Made by a program: the position numbers and the translations under genes. A stretch of DNA of 64,000 bases from Heterobasidion occidentale (lineage: Eukaryota > Basidiomycota > Agaricomycetes > Russulales > Bondarzewiaceae): the NCBI GenBank assembly GCA_039111635.1, contig JBCAQO010000014.1, positions 310,001 through 374,000 on the forward strand, given 5' to 3'. The notes beneath the pieces are model-generated. The model was not told where the DNA came from. It searched no databases and saw only the letters and a list, made by a program, of their open reading frames with translations. Positions within the stretch are counted from its first letter, which is position 1, and each line of letters starts with the position of its first letter. Shown here in pieces: positions 1 through 64,000 of this stretch.

Positions 1-1486
1 CGCCGTTTACCCTTGATTCAAGCTTGATCGACTAGATGGAAGCCCACTCCTGTTCCTGACGAGGATGCTTTCGAAGCAATCAAAGCTGGCCTAGATAGTT
101 TGCCCTCGGGCGCGAAAATGTTGATTAACAGCGGTCAGTGTATTCATCATGCTTTTGAACGATTTTCCTGATCATCAGTCAATGCAGGTGAATTTTACGG
201 TGTGAAGCCTGTCACTGCCAATCTAGAGCTCGTGTCCAGATTCTTTGAGAAGTACCCTACCTATGCCGACAAAGCTTTTCTCTCGGTGAAGGTACACTGT
301 GCCTAGAGCAGGCCAATGATTGAAAGCTTATTCTTTGCACTCAGGGTGGAACAAAGGCCAATTCCCTCGTTCCTGACAGTTCGTAAGTGGGTGCTGATTT
401 CATCTGTTCGTTTCCTGAGAATACTCTCAGCCCGGTGAACCTGAAGCGCAGTGTCGACACCATTCTCGAGAAACTCCGTGGAAAGAAGAAACTCGACTTG
501 TTCGAGACTGCTCGCATTGACCATAACCACCCTGTCGAGGAGACAGTGAAGGTTCTTTCTGGCTTCGTCTCGGAAGGAAAGTTCGACTACATCGGTTTAT
601 CAGAATGTCATGCCAATACTGTCAAACGGGCTAGTTCGGTAATAAATCCTTCTCCATTTTTTTAGGCTGAGAATAATACAAGATTGTTGATTATATGCGC
701 TCCTTAATGCCAGGTTGCCCCGATCGCTGCTGTCGAAATTGAGGTCAGCCCTTGGTCATACACCCAAGAGACGAAGGATGGTGTGGTCTCTCATTTATGA
801 CCATGTCTGTTCACTGATCGCATCGAACCCCAGTTATAGCGACCTGCAAAGAATTGGATATTGCTGTTGTTGGATACTCGTCCGTTGCTATTCAATCTTG
901 AATATCCATGCATCTCTGATACCTCTCGCAGTCCCCTCGGAAGAGGCTTTCTGACCGGTCAGATTAAGAAGCCGGAAGATTTCGAAGGTTGGAGATCCCG
1001 TTTGCGTTCTCCAATTTCCTTGCTTATGATATTTTTGGGCAGAGGGTGACTTCCGACGCACCCTATCTCGCTTCAAGGAGGAGGTATAGTATTTGAGCCA
1101 AGTTCACTCTGCTATGTTCTCAAGGAGTACTCTGATCAGAACCTCAAGCACAACTTCGCCATCGTAGATGCCTTGAAAGCCGTTGCTGACAAGAAAGGAG
1201 TCACGGCCGCCCAGCTCTCCATCGCTTGGGTCAGCTCACTCGGCGCGCATGTCATACCCCTTCCGGGATCATCGTACGTGCATGCCTGTGCTCGTTCTCC
1301 AATTTGAGACTTATACATGCCGCGTTCAGGAATAAGAAGCGCACACTCGAGAACTTGGCTGGAGGGGATATAGAGCTCTCTCTTGAGGAGCTGGCTGAGA
1401 TTGACAAGGTGTTCGAGACGCACACCGTGAAGGGGAGCAGGTTTATTGACGAAATTCCGGACGAGAAGCTTCATCTTTGGGGATGA
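1..1486 (+). CDS. Aldo/keto reductase, pyridoxal reductase-like (5' partial)
   Basis: This is the 3' part of an intron-rich gene whose start lies left of the window. Conceptual exons read [17 protein letters not shown], then [58 protein letters not shown] and finally [20 protein letters not shown], ending at the TGA at 1484-1486. The TIM-barrel order, the IGLSE turn, the [11 protein letters not shown] strand and the C-terminal cofactor segment IPLPGSS followed by RTLENL are typical of NADPH-dependent aldo/keto reductases close to fission yeast pyridoxal reductase and YakC. Such enzymes reduce aldehydes in the cytosol. The catalytic Tyr should lie upstream or in an early exon and was not located. 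The exact substrate is unknown. The family call is firm; the pyridoxal specificity is only a best guess. Confidence 0.85.
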
Positions 1487-1799
1487 TCGATGGGCTCTCG
1501 AATCATGACTAAATAGACAGAAGAAAGCAGTATTGTACACTAGCAGTTGAATTATTCAAGCTTTCAATATTCAATATTCAATGATCGTGGAGCCTTCACG
1601 AAAGATTGGTCGCAAGGCGAAGTCAGGAGGCATGTTATTTCGTGCAAGGCTTCCCCTCGTCTATGGCACTCGCATAGCCACAACCTGAACACAAAGATGA
1701 AGATTCTATGAAGGCATCATGTGAGTTGCGAGGCAAACCTGTTGCCGCCAGAGATCCATCCAATTATAATCCAAGCCCAAAATCGTTCCCAACAATTAT
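1487..1799. other. Intergenic, convergent 3' ends
   Basis: This stretch lies between the stop of the aldo/keto reductase and the stop of the opposite-strand USO1 homolog. It holds AT-rich sequence around 1545-1585, consistent with 3' ends. No gene is seen. Confidence 0.6.
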
Positions 1800-4700
1800 T
1801 TACTCATCTTCATCCTCGTCGTCGCCTTCGTCCTCTGATACTTCTAGCCCAGCCTCACGCATGCGCCCCTTATCCCGCGAACGTTTTGTGCTTAGTTCGT
1901 CCAGGAGCACGAGCAAGTCTTCCTGCTCCTTCTCTGCTTCGCTCTCTTTCGAGCGTTCCGCTGCCAACTCAGCACTTAGCGAGGCTACCTGGTCTTGCAG
2001 CGCCGTCCGTTCCTGCACGACAATATCGATCAGAATTCCAGACGTGGAGAAAAGAATAGCACTCACCGACTCCAACCCGGCAGTGGCCGCCGCAGTGGAA
2101 GCGGAGAGCTCGTTCAGTCTACTCTGCAACCTTTCGATCTCTGTCGTCTGTTTGGAAATAATGTCTCGCAGAGATGCTACCAGCATGCTCTCCTCCCCAC
2201 TCTGGGCTATAAATGCGAATGTCTGAGTGGCCACGCAACTTTAAAGATGAAGGAAGCGCATACCAGCTGATGAAGGCGCAGACGCGGGATCCGCAACAAG
2301 CCCACGTTGAATGGTATCTATGATCAATCTTGTATTGAGGATATGGCTCTGCAAAAAAATCGGGTGGACATACAATTATTAGACTTCCAAAAATCCACAA
2401 ACGCCCAATCGAACCACATCTCCGCTTCCCCTTCATACATCGGCTTGAGCATAGGGTTTAGGCCTTTCGGTGTTGGAGATGGTAGTACCCATGTCTCAGG
2501 GCCAACGATCTTGATCCGTTCGTCCTCACGCACTCGGTTCACTCGCCCTACGAGAACGTCTGCACCGAGGCGTTGTATGAGCGGATAGATGGATTGTCTG
2601 CATGACTATATGTGAGTAATTCGAGCGGTCGATCTGAAAACAAACGTTTAAATACCGTGTGATTTCGCCTGGTTCACGATTGAATTCGTAACAAATACCG
2701 AGGAGGAACGCACAGAGACCGGGAATTACGACGTCTATTTCCGAAGGCTGGTTGAGCTGCTCCACTAACTGAACACACATGAGCATCGATGCACACTCAT
2801 TATAAGAAACACGTTACCATGCTCATGCCGCCCCCTTCCAAAAATTCCCGCACCGCTTTCGGGTCTTCCCATAACCATTGGCTCAGAAGCGAGAGGTAGC
2901 TGATAACGACACGATCCCATTCCCTCTCTTCGTGATCTGAGAGACCATCCCGAGATCGCGAAAGGAACGACAGCGACAAGTGTTCAGTCAGTAGCTGCAG
3001 TAGCGTTTGCGGCTCGTCAAGCTCCTCAGGCTCAGGCTCCGCCTGACTTTGAAGGAGAGGCGCGCCATCAGCCGGTACGAAAAAGTTCCCTCCAGGTGCG
3101 GCATCCTCCGTACCAGTCATAGAGGTAAGAGCTGGTGGGAGGATTGAGCGAGCAATTGATTTGCAATGCGGCGCATGCCGTACGAGGTGTGCAAAAAGGA
3201 TGGTTGCAAACTGGAATGATACAACATTGATGCGATCAGGTGGTGACCGGGGTGGGAGGATGAGGCCGAAGAGCAGTGGAGTCATCGGAGAACGGGCAGA
3301 AGGATCTGCGAACAAGTTGATTTATCTATCTTTTAGTTGCGAAAGACTACTTGCCTGCATCTTCAGGAGGGACCATTCCAGCAACGATAGCCTCTTTGAC
3401 ACGATCCTCGCGAAGGAAATTCTAAAACCCTGATAAGCGAAAGTGAGCTTCTTGATGTCATAGATCGTACTTCGAATACGCCAACGGCGGCAGCGCGCAG
3501 ATCCAATCCATCCCTCTTCCTGCTGACAGCATCCAACCCATTATATTCACCATGCATAACGAGCTCTAGAAGCGCGTCGATGCCGGTAGCGGCCTCTAGG
3601 CGATCCCATTCTTCCCCATTTGTTTCGGGAACAGGTACGTATGGCGTAAGGATGATATCTGGAAGCAAAACAGCAGCGTTCGCAGGAAGCAAAGTGAGGC
3701 ACTAAACGGAAGAACAGTCATTTGCATGTTGACAATGGAATATTCGAAGATACTTACTCGAACTTTGAGCACAGTGGGCGCATTAGAAGCCAGTGACATT
3801 TCAATCAGAAGACGTGTAAAACCGGGACCCTCCTTCAGCTGTGAGATGTATACGGTTTGAACACCGCTTTTGTTGTCGAATTTGAGAGCACACTCACACC
3901 AGTCCCCTTCGTGCCTAGGAGCATACCAACAGTCTCGAGTATCAATGAGGCACAGTTTGCCTTCGATGGGTTCCAGAACTGAAGCGCAAATTCCTGAGGG
4001 ACCTGCTCGTGCAACTGGACGTTGGGGTCGAAATAAAGAAGTGAGCACAGGAGCGAAGGGAGGTTCGTTTCTCGGAAATAGTTCTATAACGCCCAACAAT
4101 TCGATCAGTCGGCCTAAAATCTAAACAGCAAAATTCACCTGATTCGATGTATTGTATCGAAGAAGAGTATCTACGACCTTTAATATATCTTCAATGAAAA
4201 GGCCTCCATCAAGGCCGCCTTCCTGCGTGACGATACCGAATAGCTTCTCGAAAATGCCTTCGAAGGCCAGAATCTTCTGGATTTCAGGACTCTGTCTTAT
4301 CATTGCTGAGATGAGCACCACAGCCTCTATGACCAGAAAATTGTGTCAGACAAAAGACGACTGGGAACATCATGAAGCTTGAAATAATGAGGTGGAAAGA
4401 TGTGCCATGCGGAACGTAATCTCGTTCAACGAAGTAATGAGATGTGGAATGATCTTTGTTGCACGATTTGACTCAGACTCTGGCCCGAGGAAGGCGTTTT
4501 GAACATAATACCTGCATATTTCAGCGATCTATACACGTGACGCTACATCAGAGCTCACCTGGAAGCCCTACATCGCATGCCTGCCAGATCCTCTACTTGG
4601 CTAGCTTTGGAAAGACGATGCTCGGGAGATTGTGCCGCGGAACAGACGGGTGTAGTGTACGAGACCGCGCGCCTCGCGGACAAAGACTGACAAGAGCATC

Positions 4701-5250
4701 TATAGACTTACCTCGCTTCATCATTTCCCTAGACTCCGCTAGCAATGCAACCACTGGGGCTGGCCCTATGGGTGCATTCAAGAAATACGCCTGTGTAGCT
4801 TGAGGCCGATTGTGCAGAAGTGTTGTCAACAGAACGCAGGACCCATACCGCACGTGGAAGTCTTGGCCTCCAAGTAGAAAGAAGAGCTTGTGAGCTGTCC
4901 GTTCGTTTTCCAGGACTCTGTCAGAGTGGGCGTATCCGAGCTCGCGCTGGTCCGATTCCATGTCGACCACATCACATAGGAAGTTAACGGTCTCTAGAGC
5001 GGCTTTGCCAATGTCTCGATCGACCTCGACGTCGTTCTGATAATTTCTAAAGACCTGACAGAGCTTGTTCGCCCACAATCCTCTTGTGGTCTCTGGCGAG
5101 GCCTTTGAGTGAGAGCACTGCCGCACGACGGTCCGCAAGGAGAGCAGATGGCGAGAGGCGGTCACTGAGTCGACCAATCGTATCCAATGGTGTCTGTGGT
5201 GCGCCGGTGGGGCCACGAATGGCTACGATTGTTTGCGAGAAAAAATCCAT
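1800..5250 (-). CDS. USO1: USO1/p115 general vesicular transport factor
   Basis: The gene encodes a homolog of the Uso1/p115 tether, which links COPII vesicles to the cis-Golgi and works with Ypt1/Rab1 and SNAREs. The start ATG is at 5248-5250 (MDFFSQTIVAIRG). The N-terminal exons carry the armadillo-like globular head, with LSDRLSPSALLADRRAAVL followed by LKGLARDHKRIVGEQAL, the family's characteristic first helices. Further head exons cover about 5216 down to 2526, for example FLLGGQDFHVRYGSCVLLTT. The last exons (2234-1800) form a coiled coil (ISKQTTEIERLQSRLNEL) and end in an acidic tail (SEDEGDDEDEDE), as in p115. About ten short introns interrupt the gene. The coiled-coil tail is short compared with yeast Uso1 and closer to p115. 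It is an ordinary housekeeping gene; exon borders are approximate. Confidence 0.9.
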
Positions 5251-6818
5251 CCAATATGCGACTGCTGGCAAGAGATATCGCAGGGACAGAGGCAAGCAGA
5301 TGAGATGAACTGGTACGTCAGGCTACGCGACTCGAGGACGACGGGGATGTATGTTGGTCACGTGTCCCAAATATCTCCAACTCGCAGTGCTCATCAGTAC
5401 TCACTCAGTGCTCCTCTGGCAGTTCGTGCAGTCTTTCAAGAGTTTTCCGCTTTCTGGCCATCAGTGATCTTCAATTAATGTGTGTATGTCTTCAGTCAAA
5501 TTCTTATCTGCTGATATATGTACTTAAGCGAAGCACAGTCTAGCACAGTGCTTATTCGAACTATCGAAGTTTCAAGTTTGAACACTAGAAGTGGAATCAT
5601 GCCAGGGAAACAAAATCACTTGTGTTGAACATGAGAATCACCCAGGATGACTTTGTCTGCGAGAAATAGATGGTACGTCAGGAGAGCTATGACAGGGAGT
5701 GAGTGCTGAACAGTAATATAAGCAAGCGCGGCTCAAGTTAAGTTGCACACCTATCAATCAGGCTGTATAATGGACAAAATTGTTTCAATTCGAAGTTTGT
5801 CTCTGATGCATCTCACCTTTCTGTCGTCCGGGTATGCACAGGCTGATCAGGAGGAACACATACACTGCTCTCCCGGATATACCGCCCACGTCTTTGATAT
5901 TCATGCTCCTCCCCGCCCCCTCACAGACGATGTTCGCAGCCAATAACATGATTTCTGCATGGGTCGACTACGACCCCTACACGACGGCCGATTTCAGGCT
6001 CAATCTCTGTCGAAGACTGCAGTAGTGCGCCATGTCTCCTTGCAGTTGAGTGCTCTTCATGTATATGTCGCTGAACAATCAGACACAATCATAATGAAAA
6101 ACATGAGCTCGAATGCGAGCTAGTTTAGCCACTTGCCAGCGATAGTGTGAGGAGTGCTTGAATGCGCGAAAACCCTCCGCGTCATACATCATGACGCTCG
6201 ACGCTCCGCATGTAAGGCCATCTGGCAGCATCTGGCGCCTTCTGGGCCTCGAGCTCCAACTCAAAAATCCTCTCAAAATAGCCCCAAATTCAATTCGTTC
6301 AACGACGCACATTACAGCATACCCGCGGACTCCGTAGCATCCATGCGGGTCGAACGAAAGCCGCTGGATCGCCTTCGTCTCTTCACTCGCGCTCGCGTGT
6401 CATGTCGTAGTTGCAACCTGATAGGCAAAAACATCGCATACCGTACAAATCAAATGTCGCGATTCAATATTCAACATTCACCTCGGACAAATCGACATTA
6501 GCTTCACCGATTATAGAATCCTGGCGGGCAAACAGGCCCGCTAAATCCGGAGCATCTGGATTTCAATCGTATCGTGCAGATCTCGGGTCTTCCGTGCTCT
6601 TCGCGGTGGATCGTCCGCCTGAGATCTTCTGCAATTCACAATCGAAGCGTGCGTCCTCGCCGTCGCGATGTACTCGCGATGTGCGCTCCTGTGGGCTGGC
6701 CAGAGCGGAAGCTAGTCGGACCTATCTCGAGGGGTCAGGCGCTCACGGCCTGGTGGCAACTCAACATCAACGCCAGCAGCAGCCTCTCCGTGCACGCGCA
6801 AACCCCTCACGAACGCCC
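5251..6818. other. Intergenic, no recognised gene
   Basis: About 1.6 kb lies between the divergently arranged USO1 homolog and the first UstYa-like gene. Several short open frames exist, but none has a recognisable motif or a convincing exon structure. An open frame runs into the UstYa gene from about 6411 without a family match and is treated as 5' leader. Confidence 0.5.
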
Positions 6819-7556
6819 ATGAAGTCCGAATCTGCCTCGCCGTCCTCGCCTGCTCGTCGCGCCCCGTCGCGCACGCTGCTCGTCGGGCTCGGGCTCTCTC
6901 TCCTCGTCAACATCGCGGCCATCCTCTACCAGATCCACATCATCACACCAAACAAGCCCTCGTACAGTACGTCGCCGCAGCGCATTGTCCAATGCGCCCC
7001 TCACTCATGTGCCCCCGTGCGCGCGTGCTCCATAGCGTATCTCGGCGACGACCATCCGCGCGAGCTCCCGCTCAAGCTGCGCAGCGTGAACATGGCGTTC
7101 CACAACGACGAGGAGCACTATGCCATGGCGGGCGACCGCGCGTGGGCGGAGTGGAACGCTCTGCGCCCGCCCAACGGCGGCGACGTCTACCTGGGCGAGA
7201 GCCCGCTCCCATTCGGCGTCTCCGTGTGGCACCAGATTCAATGCCTGAACCAGATCCGTCAGATCCTTTTGGACGGGGAGGATGGGACGCCGTACACCGA
7301 GCACTGCTTCCACTATCTGCGTCAGTCGCTGATATGCCGCGGCGACCTGACGCTCGAGGAGGGCGGGTCGAGCATGGTGAACCCGAACGGGGAGGGTACA
7401 GTCGCCCCGACGGTGAACAAGTTGCATACGTGCAGGGACTGGCGACAGGTGTATGACTGGACGGTCGATCAGCAGAAGAGGTGGACTCCGGAGATGGTCA
7501 ATCTGCAGGAGGAGTTGGTGGAGGGCACGTTCCTCGCTATGGGCGAGGGTCTGTAG
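6819..7556 (+). CDS. UstYa-like (DUF3328) oxidase-family protein A
   Basis: UstYa-family proteins are membrane-anchored oxidases first defined in ustiloxin-type RiPP pathways, where they catalyse oxidative cyclisation. Two exons (6819-6966 and 7036-7556, intron 69 nt, which leaves the frame open) give about 222 residues. The start was chosen at 6819 because the N-terminal cytosolic stretch is followed directly by one TM helix (LLVGLGLSLLVNIAAILY). After the intron comes the family's YLGDDHP-ELPLKL strand, then SVWHQIQCLNQIR, EHCFHYLRQSLIC and the C-terminal HTCRDWRQV. In the first metal-type motif the usual HxxHC reads HQIQC, so one histidine is replaced by glutamine. It converges on a second family member at 9072-9763. 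Family membership is firm; activity is uncertain because of the His-to-Gln change. Confidence 0.88.
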   Translation: MKSESASPSSPARRAPSRTLLVGLGLSLLVNIAAILYQIHIITPNKPSYSTSPQRIVQCAPHSCAPVRACSIAYLGDDHPRELPLKLRSVNMAFHNDEEHYAMAGDRAWAEWNALRPPNGGDVYLGESPLPFGVSVWHQIQCLNQIRQILLDGEDGTPYTEHCFHYLRQSLICRGDLTLEEGGSSMVNPNGEGTVAPTVNKLHTCRDWRQVYDWTVDQQKRWTPEMVNLQEELVEGTFLAMGEGL

Positions 7557-9071
7557 CGGCCGGGTGCCAAGTATTACACGAAATCACTATGATTGTTCTT
7601 GCTCAGCGTCAGAGACACCAACTGCATTGAAGGGAGGGACGCTGTCGTACTGCCGTAACTCTGCAGCATCAACGTTCAACGCCCAGACATGACCTGAAGA
7701 TGTTCGACCTTCACGCGCCTAAAACCGCCCCCAATGACGCGAATCCTCACGACCCCCTCCTCGCGCGGGAAATGCAAATATGCTGCAGCGGGTATGAAAT
7801 CGCACCTCGCTAGCCCGCCCACTCCACCTCACTCCAATTTCAGCTCGGGCTCACTACTCGCGATAGCAGCACACTATATGTCGTCTGCGATCCGCGCCTC
7901 GGACGCGTTTCACGCGTATGCCGTCCTATGCAGTTGCCCCCAAACATTACATATCCACGCAGGACGCCGCCCAAGCCTGAACATGGACCGCTGATCATGG
8001 TTGGATTCGAGGCCGGGAGATTCGTTTTGCCTGGGACGACGGAGGACGTATTTTGTGAAGTCGTGGGGAGCGCAAGCAGCCCAACTCCGCTTTGTCGCCT
8101 GTGACCGCCTACCGAACAGAAAGATGGAACCAGTCAAGTCAAATTTTCACCTCAAGGCGGGGACAGTGTGTAATCGGACACAGTGCTATGACCTATGAGC
8201 GTGATCCGCACCCAAGTGACGAATTGTTTTCCAGGCTGGAACAGCCTCTGCTTGATCGTAGCCTATGAACGCTCAATGTCCTACGAAACCCATGCGGAGC
8301 ATCGAGCTCGACTCCAGCAGGCCGTTGGAATGCAGAAGGCCAAATACGTATTGGGATTGCGAATACCATCTCGCGAATACCATCTCGCGTCCTCTCGCGT
8401 CTTCCTGCAGCTTCTGCTTTGTGAGATAGACAAAATTGAGAAGGCGCACGCTTCTGGTCCCTGGGCGCACAGCTGATAGAGAAAGACAAATGATGTGTTC
8501 GAAGGCGCGATGGCGATCATGAACGTGCGCGCGGGCGCGGGGCGGAGGGCGGTGATGTCCAGGATTCCATGATAACTGATGTCCGCGCCATGCCGTGAAC
8601 GTCGGTTCGCCGCGATTCCGTGAGGAAGTCTTGGATGACGGACGAGCAGTGCAACTCGCTCAGCGCTTACCAAGTGCATCGACAGGCGTCGGCCGGTCAC
8701 GGGACATGGCATCGGAGTTCCACTGGCCGGGCGGTAGCGGTCCGGCGCCAGGCTTGTTTTCGTCTTGCTCAACGTCGTCGCGCGCCTCCACAAACGCGTA
8801 CGCGGTGGGATGCACCAGTTAGCACCATGCGCGCCGTCCGAGTTGTTCAATCAAGACAATATTCGACTTTTGTGCTATAGCCAGTGAACTACCGCTGCCA
8901 GAATCTGCACGAGCATGCGGGATTATTGAGGTGGGAGAGCAAACACTCTACCACTCGCATGCCAACCAGCTATCGGGGCGGGCCATTCGTCGGTCTGTCT
9001 CAGAACGCCTGCGTTGGATAGACACATCCTGACATTCGAAGCATCAACTTGGACTACGACTCGTTACAGCG
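7557..9071. other. Intergenic between convergent UstYa-like genes
   Basis: About 1.5 kb without a recognisable gene. A perfect 14-bp tandem duplication (gcgaataccatctc twice) lies at 8359-8386. Short open frames on both strands have no family signature. Confidence 0.5.
8359..8386. repeat. 14-bp perfect tandem duplication
   Basis: Two adjacent copies of gcgaataccatctc are followed by a partial third (gcg). The function, if any, is unknown; it lies between two UstYa-like genes. Confidence 0.8.
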
Positions 9072-9763
9072 CTACTCGTCTCCCTTCGTCGTCTTGTTCA
9101 TCACCGGCGACGACTCCGCCAACCGCGCTTCCATCTCCGGTGTCCAAGTACTGTGCCTCACCTCCGTCCAGCTCTCCACCTGCTTCCAATCGCGGCATGT
9201 GTGCGTGACGCCCTCGCCCGGAATAATGCCCTTGCCTCCCTGCGTCCGCGGCTCGAGCGTCGTGTCCGCCGCACACAGGATGTGCTGCCTGATGTAGTGG
9301 AAGCAGTGCTCAGTGTGGTCCGAGCCGTCGTCCCCGACCACGATGATGGTGCGGATGTGGTTCAGGCAGTGGAGCTCGTGCCACATGGAGACGCTGAGGG
9401 GGAGGTACACCTGTCCGAGGTAGACGTAGCCGCCCGCGGGGGGGCGGATGGCATTCCACTCGGCCCAGGCTTGCACGCCGGAGAACGCAAAATGCTCGGG
9501 GTCGTCGCGGAAGGCCATGTTGACGGTGCGGAGGGATCCGATAGGGAGCTCGCGTGGGTGGTCGTGACCGAGGTACGCTGAGGAAAGGTACGTGAGCTTG
9601 AACGAACGGGGAGGTTATCTCTGTGTCACTCACTGTAGGATTTCATCGGATACAGGGCATGGAGCTGGTAGAGGACGGCGACGATGTTAACCAGGAGGGA
9701 GAGACCGAAGACGGCCGCGAGCGGCGAGGGCGCGGTGAGCGTGGACAGCGCGCGGAACATCAT
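9072..9763 (-). CDS. UstYa-like (DUF3328) oxidase-family protein B
   Basis: Two exons (9763-9634 and 9577-9072, intron 56 nt) encode about 210 residues. The start at 9763 gives MMFRALSTL followed by one TM helix (VFGLSLLVNIVAVLYQL). The splice restores YTYLGHDHPRELPI, the conserved strand after the anchor. Both family motifs are intact: MWHELHCLNHIR (HxxHC) and EHCFHYIRQHILC, with HTCRDWKQV near the C-terminus. This copy keeps all residues expected for an active UstYa-type oxidase, unlike the neighbour at 6819-7556. It is divergent from the gene at 10150 across 386 bp, which suggests shared control. In known pathways such proteins act on secreted precursor peptides in the secretory route; here the substrate is unproven, and the repeat precursor at 19.9 kb is a candidate. 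Confidence 0.9.
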
Positions 9764-10149
9764 GGGTGATTATGGTCGTCTCGAGAGAGGCCCTGCGATG
9801 TGCGTACGGACTTGGGGGCCGCCTGGCATTGTATGTCTGCCGCCCTTCCGTGGGCGTCACGCGTATCTCGCCGAACAGTCGGGCCCCCGATCTCAAATCC
9901 ACGGTCGGGGCGTGAAACGCTAAAGGGGATTGCCAACTGTTTGCCAGGGCTTGCCCCATTTGCATTTGTCCGATCCGTACTGGGCGCGCAGATGCGCACT
10001 TGCTCCGCAATTGCAATCCACCCACCATCTGTCGCGTCGCGACTGCTCGATTTCCAAGAAATCCAACGGCCGCCGTGTCCTCCATGCCTTGAATTTCTCC
10101 TGGTCTTCCCGACAGACTGAAGTGCCCCGCTCGCCCCCTCCACCCTACC
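9764..10149. promoter_or_regulatory. Bidirectional promoter region
   Basis: A 386-bp interval separates the start codons of the UstYa-like gene on the minus strand and the single-TM protein gene on the plus strand. No TATA box or defined operator was recognised. The divergent arrangement is seen directly; shared regulation is inferred. Confidence 0.45.
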
Positions 10150-11160
10150 ATGTTCTCCTTCTTCCGCACCCTCAACGTCCCCCGTGCAGAGTACGTCTCC
10201 CTCGCGCGCGCCGGCGAGGGCGACTCGGCGAGGACGACGCGCTCCTCTCGACCCCGCGCTCCTCGTCCCCCGGGATCCACAAGCGCTTCCCCACCTACCA
10301 TGTCCCCGGCCTCGGCCTCAAGTCGTACATCCTCATCGGCCTCCTCGCGTCCCTCCTCATGCTCAACGTCTCCCTCCTCCCCTTCACGCTCTCCCGCGCC
10401 GCCGTGTCCGAGGCCGCGCTCCGCCGCCTCCCGTACCCCGACCAGCGCCTCGGCCTCGAGCGCGCCGCCAAGGGCATGCCCCGCCCCAAGGCGTACACGT
10501 ACCAGTGGCCAGACAAGATCGCGCGCCTCAGCCAGAAGCTCAAGCACTCCGTGTACGGCGCAGGCTCCCAGGTCATGATCACCGTCGAGGTACGCCCCGC
10601 GCACCTTCCACAGCACGCCCTCGCGCTAACCGTCGTCGCCGCAGGACACGACGCTCATGCGCTTCCCCGTCCCCGAGGCGGGGTCCGACAGGTGCGCCAT
10701 CACGTGGACCCCGCCGCCCCCGCTCGGCGTGCGCAAGCAGGACCTCACGACCAAGGGCGACGTCTCCGAGATCGAAGTCTGGTCCGTGATCGCGCCGCAC
10801 GGCACCGCGCCCAGCGCGGGCATGGCCTCGGTCGATGACATGGACTGGGACGCGCTCTCCTGGGCGACGCGCCCCGTGCGCGGCGAGCTGCTCGGCACGC
10901 TCGACCTCGCCGCGCGGCCGAACGCGACGACGGTCGAGTTCGCGTGCCCGATGCCCGCGATGCACGGCCATGGCGCCGGCGGGGGCCCTGCGAGCTTGAC
11001 GGTCGAGATGCGGTGCCTTCGCGTCGCGTGTTTCGTCGAGTTTATGCAGGTGCCGTTCTTCCCGAAGATGGGTGAGCGTTTTGTTGTTCTGTTTTCGGGT
11101 GTGCGAGGCGCGTTGCTGATTGGGCGTGTGGCAGGCTTCGAGCTCGTGCGGAGGCAGTGA
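10150..11160 (+). CDS. Single-TM secretory-type protein, basidiomycete family
   Basis: The protein starts MFSFFRTLNVPRAEYVSL. It has a TM helix near residues 60-80 (YILIGLLASLLMLNVSLLPF) and a luminal domain with MITVE, DTTLMRFPVPEAGSDRCAI, DVSEIEVWSVIAP, LSWATRPVRGELLGTLDL and a C-terminal CFVEFMQVPFF then GFELVRRQ. The pattern of a short cytosolic arm, one anchor and a Cys-containing beta-rich domain resembles a large basidiomycete family sometimes annotated as But2-C-terminal-like; that link is tentative. Introns lie at about 10590-10643 and 11070-11133. Between about 10221 and 10228 the reading frame must shift by one base to join the N-terminal segment to the TM segment, so a base appears to be missing. 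It sits back to back with a UstYa-like gene, a pairing that may recur at 53-54.5 kb. Function unknown. Confidence 0.65.
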
Positions 11161-11351
11161 TGGGCTCGGTGGAAGGGCTAGTATATACAGAGGATGAACT
11201 TATGTCGATGAATGGAATGAGTCGTGATTGACCGTGCCTGCGTGAAGTGGTTCGCAAGAGACTCCAGCCTGAGGTATCCCTCACATACGATTGTTAACTC
11301 CAGAGGGATCCCACTCGTTATTCAATACATCTGCTACGAATTAAGCGCCTC

Positions 11352-12332
11352 TCACACGTGCACGAACTCTGCGCACCACACGTCCATCGCCTCCACCTTT
11401 TTCGGCCCCCCCACCACGTCCGCCGCCGCCCTCACGGCCTCCCGCAGTGCAACCACCACCGCGCGCTCCCCCTCGTCCTTCACGAACGCCTCGATCCCCT
11501 TCTCAAACTCCCCATCCAGCACCGCCTGCACCTCCCACTGCCCATCCAGCGTGCCCTCCGCAGGGCGGAACCGGCCCTCCGTCACCACCTTCCACGCGCC
11601 GCCCCCGGGCGCGGCCGCCGCGCGCACGATACTCGCGGGCGCGAACGCGGTGCGCACGTTCGACTCGGACGCGGGGTTGCGGTGCTCGAGCGCGGCCTGC
11701 GCGAGCGCCGCGAGGACGTGCGCGTGCGCGGCGGGGCGCGCGGCGCTCAAACTCCACTCGGCGACACAGAGGCGCGTCGCGTGCGGCGCGAGCGCGGCGA
11801 GGAGCGCGGAGAGCACGCGCGGGGACGCGAAGTACCACGTGCAGAGGGAGAGGATGGCGAGGTCGAAGGGCGGCGCGTCGGGCGCGCGGGCGGCGAGGAA
11901 GGCGAGCGGGTCGGCTTGGGCCCAGGTGATGCGGGGGCCGAGGCGGCCTGCGGAGAGGTGCGATTGGGCCTGGCCGAGCGTGAACGGGGAGCCTGCGGCG
12001 AGCGAGCGGCGATCAGATATCGGCGACGGGCGATCGCGTGCGATCGACGACGCGGGACGCACCGTAGTCGAGGGCGCCGGGGTCGACGCCCGTGACGTGG
12101 CCGGTCTCGCCGACGAGCTCTGCGAGCACGGCGGAGGTGTCGCCCTGGCCGCAGCCGATCTCGAGGACGCGGGCGCCGGCGGGGATGGCCCAGTGGGCGA
12201 GGATGGCGGCGCGGTGGGCGGTGGACTGGAGCTGGACCTTGAAGTACTTGGGCTCGTGGAGGCAGAGGCCGGCGACGGCGTCGGGGGAGAAGGGCGCGGG
12301 GAGGGTCGGGGGTCGGGGGCGACGGCGGACAT
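11352..12332 (-). CDS. SAM-dependent methyltransferase (class I)
   Basis: The core carries the glycine-rich SAM motif GARVLEIGCGQGDTSAVL and an acidic cofactor loop GHVTGVDPGALDYGSPFT, followed by RITWAQADPLAFLA and DLAILSLCTWYF (motifs I, II and IV of class I methyltransferases). The C-terminus ends MDVWCAEFVHV with the stop at 11352. The ATG at 12332 begins MSAVAPDPR, but a one-base shift within the first 30 bases is needed to enter the frame LPAPFSPDAVAGLCLHEPK. The distance is too short for an intron, so a lost base is the likely explanation. An intron lies at about 12002-12060. The substrate is unknown. It lies between the single-TM protein gene and the tyrosinase, on the same strand as the tyrosinase. 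Confidence 0.8.
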   Translation of the reverse strand: MSAVAPDPRPSPRPSPPTPSPASASTSPSTSRSSSSPPPTAPPSSPTGPSPPAPASSRSAAARATPPPCSQSSSARPATSRASTPAPSTTVRPASSIARDRPSPISDRRSLAAGSPFTLGQAQSHLSAGRLGPRITWAQADPLAFLAARAPDAPPFDLAILSLCTWYFASPRVLSALLAALAPHATRLCVAEWSLSAARPAAHAHVLAALAQAALEHRNPASESNVRTAFAPASIVRAAAAPGGGAWKVVTEGRFRPAEGTLDGQWEVQAVLDGEFEKGIEAFVKDEGERAVVVALREAVRAAADVVGGPKKVEAMDVWCAEFVHV

Positions 12333-13070
12333 GGTGATGTGCAGGGCTGATGCGCTGATGAACGATCGATGGCTCAGGCTCAGACTATGGCGGCAAGTGG
12401 AGCGGTCACGAGGCCGTCGGGGCGCGCGGTCGGCCCATCGCATCCGGCATCAGCACCGCACGCGCGCCTGTGCGCCCTCGCCGCCCTCGCGTGCTTACCA
12501 CATCGCCCGCCCACGGCGCAGCCGCTCGCGCCTCCAGCCACACGCAGGCGACGGAGCTATCGGCAGCCATATCCGCTATCTGCCCTCTGCGCCCGGGACC
12601 CCGGCGCTCCCTCATTTCGATAGGCCTGATGAGATCGCCAGGAGCGACCCCGATCCGATCCCGTCCGATCCGCGGGTCACCGCCTGTTTCCCCGCACGCC
12701 CTTGGTCGCAGAGAAAGCTTACTTACCTCGCGCGATAAGCGAACTGAAATGGCCTCGATTCGATTCGCTTCGTGGCGTCGTTTCGGCTTCGACTTCGACG
12801 CCGCCTCGCTCCTGACTTGGCTTCGACTTCTCGCTCCTGGCCCTCGCGCGCGCCAATCAGTAACAACCCTGATCATAGCCGACGCTAAGCAGCCCGTAAG
12901 TACCTCAGTCCGAGCGGCGCCTCGAGCGCGCAACGCATGGTGATAGCAGTAAGTACACTGTAAGTAGCCCCGATGCTTCCCCGCCTCGCGTCGGCGGTGC
13001 TGAGATAAACACTCCAATCCACCCGCGCGCGCGCCTCGCCCCGACCGGCCCCAGCCAGACCTACCCAGAC
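12333..13070. other. Intergenic, GC-rich
   Basis: This 738-bp stretch lies between the methyltransferase start and the tyrosinase stop. Long open frames on the opposite strand are composition artefacts of high GC. No gene or motif was recognised. Confidence 0.5.
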
Positions 13071-15026
13071 CTACTTGGACCTGAGCACCTCCGCGGGCGC
13101 CGGATACGCGTACGGCGGATACTCGTAGCAGAACGGCCGCGCGGTGTGGTCGAACGTCTGCACCCCGCGATGACGTGACGGCGCGACGGCGCGACCAGGT
13201 CAGACGCCGCGATGCCAAAAGCACCGAAACCAAAACCGAAACCAAATCAGACAAAAAAACCCAAAAACAAATCAGCGATCGGCGTGATATCCAAAGGGGA
13301 CGGAAATCAAAGAGAATGAAACGCGAGAGGAAAACGTCATGTCAAATCCGGAGGAATTTGACGAGGAGCAGGGGGCAGGTCGGGGCTCCGCTCTCGATCC
13401 CATCAACAACCCCGCCCCGCCCCACCCCGCTGCCCCGCCCCGCTAAACACCGCCTCGACAAATCGGCCGCGCGACGACGACCCAAAGACCCACCCAAAGA
13501 CCAAAACAGAAAACAAAATAAAATAAAATAAACACCGCGCGCACGCACCTCGGACACCGGCACGCCGACCGACAGCCGGTCGAACTCGAGCACGTGCTGC
13601 GCGCTCGCGGCGGCGTCGTACCGCGGGTCGGACGCGTTGTGCGTGTGCAGCGGGACGCCGGAGAAGGCGCGCGTGTTGGCGGGGTGCTCGGCTTGCCACT
13701 GTGCGATATGCGGGGGTGAGTCTGCCGAAGCGAAGGGGGAAGGGAAGAGGAGAGGAGAGGAGAGGGGGACGCACGGTTGACCAGAGGCGGTCGAGCTGCG
13801 TGTGGTGGAGCCCTGCAAAGAGGCCGTCAGAGCGCGCACGTACATCCAGAGAGACGCGCACGCACAGAAAACCGGATCTGCAGAACCAAAGAGAAAAGCG
13901 CGTGAGCCCTCCGCACACACGAAGCGGCGCGACGCGACGCACCGTTCGACGAGTACGAGCCCGTGCACTGCGGCTCGGGCACGACGGCGGGACACTCCGC
14001 GTCCATGTCCCCGCCGACGAACTCGTGCACGCGGTTATGCGCCTGCGTCATGCGGTACTGGAACCGGAAGAAGTCGCCCGGCGCGGTCCCGCGCAGCGCC
14101 GCCGCGACGCGCGCGGGCGTGAGCGTCGTGTTGATCGGCATCTCCAGCGCACGCCTCTCCAGCGCACGTGGGGAGGGCGTCGGGTCGTTCTCGGCCTCGG
14201 GGAAGAGCGAGAGGTTGCGCCGGAGGCCGTGCGGGACGGGGTAGGACAGCGCGAAGCCGGACGCGGGCGCCGCGAGCGCGCCGTCGCGCACGAGGCAGTC
14301 GGTCGTCACGTCTGTGCAGTCGCCGGTGGTGCCGAGCCCGCGGGTCGGGTGCGCGGAGAAGACGGGGGAGGCGGCGAGCGCGGCGACGTCGAGGGTCCAG
14401 TCCCAGTAGCTGGTGTGTGCGCGCGCGCGCGAGTAAGTTTGGGTGGGAAGAGGGGGGGAGGGGGGGACGTACGGCGTGGGCCCGGTGTAGCCGCATTTCT
14501 CGCGGAGGGAGGTGTCGAAGAGGTGGACGAGCCTGGAGGAGGACGATGAGCGGATCGCGGCGACTGCGATCGATGCAGCCGGACTCACCAGCGGTCTGCG
14601 CGGGCGCGCACGCGGATCAGCATACAAAGACAGTACGAGATCGGCAGGAGGACTCACGCCAAGGCAGAAAGTAGGCGTTCTGGTGGGCCGAGTGGTCGAG
14701 CGCGTTGTGGGTGAAGGCAAAGTCGTCGTAGAGGGAGTGGGCGCCGGGGAGGCGCTCGCCCTGGGCGGTGAAGGAGAGGCGCTGGTGGCGGATCGACGCG
14801 AGGCACTGGAGCGAGTGTGGATGAGGACGTTGGTGAGTATGTCAGGATGTCAGGGCAGGGAACGGACCTTGACGCCTGCGAGCCAGGCCTCCTGGTGCTC
14901 GGGAGCGAGGGTGCGCCATTCCTGGCGCAGGGCGAGCTTGCGGCACTTTGGGGCTGCAGACGCAGCGGCGGAGACGTGGGCGATGGCGACGAGGACAATA
15001 GCGAGGAGGAAGGCGGGGGTGGGCAT
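13071..15026 (-). CDS. Tyrosinase-family copper oxidase, secreted type
   Basis: Tyrosinases oxidise phenols such as tyrosine to o-diphenols and quinones with a type-3 copper pair. The start at 15026 gives a signal peptide (MPTPAFLLAIVLVAIAHVSA). The CuA site is built across exons: FTHNALDHSAHQNAYFLPW, a 7-nt microexon (14589-14595), then LVHLFD, giving PWHRWLVHLFD. It continues with YWDWTLD, then CuB with HNRVHEFVGGDM and, after an intron, GLHHTQLDRLW. The C-terminus (PFCYEYPPYAYP, stop at 13071) is short, so this is a short tyrosinase of about 380 residues without a long inhibitory tail. Introns around the microexon are 62 nt (14596-14657) and 56 nt (14533-14588); the last intron (13158-13548) is unusually long, 391 nt. 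It shares a 180-bp divergent promoter with the gene at 15207. A tyrosinase also belongs to the ustiloxin pathway; a link here is inferred. Confidence 0.9.
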
Positions 15027-15206
15027 GGTGGAGGGACGGGGGAGGAGTAGCATAGCAGGTGGGCCAGGGAATGATGGGGCAATAAAACGGGGCCGGGTGG
15101 TCGGAGAGCGCTGGTGAGACGGAGCCGTGCCTCCGTCAGCCCCGGGACGCATAAGTATCGAGGCCCAGCGCGGGCGGCTAGTAAGCAGCTAAGCAGCAGC
15201 ACGACC
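15027..15206. promoter_or_regulatory. Divergent promoter, tyrosinase / N2227 methyltransferase
   Basis: Only 180 bp separate the two start codons. The geometry is seen directly; co-expression is inferred. A CATAAGTATCG segment near 15150 may be a weak TATA-like element for the plus-strand gene. Confidence 0.45.
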
Positions 15207-16703
15207 ATGCCCCGCCTCACCCGCGTCCTCGCCTGGGCCCTCGCCCTCACCGCCTGCGCCTCCCTCTGGACCCTCGCCCGCCGCCTCTCCGACTCCCCGC
15301 TCACCCTCGCCATCACCCTCCCCGACGGCGTGCACGTCCACGTCGACGGCGCCCGCGCGCCCAGTGCCCACGCACAGCACCCGTACGACCCGGCCCCCCA
15401 GGGCCACCCCCCCTCCGCCGCGGCGCCGCTCCCGCCCCTGCGCGAACCCTACCAGTCGATCCTGACGACGATCACGGCGCTCGAGCACTACGGAGAGTAC
15501 ACGACGGGCGTCCTCGCGCGGAAGCAGGCGCGGTTCGAGCGCCTGCCGGCGGCGCATGCACCGTTCGCGGCGGCGATCGACTACGCGGGGCAATTCACGC
15601 GCGCGGACGCGCTGGTGCCGGCGAACGCGGCGGTGCTGAGCGCGATCGCGGGCACGGCGCGGGCGGCGTACGGGTTCGAGGCGGACGAGGTGACGGTGCG
15701 GGTGCGGAACGAGATCGTGGGGGACTTGATGGGCCACTTGGTGAGGGACTGGAGCGCGGAGGGCAGGGACGAGCGCGAGCGCGTGATCCGGCCTATCGTG
15801 GACGCCCTCCGCCGCGCCCTTCCGAAGGGCAGCCAGGACGAGTTCCGCATCCTCGTCCCCGGCGCAGGTCTCGGCCGCCTCGCACACGAGATCGCACTCG
15901 AGCCAGGTTCGTCCCTCGCTCCCTCCCCGCTCTTCTCTTGCTCTCTCTCTCAACTCATTCGCTCACTCACTCAGACTTCCACGTCGATGCATCCGAGCTC
16001 GACTACGGCTCCGTCCTCGCCTACCGCTTCCTCGCCAACACGACACACACACCCGCCCCGCTCTCCCACACATTCCACCCTTCCTCACAGACTGGTCCTT
16101 CCAGTCCACCGCCGCCGGCCGCTTCCTCCCCGTCCGCTTCCCCGACGCCCTCCCGAACCCCACCCCCGCCGACCCCCCGCGCGTCCGCATGATCGACGGC
16201 GACTTCCTCGAGCTCGCAAAGGCCGTCCAGCGCGACCGCGACCGCGGCGAGGACACGCGCTACGACGCCGTCGCCACCCTCTTCTTCATCGACGTCGCGG
16301 AGAACGAGGTCGAGTTCCTCCAGGCCATCCACGCCGTCCTCAAGCCCGGCGGGCTCTGGGTCAACCTCGGCCGTGCGTCCCTCCCCCGCTCTCTTCTGCT
16401 TCGTCGCGTCTGACCTCACGCGCCCACGTCTGCTAGCGTTCAAGTGGGGCGCCCACTCCCAGCTCCAGCTCTCTGCGGAGGAGGTCCTCCACCTCGCAGA
16501 CATGGTCGGCTTCGCCGTCGACCCCGCCTCGCGCCGCTCCATCGACGCCGTGTACGCCCACCAGCCCGGCTCGCTCCTCAAGTTCACCTACGGTGCGTGC
16601 CCCCACATTCCTGTCCCCCCTTCGTGCGCGCTGACGCCGCGCGTGTCCGCTACCAGTCACCCAGTTCTGGACCGCCAGAAAGCGCGACCAAGATGAACGA
16701 TAA
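15207..16703 (+). CDS. N2227-type methyltransferase (carnosine N-methyltransferase family)
   Basis: The family uses SAM to methylate an imidazole nitrogen in His-containing peptides such as carnosine. The start at 15207 gives an N-terminal hydrophobic segment (VLAWALALTACASLWTLA), suggesting a membrane anchor or signal. The body holds the family's long helical N-terminal region (YGEYTTGVLARKQARF), the SAM motif FRILVPGAGLGRLAHEIA, the hallmark FHVDASELDYGSVLAYRFL, MIDGDFLELA, and VAENEVEFLQAIHAVLKPGG. Introns are at about 15907-15974, 16371-16437 and 16593-16656; the stop is the TAA at 16701-16703. Around 16076-16082 a run of C/T needs one extra base to keep the frame into TDWSFQSTAAGRFLP, so a base is probably missing. 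The peptide or small-molecule substrate is unknown. The divergent neighbour is the tyrosinase. Confidence 0.85.
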
Positions 16704-17612
16704 GAAACGTCGCGAGGCGGCGCGCCGCGGGACTTGCGACGCCCAACGTGCCATGGCGCGCATGTCTGACGAGAGTAGACACGAACGACGCCTCGAACGC
16801 ATCGCGAGAATACCATACATACATGCCTGCGGCGCGCGTACCTACATAGCACAGCGCCTAACGAAATCAATCCATCATCTCCTGCATCCTGCATTTGAAG
16901 CGCACGCGGACTGTCAACAGCGGCTGGGAGCCCGTGCACGATGCCGCGGGTCTGCACCTATGAATATGGGAGCTGCGGCTATTGATCTGAGGCAAGCAGC
17001 GAACTCGGCGTCGAGAGACTCGCGCAGAGCCGTGGGCGTGAGCGCTTGATCCTGAGCCGGCTATAGTGCAGGCCGGAGACGACGACGTCCAAACGCGACA
17101 CATGCATCGTCATTTTTTTGTTGACCGAGCATGGCTTTTAGTGCGAGCATCGCCTGGCGCTCTGCACCTAGCAAGACCTGGCACCTTCGTTCTCGAACGC
17201 GAATACCGTCGGAACTGATACACCGCGACGACACGCGAACAGCGAGCCCTCATGTTCTGGCCTCGACTCACACCAAGGCCGATCCCGAGTCCCGCATCGA
17301 CGTCTATGGCTCCTTGCCACTCGACTTCTGAGTCCACACGCAGCCTGCCTCCTGGCCGGATCTCTGTTCTTTCGCCGAGCTCTGCCTCCCGTCGTCGTCG
17401 TGCCACTCAGCGTATGCATGGAGGACCACCATCTTTATTCTAAAACACAAACGGCGTCGAAGGTACACCGCAAGCGACGACATTCGAACATCCTTCGCAA
17501 ACTCTGGCCTCGACGCACTGTCCCACGACCGCTCCCCTGTCCCGTATCGACGTAGCTACTACGCGGTATTACACGCTTGATACTCGTACTGCGGACTCGC
17601 GCAGAGCGCCGG
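16704..17612. other. Intergenic, no recognised gene
   Basis: About 0.9 kb lies between the convergent ends of the N2227 methyltransferase and the small secreted protein gene. Only short open frames without motifs are present. Confidence 0.5.
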
Positions 17613-18380
17613 CTACAGGTACTCCTCCGGCATCGGGACCAGGGTCTCGTTGTTCCGCGCACACATCGCGGGGTAGTCCTGCGCGAGATCGACGACGTCG
17701 ACGAGCATCACGTCCGAGCACTACAATCCACAATCAGCCTCTCCCCGCCCGCGTTCCAAAAGCACCGAAAAGGCGACGGGAGAATCGCACGCACGTGGAA
17801 CGCCGTCGCGTTTGTTGTGGGGTCGCGCGCCGAGAACAGGAACACGCCGTACTCGGGCGCGGTGCCGGACTGCGCGGCGGGCACCGTCGGCGCGGGCATC
17901 TGCACGTCGAAGCAGAGCTGCCCCGAGGGCGCGATCGGCACGTCCGTCGCGATCGCGTACGGGAAGTCCTCGCGCTTGCGCGGGACGCGCGCGCGCGTGT
18001 AGTGCACGCTCACTATTAGGATCGAGGAGCGAAAACCGGGGGTCAGCGCGCGCGACCAGACAGACAGACAGGCGGGGGGCGTGCGCACCGAGGTCGCCTG
18101 CGTTGCCGGAGAAGGACAGGAAGGTGCGCTTGTAGCCCGAGAACGGCTGCGGGTTGTGCACCCAGTCGCCGCAGAAGGGGTACAGCGGCGCGAGCCCGGT
18201 GCGGCTGGGCGTGGGCCGCGCGCGCGTCGCCCAGGGGAAGTGCACGCTGAAGGACGCGCGCGCGCGTTGCGTGCTGGGGTCGGGGCTGGGCGCGCCGTGC
18301 GCGTGGCCGTGGCTGGTGGCGCGGCCGACGAGGGTGAAGGGCGACGCGAGCAGGAGCAGGGTGAGGGCGAGGGCGTGCAT
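17613..18380 (-). CDS. Small secreted protein of unknown function
   Basis: Three exons joined by two introns (about 17728-17793 and 18014-18089) encode roughly 205 residues. The start at 18380 gives a signal peptide (MHALALTLLLLASPFTLVG). The mature part begins with His-rich HGHAHG and contains FCGDWVHNPQPFSGYKRT, LSFSGNAGDLVSVHYTRA, GQLCFDVQMPAP, EYGVFLFSARD and FHVCSDVMLVDVV, ending in EEYL. Four or more cysteines and short beta-strand-like segments suggest a compact extracellular fold. The His-rich mature N-terminus could bind metal, but I do not recognise a named family; similarity to copper-binding BIM1-type proteins was considered and not supported. It lies between the methyltransferase and the repeat precursor. 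Confidence 0.7.
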
Positions 18381-19803
18381 GGCTCAGGTGGGATGGGGTG
18401 GTGTGGTACGGGTGGGGCAGTCAGCGACTCTGAGGAGGGAAGGTTGACCTGGAGAGCTTGAGAGGCTGAGGGCGACTGGGGCGGTGCGTGCGGGTGACGA
18501 TGTTAACCTTGGTGATCGCGTCGTATGACACCCACTCGTTTGTTAGAGTCCGCCGCAAGACACACGACGCTGGAGTCGGGAGCAGCCTGATCGGGAAAGG
18601 GACGCCTGTGTTCAGCGAGGTGAGTTGCGAAGACTTGCGTGGGTTTTTTTTCATCTTGTCTTATTTTCGTTTTTTTCAAAGAACCCGCAAGACGAACGCA
18701 GAGGTGATTGTTTCAGAGAACAACAAATTCTTACATACCTCGCCGCCCTCTTCGAGCATGTCCGGCGTGGACGCAACAATGGGTTGGCCCCTAGATTGCG
18801 TTTGCCTTGTGAAATTCGACGATCGAGCCAATGGGTCTTGTCGCTCGTCGCGCAAACACGACTCGACACGACTGCTTTGATGTGTCCAGATCCTTCTCTC
18901 GCTGGACTGTTCCCACCAGGATCCGCATTGGTATTGCCGACGCCTCGACAGAGTCGAAGATGCTGGGTCGAAATCGACTTAGTACACGACCGACGACACA
19001 GCGATGAAGACAAATCTCCTGCAGTCCCCTGCACCGCTGACGAGTTTAGGTGTGGATTTGGATATGTTTTATGAAATATCACGGACTTAGTGAGTCTAAG
19101 AGACTAAATAATAACGTATAGAGCCCTGACCTATAACATACGCTTTTTCGCCTCAGATCCGATGCGGATATGCTCAATTGTCGTGATACTGAGCCCGCCG
19201 TGCTTCGAGGAAATCACCATCCTCGTCGGGCGAACAAGTCAACATTGGCTCCGTCGGATCTGCATATCGGGGTGATCGGCGGTCACCACGCGGGATGTTG
19301 GCACATGCACGGCGTCCCTTTCTTGTGTTTCTCTCTGCGGTGAGCACGGATACGTGAGTGAGATGAGTGGCGGCGGCTCACAATTTGATCCTACGGAGGT
19401 CCGAACACCATGGACTGCATATTTAATTTCAGGACGGCGGGCACGCATGATGAAATGTTCTCAGCGAGGCTCCGCACGCTTGACGACCGACCCGCTCCGC
19501 CAGGTCGAAGGTGGACAAATAGGATGCAATGCATGGCCGATCTACCGCGCCCGCATTCCGCGTGGCCCGTACGGTTGGCGCAGGAATTTCAACCTCTCCT
19601 CCCCGCTCCCCAAAGTCCGTGAGATCTCACCGAGAGATGCAATGGGCCAGCCACCATTGGATTCGCTGGGGCTCCCGAGAGGTCGTCGGCACGTTGAAAC
19701 GTGAAGTCACAATGTGCGCATCACGTGAAGCTGGCCCGCTGGGACTTGCAAGTTGCGACTGACTTGCGCGACTCGGGAGACGGTGGAGGTGATGCGACGC
19801 GGG
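18381..19803. other. Intergenic upstream of the repeat precursor
   Basis: About 1.4 kb without a recognisable gene lies between the divergent small secreted protein gene and the repeat precursor. It is less GC-rich than the flanks and is the probable regulatory region of the precursor gene. No defined transcription-factor site could be named. Confidence 0.5.
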
Positions 19804-19810
19804 TATATAA
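19804..19810 (+). promoter_or_regulatory. TATA box of the repeat-precursor gene
   Basis: A TATATAA element sits about 125 bp upstream of the start codon at 19935, with gggtatataagg context. It is the clearest TATA box seen in the window and suggests a strongly or conditionally expressed gene. Confidence 0.65.
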
Positions 19811-19934
19811 GGAGTGCAGACGAGGCTGAGAGAAAGCATCGTCTCACTCCGAACGACTTCCTTGACCTCTCAACTCGAGCCTCATCCTCCAGTTCTTCCC
19901 TCGTCTTTTCGATATCCATCCTCGTCTATTCACA

Positions 19935-21234
19935 ATGCAGTTCCGCACCTTCGTCATCCTCTCTGCCTTCTTCATGGTTGCGCACTCCCGAGGTAAGCTT
20001 CATGCCGCTCCTAGCGCTCAGACAGTGTGCTGACCAGATCGCTTGTTGTCGGCGCCTTCGACGGTCATTGCTCTCTCGCTACTAGTCATCGGTAAGCCAT
20101 AGTCCTCGTCGCCGTACAGAGGAGAGATACTCAACGCTTTCTGTAGCTCGTGGATACGACGACGCCGCCTACCTGTCCAAGCGCGTCCCGCACCAGTACG
20201 GCATCAACAACGAGGAGGAGCTCGCCAAGCGCGTCCCGCACCAGTACGGCATTAACAACGAGGAGGAGCTCTCGAAGCGCGTCCCTCACCAGTACGGGAT
20301 CAACAACGAGGAGGAGCTCGCCAAGCGCGTCCCTCACCAGTACGGCATCAACAACGAGGAGGAGTTGGCCAAGCGCGTCCCCACCAGTACGGGATCAACA
20401 ACGAGGAGGAGCTCGCCAAGCGCGTCCCCCACCAGTACGGGATCAACAACGAGGAGGAGTTGGCCAAGCGCGTTCCCCACCAGTACGGTATAACAACGAG
20501 GAGGAGCTCGCCAAGCGCGTCCCCACCAGTACGGGATCAACAACGAGGAGGAGTTGTCGAAGCGCGTCCCTCACCAGTACGGCATCAACAACGAGGAGGA
20601 GCTAGCCAAGCGCGTCCCCCACCAGTATGGTATCAACAACGAGGAGGAGTTGTCGAAGCGCGTCCCCCACCAGTACGGTATCAACAACGAGGAGGAGTTG
20701 GCCAAGCGCGTCCCTCACCAGTACGGTATCAACAACGAGGAGGAGTTGGCCAAGCGCGTTCCCCACCAGTACGGTATTAACAACGAGGAGGAGCTCGCCA
20801 AGCGCGTCCCCCACCAGTACGGGATCAACAACGAGGAGGAGTTGTCGAAGCGCGTCCCTCACCAGTACGGGATCAACAACGAGGAGGAGCTTTCCAAGCG
20901 CGTTCCCCACCAGTACGGTATCAACAACGAGGAGGAGCTCGCCAAGCGCGTCCCTCACCAGTACGGGATCAACAACGAGGAGGAGCTCGCCAAGCGCGTC
21001 CCCCACCAGTACGGGATCAACAACGAGGAGGAGTTGTCGAAGCGCGTCCCTCACCAGTACGGGATCAACAACGAGGAGGAGCTCTCGAAGCGCGTTCCCC
21101 ACCAGTACGGGATCAACAACGAGGAGGAGCTTTCCAAGCGCGTTCCCCACCAGTACGGTATTAACAACGAGGAGGAGTTGGCCAAGCGCGTCCCTCACCA
21201 GTACGGGATCAACAACGAGGAGGAGCTCGCCTAA
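19935..21234 (+). CDS. Kex2-processed tandem-repeat peptide precursor (putative RiPP precursor)
   Basis: The start at 19935 gives a hydrophobic leader (FRTFVILSAFFMVAHS), then GYDDAAYLSKR and 22 tandem units of 48 bp, the first beginning at 20185 and the last at 21190. Each reads VPHQYGINNEEEL followed by AKR or SKR; the last ends in EEELA and a stop. Lys-Arg between units fits Kex2 cleavage in the Golgi, releasing many copies of one peptide. This layout matches KEX2-processed repeat proteins, including UstA-type dikaritin precursors; the core here has Tyr-Gly-Ile. Only the residue before KR varies (14 Ala, 8 Ser); other differences are silent. Introns are 19993-20037 and 20092-20146. Units 5, 7 and 8 each lack one base, so the frame is lost between about 20381 and 20523 (TAA at 20491-20493) and then restored. 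Whether this is an assembly error or a real lesion is open. Confidence 0.85.
20185..21231 (+). repeat. 48-bp tandem repeat array, 22 units
   Basis: Units start at 20185, 20233, 20281, 20329, 20377, 20424, 20472, 20519, 20566 and then every 48 bp to 21190. Three units are 47 bp. Nucleotide differences are mostly third-position and concentrate in the Leu-Ala/Ser codons before the Lys-Arg, while the peptide part is invariant outside the broken units. Confidence 0.95.
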
Positions 21235-22442
21235 GCGCCTGTCTCAGGTATGTCTTCTGTCGCTCAACGCTTTTTCAGTCTTCTGACGTCTTCCCCTCTC
21301 CCTCTCTAGTTGTGGGCATGCGCCGCGACAGCAGCAGTTTCAGGCAAACTTCGCCGCGTTGTGGTTGACTCTACGCATTCCATGATCATGTCTCTGTTTT
21401 ACGATATCTCTTTTCCAATCTAAACGTTTCTTTCTCTCTCATCGTGTCTGAATCATTAAGTCGGCGCGCGAGCAGTCTGTCGTAAGTCTAGAACATACAG
21501 TTTTTCTCTTCGGCCTCTCGCTCTAGCGGAGTCGTGAAGTTTCATGGTGTCTGAGCGCTGAGCGTCCACTCTTTTGAATACGCCATCGTGAGTTAACTCT
21601 TCTAGTTTCATGGCTCGTGGCGCGACTGGTTTCTTGGTTAGGCTTTCATTATGCGTTCGATCCTTGTGAGAGTCAACCCTGCTCGAAGAGTAAAGTGGAA
21701 GCTGGTCTTCACCGTGCGTCGTTTCTTTCCGACATCTCCTTTCCATCGATTCTGTCCCGAAACCGTCCCAAAGGCCTGACGAATCCTTCACACAGTCATA
21801 CGCTGTCTCCTTCACCTACCGATGGACGATTGTCGCTGAAAACGATAAGCGCGAACTAATTACATTTCGATCGTGTGTTTCAAACGACGTGTCGTATCAT
21901 GTCGTGCTCAGTCTGAACATCTACGACCAAGCTCAAGATCTGTCGAGAGGTATGACAATATTGATGTCTATGTCCATAGACAACATCTATATCCGCAGAT
22001 ATCCGCTCATGCAAGCCGCCTCTCTTCTGGACTCTGAGCCAGTATGCGTACCTCATTCCACTCTACTTCTGTGCAAACGATCTCTTGAAATACACGCTCA
22101 TGCAACTCCATTGCTGATCGATTGCTGATACATCCTGCTCTGGGAAAACTGTCAAAGCAACAACGCATATAGTCATGCTCATAGGCTGAATCGGAGGCGA
22201 GTAGGAGCGTCGCATGACACGGCTTCCATGGCTTGGGCATACGTGACACTGACTGCGGATTATAAAAGTCAATCTATGTGTGTCTGTCGGTATGCTGCGA
22301 GGGTTTGTGATTGGAAGCAGTTTGAAAGCGTACAAAGAGCACACGGGCGAGTTTCGATGTAGTCCGAAAGATAGGCGCTCGCGTGGCTCCTATGTGCTCA
22401 CGTTGCCCGCCCGAGGTTGGACTGCGACAGTTGATCTTCATC
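21235..22442. other. 3' region of the precursor and intergenic DNA
   Basis: Thirteen bases after the precursor stop a typical intron appears (gtatgt at 21248 to ctag at 21309). It is either a 3'-UTR intron or part of a former C-terminal extension. No gene is recognised in the rest of the interval, which is AT-richer than the repeat array. Confidence 0.5.
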
Positions 22443-24332
22443 ATGTCTCACAGATACCGCACAATCTCTTCGTTACCTCGCGAAATCCTGATAAAAGTCC
22501 TGTATTCTCTCGATGCTCATAGTCTCATCCGATGCAAACAAGCAAGCATTGTGACATCTTCTCCCTTCACCTTGCATCTTTGTGACCATCCTTCCAGGTG
22601 TGTCGCGATTGGCGTGTCCTCGTCACCGAGGTACCCGATATTCAGTACAAATTTGAACTGTAAATGAGCGGTTTGGACGAGCGTTTGCTTCCGAACACTG
22701 TCGACCCTTTGGATCGACCCCGATTCCTCAGGGAATACCAATATGCCTGGAAGACGCTGAAATGGATGATCCACAAATCTATACCCGGAGCCAACCCTGT
22801 TAACTGGGTTAGGCCTATCACCTTTCGCCACGGTGTTCTTGCATACTTGAGCAGATCCATGCCCACCATTCACCTCACGCGATTTCCCTCACCTCTTCTT
22901 GGTATCGGAGGCGCAGAGTGGGACGTTGATTTAGTATCCCCTGAACATTTGATTGGTTATCAAATTGATCCTTCTCAAGACTTGCTCGTTACGGTGTCTC
23001 TGAATACGTGGTGAGTACACCTATACTAAGCTGATAGTCTTCGTCAACGATATGTGATTCTCGCAACTTGTTAGTCCGGATGATGAGAGCCATTCGTCAT
23101 GTCGAGTATCTGTACTCTCGATGACCGGTGGCAACCATTCTTCAGGGACCTCCGAATTTAGCTGCATCGTGCCAAGGGTACACGATACCTATCCAAATCC
23201 GAATACAGGAGAACCTGGTGTCACAATCCACGTTCAAGGCAGTCTCGTCGCAATCCTTTTCGACGGACCTATCCTTCTAGACGGAGAACCTGCTAATCCT
23301 TACGTGTTCCGAAATCAGGTAATGATGGTATGGGATTGGAAGGCAGCGGAAATGAAAACGGTCAGTTGTGTGTCTGTTATTCTACGAATACTGGTCCTTA
23401 CATGTAAAAATCAGCAACTCCACTTAATGCCTCGTCCCGTCATATCAGGCTTTGGCTTCTTATTAGATGAATTCCTCTGTGTGCTAGTGAAACACTGTGG
23501 AGAAGGGGCTGCAGCGACACCGATTCTTCTCGTCTTTAAGCCTATATCAGCGACTCCGGCAAGATCTCTGGAGGGTTATGATCCTATTGTTGCCTCCTCG
23601 CTACCCGCTCCATTTGGGAGTTCAGTCTGGTAGTTGTTTCGCTGCAGGTTGATCCGGTCCCACAGTCTTCCACTGGTGGCTTAGCCATGGTCACCATCTG
23701 CCATCTGTGGGTCACCAAGTCGTGGCGGAGACGAAGACCTTGACTATGAAGTAATCTCGGTGGTCATATTCATCCTATATCTTTTCTTGTCAGGCGTTTC
23801 ACGGCGAACGTTGACAGGCACTGCGTAATACCATGGTCTATGTGAGGACCATTCAACACGCGCACGGTCCCCTTGAACGGATGGCATGATGACACAGACC
23901 CAGAAATTAGATTGTCGGGCTTGCGCGCTGCCGCTTATTCAGAATCTGATTCAGCCGTTTGCATTTACGATCTTGATCCCCTGCGAGTAGGACGCGCAAG
24001 GGATGACGAGGAAGCTACAGTTAGCGACTCGTCCCTCGTACCCTCAGACTTTTGGAACAAGGGCGAGCTCTTCACAGATCTTCCATGTATGGTAACAGAG
24101 GTCGAATTGCCTCAGACGGTCAGATGGTCGCTGAAGAAGCTTCCAATGATTTCAGAGCTTGGTCTGTTGTTGCCCGTGGACGGTGCAGTCAGTTTACAAA
24201 CCTCCCCATTGTTTGAATTGCGCTGATAGAAAACTTACCCGCGATCTGATCGTTAGGTTTCTTCAAATGGATTTGGATGGTTCGGGTTTTGATTTCCCAG
24301 CAGATCTCTATCGCCCATCAAAAGAGATGTGA
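22443..24332 (+). pseudogene. F-box protein gene, apparently broken
   Basis: The N-terminus (MSHRYRTISSLPREILIKVL, continuing YSLDAHSLIRCKQ) is an F-box, the Skp1-binding motif of SCF ubiquitin ligases. It is followed, after an intron with a GC donor, by VCRDWRVLVTEVPDIQYKFEL and then, in frame, a TAA at 22661-22663 exactly where a Tyr or similar codon is expected before MSGLDERLLPNT. Later exons keep a propeller-like body (VTIHVQGSLVAILFDGP, GFGFLLDEFLCVLVKH, LPQTVRWSLKKLP), and the last open piece ends near 24332 (DFPADLYRPSKEM). The 23630-23870 part needs several frame changes and contains stops. The family is clear (Agaricomycete F-box expansions); loss of function is likely but sequencing error cannot be excluded. 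Confidence 0.7.
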
Positions 24333-25225
24333 GCCTGCAGTATACCTAGGTTCAGCATCACATTCGACTTACCGCCGTCCACATCTCACCAGACAATGGC
24401 TCAGTGCGAATGCCTTGAGCAGATAGCTGTCTGAAACACAGAAGTGGATGTAAATTTAGCATTGAGGACGGAACGAATGTAGGAGTACGAGCGCAGGGAG
24501 AAGCTCGACCAAATCAAGTCTTAGCACATCAGATTGTCACTGTGATATCGAGAATTTCGTGCTGTGTCTCAAGCTTCTGGAGAGGAACCAAATTTTGCAC
24601 ACATCCTCTATGTTTGTTTCGACGGTGGGACGGTGGGGCGCAGCGTTCCCCGTCATATTTGGACTTGATTGCCGTTTGGAATTCACAGTGAGTCTGCTCA
24701 AACCACTGTGATAAGTGCAAATGGTATGCTATCGTGTCTCTCCGTGGGTCTTCGGCAAATGCGTTCATATCGCTCGGAAGCCGAGTCTTTCGCAGGCAGG
24801 AGACCATCGAAAACGTCCTCTTCAGGTGGGATATAAATAGATTTCCAGGATACTTGACCTGGCTCGTTCAAGTAAAACGAGAATGCGAGAACGATAATCA
24901 AAGCCTAGAGGTGAAGAGGTGAAGAGAAGTCTTCAATGAAATGCAGAATATCAGGTATCCGTGAGAAGTGAACTGAAATAGCCAATCATAGAGACAACAG
25001 ACCTGAGGACATGTAAAATGTGAAGGAACAACTAGGACGACCACGAATGAGTCACCAGATGCGCTGGTACGTCCTCTTGGAGACCAGGCCAAACCAGAAA
25101 GGGAAATATGTATAGAGACAATTAGAGTGTTCTTATAAATCCACAACGATCTATGACCTGCAGCTCGCGACTATGGTCAGCATAATCGGTATATATGTAC
25201 ACAAACATCGAAGCTCATTGAAGGT
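24333..25225. other. Intergenic, no recognised gene
   Basis: About 0.9 kb of AT-richer DNA between the convergent F-box relic and the saccharopine-dehydrogenase-like gene. Short open frames only. Confidence 0.5.
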
Positions 25226-26918
25226 TCACCGGGATTTCTTCCCGTCTTGCGTCTCCTCCAATACGATTTCGCTATCAAATGCAAAATCACCAGTGGCACG
25301 CAACCTGTCGATGAGCACGTCACCAAGCGCACTCATAGGTGTAAGAACACCGCCTTTATGTGCGAGCGGAGGAAGACGCGACTGGTCCAGTGCGAGAGCA
25401 AGAGCAGACTCGCCGAGCATTGCTGATAAGTTTGAACCAAGGTCAGAAAAATGCATGGCCTATCCATGAAATATATAACGCACCAGCAGTGAGAAGTAGA
25501 CCTGGATCGCCGTTACCACGGATGATTGTCCGCACGCGAGTAGGTTCAGATCCAGGTGCAGGCACAGACGTGGTTATGTTTGTATACTCGAAGAAGCCGT
25601 CTTTGAGGGTGCTGAAAGAATGGTGAGTGGACAGAGAACAAGTGAAAGCGTTGCTTAACGCAACTGTTCTGGCGGCCCTTGTCCAGGTTGAGTGACAAGG
25701 CGTTTGAATAGCCATCGCACCTGCAAAGATAAGAAGCTGCCGATTAGTACAGAACGAATGCACTCCGCATGGAGACTTACCGGAGAGAATACGGCCAAGC
25801 AGAACATGCCGATGGCGATTGTGAGACTGCTGGTGACGGCCACAAATGCGTTTGGTTTGACCAAGAATTCCTCGTACTTAAACTGAGGACCGTACGCAAG
25901 CGCTTTGTTGCGTACGGAGCTCATCGATGTCGAGAGGAGTTGATATTGTTGCAAACCCCATGTTCGCTGGACGACCGCACGGTTTCCAGATGCCAAGATG
26001 AAGAGCCCGCCGTGTTTGACAGGGAACGATGAAGGGAGAGTGTAATGGAAGCGTGGTGGGGGTGAAGGCTGACCCAATACTGTGATGAACAAGATTTCTA
26101 GTTAAGCGGAACGACGACCAAGTTGTGAAATAGACATACCTGGGCTCAGAGAATATTGTCGCCTAGCCAAAGCAAGTTTGTTCTTGGGCACCTCTTCCAT
26201 CATTGTCGTAATTGTAGAGAGCGTACCGCCAGCAACACCTCCCTTCATCTCTACGGCTGACACGCTATTCTCAATTTCAGAATCTGGTCCCGCAAAAGCT
26301 TTGAGAGTCTTGTTCGCGAGAAAGACTACGGCATCAGATGGAATGGAGTCAAACCCGCAAGAGGGTACGATGATCGAACGCGTTTGCGAAGCAAGATAGT
26401 CGAAGCTACATCCGAGGTGTTTAATAGAGGCTCGAAGAGACAGAAAGACAAGGGCGCACAGATGGATGATCTCGTATATCCAGACCGTTTCACCGGTCAG
26501 GTCGACATAATGCACACCATGCTTCGCACATGCCCTGTCAGGACACAACTGTTATTCTATCGCCCACTCTAAACCAGTGGCATTGTACACGTACTTCACG
26601 ACTGGTGTTCCCCAGCGCCAGTAAGGTCCCACCGTGTTCGCAATGACCTTGAATTGCTTCACCAGTTCCTCCACGGCAGTCTCGTCTGTGACGTCAACCA
26701 CAAAGACCTGCACGCCAGCATCAAGCTCGAGTGCGTCGAGCTTTGAGCGTGATCGGCTAGCGACGGCCAACGTGAACGACGAACGCTGGGGATGTTGGGA
26801 AAGATACCGCGCTGTGAGCCGACCCGTGTATCCTATATCGAGTTCATAAAGACCAGCGCAGATGCTATGCCGAACAAAGACCCTCACCTGTCGCGCCAAG
26901 GACGAGGATGTCTGCCAT
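25226..26918 (-). CDS. Saccharopine dehydrogenase-like oxidoreductase
   Basis: The start at 26918 gives MADILVLGAT, and the splice adds GYTGRLTARYLSQHP, the GxxGxxG Rossmann motif of the SCCPDH / trans-acting enoyl reductase family. Following exons read FTLAVASRSRSKLDAL, VIANTVGPYWRWGTPVV, ACAKHGVHYVDLTGE, IIVPSCGFDSIPSDAVVF and GGVAGGTLSTITTMMEEVP, all conserved family blocks. A hydrophobic helix (VAVTSSLTIAIGMFCLAVF) near the middle fits association with membranes or lipid droplets. The C-terminus ends VLEETQDGKKSR, with the stop at 25226-25228. About seven short introns are present. These proteins bind NAD(P)H, but substrates are mostly unknown; true lysine-pathway saccharopine dehydrogenase activity is not implied. 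Confidence 0.88.
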
Positions 26919-27313
26919 CTGAGGGAAATATGGATTGTGATAGGAAACGACCAGAAAATGAGAAAAAAATCAGGAAGAAAGAAAAGAACTGTTGTGCAAG
27001 TTGGTGGAAAGCTGAAGAGGATGGTGAGTCTATAGAGCTATTTGGAGCCACGCCAGGCCACGCCTTGTGTGGCATTGCAGCCGCCGCATGGCCGTGGCTC
27101 GATGAGATCACTCCGTTCTTCACAGCTTCCGGAGCTACACAACAGATCCTGTACGAGATCCCGCAGAGTTCCCAGGATAGAACAATGTATTTCGTTATCA
27201 TTAAAGTATCATTACAGTGCGGGCGCTTCGTCCTATCCTTAGCGGTGTAAAAACATTCAAAACGTAAACCCCCGGAGATCAAGTGCACAACTCCCGACTT
27301 TAAAACATCGCGG
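26919..27313. other. Intergenic, 3' and 5' flanks
   Basis: About 0.4 kb between two genes on the minus strand. It contains an A-rich tract near 26955-26985. No gene is seen. Confidence 0.5.
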
Positions 27314-29967
27314 CTACGAATAAGCCTCGTCTATCTTCATTCTCAATATTGACGGTCTTCTGGGCGACTTCGGGTTCCGTAGGATGTCAGTGACAGTCCT
27401 CTCCTTGCGAATACGAGCGCCCAACTGACGAAGCACTTCTGGGTCAATATCTTCCCTGTGCTATAGACTTGTCAGCAAAAGGTCAAGCTCTCCTCTAGGG
27501 GACGACATACGTCACGGCGATATTCTCGAAGTCGGGCGCGCAAGTGACACTCATGCAGGATGTGATGCGAAAGCTGCGAGCCGTCTGTCAACACAGCGCT
27601 TCTCATGGTAACGCATCAAGGCTTACAGCGAGACGAATATAGATATCAAAGATCTTTGCATCAAATTGTTCTATCTTCTGGCAAATTCTGATGCCCTCCT
27701 GGTCAAATCACGCCTAGCAATCTTTCTCTCTAGGGAGACAAGGTGGAGGCAGTTCCTACGAATGATAGGGTCAGCAAAGATTCTATCATTGAATTGTCGT
27801 ACGAAGATTTACCGCTGCAGTGATAACAGCATGTCACGCCGCTTCTGTGACCACGTCGTCTCCGTGTTCGTGGGATAGCCTTCGCTGGGAAACTCCAACT
27901 CGATTTGACCAAAGACAGCCTTTATGGCGCTGAGAGAATCCCAAAGATTTGAGCACACAACGTCTGCAGAGCTTTGGCCCAGCCTTCGCTCAGCTGGATA
28001 CTGCGCATGAAGGCATCATTCAATTAAGGCGGTCTCATCAACGGTAGAGATGAAAACGCACGAGGTGAGAACGGATCTTTGTGACAGCTTTGAAGCAGAC
28101 ATCGAGATCGGCGTGTGAGGCTGCGAGCATCCCTCGCATATCGTGTGTAGCACGTTTGGTCTTCTGAAGGCTACTGGACGTCGCATCCTCGAGTCCAGCT
28201 GCTACGTTCACAGGTCGCGCACTGCGTTCTTTTTCGAAACCCGAGCTGGGATTCCAGGAAGACACAGATGAAACGGTACTCAGGGAGAACATCAATGAGT
28301 CAGGGGAGTGCAGATATTCCTCCTGTGTCCATGTTCGCATTTCAGATACAGAAGACGACTGCCCGTGCTCCCTCGCAGACAAAATGTGATCATCCGGCAG
28401 TGTTGGCTGTGCGGATAGTATCGAATAGTCGTCGGACACGGAACCAACAGGAGACATTAGAGGTGATGGATCTGGACCCAGATCCAGAGCCAGCTCTGGT
28501 ATCGCACCCTCAAGTTCGAGCTGCAAGGCGAGGGACATGTTCGAATTCTGATAAATGGCTCTCCATGTGCCTTTTATAGGTCCAGTTCGCTCTCTTCGCT
28601 CCGCTGGGAGTAGCACGGGTGGCGAATCGTCATAATGTGACGGGTGTATTTGATCATCGGGCAACGAGACGTGTTCTTCAGGGAGACTAGATCCTCCAGA
28701 CTGCATGGGCAATGGAGGAAGATCTTTGGCCTGCATTCGTCCCGTAGCAGGGGCGGCTGTCGCTGAGGGCTGTGCACCTTGTGATTCAGCACCTGCTACA
28801 GAATCGTCGAGCGAGGACCACTCGGCATATAACTGCTCAACGGAATCTCTGGAATACCGTCTGGGCCCGGATCGATCGAGTGGATGATCCCTCTGTACGG
28901 ATCTGGTGCCAGGCTCCGTCACAACGTTGCGCGACCGGAAGTCGGGTGGGGTGTACTCCAATTGGTCAGTGCGAATGGACGGGGAAGGGCGGACGCGGTC
29001 GCTGCCGTCCCAGTGAGAAGGGCTTCCGTCCTCTACATGACCCTTGGGGTTCCTGGACATCTGATGCGAGAAGGCCTGCCACGAGGCGACCAAAGGCGAT
29101 GAGGGCATACCGGGCGCTGATTCAGGTGGGAATAAACGGACTCTCTTGGAGGAGCTGCCTTGAACACCGTCTTCGGGGCGACTGTGCACTAGGTTCGGAC
29201 TGCGCGCCTGCGCGGGCACATTTGCGAAAGGAGAAGAGTGTTGAGGGCGATAGGTATCACGAGAGTCGAGAGGAGCGAAGCCCACGGATCTTTTCCTGAC
29301 CGGATTTCGCACTTCAGGCGCTGCCGAGTGGGAGGGTTCAATATTTCTCTGAGCTGGCGGAATCGGCTCCCCACTCTGAGTGGCGAGTTCATCTTGGCCG
29401 ACACCAGGCTGGGGAACGTCTTGACCGCCAGCAGCAGCCTGATCGCCCTGTAGCCTGGAAGAGTCATTTGGAGGAAGTGGGCCACCTGCCTGCCTGTCGT
29501 CCACTAGCTGCTGTGAAGGAAATAGTCCGAAGACTCAGCGCCGACTACGTGCGGGGGCGCATTCTGACTCTCCGTATGAGATAAATACTGGAATTGAGGA
29601 TAGTGGTGGGGCGCGTGGGGCTGTATACACCAACAAGCGTGCATGCTACCTGGGGCGGGTGTTGAAAGAACGGACTGATAAGGGGGCGCAGGGGTGTTGA
29701 TTACGGAAGCGGCAGCTGAAATGGGAGGGTTATTTATACTGAGCGAGAGAGGGGAGATGGGAGCTGCGGAAAACCGGGGCGCAGTTGGAGTCTGTGGCGT
29801 CAGAGAAGGAAGGGATACCACCTGCGGTCGAGGTGGTGGGGGCAGTGGTGGGCGGGAGAGACAAGAAATGTCTGTCCCGGTGCGGTGTGGGGGTAGCCAT
29901 AGTGTGGCCACAAAAGCTGGTTCGAGAACATGGGTGTGCTAGGAATAGATGTCGGTGTATAGGACAT
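27314..29967 (-). CDS. Unknown Ser/Pro-rich protein
   Basis: A long minus-strand frame (29504-28038, about 480 residues) is rich in Ser, Pro, Gln and charged residues, with no recognised domain, for example QKTKRATHDMRGMLAASHAD near its end. Splicing probably continues into small exons with helical character (SQLSHHILHECHLRARLREY) and a conserved-looking end (DPEVLRQLGARIRKERTVTD, then SPRRPSILRMKIDEAYS), with the stop at 27314-27316. The most plausible start is at 29967 (MSYTPTSIPSTPMFS), preceding a His/Pro-rich segment. The C-terminal exons look like the only structured region. Exon borders are uncertain and the function is unknown; a nuclear or cytoskeletal regulatory role would be a guess. 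Confidence 0.55.
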
Positions 29968-30915
29968 GGTAATCGAAGTGGAACTATTCAGTCTGACACG
30001 TGACGGTCCCGTTCTCGGTCTCGGGAACAACTCGGAGGCGCTTAAGGATTATAAAAAAATACCTTCCTTGATGACGGAGGTTGATTTTAGTCGGGAGGAC
30101 TGTCCAAGCTACGGGCTTGAGTTGTAATGAAGAGTCTACAGAACGGGATGCCTATCGGGAGCGTGCTTTGCGTGGTGAGGTTCAACAGACAACCTGTATT
30201 CACCACTTATACGCGTTCCCGGGCGTCTGTGGAACAGCAAGTGATGGCGATGCTAAGAGTATCCGGTTACAAAAACAACAGCCTCGACGAAAATGGCAAT
30301 ATACCTGAGGCACTGCAGCAATTCAGAAGTCAAATGACGGTGATACAGGGTTAAGGTGTCGGGATGCTCACAATCGTTATTATGGGCTCTCAAGTCTGGA
30401 TAGCCGAGTCGATCTTCGACGACGGAAAGAATAAGGGCTGCTCAGATGGTCGGATATGGGTCCTTATGAGGGACAATAACCGGTGTTCAGGCGAGAACAA
30501 CACAACAGATGGACCGCAAGGTAGAGGACTGGTAGAGGTTCCTGATGATAGGTTCCCTGAGATATGGCTTCATGAACAGGAATGACACAGGGCGGTTAGA
30601 AAGTGAGGATTGATGGGGGAGATTGGACAGATATAGAGATATTCGGATCCCCTGGTGCTTCGGACTCGGGTGGGGATAACTCTTTGATTTCCGAGAGACA
30701 AGACGCATGATTCCGTGGTCGACGTCGATGAGCGACAGGAAAGTGAATGTTCGAAAGTTACGAGGGAGCACGTGAAGTTTGCATCCATGAGCGCGTCTTG
30801 TTTGGTGTGGCCAAACAACGCGTGTTCCTCAACAACTTAGGTCACGGAGGCCGTGGGTTTCTCCATCTACTCTCCTGCGACACCTCAGACCCTTTTGACA
30901 CGCCATTTGCGTTAC
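29968..30915. other. Intergenic, no recognised gene
   Basis: About 0.95 kb. Short open frames on both strands lack motifs. It separates two divergently oriented unknown genes. Confidence 0.45.
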
Positions 30916-31428
30916 ATGCTTCCATTTCTATATGCTGTGGTGCTGGCGGCGCTCCCGCTGCTCCCGATCTTCAGAAGTCTGCACTTCTCCTTTCGTGACA
31001 TGAACCTGTTCCTTCTTTCATCTGGCATAAAACCACACCGCATCTTGTCCCGAGGCAACTCTTTGAATCTTGACAACAATAACTATCACGAATATGAGGT
31101 TGCTAACTCGGAGCCCTTGTCCTGGCTTCCTACTTTTCATGGCCCGTTCTGCCCTGCCAATCACTTGAGGTCGCCGACATGTGCGCCGAGATCTGTGTTT
31201 CTAGTACACGAGGAGCCTCGACGTCTTCTGGATGGTCGGTACACGCACCTACTCTGGCTTGCGGCTGAAACTGTGGTGGTCATCACGCTCGCATTCTTCT
31301 TCCTCGTTTTGTGTTTCTCGGTGGGTGGACTGGCGGCGCTCGTGGATGGCCTTGGGACGATTATCGCGCTATATTGGCAATCTGGTCTTGAAGCTAATTC
31401 GATAGCATTCTGCCCGATGTCTTTGTGA
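30916..31428 (+). CDS. Possible membrane-protein exon(s), unknown
   Basis: An open frame starting MLPFLYAVVLAALPLLPIF has one N-terminal hydrophobic helix and a second hydrophobic stretch (VVVITLAFFFLVLCFSVGGL). No family was recognised, and the stop at 31428 is followed by another frame (NFYKTLADDALVTEVHSR) that may be a spliced continuation. It could be a separate small membrane protein, the upstream part of the gene at 31837, or not coding. Confidence 0.25.
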   Translation: MLPFLYAVVLAALPLLPIFRSLHFSFRDMNLFLLSSGIKPHRILSRGNSLNLDNNNYHEYEVANSEPLSWLPTFHGPFCPANHLRSPTCAPRSVFLVHEEPRRLLDGRYTHLLWLAAETVVVITLAFFFLVLCFSVGGLAALVDGLGTIIALYWQSGLEANSIAFCPMSL

Positions 31429-31836
31429 ATTTCTACAAGACCCTGGCGGACGACGCTTTGGTTACTGAAGTGCATTCTCGCGCAGAGCAATTCTCGGATT
31501 TCGACGTAATGTTTGGCTCCACTGCTATCAATTGTGGTCCCGATGAATTCTGTTCAAAGGAGCGTCAGCGCCGACCACTGTATGTACGCCATCCCGCTCT
31601 CCTACACTGTCTTCTGGGGTATGCAACAATTTATCTAAGAAGAGTTCGTTGCGAACTCCAAGATCTCTCCCGGAACGAACAGAGGGTCCTTCTGCGTCGA
31701 ACTTTGTGCCTTCATCGCCTTGCCCTCCAGAAATCGAGGAAATGATCTTGGATTTCCGCTCGGAGGCGACACTCGTGCTGCAGACGTCGGATAATCAACC
31801 GCAGGCGGGATCGCCTCCCCCTCAGAGTTCTTATCC

Positions 31837-33884
31837 ATGTCTTGCACCTGTCGAGGATACTGTTCCAGCCCTGGATCAACCGACGATGTCGAAGACTCGG
31901 AACTCCAGGCTCCTTATTCTGCTCTACCTAAGGCTACGAGCCTTGCCGAGGTGACCTACAGCACAGCAGTGTCAAACGATCACCTCAAGCTCCCTCAGGC
32001 AAAGGGCCTCAGTGCGTCTGCGGACAACGCTTCTCACCAGGGACCGATCAGATCTTCCGGCAAGGACCGCACATTTTCTTTTATTCTTTTATCACCTTCA
32101 TTTGAAGACTTGTATGCTCAAGCACGGCGGCTTCCCGCAGTGGTCACCGACGTGGTTGGTGCACCATCGTCTCAAGCACCATTGCTCACTCCTGCAGAGC
32201 CCTCACTTTCTTTCCCGCTGGAAAACGTCTTGCCCGCACCCGATGTACATTTGACTTTGTTCCCTAGAGAAATTACACCCGAAACCTCTCGCACTCGCCC
32301 CAGAGCTCGCTCCCAGCATACCTGTGCCTCGTCAACTCTGTCACGCTCCTCCAAGCTCTCGGGTCCGCTCTCTGCTGGCGTAGCCGCGCTCGACCTGCCG
32401 ACGGCACCTTTCGCTCCACGACCGTTTGACCTTGACGTCGAGTCCACCGCCCAGGGTGTGGAGTCCCTCGAGAGGCGCGCGACTGCAGACGCGCCCATGT
32501 TTCGGTTCCAGTTGTTTCCTCCTGCGCCTGCACCCACAAGGCCACGGCAATCGCATGGAGCAGAGAAGGAGGAGGCGCCGACGGCGGGCACAAAGCGAAA
32601 GAACCCGGACACCGACGCAGATGCTTGGGGAAAGGACACAGACAGTGTACCAGGAGTGCGCGGGACGCACATGGGCGCGTCGGGCGAGTCGCCAGAGCTG
32701 CAGCGCGCAGGGATCCGAACGAACGACGCCGGCGAGCGCGTCGTCCCGCTTAGCTTCAGGGCCAATGGAACGTGAGTCCCCCTCTGAGTCGTCGCAGTGC
32801 CTCTGCACTGCGGAGCTTGCGTGGGCTGACCTCGCATTGGGTCACCCACCCATCGCGATAACAGACAGCGCAGGGAAATCAAGATCAGCCCAGGCTACCG
32901 CCCACAAGAGCTCTACGCGAAGTACTGCCCGCCAGCGCTGCGCATGCGCACGCAGTCGGAGCGCCCAGCGGGGTCCGCCGCTTCTCCAGACTCGCCCGCG
33001 TCTCCCGCCTCGCCTCGCCTCCCGCTGGCTATCGGCCCGCGCGCCACGTCAGGGCGGACGCTGTTCGACGACCCCCCGAGCGCAGGGAGGGCCAGCCCCG
33101 GGTCGCCGACGTGGAAGCGGCAGAAGCGGGAAGACGACGCGCGGGGTGCGCGGCGCGCGAGGCGCGCAGTCCGTGCGCGACGCCCCCCTCCGCAGGCTCC
33201 CCTACATCCGCAGCCGACGCGGGCGGCACGTGGAGGCGCGCGTCTTCGCTGCTGCCGCACGCACTGATGTCGGCCGCAGCGTCGCCGCGCAGTCTGGTGC
33301 CGCAGGAGCGAGCGCGGGTAGAGGCAGGAGCGGCGGCGAAGGACGCGCGGGTCGGGGCTGCGACGGGGGCCGCGCGCGCGCAGGGCCCGAGCACGAGCGT
33401 ACGCGTTCGCGCGAGCACGGCGGGGACGGGGGTGCCGGGTAACACGCGCGGGCGCGGGGCGGCGCCGCCGAGCAGGCTTCCTCGCGCTGCGCCGCCGCCG
33501 GTCGGGGCTGGTGCTCCTGGAGTCTCGGACGGGGCCACGAGCGTGCAGGCACGGGTGAAGCGCGGTGGGTCGGCTGGAAATTATTCGCGTGGGCAGACGC
33601 GGGTTCGGGCGGGGGCGGGACCGAACGCGGGCGGGAGGCGGTCGCTTGTGGACGGAGCTGTGGGCGTTGTTGGTGCTGGCCCTAGCGGTGTCGGCGTCAG
33701 TGGCAGGGTCGATGGGAAGGGTATCGCGGCGCAGAAGGCGGTGATGAGAGCGTCTGCGGAGGGTGCGGAAACGCAGGGGCGGCGACAGGCGCACGAGGAG
33801 ATGGGGGAGGGCCTGGCGGCGACGCGGAGGCGGGCGAGGACGCGGCCGGAGACGCGGACGCGGACGGTCAGCGCGCGGGCGTGA
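31837..33884 (+). CDS. Unknown low-complexity, basic protein
   Basis: The first frame (31837-32775) is Ser/Pro/Ala-rich with a patch AGTKRKNPDTDADAWGK and ends in VVPLSFRANG. An intron (about 32773-32877) joins to EIKISPGYRPQELYAKYCPP, which reads like a short conserved motif. The rest is Arg/Ala/Gly-rich low-complexity sequence that can be read in more than one frame to 33884, so its true frame is unclear and may include a one-base assembly error near 33130-33150. No domain was recognised. Upstream exons may lie at 30.9-31.8 kb. A nucleic-acid-associated role is possible from composition only. Confidence 0.4.
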
Positions 33885-35113
33885 ATGATTACTAGAAGGG
33901 AGTCGGTGGGGCCGGGTGAGCGATCAGTACTCAGTACTCGGTACTCATCCTTTCCCTGTCGGCCAACAAGGGGGCGGGGGCTGGCGGGCTGGCGGGGGGT
34001 GCTCCTGCATTCGGCGACGAGATGTCTGATAGAACGCGATCGCGTGTCGTCGTGCGTGTACTCGCATACTCGGTTCCGCGCCCATACTACACACGTTGTC
34101 CGCCCCGTGCCGCGACCGCTTTCTCTCAGACATTTCCCGCTGAACGGGCACTTGAGGCTTGGGGGCCTCACACCGGCACTCACACTCTTTCACCCGCGTC
34201 GGGAAGACGCAGAAAGCACGGCTCAGCACGGCGCGTTGGCTCGCCCGTGCATTCAGTCGGCTCGTCGGCTCGTCGGCTCGTTCGTGCGTTCGTGCGTTCG
34301 TTCGTTCGTTCGTTCGGAGGCGGCTCCGGGACTGCTCCGAGCCGATGGGGCTCGATCGAGGCGAGGGCTGCTCGACATCGAGTCCCCGGAGCGCGGCAGG
34401 GCAGGTGCTGCACGCGTGCAGGGATGGGCTCGTGCGTGTTATGTGTGGGCAGCGAGGCCACGGCGATCGAGGAACGAAAAAACACGCGATCGCGCGGTTT
34501 GCTGCGTTCCCGACGCTGCGCGGTCCGCTGGTACTGAGGCTGCCGGGACGCGCGCGCAACGGAGATGAGATGAGAGGGCAGCATGGACGCGTTGCGAGGT
34601 GATGGTGCGGGTAAGGTAGGTGTGCATGTGTGTATGTAGCGGGCGGGCGGGGCTCGGCTCAGAGGACACGGGGGCGTGAGAGAGCGCGGACGGGCGGGAG
34701 GGTGGGATGGTGGGAGTTTGGGGCGTTGGGAGGTGGCGCGGGGCTTGTAGAGCGCGGGAGCAGAGGCAGAGGGAAGAGGGTGGATGGATGGTGGAAGGTG
34801 GAAGATGTGGTGGGGATATGCAGGGCGCGTGCGTGCGGTATCATACGGCGCGGAGCAGCGTGGGTGGTACTAGGCAGTGTAGTGTAGTGTAGCGGAGCAG
34901 TGCGGGGGGAAGAGAAGAGAGCGAGGGGCGTGCGGACGATGCGTGCGCGGGCAGCTGCGTCGGATCAGATCGCATCGCATCGTACCAGATCGGCAGTCAG
35001 CGCCACGGCGCGATCGAGAATCAATGGATCAAGGCTGACAAGGAAGGGGGGAAGGAAACAGGATCGCAGGAAGGAAACGGGAGGGGTCGGTGGGATGGAG
35101 GAGGGGGCAGGTA
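33885..35113. other. Intergenic, GC-rich, with simple repeats
   Basis: About 1.2 kb without a recognised gene between two convergent genes. It contains a CGTT tetranucleotide tract at 34260-34316 and a short gtagt repeat at about 34879-34893. Open frames here are composition artefacts. Confidence 0.5.
34260..34316. repeat. (CGTT)n / TCGTCGGC simple repeat
   Basis: Two to three copies of tcgtcggc run into an imperfect then perfect cgtt tetranucleotide tract. Confidence 0.85.
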
Positions 35114-35941
35114 TCATGGGGCCCAAACTCCTGCCGACGGCGCGTCCGAGGGCGAGCTCGCTGCGCGCGCGAGGGCGGGGGCGGGAGGGGGCGGGACGGG
35201 CGGCGCGAGGGACAAGCGCGCGATTCCGCCGTCCGCATCCTCGATCTCGACCTCGATCTCCTGCCCCTCCAGCCCCTCCTCGCCCTCCCCGTCCTCTCCC
35301 CCGTCTCCATCGCCCTCGCCCTCGCCCTCGCCGTCGCCGCTGCCGTCGCGCGCGCCGTTCCCCTCGATGCGCATCACGCCCACCAACCACCCCGCGCCCG
35401 CCTCCCACCCCCTCTCCTCCGCATGCGCGAGCGCGCTCCGCCCCGCCTTATCGCGCGCGTCGACGAGCGCGGCGCCGGGCCCGCGCGGGAACTCGACGAG
35501 GGCTTGGAGCGCGGGGAGGTGCGCGTTGAGGGCGGCCCAGTGGAGCGGGGTCGAGCCGGCTGCGTTTTGGGACAGCAGGGCGGCGTGCGGGTGGGGGAGG
35601 AGGGGGAGGACGTAGGCGAGGACGTCTGATGGGGCGCGTGTGTGCGTGAGTCAGTCGTTGGTGGTCTGGGAGAAAAGGAAAGGGGGGGGCGCACCGGTGT
35701 GTCCGTTCGCGGCGGCCATGTGGAGGAGGGTGTTGCCGTTGGGGTCGGCGGCGCGCTGGAGGGCGGCGGGGCCGAAGCGGGTGGCGAAGGCGCGGAGGTC
35801 GTCGGTGTCGCCGTAGCGGGCGGCGAGGAGGGCGTCGTCGGTGTCTTCGTCCGTAGGCTCTTCGTACTGCTGCTGCTCCTGCTGCGCGGGTTCGGGGATG
35901 GGCTCTGGGATGGGAGCGGGCGGCGTGGGATATGCGGGCAT
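35114..35941 (-). CDS. Ankyrin-repeat protein, YAR1-like
   Basis: Two exons (start at 35941, intron about 35628-35694) give about 250 residues. After a Pro/Gln-rich N-terminus come ankyrin repeats: DALLAARYGDTDDLRAFATR, DPNGNTLLHMAAANGHT, AGSTPLHWAALNAHLPALQA and DARDKAGRSALAHAEEGGWE, with TPLHWAA being the canonical ankyrin helix. The tail is strongly acidic (GEGEGEGDGDGGEDGEGEE), and the protein ends in GVWAP. A small ankyrin protein with an acidic tail fits the fungal Yar1 type, a chaperone for ribosomal protein Rps3, but the match is by architecture only. Confidence 0.8.
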
Positions 35942-37279
35942 TTTTTGGGTGGGATTGGGTGTGGGTTGGGTGTTTTTGGGGGTGTGGGAGGCGGCTGGCT
36001 GTGGACGAGGAGGACGGGGACGAGGAAGGAGGAGGGTGGGGTTAGGGTTGGGGGAAATTTACGAGGGTTGGGTAAGCAGATGAGGGAGGAGATCGATCCA
36101 GATCGGAAGGCGGTCGTGCGTCGTGCTGCTAGCGTGCGCCGGACCCGCGGCCGCGAGCTCGAACGTGTTGGACGGCGAGCGGCGAGAGAGAGATGGCAGG
36201 ACACAGGATGGCCACAGACGCGCTTGCGCTCCGGCGATGGGCACTCCGCCGGGTGGAGCGACGCGCTCTTCCGAGTGGGTGCTAATCGGGGACACTGACA
36301 TGATAGGAACGATCGATGATGAGGATTGATGATGGGGGTGGCCCGGTGGGAGAGGTGCGCGAGCGAGGGCTATGCGATGGCCGTATGTGGGTGGGTGGGC
36401 TGGCGTGCGGGATCATATGACGGGCCAGGGGGTGCTTCGCAGGACGGCGGGGAGGTGGGCAGGATGCGGCAGGGGACGTGCCGGGTCCAGGAAGAGATGG
36501 GATAGGGGGCGATGCGTGGGGACAAGTTGGGAGGTTGGAATGGCGAGTGGGTGCACATGGCGCGCATCTGGATCAGGCGCCGATGCTGTCAGGACGCGCG
36601 GGCTCTGTCAACTGACCGGTCGCCCCTGCCCCGCACGCACTCGCACTCTCATGTCTGCATCACGACCCCCCGCTGCCATCATACCCCCGCCTCCGCCTCT
36701 CCCTCTCCCTGCCTCTCCATCTTTGCCGCTATTTCTGTCCCTGTCCAGCGCGAGACCCTCGCACCGCCCGCCTTCCAGGGTGCGCAGGAGCGAGCCCCCG
36801 TCTCGTCGCATATCCACCTGACACACTTCCGCCGCTCGGCATATCATACACACCTACCTACCTACCTACCTACCCTCGGCCCTCCCCACGCTTGGCCTCA
36901 CTCCCCCTGGCTACACCCCCCGTCCCGTCGCCATCGCCCCCTCCCCCTCCGCTCAATCATTTCTCCGCCCCCCCTCCCCTCCATCTCTTCTTCCCACCGC
37001 ATTCTTGCCTGCTTGTTTCTCTGTTCATCTGTTCGCATCCTACTCTTATTCTATTGTTATCTTCCGCTCGTTCTTCGTCCTCATCTTGCTTGCTCTCCCG
37101 CCTCGTCTCGTCCGCGCGAAACCAAGCTCGTACCCCCGGTCCCTTAACTCCCCGCCCCGCCCCGCGCACCCTCATAACTACCCTCAGCAGGCCCGCCTAA
37201 CACCCAAATCCCTAATCGCCGCGCGCAGACACTACCACCACCACTACCACCACCACCACCGCTAGCGCGCGCGCACGCC
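35942..37279. other. Divergent intergenic region with simple repeats
   Basis: About 1.3 kb between the ankyrin gene and the multi-TM gene, which point away from each other. It contains a CCTA tetranucleotide tract (36851-36874), a long C/T-rich tract (about 36670-37130) and ACC triplets at 37231-37260 just before the start codon. The pyrimidine-rich tract is typical of fungal promoters and 5' leaders. Confidence 0.5.
36851..36874. repeat. (CCTA)n simple repeat
   Basis: Five to six copies of the tetranucleotide lie in a pyrimidine-rich promoter region. Confidence 0.85.
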
Positions 37280-40200
37280 ATGTCGCACCTCACCCCCGCA
37301 GTCACCCTCGTCTGGTCCTTCCTCTCCGCCCTCGTGCGTCCCTCCCTCCCCCCACTTTCGACCCGCGTACGCACTGATTGACGGACGGACGGACGGAATG
37401 CAGCTCGGCGCGTTCCTCGTGTACCATCTTTGGTCGTTCGACCGCTTCCGGTGCCTCCGGTGCGTGCGCCCCCCCGCGCGCGCTTTCTCGCGCTCCGTCT
37501 GATTTGCGGCTCACGCGATATGCCGCCCTTGCCTATCCTCACTCTCGTGCTCCTTCGCGTACGCTCGCCGTGCGCCCGTAGATGGAGCTACTCGACCAAC
37601 TCGGGCGCGTTCAAGCGCCTCATGACGGTACGTCCCTTGCGCCTCCCTCCCTCCCTCCCCTCCCCTCCCCACCTCTTACCCGCCTCTCTCCTCCCCGCGC
37701 ATCTGACGCCCCGTCTCCCCCGTCCCGTCCCCGCGCGTCCCACCTACCGCCCCCCTCCCCCCCCGCGCCTCCGACCTCGCACGCGCACGCGCAGTACTCG
37801 TACCTCCTCAGCGTCCCGCTGCTGATCGCCTACTCGGTCGGCTTCGCGGCGATCAAGTACGAGGAGGGCTGGGCGCTCGTCGAGGGCGTCGGCGGTGCGT
37901 GCGCCTCTCCCTTCTTTTTCTTTTTCTCTTTTGGTCGCTGGGTCGCTGGGTCGCTGTTTTGGGTTTCGTCTGGGCTTTCCGCGTTGGGGTTCCGTGTTTC
38001 GCGCTTCGGGTTTCGGGTTTGGTTGGGTGTCGCGTTTCGTCGTCGTGTTTTGCGGTTCGTGTGGCGCTGACGCGCGCGTTTTTTTTTTTTGATTTTTGAT
38101 TTTTGATTTGGAACGGAAATACGGACGATCAAATCAAATCGACGCATGGACGGACGGACGGACAAGCAGTCATCCCCCTCCCGTACGAGGCGTGGACGCG
38201 CGCGCACCGCCGCGCCATCTTCCCGCTCACCCTCTGCCTCTCGTTCGCGTGGGCCCTCGAGCTGTGCGTGCCCCCTCCTCTCCCTCCTCGGTCTCTCCGC
38301 GTCCGCGCGCTCACGAGCCCTCTCTCGCCGCACAGCGTGACGCACCTCGAAGGTCCGCAACTTCCCCCCCTCTCTCCCGACCTGAACCTGACCTTCACAA
38401 TCCTCCTCTCTCCCCCCGCACCCGCACCCAGAGCTCTGCTTCTGGTTCTTCGTCCTCAACGCCGGCCGCGCGCAAGACGCCACGGCGCCGCCGCCGCGGC
38501 ACGCCGGCGTGTGGTTCCAGAGCGCGCACTTCCGCGCGTGGGCGCTCGGCTCGCTCGCCGCGCTCGTGTATCTCCCCGTCGTGACGGGCGTGATGCGGCG
38601 GGATCCGCTGAAGGTGCGTCGCGTGGCTTTTTTATGAAGAGGGGAGGGGAGGCGTGTGCGTGTTGGAGGTGTGTGATGTGCTGACGGGAGTGTTCTTTTT
38701 TGTGTTTTTTGTTTGGATGGTTTGTGTGCGGGGTGCCTGCGGCCGGCGGGTCTATCTGGTGTGGTGGACGGCGGCGGACGACCTCGGACGACGCTTGCTT
38801 GTTGCGGCCGGAACGGCGAATCGACGTCTTGGCCGTGCCACGCATCGCTCGATACGCGCTTGACGACGGGCGACTCGACAACAGTGCGAGGCGTACACGT
38901 TCCTGGTGGGCAGCCTCAGCAGCCTCGCGCTCACCATCTCCTTCCTCCCGATCCTGTGCGTCTTCCCCTTCCCCTTCCCCCGACGTTGTTGTCGTTCTCT
39001 TCCTCCTCCTCATTGTCGTCGTCGTCGTCGGCTGACTCGACGCGCGCAGGTGGGCGTTCCCGCCCTTCTTGCGTGGCTTGGTGCGCGTTCCTGCGCCCTG
39101 TTCTCGGCGCTCGCATCGCTGACGTGATTGGTTCTGCTTTTGATTCTCCCCGCTCCCGGGCCTGCGCAGAGAAACGAGGGCGTCGAGATGGCCACGATCG
39201 TCCGGCTGACGAAGTTCCACGAGTACAACGTGCGTGTCTCCCCCTCCCCCCCCCACGATTCTGGCGCTCGAGTCGCAGCCGTTGATGATGAAGATGTTGT
39301 TCGATGCACGATCTCGTAGACTATTCGCGTGCTGTTTCGCTTCTTGTTCGCGATCCCGATCGCCGTGCTGGGCGTCGACGGCGTGAGCCCGCACCAGCAT
39401 ATCAACGACAATACGTGCGTCTTGCCGTCTGCCTTGGCCCTCTGTTTCTTCGCCTCGCCTCATCGCTTCCCCGTCGTCATCATCGCGTCCGCGACGGCTT
39501 GGGCCCTGCGCGTAGGTTCGGGACGGGTGCGTGGGCGTCCTACCGATCTGGATAGCGCCGCGGCTGATGTGATGCGTCGCGTTGCAGAAATTCTCGCCAT
39601 CGCTGCGGGCTTTGGCCTCGTGATCAGCTCGGGGCTCACCCTCGTCGTGCGTGTCTTCCCCCTGCCTCCTGCGCGCCCCCCTCCCCCCTGCGCGCCCCCC
39701 TCCCCCCCCCCGCTCACGCACGCTCCCTAGATCTTCTTCCCCCGGTCCATCGAAGCCGAGATCGCAGCGCGCGACCACAGCACCGGCACCGACACCGGCG
39801 TCGGCATCATCGCCAGCGCGCGCTCGCGCTCGCGCTCCCTCTTCCGCTCCGACCCCTCGCACCCCGCGCGGCCCACCCTCGCCCCGCGCCGGCGCCACCA
39901 CCACCACCACCGCCCCTCCTCCGCCATCGACTCGGCGCTCGACTCGGAGCCCGACTCGGAGCCCGACTCGGGCTCGGGCTCGGGCTCGGACGGCGGCGGC
40001 GGCGACGAGGACGACGGCGCGCCGCGCTCCCCGACGTCCATCTCGCTCGCCGCGAAGCACGCGGACCCGTACCAACAGTTCCCGACGCTCGAGTACGTCC
40101 GCGCCCCGCACCCGCACCCGCACCCGCACCCGCTCGCGATGCCGAGCGAGCCGCCCAGCGCGCTGCTGTACCGCGCCGCGCCGTCGCTTGCGCCGAGCAC

Positions 40201-40597
40201 GGTCGCGTTCGCCGTCGCGCCGACGCCGGCTCCGACGCCGCCCGTCGGCGCGGGTGGGGGCGCGGGTGGGGGAGCGGTGGGGCCGACGACGCGGCTGCAG
40301 CCGAATCGGCGGCTCGTGGATGTGGATGCGGAGGGCGCGGCGGGCGCGGGGATAGGGTGGGGGCGGGCACGAGGTGCGGAGGGGACGGGGGATATCGAGA
40401 TGGGTCAGGTCGGCGCGGAGCAGTTGACGATGCGGAACCTCGCGCATCATGATGCGCGCGCGGGGCATGCGGGGGGCGAGGGGCGCGAGGGGCGGCAGCA
40501 GCGGCGGCCGCGTGTGTTTTTGCAGTTCCGGAGCCCGATCGGTGTGTGGTTTATTGAGTGTTCTGCGTGCGGTGCGCTGATCCGTGCGGCGGCGTAG
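37280..40597 (+). CDS. Multi-TM protein (about eight helices) with long basic/acidic tail
   Basis: About ten exons. The start at 37280 gives VTLVWSFLSALLGAFLVYHL (TM1), followed by YSYLLSVPLLIAYSVGFAA (TM2), IFPLTLCLSFAWALEL and ELCFWFFVLN (TM3-4), AWALGSLAALVYLPVVTGV (TM5), FLVGSLSSLALTISFLPIL (TM6), VLFRFLFAIPIAVLGVDGV (TM7) and ILAIAAGFGLVISSGLTLVI (TM8). The tail from about residue 300 is low-complexity: His and Ser-Asp repeats, a PHPHPHPHP stretch encoded by CCGCAC repeats at 40106-40131, and Gly/Ala-rich sequence, ending at 40597. It looks like a basidiomycete-specific membrane protein with a cytosolic regulatory tail. GPCR-like topology was considered, but no receptor motif is visible. 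Function unknown. Confidence 0.75.
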
Positions 40598-41134
40598 ATT
40601 TCCGCGGGTCGGGAAAGTCGTCGCGCTCGTCGTGAGTGGCGTGTCGGGAGTTGGGGGCGCGCGTGTAGCTGGTGTAATTTTTTTGTCTCAGAGAGCCCGG
40701 TGTGGTTCGTGTTGTAGGTCTTTTCTGTGTCGCGTGTCGTATCTGTTACCCGGCACATTATGGTATCTGTAGCGCCCGTAATTCTTTTCGTCCTTGGAAT
40801 CATTCGTTTCGTTCCGTTTCGGTCCCTCATGATTCGTCTTTTCATTCGCTATGACATGACGCACGATTATCACTACTGACGCCTGTACCTCCCGCGTTCC
40901 TCGTCTGCATCGGCGGGCACGTAGCATATGCCTCGCCGTGTCCACATCCCAAAAAAAACTGTATTTCGGGGGGTATCGATCGACGAGAAGAATAACTAGA
41001 ATACAGCGTAGTACATCAGAGCGACGAGACCAGAACGAACACAAACAAACAACCCGACGCGGCACAGACAGACCTGGCGTCGCGTCCGTGCTCTGGGAGA
41101 CTACATAGGCTGCACAGGCCAGGCCCGCGGCAGG
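40598..41134. other. Intergenic, convergent 3' ends
   Basis: About 0.5 kb between the multi-TM gene and the INO80 subunit gene; no gene recognised. Confidence 0.55.
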
Positions 41135-42853
41135 TCATGCGGCGCTCTGCGCCGTCAGCGCGCGCAGGTGCTCCATCCCGCACGCCCCACGAGTCCAGTC
41201 CCGCACAAGGCGGTACTTGCGCCCCCTCCCGCACCCCGCGACCGCGCACACCGGCACGGCGTTGGCAGCAGCGGCGGGTGGAGGCGCAGGCGCGTCCACG
41301 TCCATCCCGTCCGCCGCGCCCGCCACGCCCCCGGGCAGCGCGCACGCGGGCACGCAGAACGCCAGCGCCATGGCCTTCCCCCCGACGTGGCGCCCCGCGT
41401 CGTCGACAGCCACCGGTACATCGTCGGGCGCGCCTCGCCCACCGCGTGCCCATTGGCTCCCCCGCCTGTGCCCTCGGTTCCCGCGCCGTTGAGCAGCGAC
41501 GACGCGGCCGCGGCTGTCGCGAGAGCGGGCGTGGCGAGCGGGTGCGGCGCGTCGTCGTCGGCGTCGCCGAGCGCGGGGGTGCTGGCGCCGGCGGGGGTGC
41601 GGTCTTCGGCGGTGGAGAGAGCGCTGCGCTTCGTTTTGGAGCGGGACTGTTTTTTGAGGAGGCGGTTGATGGTCTCGGCCTGTATACAGATAAGAGCGCA
41701 CGGGGAGGGGAGGGGCGGGCGGTTAGTTGGCGCGGCGCGTTTGGGAGGAGGGGGGGAGACGCGCCTTTTCGTCCTCGAGTTTCTTTTCGGAGAGGTGTTT
41801 GCGCTTGCGTGCGGTTTCTTCGCGGCGGAGGGCGAGCTCGGCGGCGTTGAGGGGTTTTTTCTTGCGCGAGGTCTCGGCTGGGTGCGCGGTGCGCGGGGAT
41901 GAGGGGGGGTGGGTCAGGGTGGAATGGAAGGGAGGGGCACGCACTGAGGGAGACGTGGGTCGAGTCGACGACGCTGGCGAGGACGGCTTGGCGCGTCGTC
42001 ATGGGCCGGCTGCCGCTGCTGCTTGCGGCGGGCGCTGTGCCAGGGGGGACGGAGAGCGCGGAGGGCGTGCCGCCGTTGTCGTTCATGTCGACGTCCTCGT
42101 CTTCGGGCTCGGGGGAGAGGGAGGGCTCGTCGGACTCGATGGCTGGGAGGGCGGGTTAGTGGCGGAGGAAGGGTAGTATGGAGGAAGGGGGGGGGGGCGT
42201 ACTGCGGCGGGACTGGGCGGGGATCTTGAGGGTTATTCGGAGTCTGGAGCGGGAGGGGGAGATGGGGGCGGGTGGCGGCGACGGGGAGGAGAGCTCGTCG
42301 AGCTCGGAGGTGTCCTGCGGTACATCAGTATACAAATAGAGGTGCGGGAGAGACGAGACGCACGGCAGGTTCTGTGGCGCGCTTTGCGGGCTCGTCTTCG
42401 TCTTCGTCCTCGTCTTCGGGCTCTACGTCTTCCTCCTCGACGTCGAGCTCAGGGCTCGGCTCCACGCCTTCCTCAGGCTCGGGCCCATCGTCATCCTCCA
42501 CGTCATCCTCTTCGTCGTCCACCTCGTCGTTGTCGTTGTCCGCGACCTCCGCACCGATGTCGGAGATGGCAGACTGGGAGTCGGAGCGCGCGCCGGCCTC
42601 GGTCTCGCCGTCGTCGCCGTCCGCGTCGCCCAAGTCTTCGTCGTCGCCTTCGACCTTGACTGTATCGTCTTCCTCTTCGTCGGCGATGTCCTCGTCGTCG
42701 TCGACTTCGTCGGGTTCTTCTTCGGACTCGGAGGGCCAGTCGATCTGTGCGCCATGCGTGTCGGTGTGGTATCCTGGCGTAGTTGCGCGTACAGGGAAAG
42801 CGAGAGGGACGTACTATTCTGCGTTTCTGGGCTGCTGCTCTGCGGGTGGACAT
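41135..42853 (-). CDS. IES2: INO80 complex subunit B (IES2-like), PAPA-1 and HIT zinc finger
   Basis: The protein holds a long acidic N-terminal region (ESEEEPDEVDDDEDIADEEE), a PAPA-1 block (KKKPLNAAELALRREETARK, then KHLSEKKLEDEKAR) and a C-terminal HIT-type zinc finger (VPVCAVAGCGRGRKYRLVRD, then CGMEHLRAL). This combination is diagnostic of Ies2/INO80B, a nuclear subunit of the INO80 chromatin remodeller that stimulates its ATPase. The stop is at 41135-41137. The likely start at 42853 gives MSTRRAAAQKRR; the first splice (donor after 42820, acceptor near 42776) does not join the frames cleanly by one base, so either a base is missing or the first exon differs. Three or four introns are present. 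A 242-bp divergent promoter separates it from the ABC transporter. Confidence 0.85.
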
Positions 42854-43095
42854 GGTGGTGAGCGGCGCGGGCGTTGAGCGAGTTGGAATGCTGTTCGAGG
42901 TGCTGTGGGCAGACGCGGGAGCACTCTCTCGGCACGGCCCGAGATCGCGATCGGGGACACGACACCACCCGCCGCCGTCACTGCCTCCCTCGCCGACAAC
43001 ATCACCATCGACGACGACGACGACGACAACGACGACTGCACAGAACAGAGAGCACATACTATCTGCTGTCCACCGCCAGCCGTCCTATTCTCAGC
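42854..43095. promoter_or_regulatory. Divergent promoter, IES2 / ABCG transporter
   Basis: The two start codons are 242 bp apart. A run of gac/aac triplets (43000-43035) lies in it. No defined site was recognised. Confidence 0.4.
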
Positions 43096-46000
43096 ATGGG
43101 GTGGCTCACGCTCCTCCCCCTCGCTTTGCTGCCCGCGCTCACCTCCGGCGTCACTGCCTCCTCCACCGCTGGCGGGGCACGGAACGCCTCGCGCTCTGCT
43201 GTTGCGGCCACAAGCATTGGGCTCTCCAGCTTTGACCTCTCAGTACGTCCTTTCCGTGCACCGTCTTGGATCGAGCGTCGCTTTTGACGGCTGCTGGTGC
43301 TACACCAGATTCTCGACAGCGCCCGCTCATTAGGTCCGTTCTCTCCTTCACCCATCTCTGTCTTTTGTGCTCGCTCATTGAGCTACACCTGTGTCTGCAC
43401 CTCTAATTGTATCTTCAACTGCGTCTATCCCCGCATTGACTCCCTCCGTGCCTTGCTTCTTCGCCTCTCCAGAGAAGTGTCCGCCGTGCTTCAACTGCCT
43501 CTTGCCCGCGTTCACGTGCGGCCAGTACGGCGACTGCGACCCGTACGACGGCCAGTGCAAGTGCCCGCCCGGATGGGGCGGCATCGATTGTTTGACTCCC
43601 CGTGCGTGTCTTCTGTCCGTGGGTTGTTGTATCGTACGCTGACGTCGCTTTTTGGCGCTTGATTGGGTGGTCGGATGGACGGACGGATGCAGAGTGCGAC
43701 TCGCTGGCGGACGGCGACGCGCGCCATCTGCGCGAAGAAGGAAAACAGTGCGAGTGTAAAGATGGCTGGGGCGGTATCAACTGCAACGGTACGTCCCCTC
43801 CATCGACCCTCCCACTGCTCGTCTTGACCTCCCTCCTCTTCCTTCTCGCTCGTCGTCTGTTTTGGTTATATAGTCTGCAAATCGGACAACGCGTGCAAGG
43901 GGTTCCCATTGGCGGGCAGCGTCGCGTCGTCGCTGACCGAGGGCGAAGACACGGTCGCGAACATGACGTGCTATACTGGCGGCCAGACCGTCTTTGCGAA
44001 CCATCAATTCTGCGACGTCACCAGTGCGTACCAGCCAGCCTCTTCGCCTCATCGCCCCACTCACTTTGTCCCTCCGCAAACCAGACCGTAAGATTGTCGA
44101 CATGCTCCCTGACCGCCCGCCGCAAGTAACGTTCAGCTGCGACGCGCCCGCGGGCACGTGCGACTTCCAGTTCTGGACTGCGCAGGTCGAGTCGTTCTAC
44201 TGCGCGCTCGATACGTGCCAGACGGAGGTGCGCGCGGGGGTCGAGAGCAACACGACGCTGTACAACTGCGAGAAGATCAAGTGCAGCTGCGTGCCGGACA
44301 GGTTCATCTGCGGGGAGGACGGGAGCGTGGGTGCGTGCTTTTTTTTTTGCCTCTGTCTCTCGTTTTTGCGCGAGTTGAGCTCATTGACACGCGGTGATGT
44401 CATGCGGTGCGGCACAGATATCTCGGACTTCTTGACGGAGGAGATCAAGGGCCCTGCGACGTTCAGCTGCAAGACCGGCGCCGGGTGCAAGTTCGAGGAG
44501 CCGGCGATGAACCAGCTCATCAACGATATATTCGGTGACGGGTACATCACTCTGGAGTGCGAGGGTGGAGAGTGCCTGCACTATTCGCAGGTGCCGGGAT
44601 ATATCGTGAGTCCTCCCCGTCCGTCCTGCTCTCCTTTCCTCTGATATGGGGCTTGGTGCGATGGAATGTGGGTGCGATGGGGGTGACTCGTATGTGCACG
44701 TCCTATTTCTAGAAACCCGTCAAGCCCGACAATACGCGGTGGGTCGCACTGAGCATCGCTGGCGCTGGTTTCTTTGTCGTGCTGACCTCGGCCAGTACGT
44801 CCATCTCTCTTCCTTCTACCCGATTCAAATTCACATTCTATGCAAATAGTCTTATGGTATGCGGGCCGCACGCGCCAGAGCGACTTTGGTGCGATCCGCC
44901 TGCCCGAGGACGAGGCCGCGCGGCTCATGACGGACCACGTCCCCGCCGCGCTCCACTTCTCCGACCTCCGCTACACGCTCAACGGCTCCTCCACCGCCTC
45001 TGCCACGGGCGGCCCCTCTGGCGGCGCGCGCGTCGTGCTCGACAACATCCAGGGGATCGCGCGCCCCGGCCAGGTCACCGCGATCATGGGCGCGTCAGGC
45101 GCGGGCAAGTCGACGCTGCTCGACCTGCTCGCGCGCAAGCGCAAGCGCGGGGCCGTGAGCGGGACGGCGCTCGTGAACGGGCGCGTGCTCGACGACGATG
45201 ACGCGTTCCGGGACGTGGTGGGCTTCGTGGATCAGGAGGACACGCTGATGGGCACGCTGACGGTGTACGAGACGGTGCTGAACTCGGCGCTGCTGCGGCT
45301 CCCGCGGGAGATGGGGATGGAGGCGAAGCGGTACCGGACGCTGGAGACGATGAGCGAGTTGGGGATTCTGGGGATCAAGGACGTGAGGGTCGGTGATTCA
45401 GGTGCGGTTTCTCTGCTTCTGCGTGTGGTGATCGTGAGCCTGATGCGTGGACGTGGGTGCGTGTAGGTCGCAGATCCATCTCTGGGGGCGAGAAACGGCG
45501 CGTATCGATCGCGTGCGAGCTCGTCACGAGCCCGTCGATCCTATTCTTGGATGAGCCTACCAGCGGTGAGCACTCCTAGATCATATTTCCTATGCGCAGC
45601 GCTGACCGCGCCGAGGCCAGGTCTGGACGCGTATAACGCGTACAACGTCGTCGAGAGCCTCGTCACGCTCGCGCGGGAGTACAACCGAACCGTCGTGTTT
45701 ACGATCCACCAGCCGCGCAGCAACATCGTCGCGCTGTTCGACCAGCTCATTCTCCTGGCGCAGGGCAAGCTCGTCTATTCGGGCGCGATGGCCAAGTGCC
45801 ACGCGTACTTCAGCGAGATCGGGCACCCGTGTCCGCCTGGGTTCAACATCGCGGACTTCCTGAGTGAGTGACGGTTCCTCTAACACCATCCGATCTTTTG
45901 ATGCGACAGCTGACGCGCCTTCGCGTCTGGACAGTCGATCTCACGATGCAGGCGGACCCGGAGTCGCACAGCACAGAGGGCTCGTCTGCGACGACATCAA

Positions 46001-47639
46001 CGATGGAAGCCCCTTCGCCTGCGGGCGACGCGCCATTCAGGGACGAGGAACGAGGACTGCTCACGCCTACGACGGGGCGCCCTTTCGCGGGCGCCACGGA
46101 CGACGCGACAGAGCCCCAGGCCGCGCAGCGCCCCGCCTCGGATGCGGCCGAGGACGGGTTCCTGAAGCGCAAGACGTCGCAGCTCCTCGAGGCCGTCTCC
46201 TTCACGTCGTCGCACGGCCCCGGCGACGCGCCGCTCTCGCCGCGCCTCGCGACGCTCGTGGACGCGTACGCCGCCAGCGCGGTCGCGGCGGAGATGAAGA
46301 GCGAGATCGAGGACGTCGCGCGGGCGCGCGGCGGGGAGGACGCGGGCGGGGAGATGCGCGACGTCGTGGTGGAGAGCGGGCTGCTGCGCGGGCGAAAGCG
46401 GGCGAGCTGGACGACGCAGTTTGGGATCCTGAGCGGAAGGGCGTTCAAGAACCTGTATCGGGACCCGGCGCTGCTGACTGCGCATTATACGGCCTCGATC
46501 GCGCTCGCTCGTGCGTGGATGTTTCTTGCTAGTTTGCTTGGTGCTTGTTGTTGACTGTGATTTCTTTTGGGGGGACAGTGATATGTGGACTGTTCTACCA
46601 GAACGTGTCGAATGACATCGGAGGGTTCCAGAATAGGCTGGGTACGTCGGCTTTGCGCAACCGCTTTGAATTTCGTGTTATGCTTACCATGCCTGTCGGG
46701 TGTAGGCGCGTTCTTCTTCATGTTGGCGCTGTTCGGTTTCTCGTGCCTGTCTAGCGTTGGCCTGTTTGCGAACGAGAGGATCCTCTTCATGCGGGAGCGG
46801 TGAGCACAGTTCTTCTCTTGATTTGGCGGGGTCTCTGACATGGAGCTTATGTAGGTCAAACGGCTACTATTCGTCGTTCACGTACTTCTCCTCCAAGGTC
46901 AGTCTGGCTCTGTTTTTCCGACTTGACGAGCACGCTAATCGACGTTCTCCTTACCAAGGTCCTTTTCGACATCTTGCCCTTGCGTATCGTGCCACCCATG
47001 CTGTTCGGCGGGATCGTGTACGGCCTCGTCGGCTTCGTGCCGACCGTAGCTGCCTTCTGGAAGTTCCTGCTCACGCTCGTCTTGTTCAACCTCACGACCG
47101 CGAGCGCGGTGCTGCTCATCGCCGTCGCGTGCGAGAGCACAAGCGTCGCAAATTTCGCGGGAACGTTGGTGATGCTATTCAAGTGCGCTTCTTTGTTTTT
47201 TGTTCTTTAACCTTTACTCGTTCGCCGAGAGCTGACGATGGGCTTTGCGTATTCTTCTCGACAGCTTGCTGTTCACTGGCCTACTCATCAACCGCTCGAA
47301 AGTGCATCCTTTCCTTCAATGGTTGCACACCATCTCTTTCTTCCACGCCGCGTTCGAGGCGCTCTCCGTCAACGAGCTCCGCTATCTCCAGCTCAAAGAG
47401 GTCCAGGTGCGTACTGCGTCTCCCACCTGAAACATGCTCCGCTCACACGCCCGTTCTCCGCTCGCGTGCTGCAGTACGGCGTCGAGATCGACGTGCCAGC
47501 GGCGACGATCCTGTCTATCTTCGGCCTGCGCGCGCAGTCGTTCTGGTGGCCGAACATCGCGCTGCTGAGTATCTTCTTCGTGGCGTTCACGTTCTTGAGC
47601 TATCTTGTGCTGCATTTCCACGTGCGCGAGAAGCGGTGA
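43096..47639 (+). CDS. ABCG-type transporter, ADP1-like
   Basis: About fifteen exons encode roughly 1,050 residues. The start at 43096 gives a signal peptide ([19 protein letters not shown]). A Cys-rich extracellular part follows with EGF-like [19 protein letters not shown] and [12 protein letters not shown], then a TM helix ([18 protein letters not shown]). The nucleotide-binding domain has Walker [10 protein letters not shown], signature [15 protein letters not shown] and Walker [13 protein letters not shown], then the H-loop TIHQPRSNI. After a variable linker (46000-46400) comes the six-helix ABCG domain ([16 protein letters not shown] to [15 protein letters not shown]), ending at 47639. 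This EGF-ABC-TM order is that of yeast Adp1, an ABCG half-size-type transporter of uncertain substrate. It lies 22 kb from the repeat precursor; a role in exporting its product would be speculation. Confidence 0.92.
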
Positions 47640-48036
47640 CGAGCCCGGGCAGGGAGGGGGGACGGACGCGATGGGGCGTCGCCAACGAGCGAGAGAACGA
47701 GCGGGAGAACGGGTCGTACATCCATATATATTCCCCCACCCTATTTTTTTTCTTTTGATTTTTTTTTGTATTGTATGGCGCTTGCGTATATTTTTGGACG
47801 AGAGAATTGTGAGTGTAAACTACGCCCCAAAATGGCCGAGAATGACAGAAAATGAAATAAGTAGTCGAGCCATGGACAAACTCCGTTGAGAATCGGACCA
47901 GCTTAGGCAAATTACTATGGGTTTTCGTACAACTATGGCTCTAGCAAAAAGGTGTATTTCTCAAGGCAGCCTCGGTCTCCAAGATGCAATCTTCCTCTTC
48001 ATCATCAACATGTGCGTTACAATGTCTCATTCTGTC
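47640..48036. other. Intergenic, AT-rich
   Basis: About 0.4 kb downstream of the ABC transporter. T-rich 3'-end sequence at 47735-47775; no gene seen. Confidence 0.5.
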
Positions 48037-48328
48037 TCATTCTTCGATTTGTAAGAAGGGGCCGTCAGGACTGTCCTCCGCCGGAGCGCGCTTCGTCGCG
48101 TCTCCCTCCAATTGCAGGAAGGGCGGACCAGGCAAGTCTCTCGGACTTTGCCTACGTTGAAGAGCCATTTCTACGATGAGAGACTTCCAACAACTAGTGC
48201 AGTTGACATTAGCCCCTAATTGAAGAACAAAATTGGCGATGTTTCCCACCTGAAGCTCCCCCTGATTCGGATAAGTCAATAACACCTCTCGCGAGCATCT
48301 TGGCAGGCGTGTTTTCTGAATGAGACAT
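48037..48328 (-). CDS. Possible 70-residue peptide precursor with a duplicated motif
   Basis: Two exons (48328-48250 and 48170-48037) can be joined across a GT-AG intron of 79 nt (48171-48249), giving 70 residues in frame. The C-terminal part holds a near duplication, DLPGPPFLQLE and DSPDGPFLQIE, separated by GDATKRAPAE with a Lys-Arg site, and an Arg-Arg lies before the first copy. The start at 48328 (MSHSENTPAK) is one choice; the open frame extends upstream to 48421. No signal peptide is visible, so Kex2 processing would need another route. It lies 1.4 kb upstream of a UstYa-like gene. It may be a RiPP-like precursor, or a chance open frame. Confidence 0.3.
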
Positions 48329-49750
48329 TTCACATTGAAATGCCCGTTGTCGTTGAGAGTTATTGGGTCGAAAAGTCCGTCGGAATAACGAGCATGAGTT
48401 GAAATTCAAGGCGTCAGACATAGAAATTTATGCAAGTGTAGACCAGCACATACGGCGGCTAACCTGCGTCGGAAGGCTATGGCAGGCAATTGCCAACAGA
48501 GACAGAAAACTGAACTGCAAGGATAAAAGCATTGGTGGGACTCGATAGCAGGGAATACGATGGTGGTCAGGTAGCGATAGAGAGAATGCTAGCGCTATTT
48601 AACAGAAACGCTACCTGTTGCGTCCCATCTAGTATGACTTCGGATTGCCATTCGTGGTCCATTTCTACTTGCACATGAATTTGGACGAAGGCATCATACA
48701 TGTGAGGAGTCAGCTAGTCAGGACCGGCCATGGTTGAAGCAAAAAAAGAAGTTTTGCTCAAACAACAGGTAACATGACATCAAAGTTTTTCATCTTCGAA
48801 AAGAGATGGACGTCAATGGACGCCCATCATACACTTGCACTGACCAGATCAGAACGTCTTGTCAAATGCATTTTACGGATGAGGATGACAGATGCCGGAA
48901 AGGGACTACCAGCATGTGTCCATATTACGCGAGCGCCTAGCTGGGCGCTCCCTTGCGCAACCGTGTCAGTACTGTCATGACCCGCATCAGTAAGTACAGT
49001 AAGTACACAACCTCCGGCCATAGGACGACAGTTGACGATCGTTTCACAAGGTGGTGTACTTGGAGATTTCAACCCGAAGGCTCTAATAGTCTGACTTCAC
49101 TCGAAAGACCTGATATTGCCAATGCAAGGACGCATTCAAGCTGCTCCCAAGAACCCTTCTCCGAACGAACTGAAGCACAGAAGATGAGCGGTCAAGTGTG
49201 ACATTCGGTTCGACACACGCATCAGATTATCTAGGGTTAAGAAGAGTCGTCACTGACAGGGCAAACGCAAGATAAGACCTCGTGTTTAATTGTTTTCAGA
49301 GGTAAGCATCCCGCTCTGGTAGTACTTGGCTCGCTCAAACGCTCAGATCTCAGACTCCACACCGTTCTCAAAGTTCAATCAATCAATCAAAAAATTGAAT
49401 GACAGGCCCTCAGGCCTCAGGCCTCATGGTTGGCATATTGGTTTGACTTATCGGTCTCGTCGGGGGACTGAGGAGGAAGTCAGGGCTCAGTACGTACTGT
49501 ACACAGGGAGGATGGCGTCCTCTGACCCGGTGCTATGGTGTATGGGCGTAATCTCGAGATCGAGCAAGTCCTCAGCTATGTACGAGTATATCCATATCAT
49601 TCACGCCGATACTGATCATATTTCGTACTTCCTATCGCTGATATAGTCATATCTAGCGCCCTGTGGAATACTTTGGCCTGTATGTATACACATCCACCCC
49701 CCAAGCTAGAATCTGTAGTTCGCTCCATTCCTATCCCATCACATTCATCG
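48329..49750. other. Intergenic, no recognised gene
   Basis: About 1.4 kb of AT-richer DNA. Short open frames without motifs. It may hold the promoter of the UstYa-like gene at 49751. Confidence 0.45.
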
Positions 49751-50435
49751 ATGTTCCCTACGTCTCAGCATTGGCTTCAGCTTGCGATTGTAGCACTTCT
49801 TACAGCCTTCACAATCTTGAACGTCTTCCGGTTCCTCTATCCAGCATCTTTGGAGTTTTTCCGCTCATACAGTGAGTAATAAGTTAAATTCAAATTTCTA
49901 TGGCCTGATCACGAATGTAGCATTTATTGGGGACGACTTCCCCAACGAATTGCCTCTTCGATTGGATCATATCATTATTGCCTTCAATGACACCATGGAC
50001 TTCAGACTTCACGATGTCCAGAAGTGGCAGACAATTTTTCCTGGAGGAGGAGGGTGGGTGAATCTCGGTCCACAGGGTCGACCGTTCTCCGTTTCCATGT
50101 TTCACCAACTTCACTGCCTTAACGGTATCCGCCATGCCATCTCCCAGTCTAGTGCCGCTGCGTGCAACAACACGACTGTGGACCCCAAGATTCTCGGCCA
50201 TACGAACCATTGTTTCAACTTTCTACGTCAGGCTCTTCTTTGCAAAGCTGACACCACCTTGGAGCCGACCACCATTGTTGACCTTCCGAAGGGAGCGCTC
50301 GGGCAGCTGCTTCAGGCAACGGAGTGCTTCACAGATGCGTGGATTACCCGTCTGTGTATCATTTCTTGGAAAGAAAACACGCTGAACACACTGCTTTGCG
50401 TGGCAACACAACGAGCTAGGTTGAATCTATGTTGA
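49751..50435 (+). CDS. UstYa-like (DUF3328) oxidase-family protein C, C-terminus frameshifted
   Basis: The start at 49751 gives a short cytosolic arm and a TM helix (LQLAIVALLTAFTILNVFRF). An intron (49872-49919, gtgagt to gtag) restores YTFIGDDFPNELPLRL. Both family motifs are intact: FHQLHCLNGIR and NHCFNFLRQALLCKADTTLE. Around 50285-50300 the frame is lost by one base; the expected C-terminal family block (HRC followed by an aromatic segment) is visible in the next frame at 50330-50360, with its own stop at 50417-50419. Read as given, the protein has an unrelated tail ending at 50435. An in-frame ATG at 49673 is an alternative start. The break is either a real truncation or one of the recurrent single-base losses in this window. 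Confidence 0.85.
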
Positions 50436-51158
50436 TGGTGAGCATTTCTTGTTGAATTACGGACATTGCTGACGTCCGCCGTGCAATCTTAGGCGGTGCC
50501 ATTATATAGAGTCCGAGTAAGCAGGTCGTGAGCGATATGGCTGTGTACAAAAGTCTATGATGTTTTTGTGTCCACATGATATCCCAAATTACAAAGTCGT
50601 TAGACTGTCTCTGTTCTTTCTCGCCGCCTAAAAATTACACATATCTCCCCTCAGCTGACCCTGATACAGTGCTTTCATCGAGGAAACTTTTGAGGTATAT
50701 ATGGCGATGTAGTCGAATTCGAGAGATGGCTGGATTCGGGCTCAAGGAAGAAGTTGGCAAGTGAAGAATTGCGGTACTTGCGTTGACTGATTTGCTGCAG
50801 TTTGCTACTTCCGATGTGCTTCTTCGACGGGGAGTGGGTGGACTACCAGCGTGTGAAGCATTCTGCAGTGTCGAGAAACAAAAGTTTCAGCAGAAAACAA
50901 TGGCAATGACACTCACGCTTAAGTCATTGTTGGCGGCACGGGTCTATCGATGATCCCTTATGTTGAGATGTTTTCGTGTGTTGCCTACCTGTTGTGTGTC
51001 ACAGTAAGAAGATGTAATCCAGGCAAGCATCGGAACAATGGAGAAAAAAGGAGAAACATTGAGCACTCGTCTATCAAATCGCATTTGGAATCAAAGCCTG
51101 TGCCGATACCTAGACATATCAAAACAGAGCTGATATACGCCAAAGAAGGGATACATAG
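50436..51158. other. Intergenic, convergent 3' ends
   Basis: About 0.7 kb, AT-rich; no gene recognised. Confidence 0.5.
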
Positions 51159-52442
51159 TCACAAAGCACCGTGCTCAAGGCTGTCGTGAGGAACCCGGAG
51201 TTTGTTCTCGAAGGCAACATGAAAGTCGGTAGCGCTCGCGCCTCCAGACTCAGGCACGATACTGGTTTCCTGCATTGATGCCAACGCCACCGGCAGCGTC
51301 GAGGAACCTTGTGTGGTAGAGACTCGACGTCTCCACGGAAACGTACACTTCCCGTATTTGCAGCATTCAGCGTCTCGTGTGACCATGCTCTACCCTGTGC
51401 TACACGATATATGATCAAAAGCGGCGCGATCGACTATCCGGAGAACTCTGTTAGTCCACAAATATAAATGACTTTAAACAGGAAGCTTACCTGTGTTTGA
51501 CCGAGTAAGGGTAGGGCAAGGTTCTGCACTGGGCTGTTTATGCCGTAGCTGACGATGAAGATGATACCGTTGATGGAGTAGAGTGAAGCCGACTCGATCA
51601 GCATGGCGCTGACCGACACGTACGGCGTCATCGGTTCTTGACCGACGATGCGACGGAGTTGAAGGCGCATGTAGAAAAGACGTCCGGCGATACATAATGT
51701 GAGGATTACATTCAGAGCGATGGAGATCGACCAGTACGGTATCGCCAAGTTAACGCTGATGGTAGACCAGATAGTCTCCCCAGGACGGCTCAATTCAGCC
51801 ATAAGCATGCTCGATAAAACTGGTCAACGTGGCATCAACCGTCAGTGATTTATTCTTATACGAGGATCCAACTATGCATACCAAATGAGGCCAGGAAAAG
51901 TAGGGCAGGCAGGACAAGAAGGAGGTAGTTTCTACCCCATATGATCCAAAAGCGATACATCTTGAAATCCAATTTAATACTTCATTGTCGGGACAGATTT
52001 ATTGAAGAATGACCAAGAGAGCATCTTGCAGCCAGCTGTTCACGATGTAGACTGAATTGCAAATCACCGCCACAGGATTAGTGCTTTCGGCAACATTATA
52101 TGCCCCAGGACCCCCAGGGTAGTTGCGATTGTCGATGAAGGTCATTTCTGCCCACTTGATATTGGTACCATTCCCGATGTTCCCTAGGATGAACAGAAGA
52201 GTGATATACGCGAGAATATATTGGTCCTCGCGATTCCTGTGTGGCCGAAGAAGGGTAAGACACGCGAGATACAGTGTAAGATGTATCCCTGGAGTGTGTT
52301 CTATAAGCATCGTTATAATCACAGCAGAGGCCCACTCACCATAGCCAATGGTTCCAAGAAATAAACCGCCGAGGATTGACCCCTCGTTCCATAAGTCCGC
52401 TGGGCTTTCGTTCGGCGGCGTGAATGAGGAAGGACTAGACAT
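51159..52442 (-). CDS. Seven-TM membrane protein, Agaricomycete family
   Basis: The start at 52442 gives MSSPSSFTPPNESPADLW and ILGGLFLGTIGYG (TM1). Exons then give IHLTLYLACLTLLRP (TM2), ILAYITLLFILGNIGNGTNI (TM3), YRFWIIWGRNYLLLVLPALL (TM4), YWSISIALNVILTLCIAGRL (TM5), MLIESASLYSINGIIFIVSY (TM6) and VIAPLLIIYRVAQGRAW (TM7). The LGTIGYG start, the YRFWIIWG helix and the IAPLLIIYRVAQGRAW end are features of a large 7-TM family in mushrooms with no known function. The tail SSTLPVALASMQETS lies in a frame shifted by one base (about 51316-51330), again as if one base were lost; the stop at 51159 belongs to that frame. Four short introns are inferred. Confidence 0.75.
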
Positions 52443-53054
52443 AGTGCAATGAGGATACTAGGGCGCAAAGATGCTCAAACTCTCTAGCGAATAAGTGAAC
52501 GGCGGCTCATGAAATGGGACTAAATAGTCAACCTCCCTTTCCCAGTACGGATGGCATCGATACAGCTCTGAAACGTTGTTAACCGGAGGGCCCGGAGCAG
52601 CCATCACGTCGGATTGCCTGCCACTATGTGCGCTGGCCATCATGCATCATTAACAGCGTGGTTGCCATATGTCGCTGATTACCCTCAACGTCATTCGCTC
52701 AGAAAAGATTGACGCCTAGAGAACCTTTGACCATCCAAATGGTAGTCCATTGAGTGTTTTGACTGGATACCGCGCAACAGTCAAGATCACGCATCGGTGA
52801 CAAAATTCAGATCGAGAAGCTTGACCTGCATTCCGATACACCATGTGGTGCACCATCAGATGGCTGACGCCAGATAAACCGGCACACAGCTAAGAAATCA
52901 TTGTGCGGCGAGCTTGACAATACAACGGACCCAATTACTGCAAGTGGATGGTCAGACCATGGATGCCCATTTTACATCACGGAGCTTTCAACGCCCGTTC
53001 ATGACTCACACGACGCAGGGAGTCGGATGTTGGCTATGGAGTTTTGCTCGTGGT
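52443..53054. other. Intergenic, no recognised gene
   Basis: About 0.6 kb, AT-rich; nothing recognised. Confidence 0.5.
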
Positions 53055-53668
53055 CTAAATAGTAATGAAACGAACTCGGGATAAACATTCCTTGAAGGAT
53101 GTATGAGGCAATTTGGGCGTAAATGAATCGGGGAGATCAGCTGCGAGTTCAACGGACAGTCGAATGAGGCGTGGATGCTGATCGATAATCTTAGGCGGAT
53201 TCAGTTGAGTTCTCCATGAATACATAACTATGTGCGCACCGTCATCGTTGGCATCAACACAGAAAACCTGCATCCACCAGGTCTTCAGAACTCTGGTCCA
53301 GTAGAGTATCAGATCGTATCTTGAATCGCAGGGGAGATGATGAGCAGCGTACCTCTGACAAAAGTAGTGTTCGTCTCGTCCAAGCCTACATAGGGATTGG
53401 GTTGAGGGAGTGAGCCTATCGAGCGACGCAGATCTCCAAGCATCTGAGATTCCATATAGAAAGTAATGGCAACGAGAGCGATGTTGATCAATAAGACTGC
53501 AAGCAGTGAAAGCTGCAGAATGACATGATTAGGAGAAGATTTATGTCGAAGTGTGGTGTTCGTATCTTCATAGGAGACGATAGATGTCTGTGGCCACTGG
53601 CCATCCATCCCAGACTCTGACAACTCGAAATTGTCTGAGTTACGAAGCCGCTCATACTCTTGACGCAT
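53055..53668 (-). CDS. Single-TM protein, possible relative of the 10.2-kb gene, perhaps truncated
   Basis: The start at 53668 gives MRQEYERLRNSDNFELSES, a TM helix (LQLSLLAVLLINIALVAITF) and LPQPNPYVGLDETNTTF. A second exon (up to about 53276, stop at 53055) reads VFCVDANDDGAHIVMYSW and RLIRLSVELAADLPDSF. The layout (arm, one anchor, an aromatic-Gly-Leu segment, then a beta-rich domain) is similar to the protein at 10150-11160, but the middle of the domain is missing, so this may be a shortened or decayed copy. It lies next to a UstYa-like gene, as the other one does. The relation is by pattern only. Confidence 0.4.
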
Positions 53669-53884
53669 ACTCGCGGCGGGTTGCAGAGAGCTAGGAAACT
53701 GGACGCAAGCTAGGCCATATACTTATATTAACTCAGGAGATCACGAGGTCATACATATGTGCGATCCCTCTGATCATATAAGGACCTGAGCGCATTTTTC
53801 TGATCGGGTCCATCATTTCAAACGATTTTGTAAGTCTGAAGACTCCTAACTAGGCAACACAGCGAAAATGAATCTTCTCACCTA

Positions 53885-54518
53885 TCAGGCAGAAACAGGT
53901 ACATGCGAGTATCCATCGTAGTTGTCCTCTAAAACATTTCTCAGTTTCTCCCAATCGCGACATCTATGGACAACATCGATTCCTGAAGCCGCGGGGACTT
54001 TTCGACCGTTCTGCAACTCCAGAACATAAGACGGCTCGAGAGTGGTATCTGCATTGCAGATGATTGCCTGACGAAGATAGTTGAGGCAATGGTGGGTATG
54101 CCAGGCAGCCGATTCATCATCATCCAAGCAAGAACTATCGACGAAGGTGCGACGAAGGTGCTCGAGACAGTGAAGTTGGTGGTAAAGGGAGACTTCAAAG
54201 GGAGGGGCGCTTGGGTCCAAGCGCACGAAGCCCTTTCCTCGCGGCATGATAGTGTGCCATTCCTCATCCGATTCCAGCCCATATCGCGTGCTCGCTTCAA
54301 ATTTGAGAGCGGATGTGGGGAGGGAAACAGGTAGCTCAACCACCTTGCCAGCTAAAGCCAAAGTTATGATAGGGAGAAATAGTAGGTGAACAAGACTTGC
54401 CGTCAACGTCGTTGGTTCGGGAGTTCGACGATCTGACCAGACGAAGGACATCTGCTATGTTGAGGAAGGTCAGGGTGGTAAGAGTGCATAGAGTCAGAGT
54501 GAGTAGGATTTTTGACAT
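53885..54518 (-). CDS. UstYa-like (DUF3328) oxidase-family protein D
   Basis: The start at 54518 gives a TM helix right at the N-terminus (MSKILLTLTLCTLTTLTFLN). After an intron (in the 54340-54410 region; exact sites uncertain) come LPVSLPTSALKFEASTRYGL, FVRLDPSAPPFEVSLYHQLHC and HHCLNYLRQAIICNADTTLE, both intact family motifs, and VVHRCRDWEKLRNVL near the C-terminus, ending in HVPVSA. About 190-200 residues, the usual size. All expected His and Cys residues are present, so it may be active. It is the fourth family member in the window and lies in the second accessory island with gene C. Confidence 0.88.
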
Positions 54519-55335
54519 GGCTACGTCGGTCAAATTGTGCGTTGGTGGAACGAAGCGATGAAACGGTAAACCTTGAGCCTGCCAGTTCAACTTCGCATGT
54601 GCGACTGGCAGCGAGCGCTAGAGCCTGTGACCTGAGACGTTGAGCCTTCTACTTGCAGAACGTCAATGCATATCTTAGGCGCTAGATCATGTTGATGTGC
54701 TCACCGACATCACCGTTATGGTGAACATGCCTAGATAGCGACTCGCGAAGAAGACCACGAACGACGGAGTCGGCGGACTGCGCTGCCAGCGAGAAAGGGA
54801 AGGCACTGACCGCCGAGACCGTTGATCGTTCAATGCTGAGCGCTACTTATGAGAAGAGCGCATGGCCTTTGACCCCATCACTCCATCGTGTCTCAGGCAT
54901 TGTGGTGGCCTGTTCGGTGTTGCAACGTTGAGTGCCGACGATGGGCGCTTTGAACGCTTCCACTGGAACAGTACTGGAACTCATCGCTCGGCAGTCTCCG
55001 GTAGAGCCATATGGACCCATGTGTTCCCGATAAATCGGCTCACAAAAGGCAGTCCAGTTATCGTTTCGGGCAGATACCCGGCCCTCAGATGCACTCAAAG
55101 GCGCTCAGAATCACTTCCATTCCATGATCTGCCTAATTCGCACATTCGCGTCCTTATGATGGTCAAATGGTGAGCAGGTTTTTTTCCCACTAGCCCTGTA
55201 GCTTGTCGCTCGTGAATAGATTGGACTTCTTTTTCTCAGTCCTCTTTTAAAATAGATCCTAAGTTTGATGGCGAGTCGTGGCTCTACCATATTCCTGCTC
55301 GGACAACTCCCCATCGCCCCACACCCTCACTGACC
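54519..55335. promoter_or_regulatory. Divergent region, UstYa-like D / proline iminopeptidase
   Basis: About 0.8 kb between two divergent start codons. No gene and no defined element was recognised. Shared control is possible. Confidence 0.35.
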
Positions 55336-56311
55336 ATGGCTCAGCCCAAGGTCGTCGAAGGCGAGGTTGACTTCGTCGTTCCAGCCGCTGGAAAACCATG
55401 CAAGACTTGGTACAAAGTTTATGGGGAGCTTCACGGCTCCGTATGCCCCCTCGTCGCACTGCATGGGGGGCCGGGAGTCAACCACGAGTATCTCACAATC
55501 TTCTCCGACCTCACCATAACCCACTCCATTCCACTCGTCGTCTATGATCAGATTGGCACCGGTTTCTCTACTCACCTTCCCGAGAAGATGGGGGATATCA
55601 CTTTCTGGACCGACCAACTCTTCCTCAACGAGCTAGACAATTTACTCTCCCATCTAGGCATCCAGGACAACTACGACATTTTAGGACATTCGTGGGGAGG
55701 GATGCTGGGTTCACGCCACGCTGTCCTCCAGCCTAAAGGCCTTCGTCGCCTCGTGTTGGCAAGCACGCCGTCCGACATGAAGTTGTGGATCGAATCACAG
55801 AACCTACTCCGTTCGCAGCTCCCACAAGACATACAAGATGTGCTCGATAAGCACGAGGCAGACGGCACTACGGAAAGCGAGGAGTATCAGGCTGCAGTGG
55901 GAGAGTTTTATGCACGTCATTTATGTATTTTGAAGCCGATGCCAGATGAAATTTTAGCTGGGTTCGCGTGGATTCAGAAGGACCCGACCGTCTATCTCAC
56001 CATGTAGATATCTCCCACTCCTCTAGCCCTTCTGTGCTGACAGGATACTTCTCAGGAACGGACCATCCGAATTCTACATCACCGGTCCCCTCAAGGACTG
56101 GACGGTAACGGCTGACGCTCACAAGATCACCGTGCCGACGCTCGTAACAAATGGACAATACGACGAAGCACAAGATAGTGTCGTCACTCCTTTCGTGCAG
56201 GAGATCCCTAATGTGAAGTGGGTGAAGTTTTCAGAGTCGAGCCATATGTCTCATTTTGAGGAGAGGGAGAAATACATGGCCGTCGTTGGAAAATTCTTGG
56301 TGGAAGGATGA
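55336..56311 (+). CDS. Proline iminopeptidase (alpha/beta hydrolase, S33 family)
   Basis: The enzyme removes N-terminal proline from peptides. The start at 55336 gives MAQPKVVEGEVDFVVP. Family motifs are ALHGGPGVNHEYL (oxyanion hole), VVYDQIGTGFST, and the nucleophile elbow DILGHSWGGMLGS with the catalytic Ser. One intron near 56008-56053 joins to GPSEFYITGPLKDWTV. The catalytic Asp region TLVTNGQYDEAQD and the His region ESSHMSHFEER follow, and the stop is the TGA at 56309-56311. About 310 residues, full length for the fungal secreted/cytosolic type; no signal peptide is seen. Such enzymes are common; in this island it could also trim peptides with Pro near the N-terminus, as in the repeat unit at 20 kb, but that is speculation. 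Confidence 0.9.
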
Positions 56312-56642
56312 AGGGGTTGTTTCGTCGTCATAAAGACAGCCGGTTCGCCTATTTGTAGCACGAAAACTCGGGCTTGATTTTTTAATGTCTCACACCAGTC
56401 CGGAGTCTCTCTGGTAAAATTCCGAATGTATTGTATTGCTGTGGATTGAACGGGGAGGATCAGAATGGATCTTTCGAAGAGCGCCTATGTCTGGTGATTG
56501 GTGTGAGTAACACTCGTACTACTGCATATAAACTCGATTTGTACGAACCGCTTTCAGATCCAGTTATTTCTAGCTTGCCCTCGCAAATACAGGCACGACA
56601 TATTACTCTGCGTATCTTCTGGTGTTCATTACTTCAAATCGG
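56312..56642. other. Intergenic
   Basis: About 0.3 kb, AT-rich; nothing recognised. Confidence 0.5.
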
Positions 56643-58520
56643 CATGTCGGAGTCTACAGAGAGAGCATATCTGCTCCTGAATGCGAGTGAGGGCTCTAGT
56701 GGATCATTTCGTCAGGATTCCTCATACAAGGGCGATGAAACAGAGACAGAGGACGCAAAAGGAGTTGGCAAACTTGCCGCAACTGTAAGTGATCACGTGT
56801 GTTTTAACGTTCCGGACCACTTCCGGACCGCTGGCGGGTGCGCGGGTGCTCTCCGAGCAGCGCGAACTTGAAGCTTGAAGCTTGATGCATCAATGAACCA
56901 GTCATGATACTATCTCTCGTTGGGATCATACTTACGATGCACTAGATACTTCCCTTGGCCGTCTAGCCCTCTTAAGCTGCTGTAGACGGCACACTTGTTG
57001 CAGCCTCGTACGCATCGATAGGGAACCAACAGGAACCAACTGAGTCGGCCAGCTCCAGAACAGCAGTTGGATCGTCACGGGCTACATGCTAACGCTATGC
57101 AGCTTTCAGTACGTTTATTTGTTTTTTTTTCAGCTTACCTGATGTTTCTGAAAATCCATAGACCTTTATACGGCGAGCTGAGCAATATTTCCGGTCGCAG
57201 GCCATGCTTGTTGTTTGCTTATTTTGTATTCGGCTTTGGATGCCTTTTCTGCGGATTGGCCAGGAACATGAACGAGTTGATCATTGCTCGAGCATTTTCT
57301 CGTATAGGCAGTAGGGGATCTACCATGTCAGTGCCCTTGATCATAATTGTCTGCTCTGAGGTAGCTCATAGCATGCACGAACAACAGTTTCGCGTCTATT
57401 ATCATCTCTGATATTATTCCTCTTCGCTCACGGAGTAGTTGGCAAGGTAAGTTGATGGCTCGTGCTGTCATTTTTTTATTGACAAAGTGACGCTCAAGGC
57501 TGATGAATATCATTTTTGCCATTGGGTCTGCATTGGGGGTTCCGTTTGGCGGTCTGCTTGCAGACGGTACAGTATTGGATGGAGATGGTTCATCGCATTT
57601 CTCACCTTCTGCCTCGCTCGAGCTAACATTCTCCGTTTTGCTCATAGGGCTTTCTTGATTCAGGTTCAATATTCGCGATCATCTTCATGTACTATAGCGC
57701 TCAAGCTTCCAAACTCGGACGGCTCGCATCTTCATACCAAATTTAAACGAGTGGACTTCGTCGCCACTTCAGCTCTCGTGCTGGGTATCTTGACCTTGCT
57801 CATAGGCCTAGATAGTGGACAGAACGTTTCCTGGAACGACAAACTGACTCTTGGTGCCCTCATGCTCTCGATACTCTTCGTCATAATTGAGACCAATGTG
57901 GTAGCTGAGCCCTTCGTTCCAGGACGCATTACTGTCAGTCCATCGCTTCTTACAAGCTAATTGTGCAACTCCTTCTGCATAGCAGCAAGCGTCGCCATCG
58001 TCTTCCAAGCATCCATGTATGTACAGGCAGTCGAATCTGGTAGTGCCGCAAAGGCGGGCTTGGCGCTAATCCCCAGTGTTTTGAGAGTTCTTGTCGGCAG
58101 TCTGACAGGCGATTAGTGATCCAATTCACAGGGAAGTGCTATGTGTATTTTTCCCGGCGACGGTGGTCGGGTCGGCGACCGCGATGATCACACTTGCGGT
58201 CGGAACGACATGGGACTCATTTGTTAGTATCTAGCTAGGTCTCTTTTTCAGATCACTTGTTGTGATCATGGGCTCATATATTTTGCGTCATAGGCCTTGC
58301 TCTGATGAGCTATGGTGATGGCAATCATGCATTGAATCTCACTTGGGCGCGCGCTGTATCAATCGTTTATTAGGGAGTGGCATTACTACGCTCATAGCTT
58401 TGATTGCCAATGCTGGTCTAGCTGATCAAGCGACATCGCTGAAGTATATTGACTAGCTCGACCAACTTACGCGCAGCATTGTGGTTGTATGTTATCGAGA
58501 GGCCTTACAGGTAATATTCA
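56643..58520 (+). pseudogene. MFS drug/amino-acid transporter pseudogene
   Basis: The remains follow the order of a 14-TM MFS exporter (DHA2 or vacuolar basic amino-acid transporter type). An N-terminal arm (MSESTERAYLLLNASEGSSG) is followed by a TM1 relic with two stops near 56955-56975. Then come SSWIVTGYMLTLCSFQ, the MFS signature-like LYGELSNISGRRPCLLFAYF, LIIARAFSRIGSRGSTMSVP, IIFAIGSALGVPFGGLLADG, FVATSALVLGILTLLIGLDS, VAIVFQASMYVQAVESGSAA and TTWDSFVSI. Frameshifts and stops occur all along (for example near 57655, 58112 and 58120), more than the single-base pattern elsewhere can explain. It is a real decayed copy, next to a proline iminopeptidase in the accessory island. Confidence 0.85.
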
Positions 58521-59810
58521 CGTTTACAGACGGCTTATCCTATTCATAAAAGAAAAGAAGTTATCTTCTTGATCCAGGATGACTAGAAACATTCTGTTCT
58601 GTGTGGCTATTTGTTTTTCTTTGCGTGTCATGGATTTTTTTAATTCAGTTTACAAGCCTAGCCTTGTCGATGCGGTCGTCTCTGGTACGTCGACTGTATC
58701 GTCATAGCCAACATCGCACAATGCTACATACGTTGCTAGTACACGCACTCACCGTCAAAACAAGAATAACGGAAGGTTCCCTTGCCCCGCATAGCGAACT
58801 GCAGCAATCGAACAATGCCAGCAGCACGATTCTCCGTTTGTCACCTGCTGTCCTGAAGCACTGTCGCCCGCGTCTGTCCATCCGTGTCCCGCATCGCTTT
58901 GATGTGCAGGGTTTGAAGACAAGTAACACGTATAGGGAGGCCAGGAGAACACAGTGTGCTGTATGATGGTACATGTCGACAACTGGCAGACGCGGGCCGG
59001 AAGTAACAGCGTCCGACTCGGGCGAGCTGACCTCTTCCTCCTGGATGATTCAGTGACTGACACGAGTTGAGCGGCTTCGGGAGTGTTCGCTATATCGAGA
59101 TCGATGAGGCGACAAATCGGGTGAGGCAGGAAGTACACGACGCTGCCGCGCGTTGGCCTGGTGTGGAGGCATAGGCACTTGACTTAGCGATCAAGTCGAA
59201 AGAAAAGGGTGGCTCGGACGGGTTTTGAGGGAGTACTGGCATCGCGGGACGCTTCCAGAACCTATGCAGGCTCGTACCCGGCTACGATTATGCTCGCACC
59301 AGAGCACGTACTGATCGGAGCGGTCCCAGTCGAGACGAATTCCATGTCGGCTGTGGCGACGCCGACGGGCTTTGGGGGCTGATCCGAGAGAGACATGATG
59401 CTCGTATATCAGAGGCGTGTCGGTGGTTGTGCGCGCGGGGGCTGATCGAGAGCTAGTGCGAGCAGGAGAGGGTGTTGCGCGTCCTCCACGGCGCTGAACG
59501 AAAGGTGATTTCAGGGATTAATAAAGCGGAGGCAAAGCGGGGAGGGAGTCGCGCAGGATCCTCGTGCGGGAATAGCGCGTGGGGGGTGTGCGCGATGGAC
59601 GCGCGGACGAGGCCGGAGGGGGCAATATTAGAGGACGGTGTTGTGCGGAGGGGCGAAACGCCTGAAACGAGGCCTTGTCGGCGCATCAAAGCAGGGCAAG
59701 CGAGTTTACAGCGCCTCGCAGCCCGGCACGTGCCGGGGGTGTTGGCCCCACCGCGCACTCTGGCGTTGTGCTCACCGCTCTCTCCTCCCTCACACGACGA
59801 CCTTACGAAC
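58521..59810. other. Intergenic, no recognised gene
   Basis: About 1.3 kb. AT-rich at the left, turning GC-rich near 59400, where the cytokinesis gene's promoter and leader are expected. Short open frames only. Confidence 0.5.
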
Positions 59811-62800
59811 ATGACTGCCAGACGGCAGCCCTCCACAACTTCCCTCTCAAAATTTGCCAGAGATGGCTCACCCGACCCCGCAGCCCGCTCCCTCGACTTC
59901 TGCAACGCTTTCTGGGGCCTCAGCGATGGCGGCGTCGATGTCCTCTTCGCGAGGATGCGCGGCGCCGGACGCACCACAGAGGAGCTGCGCAACTTTTGGA
60001 AAGAACGGTCCGTCTGCCGCCCTACCTCGCCTGCCTGCATCGCCCGCTCATCGTTTTCGTCTCCATCACACAGAGCTGCCATCGAAGAGGACTACGCGAA
60101 GCGCCTCGCAAAGCTCGCAAAGATGTCCGTCGGCAGGGATGAGATCGGGTATGTGCCCCTCTCGCTTGCTCAGCTCGCAACTCATCTATCTACTCTCACT
60201 TAGAGAACTACGCAACTCGCTCGACACCCTTCGCTCGGAAACCGAGAAACAGGCCGGATTCCACCTCCAACTCGCCCAGCAAGTCCGCAACGACCTCGAG
60301 GGCCCCGCTAACGCCTTTGTCGCACGCCAGGCCCAACATCGAAAGGTCGTCCAGTCGGCGATAGAGAAGCAGTTTAAGGTAAAGCAGGCGCAGGAGACGC
60401 ACGTCAACAAGGCCCGCGAGAAGTACGAGGCCGACTGCATCCGCATCAACTCCTTCACCGCCCAGAGCACCCTCGTCCAGGGCAAGGACCTCGAGAGCAT
60501 CAGCCGCAAGCTCGAACGTACCCAGCAGACCGTCAAAACCAACGAGCGCGACTTTGCCAACTTCTCTCGCGCGCTCAACGACACCGTCGGCAAGTGGGAG
60601 CATGACTGGAAGGCGTTCTGCGATAGCTGTCAGGATATGGAGGAGGATCGGATGGAGTTCCTCAAGGACATCGTCTGGGCGTACGCCAACGCCGTCTCCA
60701 TCGTCTGCGTCTCGGACGACGAGGTGAGCCGCCTATCGATATCGCACGAGTATGATGTATTTCTGATCACGGATCACGACGCGGCAGTCCTGCGAACGCC
60801 TCCGCCTCGCTCTCGAACAGTTCGAGCCCGAAAAGGACCAGGAGAGCTTCGTGCGCGACTACGGCACGGGCGATGCGATGCCCGATCCGCCCCAATTCAT
60901 CAACTACTCCATCGAAGGCGCCCCCCTCCCCTCCTCCTCATCCAAACCGACTTCCCGCCCAGCCCAGTTCGTCCGATCGTCGCAGCGAGTCAACAAACCC
61001 CTCGCCGCACAGCCTCCGCCGGACGAGGAGGAGACGCTGGTGAACACCGCAGGCGTGGGCGCGGGCGGCCGTGGGTCGATGGATCCCGGGCCCAACCGCT
61101 CGCAGACGCAGAGCCGCGCGAGCACCCGCGCGCCGCCGAACGGGACCAACGGCAACGGCGGGATCCCCGTCTCGCCCTCGGTGTCCTCGCGCCCGGGGAC
61201 GAGCCACGCGGACCGCGCGCCGGGGATGGTCGACCCGACGACGCACAAGACGATGCTCAAGGTGGGCGACAACGCGTACGAGGTCGACCTGAACAAGGAC
61301 CCGCGCCAGCAGCAGAGCGCGCGCGGCAGCGTCTCCGCGGCGACGAAGGTCGGGGACGAGACGGACCCGATGGTCAAGGCGATGGCGAGCCTCCGCAGCG
61401 CGGCAGGGACGATCAAGCGCGGGACGGCGGACAGCCAGGCGTCGTCCTCGCCGACGAAGGCCCTAACTCCACCTACGAGCGCGTCGGCCGCGCACCACCA
61501 GTCCCGGGACTACCGCAACTCGGAGCTCGTCGTCGGCGCGTACCCTCTCGCCGCCGGCGGGTCCTCGCGACCCTCCTCACCCAACCCGCCGACCGCCGCG
61601 CTGATGCAGCCGCCGCGACAGGCGCCGGCGCCGTACGTCGATGCTGCGCTGGAAGACTATCAGCAGAGCTTCCCCGGCGAGATCCAGCAGCGCCGTAGCC
61701 GCTCGAACAGCCGGCGGGAGAGCTTCAACGGCCCCCCACCGCAGCACCAGCAGCAGATCCAGCAGCAGCAGCAGCCACCTCCCGGGCCACAGCGCAACAG
61801 CAGCCGCGGACAGGCGCTCGAGCGCCCCGTCAGCCGCGAAGGGCACGCTGGGATCGGTGCGAACGGCCGGAGCCCCAGCCCGTCGCTGCGGCATCCTACG
61901 ATGCAGTCCTCGCGCCCGCGGAGCGTCAGCCCCGCGCCGGGCGGCAACCACAACAACAACGGCATGGGCGGCGCGAGCTTGGACTACAGGGACAGCTACA
62001 GCTCTCAGCAGCGCCCGCATAGCCGGAACAGCGTCGGCATCGCGTTGGATCAGCGCGGGAACGTGTCGATGGACTCGATGGCGGAGTCGTATTTGCAGCA
62101 GCAGCAACGTCAGCAGCAACAGCAACAACAACAGCAGCAGCAGCAACCTTACCAGACCCATGCGCAACAGGCGCAGCAGCAGCAGCTCCAGGCGCCTTCT
62201 TCTCAGTCGGTGCAGCGCGCACGAGCATGAATCGCGGGAATAGCGTGCAGCAGGCACCCCCGCCGGGCGCATACGGCGCGCAGCAGTCGCATCTGCAGAG
62301 TCAAGGGTACCAAGCCCACCAGCAGCAGCAGCCATCTCCCGTGCGCGCCCCACAGCAGCAGCTCTCGTACACGCAGCCGCCCGCACACTCCCCCGTCTAC
62401 GCGCCGCCGCCGACGCACCCGTACGCCGCCGCCCCCGCGCAGGCCTTCCACCCGCCGCCCCCGCAGCAGCAGCAGCAGCACAGCAGCAGCAGTACGCCCC
62501 GCCGCCGCCGGCCAACGGGGCGCTGCAGCGCGGCATGTCGGCGTCCGGCGCGGAGTACTACGGCGTGCCCGCGCACCAGGGCTACGGGTCCCAGGCGCAG
62601 CAGCAGCAGCAGCTTGGGTACGGCGGCGGGTACAGGTCGGTGAGCCCCGGGCCGATCAACCGGTCGCCGTCGCCGCAGCCGATGGCGCTGTCGCAGCCGC
62701 ATCTGGGGCACGCGCCGCATCAGCAGCAGGTGGTGCCGCCGACGCGGCAGTATACGGACGACGGGCGGGGGGTGCTGTTTTACGGTGAGCAGGCTACGCT

Positions 62801-63038
62801 CTCTATTTTTCTTTCTAAAAGCTGCCGATCGCTGATAGGCGTCGGTTGTGTCTGTGCAGTGAAAGCGCTGTACGATTATACGGCGACAATCCCGGAGGAG
62901 TTCGACTTCCAGGCGGGCGATATCATCGCGGTGACCGCGACGCCCGAGGACGGGTGGTGGAGCGGGGAGCTGTTGGACGAGGCGCGGAGGGTGCCGGGGC
63001 GACATATATTCCCGAGCAACTTTGTCTCGCTGTTCTGA
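59811..63038 (+). CDS. F-BAR and SH3 protein, Cdc15/Imp2-like cytokinesis factor
   Basis: This protein is expected to scaffold the contractile ring at the plasma membrane. The start at 59811 (MTARRQPSTTSLSKFARDG) leads into an F-BAR domain: RSLDFCNAFWGLSDGGVDVL, AAIEEDYAKRLAKLAKM, ETEKQAGFHLQLAQQVRNDL and WEHDWKAFCDSCQDMEEDR. A long disordered Ser/Pro/Gln-rich middle with polyQ (62095-62150) follows. The C-terminus is an SH3 domain: KALYDYTATIPEEFDFQAGD, EDGWWSGELLDEARRVPG, IFPSNFVSLF, with the stop at 63036-63038. Introns are at about 60010-60071, 60149-60204, 60724-60788 and 62786-62859. Two frame changes, near 62205-62235 and inside a CAG run near 62478-62482, each look like one lost base; a 41-nt intron could explain the first. 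The gene should be essential, so these are probably assembly errors. Confidence 0.88.
62095..62150. repeat. CAG/CAA repeat (polyglutamine)
   Basis: An interrupted CAG/CAA tract encodes about 18 residues, mostly Gln, in the disordered middle of the F-BAR/SH3 protein. Confidence 0.9.
62465..62492. repeat. CAG repeat with a missing base
   Basis: A run of cag units contains one ca unit (about 62480), which shifts the reading frame by one base. Confidence 0.8.
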
Positions 63039-64000
63039 TCTATCACGTTCATTCTCTTCTTTCTTCTTTCTTCCATTTTCTTCCCTCCTCTGCGCGTTCT
63101 TTTCACTTCCAGTTTCTTTCCCACTTTCATTTGTTTTTTTCCATCTTTTTTGGCGTCTCCTCTGTTTCCCTGATCCCCCGATCTCTGTCTCTCGCGCGGC
63201 GCTTTCCCTTCCTTCCCATTTTCCATTTTCGCCTGATCTGTGTATATCTGACGTTACGTTATCGTGGAGGGGGAATGCGCTATATCCGCTACTTGTGCTC
63301 TGTGCTCTGTGCTCTGTCGACGATTCGGATGTCGCGCTGTGGCGTTTCTCTTGTGCTTGGCGTGTAGCAGGCGGTCAGCTTTGGGCGGGTGTAAGCGTAG
63401 ACGGGTTTTTTTTTGGAAGGCCTTGTAATTTACCGGCTGCAGGCGAGTGAGTGGGAGGGGGGCGCACGGGGCTGCTGGCCGCTGTTATGTGCTATGGTTT
63501 TGTACGGACACCTAGTAGCAGCAGTAGTAGTACGTATGTCGTGCATGCATATATATGTCCATCGTAATACCACATGCATATAGTTTATTGACTCGGACAC
63601 TAAATGTTGAGGAATGAGGAATCACCGAGCAGAATGCTAGAGTGGTGCCGCAGGGCGGGTTTAATTGCAACTTGGTGATTTAGTTTCTATGCTCGGGGCG
63701 TAAGCTGCGTTCTATGGCGTCGGTGCTTTCTTGTGCTTCCACGCTGCGTGTGGCCCTCGGGGGCCTCGGGAGGTCTCGGGTAGTCTCGGGTCGGAGGACT
63801 CGCACGCGGCCACGTGGATGACGCGTACGCACCTGTGGACGGCCACGAACCTTTCTTGCGAGTTTCTTGACCTGTAACCTCATGTAACGGAGCAACGATC
63901 CAACAGAACGAGTGTCTTGTGCCGACATGCTCTCCGTATCCCTAAATAGTCATTCATACACAACCTCCCGGGGACACTCAAACGTTTTGTGTATTTGCTA
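63039..64000. other. 3' flank, no recognised gene
   Basis: The first 200 bp are T/C-rich 3'-end sequence. A small minus-strand frame at 63680-63928 (MSAQDTRSVGSLLRYMRLQV) could be the first exon of a gene, with a possible donor after KKLARK, but no family was recognised. Confidence 0.4.

Follow-up and report, generated by a model that had tools for sequence, protein, structure and literature searches.

A duplicated Kex2-repeat gene cluster of probable RiPP type with a UstYa pair in Heterobasidion occidentale

The analysed stretch of DNA (the window) comprises 64,000 nucleotides of the 45 Mb genome of Heterobasidion occidentale (contig JBCAQO010000014.1, positions 310,001 to 374,000). The block under study begins with UstYa-A on the forward strand (6819..7556; exons 6819-6966 and 7036-7556), followed by UstYa-B on the reverse strand (9072..9763; exons 9763-9634 and 9577-9072). 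The two UstYa-like genes claimed by the initial annotation were recovered as PF11807 matches at 6819-7556(+) and 9763-9072(-), with E-values of 6.8e-17 and 4.8e-19, respectively, and in the splice models both carry an intron at the same position. UstYa-B possesses the complete copper-enzyme motif HxxHC(x)nHxxHC. In UstYa-A, HxxQC and YxxHC replace the two HxxHC elements and one histidine is kept per half; the same replacements recur in the second copy of the block (see below) and in the Bondarzewia protein P0052. Searching a protein database with UstYa-B revealed 83 relatives at E<=0.001, its profile returned nothing useful from PDB sequences and NCBIfam gave no match.

The gene starting at 10150, which the initial annotation did not list as a member, constitutes the eighth member of the block. 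This gene C (10150..11160, forward strand) encodes a putative membrane protein, as judged by eye from a hydrophobic stretch, and its relatives carry the UniRef name "Ubiquitin 3 binding protein But2". Neither its pieces nor the relative P0084 matched Pfam, its profile found nothing useful among PDB sequences and NCBIfam contained no match. In 12 of the 15 named fungi, relatives of UstYa-B and gene C lie on contigs of equal length and so apparently on shared ones, Ascomycota and Basidiomycota both being represented. Next to gene C, the predicted SAM-dependent methyltransferase was located at 12330-11352(-) and contains one intron. Its counterpart in the second copy matches PF13649 (E=3.3e-8), and the long piece of the gene is 93-95% identical between the copies. 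By-eye comparison with the second copy indicates that, in the assembly, the reading frames of gene C and of the methyltransferase are each interrupted close to the 5' end. A protein of environmental origin that shares 97.5% identity with part of the window gene C continues uninterrupted through the position at which gene C is broken.

Further along the block, a gene with a tyrosinase domain (PF00264, E=1.3e-7) occupies approximately 13500..15026 on the reverse strand and contains the copper-site-like strings HNRVHEF and HHTQLDRLW, found by eye. It is followed by an N2227/CARME methyltransferase gene (15207..16695, forward strand), in which PF07942 was matched on two exon pieces (E-values of 4.1e-16 and 1.5e-16). 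Both assignments of the initial annotation thus held. The last gene before the precursor encodes a secreted-looking protein, as previously proposed, at 17613-18383(-), with the signal judged by eye. This protein, termed S, resembles the BIM1/X325 copper proteins in that it aligns to positions 2-136 of 140 of PF20238 (BIM1-like). It differs from them in having no histidine at any obvious mature N-terminus (by eye) and in scoring below the Pfam cut-off of 27 bits, the second-copy S reaching 20.4 bits (E=7.8e-4) and the window S 13.3-14.3 bits (E=0.059-0.12, with the best decoy nearby at E=0.19). When the whole genome was searched with PF20238, S was not among the results, and the sole match (C1:2768k) did not look like a BIM1 gene on inspection by eye. 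S showed no detectable similarity to gene C, its profile gave nothing useful against PDB sequences and NCBIfam no match. The DUF3328 enzyme CctR is copper-dependent, and a helper protein that would supply Cu(I) or electrons has been postulated (PMC12435403). Given that the UstYa-family enzymes examined to date depend on copper and that S bears a weak resemblance to BIM1, S is a candidate copper supplier for the UstYa enzymes. No transporter or peptidase was found among the 10 pieces of block genes scanned with Pfam; outside the block, 20 of the 130 ORFs of at least 130 aa were scanned and revealed one alpha/beta-hydrolase at 55216-56004.

The Kex2-repeat precursor gene lies at 19935..21234 on the forward strand (exon 1 19935-19992, intron 19993-20146, exon 2 20147-21234), and its frame is interrupted in the assembly. 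The spliced product starts with the leader MQFRTFVILSAFFMVAHS, in which a secretion signal was read by eye only. The repeat array (20179..21234, forward strand) consists of 22 units of the form (K-R)VPHQYGINNEEEL(A/S) and is far above chance (TRF score 1639). All units begin with K-R at the DNA level; 19 are of the full 48-nt length, whereas units 5, 7 and 8 are one base short. The 22 Kex2-spaced units claimed for this precursor are therefore present, although no single open frame spans them: the reading frame shifts in unit 5 and is restored within unit 8, with a stop in between. Among the 19 full-length units, pS was 0.33 and pN 0.025, an approximately thirteenfold excess of synonymous over amino-acid differences. 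A search of a protein database with the 246-aa repeat ORF found no relative at E<=0.001 among 7993 candidates scored, a search that a diverged unit would escape.

The same contig carries a second copy of the block approximately 37 kb upstream (C14:269.3-280.0k), in identical order and orientation. Both copies contain UstYa-A, UstYa-B, gene C, the SAM methyltransferase, protein S and a Kex2-repeat precursor; the second-copy relative of the precursor lies at C14:279.3-280.0k, its frame being broken too. The window copy has two UstYa (DUF3328) genes and the second copy three. In all 11 coding pieces compared between the copies dN/dS was 0.10-0.36, a sign of purifying selection on them. Joint duplication of the set, together with this selection on the pieces compared, gives good support to the assignment of precursor, UstYa pair and methyltransferase to a RiPP-type cluster. 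The cluster proposed by the initial annotation exists, whereas its limits had to be revised, with gene C added and the tyrosinase and CARME genes confined to one copy. A tblastn search of C14:260-310k with one query each found no counterpart of these two genes, only a 17-residue chance match to CARME. Since the second copy has neither, the tyrosinase and N2227/CARME genes are not established as core and were rejected as such; they were either inserted in the window copy or lost from the second one.

Nine groups of UstYa genes were found in the genome. Four have repeat ORFs, two of these being the copies of the duplicated block; the other five have no repeat precursor in the stretch inspected. 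Two precursors adjoining UstYa genes on C7 have units without Tyr.

The block shares several features with the dikaritin clusters (ustiloxin, phomopsin and asperipin-2a): a leader with Kex2-spaced repeats, a Tyr-x-Ile unit, two UstYa genes and a methyltransferase. Compared with the feature list quoted from Ding et al. 2015 in PMC12048977, a leader with repeated core is present (frame interrupted in the assembly), and multiple DUF3328 proteins and a methyltransferase are present in both copies. According to the same source, asperipin-2a clusters are also without some of the dikaritin feature genes. In contrast to the dikaritin clusters, the present block is basidiomycete, contains gene C and S and has no tyrosinase common to both copies. 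Ustiloxin-type cores have been described as YXIX (PMC7329392), and the Tyr-x-Ile of the unit VPHQYGINNEEEL(A/S) fits a dikaritin core, a pattern from which a cross-link cannot be read. The EDYXI core (PMC6339444) has acidic residues just before Tyr, which the present unit lacks. The dikaritin-like reading of the initial annotation is partly supported: the RiPP-type set was duplicated together, but the tyrosinase and N2227 gene, the members that gave the block its strongest likeness to an ustiloxin cluster, have no counterpart in copy 2.

That annotation had regarded the tyrosinase and both methyltransferases as integral to a dikaritin (ustiloxin-type) pathway. The tyrosinase does lie inside the block, the definition in PMC12048977 lists a tyrosinase and a methyltransferase, and PMC7329392 reports that tyrosinase genes cluster near precursors with DUF3328 neighbours. 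Nevertheless, the second copy does without both the tyrosinase and CARME, and we consider an integral role unlikely. A still less likely explanation is that the precursor yields linear secreted peptides for signalling or defence, the UstYa genes acting on another substrate. Peptidomics of four Agaricomycetes (PMC9769878) detected peptides of repeat precursors of this kind in linear or minimally modified form, among them those of Coprinopsis, Lentinula and Pleurotus; here, however, the UstYa pair and the precursor were duplicated and retained together, and four of nine UstYa groups have repeat ORFs. Equally improbable is that the window copy is decaying and yields nothing, the second copy alone or neither being functional. 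The frames of the window precursor, gene C and methyltransferase are broken, as is the copy-2 precursor, yet dN/dS is low, the units on either side of the precursor break are nearly without amino-acid change, the environmental relative of gene C reads through intact, and most of the breaks amount to one lost base, the kind of fault that sequencing or assembly produces. We rejected the view that the UstYa genes have no connection with the precursor, since the set was duplicated as one.

We favour, as the probable reading, a Kex2-repeat RiPP cluster with a core of UstYa-A, UstYa-B, gene C, the SAM methyltransferase, S and the precursor, to which the tyrosinase and CARME would be optional or unrelated. 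We infer the chemistry, processing and partner roles, cyclisation included, as follows. The precursor would enter the secretory pathway, where a membrane-bound, lumenal UstYa-B possibly paired with UstYa-A, which retains half of the motif histidines, would oxidise the Tyr-x-Ile stretch of each unit, most likely to a cyclic or hydroxylated peptide. Kex2 and Kex1 would release the units, and the SAM methyltransferase would tailor the product. The UstYa enzymes may receive copper or electrons from S and perhaps also from gene C. More doubtful is the wider proposal of an ancient RiPP pathway common to Ascomycota and Basidiomycota (perhaps also chytrids), built on a catalytic and half-site UstYa pair plus gene C, with S as a dedicated secretory copper-delivery protein in this lineage.

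Repeat precursors beside UstYa genes were already catalogued in 2020. In PMC7329392, basidiomycete repeat precursors with DUF3328 neighbours number 103 of 1680 and are counted as rare, with the suggestion that cyclisation may hardly take place in Basidiomycota; the sections consulted do not describe the gene content and duplication of the present block for these Kex2-processed repeat proteins (KEPs). Umemura type #24 (G-5/P-1) includes Heterobasidion, Bondarzewia and 17 other genera from three phyla, and DUF3328 lies near 16 of the 35 members; overlap in genera makes it a candidate type for the present precursor. The literature searched contained no product for such a precursor-UstYa cluster. 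Against this rarity, four of the nine UstYa groups in one basidiomycete genome are accompanied by repeat ORFs, and two of the four belong to a duplicated, selected block, whose two copies distinguish the probable core genes from probable passengers. For the Cu(I) or electron helper postulated for the UstYa family (PMC12435403), S and gene C now offer specific candidates, which makes the question directly testable. If S is indeed a dedicated copper-delivery protein, it would answer how lumenal UstYa copper enzymes obtain their copper.

All features named in the initial annotation were found in the window, which represents 64 kb of contig C14 (C14:310001-374000) in a 45.05-Mb genome of 159 contigs. 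A second block was located upstream on the same contig (C14:269.3-280.0k), separated from the window block by about 37 kb, with a start-to-start distance of 47 kb. It contains UstYa-A, UstYa-B, gene C (by eye a membrane protein, window 10150-11160(+)), the methyltransferase, the secreted-looking protein S (window 17613-18383(-)) and the precursor, all arranged and oriented as in the window block, together with an additional UstYa gene (C14:270.3-271.0k). Comparison of both copies by blastn revealed 74-87% identity in window regions 6805-7557, 9090-9798, 10135-12339 and 17613-18263 and 68-83% in the precursor region, and no counterpart of window 12340-17612 (tyrosinase and the N2227 methyltransferase CARME) was detected in the second copy. 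The dN/dS ratio between the copies was 0.10-0.36 in all 11 coding pieces compared, a set without the UstYa first exons, the N-termini of gene C and S, and the arrays of units. Sequences related to window regions 33-1499 and 22596-23257, but inverted, occur at C14:282-286k and 299.6-300.3k (65-74% identity, blastn); they may be old repeats close to the duplicated blocks.

The precursor of 22 Kex2-spaced units (window 20179-21234(+)) proposed initially was recovered at the DNA level, but its open frame is broken at units 5-8. Nineteen units have 48 nt, whereas units 5, 7 and 8 are each one base short; units 1-4 and 9-22 are open and the stretch between them is not. On both sides of this break the 19 full-length units differ almost only synonymously (pS 0.33 versus pN 0.025, an approximately 13-fold synonymous excess); at the protein level they vary solely in the final residue, which is Ala or Ser. 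In addition, an environmental gene C protein that shares 97.5% identity with the window copy across 121 residues continues uninterrupted through the site of the break in the window gene C. These comparisons favour an assembly error or recent damage. In the second copy, the precursor shares the leader and comprises about ten units, of the forms VPH(R/S)YGI..EE..LD and (V/I)PH(R/S)YSLTDEEA(L/V)D; its frame is broken, and a stop occurs late.

The closest named relatives of UstYa-B were found in Heterobasidion irregulare (78% identity) and Bondarzewia mesenterica (65%), both genera of the Bondarzewiaceae (Russulales). At E<=0.001, 83 relatives of UstYa-B were obtained, and 65 of gene C among 7999 candidates scored, with 15 named species in both lists. 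In 12 of these 15 (seven Basidiomycota, five Ascomycota; counted by hand from two match tables, named matches only) the longest contig listed has the same length for both relatives. Locus tags of gene C and UstYa are close in Bondarzewia (g2628; g2629 and g2632), Tetrapyrgos (009382; 009381), Penicillium robsamsonii (003332; 003329), P. expansum (008370; 008373) and Plenodomus lingam (P077160; P077200), and in the Colletotrichum protein P0133 gene C runs into a methyltransferase, by eye the same one. Two UstYa proteins (P0045, P0047) bear the name of the chytrid Blyttiomyces helicus, although no UstYa outside Asco- and Basidiomycota was reported in the 2020 survey; their contigs are short, with 4274 and 9157 bases, and may be contamination. 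Precursor type G-5/P-1 is distributed over 19 genera of three phyla (Umemura, 2020). Twelve of these 19 genera recur in the UstYa-B/gene C lists, compared with 2/20 for G-3, 6/19 for G-6, 4/18 for G-8 and 4/11 for the ustiloxin type G-10, all hand counts, to which big genera, Penicillium for example, contribute in every type. Genus overlap, rather than sequence, thus makes G-5/P-1 a candidate match for the precursor of this cluster.

CctR, a DUF3328 (UstYa, PF11807) enzyme, forms a dimer that is anchored in the membrane and has a lumenal domain, and each monomer carries two copper ions at HxxHC(x)nHxxHC. The enzyme requires Cu(I), and its authors postulated an accessory protein for copper or electrons (PMC12435403, where ApnU and AprY are also cited as copper-dependent). 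The motif is kept in UstYa-B. In UstYa-A one histidine is left per motif half, in both copies and in Bondarzewia, where g2629 likewise reads HxxQC and YxxHC; this conservation suggests a conserved partner and not a decay product. HxxQC occurs in 3 of the 83 UstYa-B matches, and two more were unmatched by the motif pattern used. Protein S has a signal-like start, and its sole Pfam match was BIM1-like (E=7.8e-4 in the second copy, 0.059-0.12 in the window copy), all below the Pfam cut-off; of six decoy sequences, a single one gave any match (DUF1547, E=0.19), and BIM1 was hit by none of them. S was absent from the matches when the genome was searched with the BIM1 family, and the two blocks are the only places in the genome where S is present at E<=0.01. 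BIM1 is described as binding Cu(II), losing copper readily and having a role in copper uptake (PMC7529816). S is a candidate copper-delivery protein. Gene C has conserved cysteines and tryptophans.

The 19 UstYa matches in the genome form nine groups by our count. When the window and 15 further loci of 10 kb were scanned by script, Kex2-type repeat ORFs turned up at four of these groups (both C14 blocks, C7:572k and C7:720k); the scan additionally flagged out-of-frame shadows of those arrays, and in the window a pair due to chance, and gave no repeat ORF at C14:360-364k (window 50-54 kb), C7:2417-2424k, C2, C11 and C10. The two C7 sites are paralogous and hold a second precursor family beside UstYa genes (C7:572.4-572.8k, C7:720.2-720.9k), with a common signal-like start (MRV...AAAIPCK) and units such as DDEDLEKTLSF-RR and GEEADLKTLMDF-RRR that lack Tyr. 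A second, unrelated-looking UstYa pair in the window (49821-50432(+), 53888-54454(-); PF11807) had no nearby repeat precursor in the scan. At C7:2417-2424k a distant gene C relative (27% identity, E=3e-10) lies between three UstYa matches. For a partial third set (methyltransferase, gene C, UstYa-B fragment; C9:541-550k), the surrounding 10 kb (C9:540-550k) yielded no repeat ORF but do contain an ORF that is membrane-transporter-like by eye.

The proposal of a dikaritin-like cluster holds for its probable way of working, but the cluster is not classed as a dikaritin one, because the conserved set lacks the tyrosinase and because neither a transporter nor a peptidase was detected among the block gene pieces and the part of the outside ORFs scanned. 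Tyr-x-Ile in the window unit matches the YXIX cores of ustiloxin and phomopsin (PMC7329392); a product that is specifically a Tyr-Ile macrocycle is conceivable, with the balance slightly against it. Modification of the units by the UstYa enzymes is probable, and the block is, with high confidence, a coherent, duplicated and selected RiPP-type cluster.
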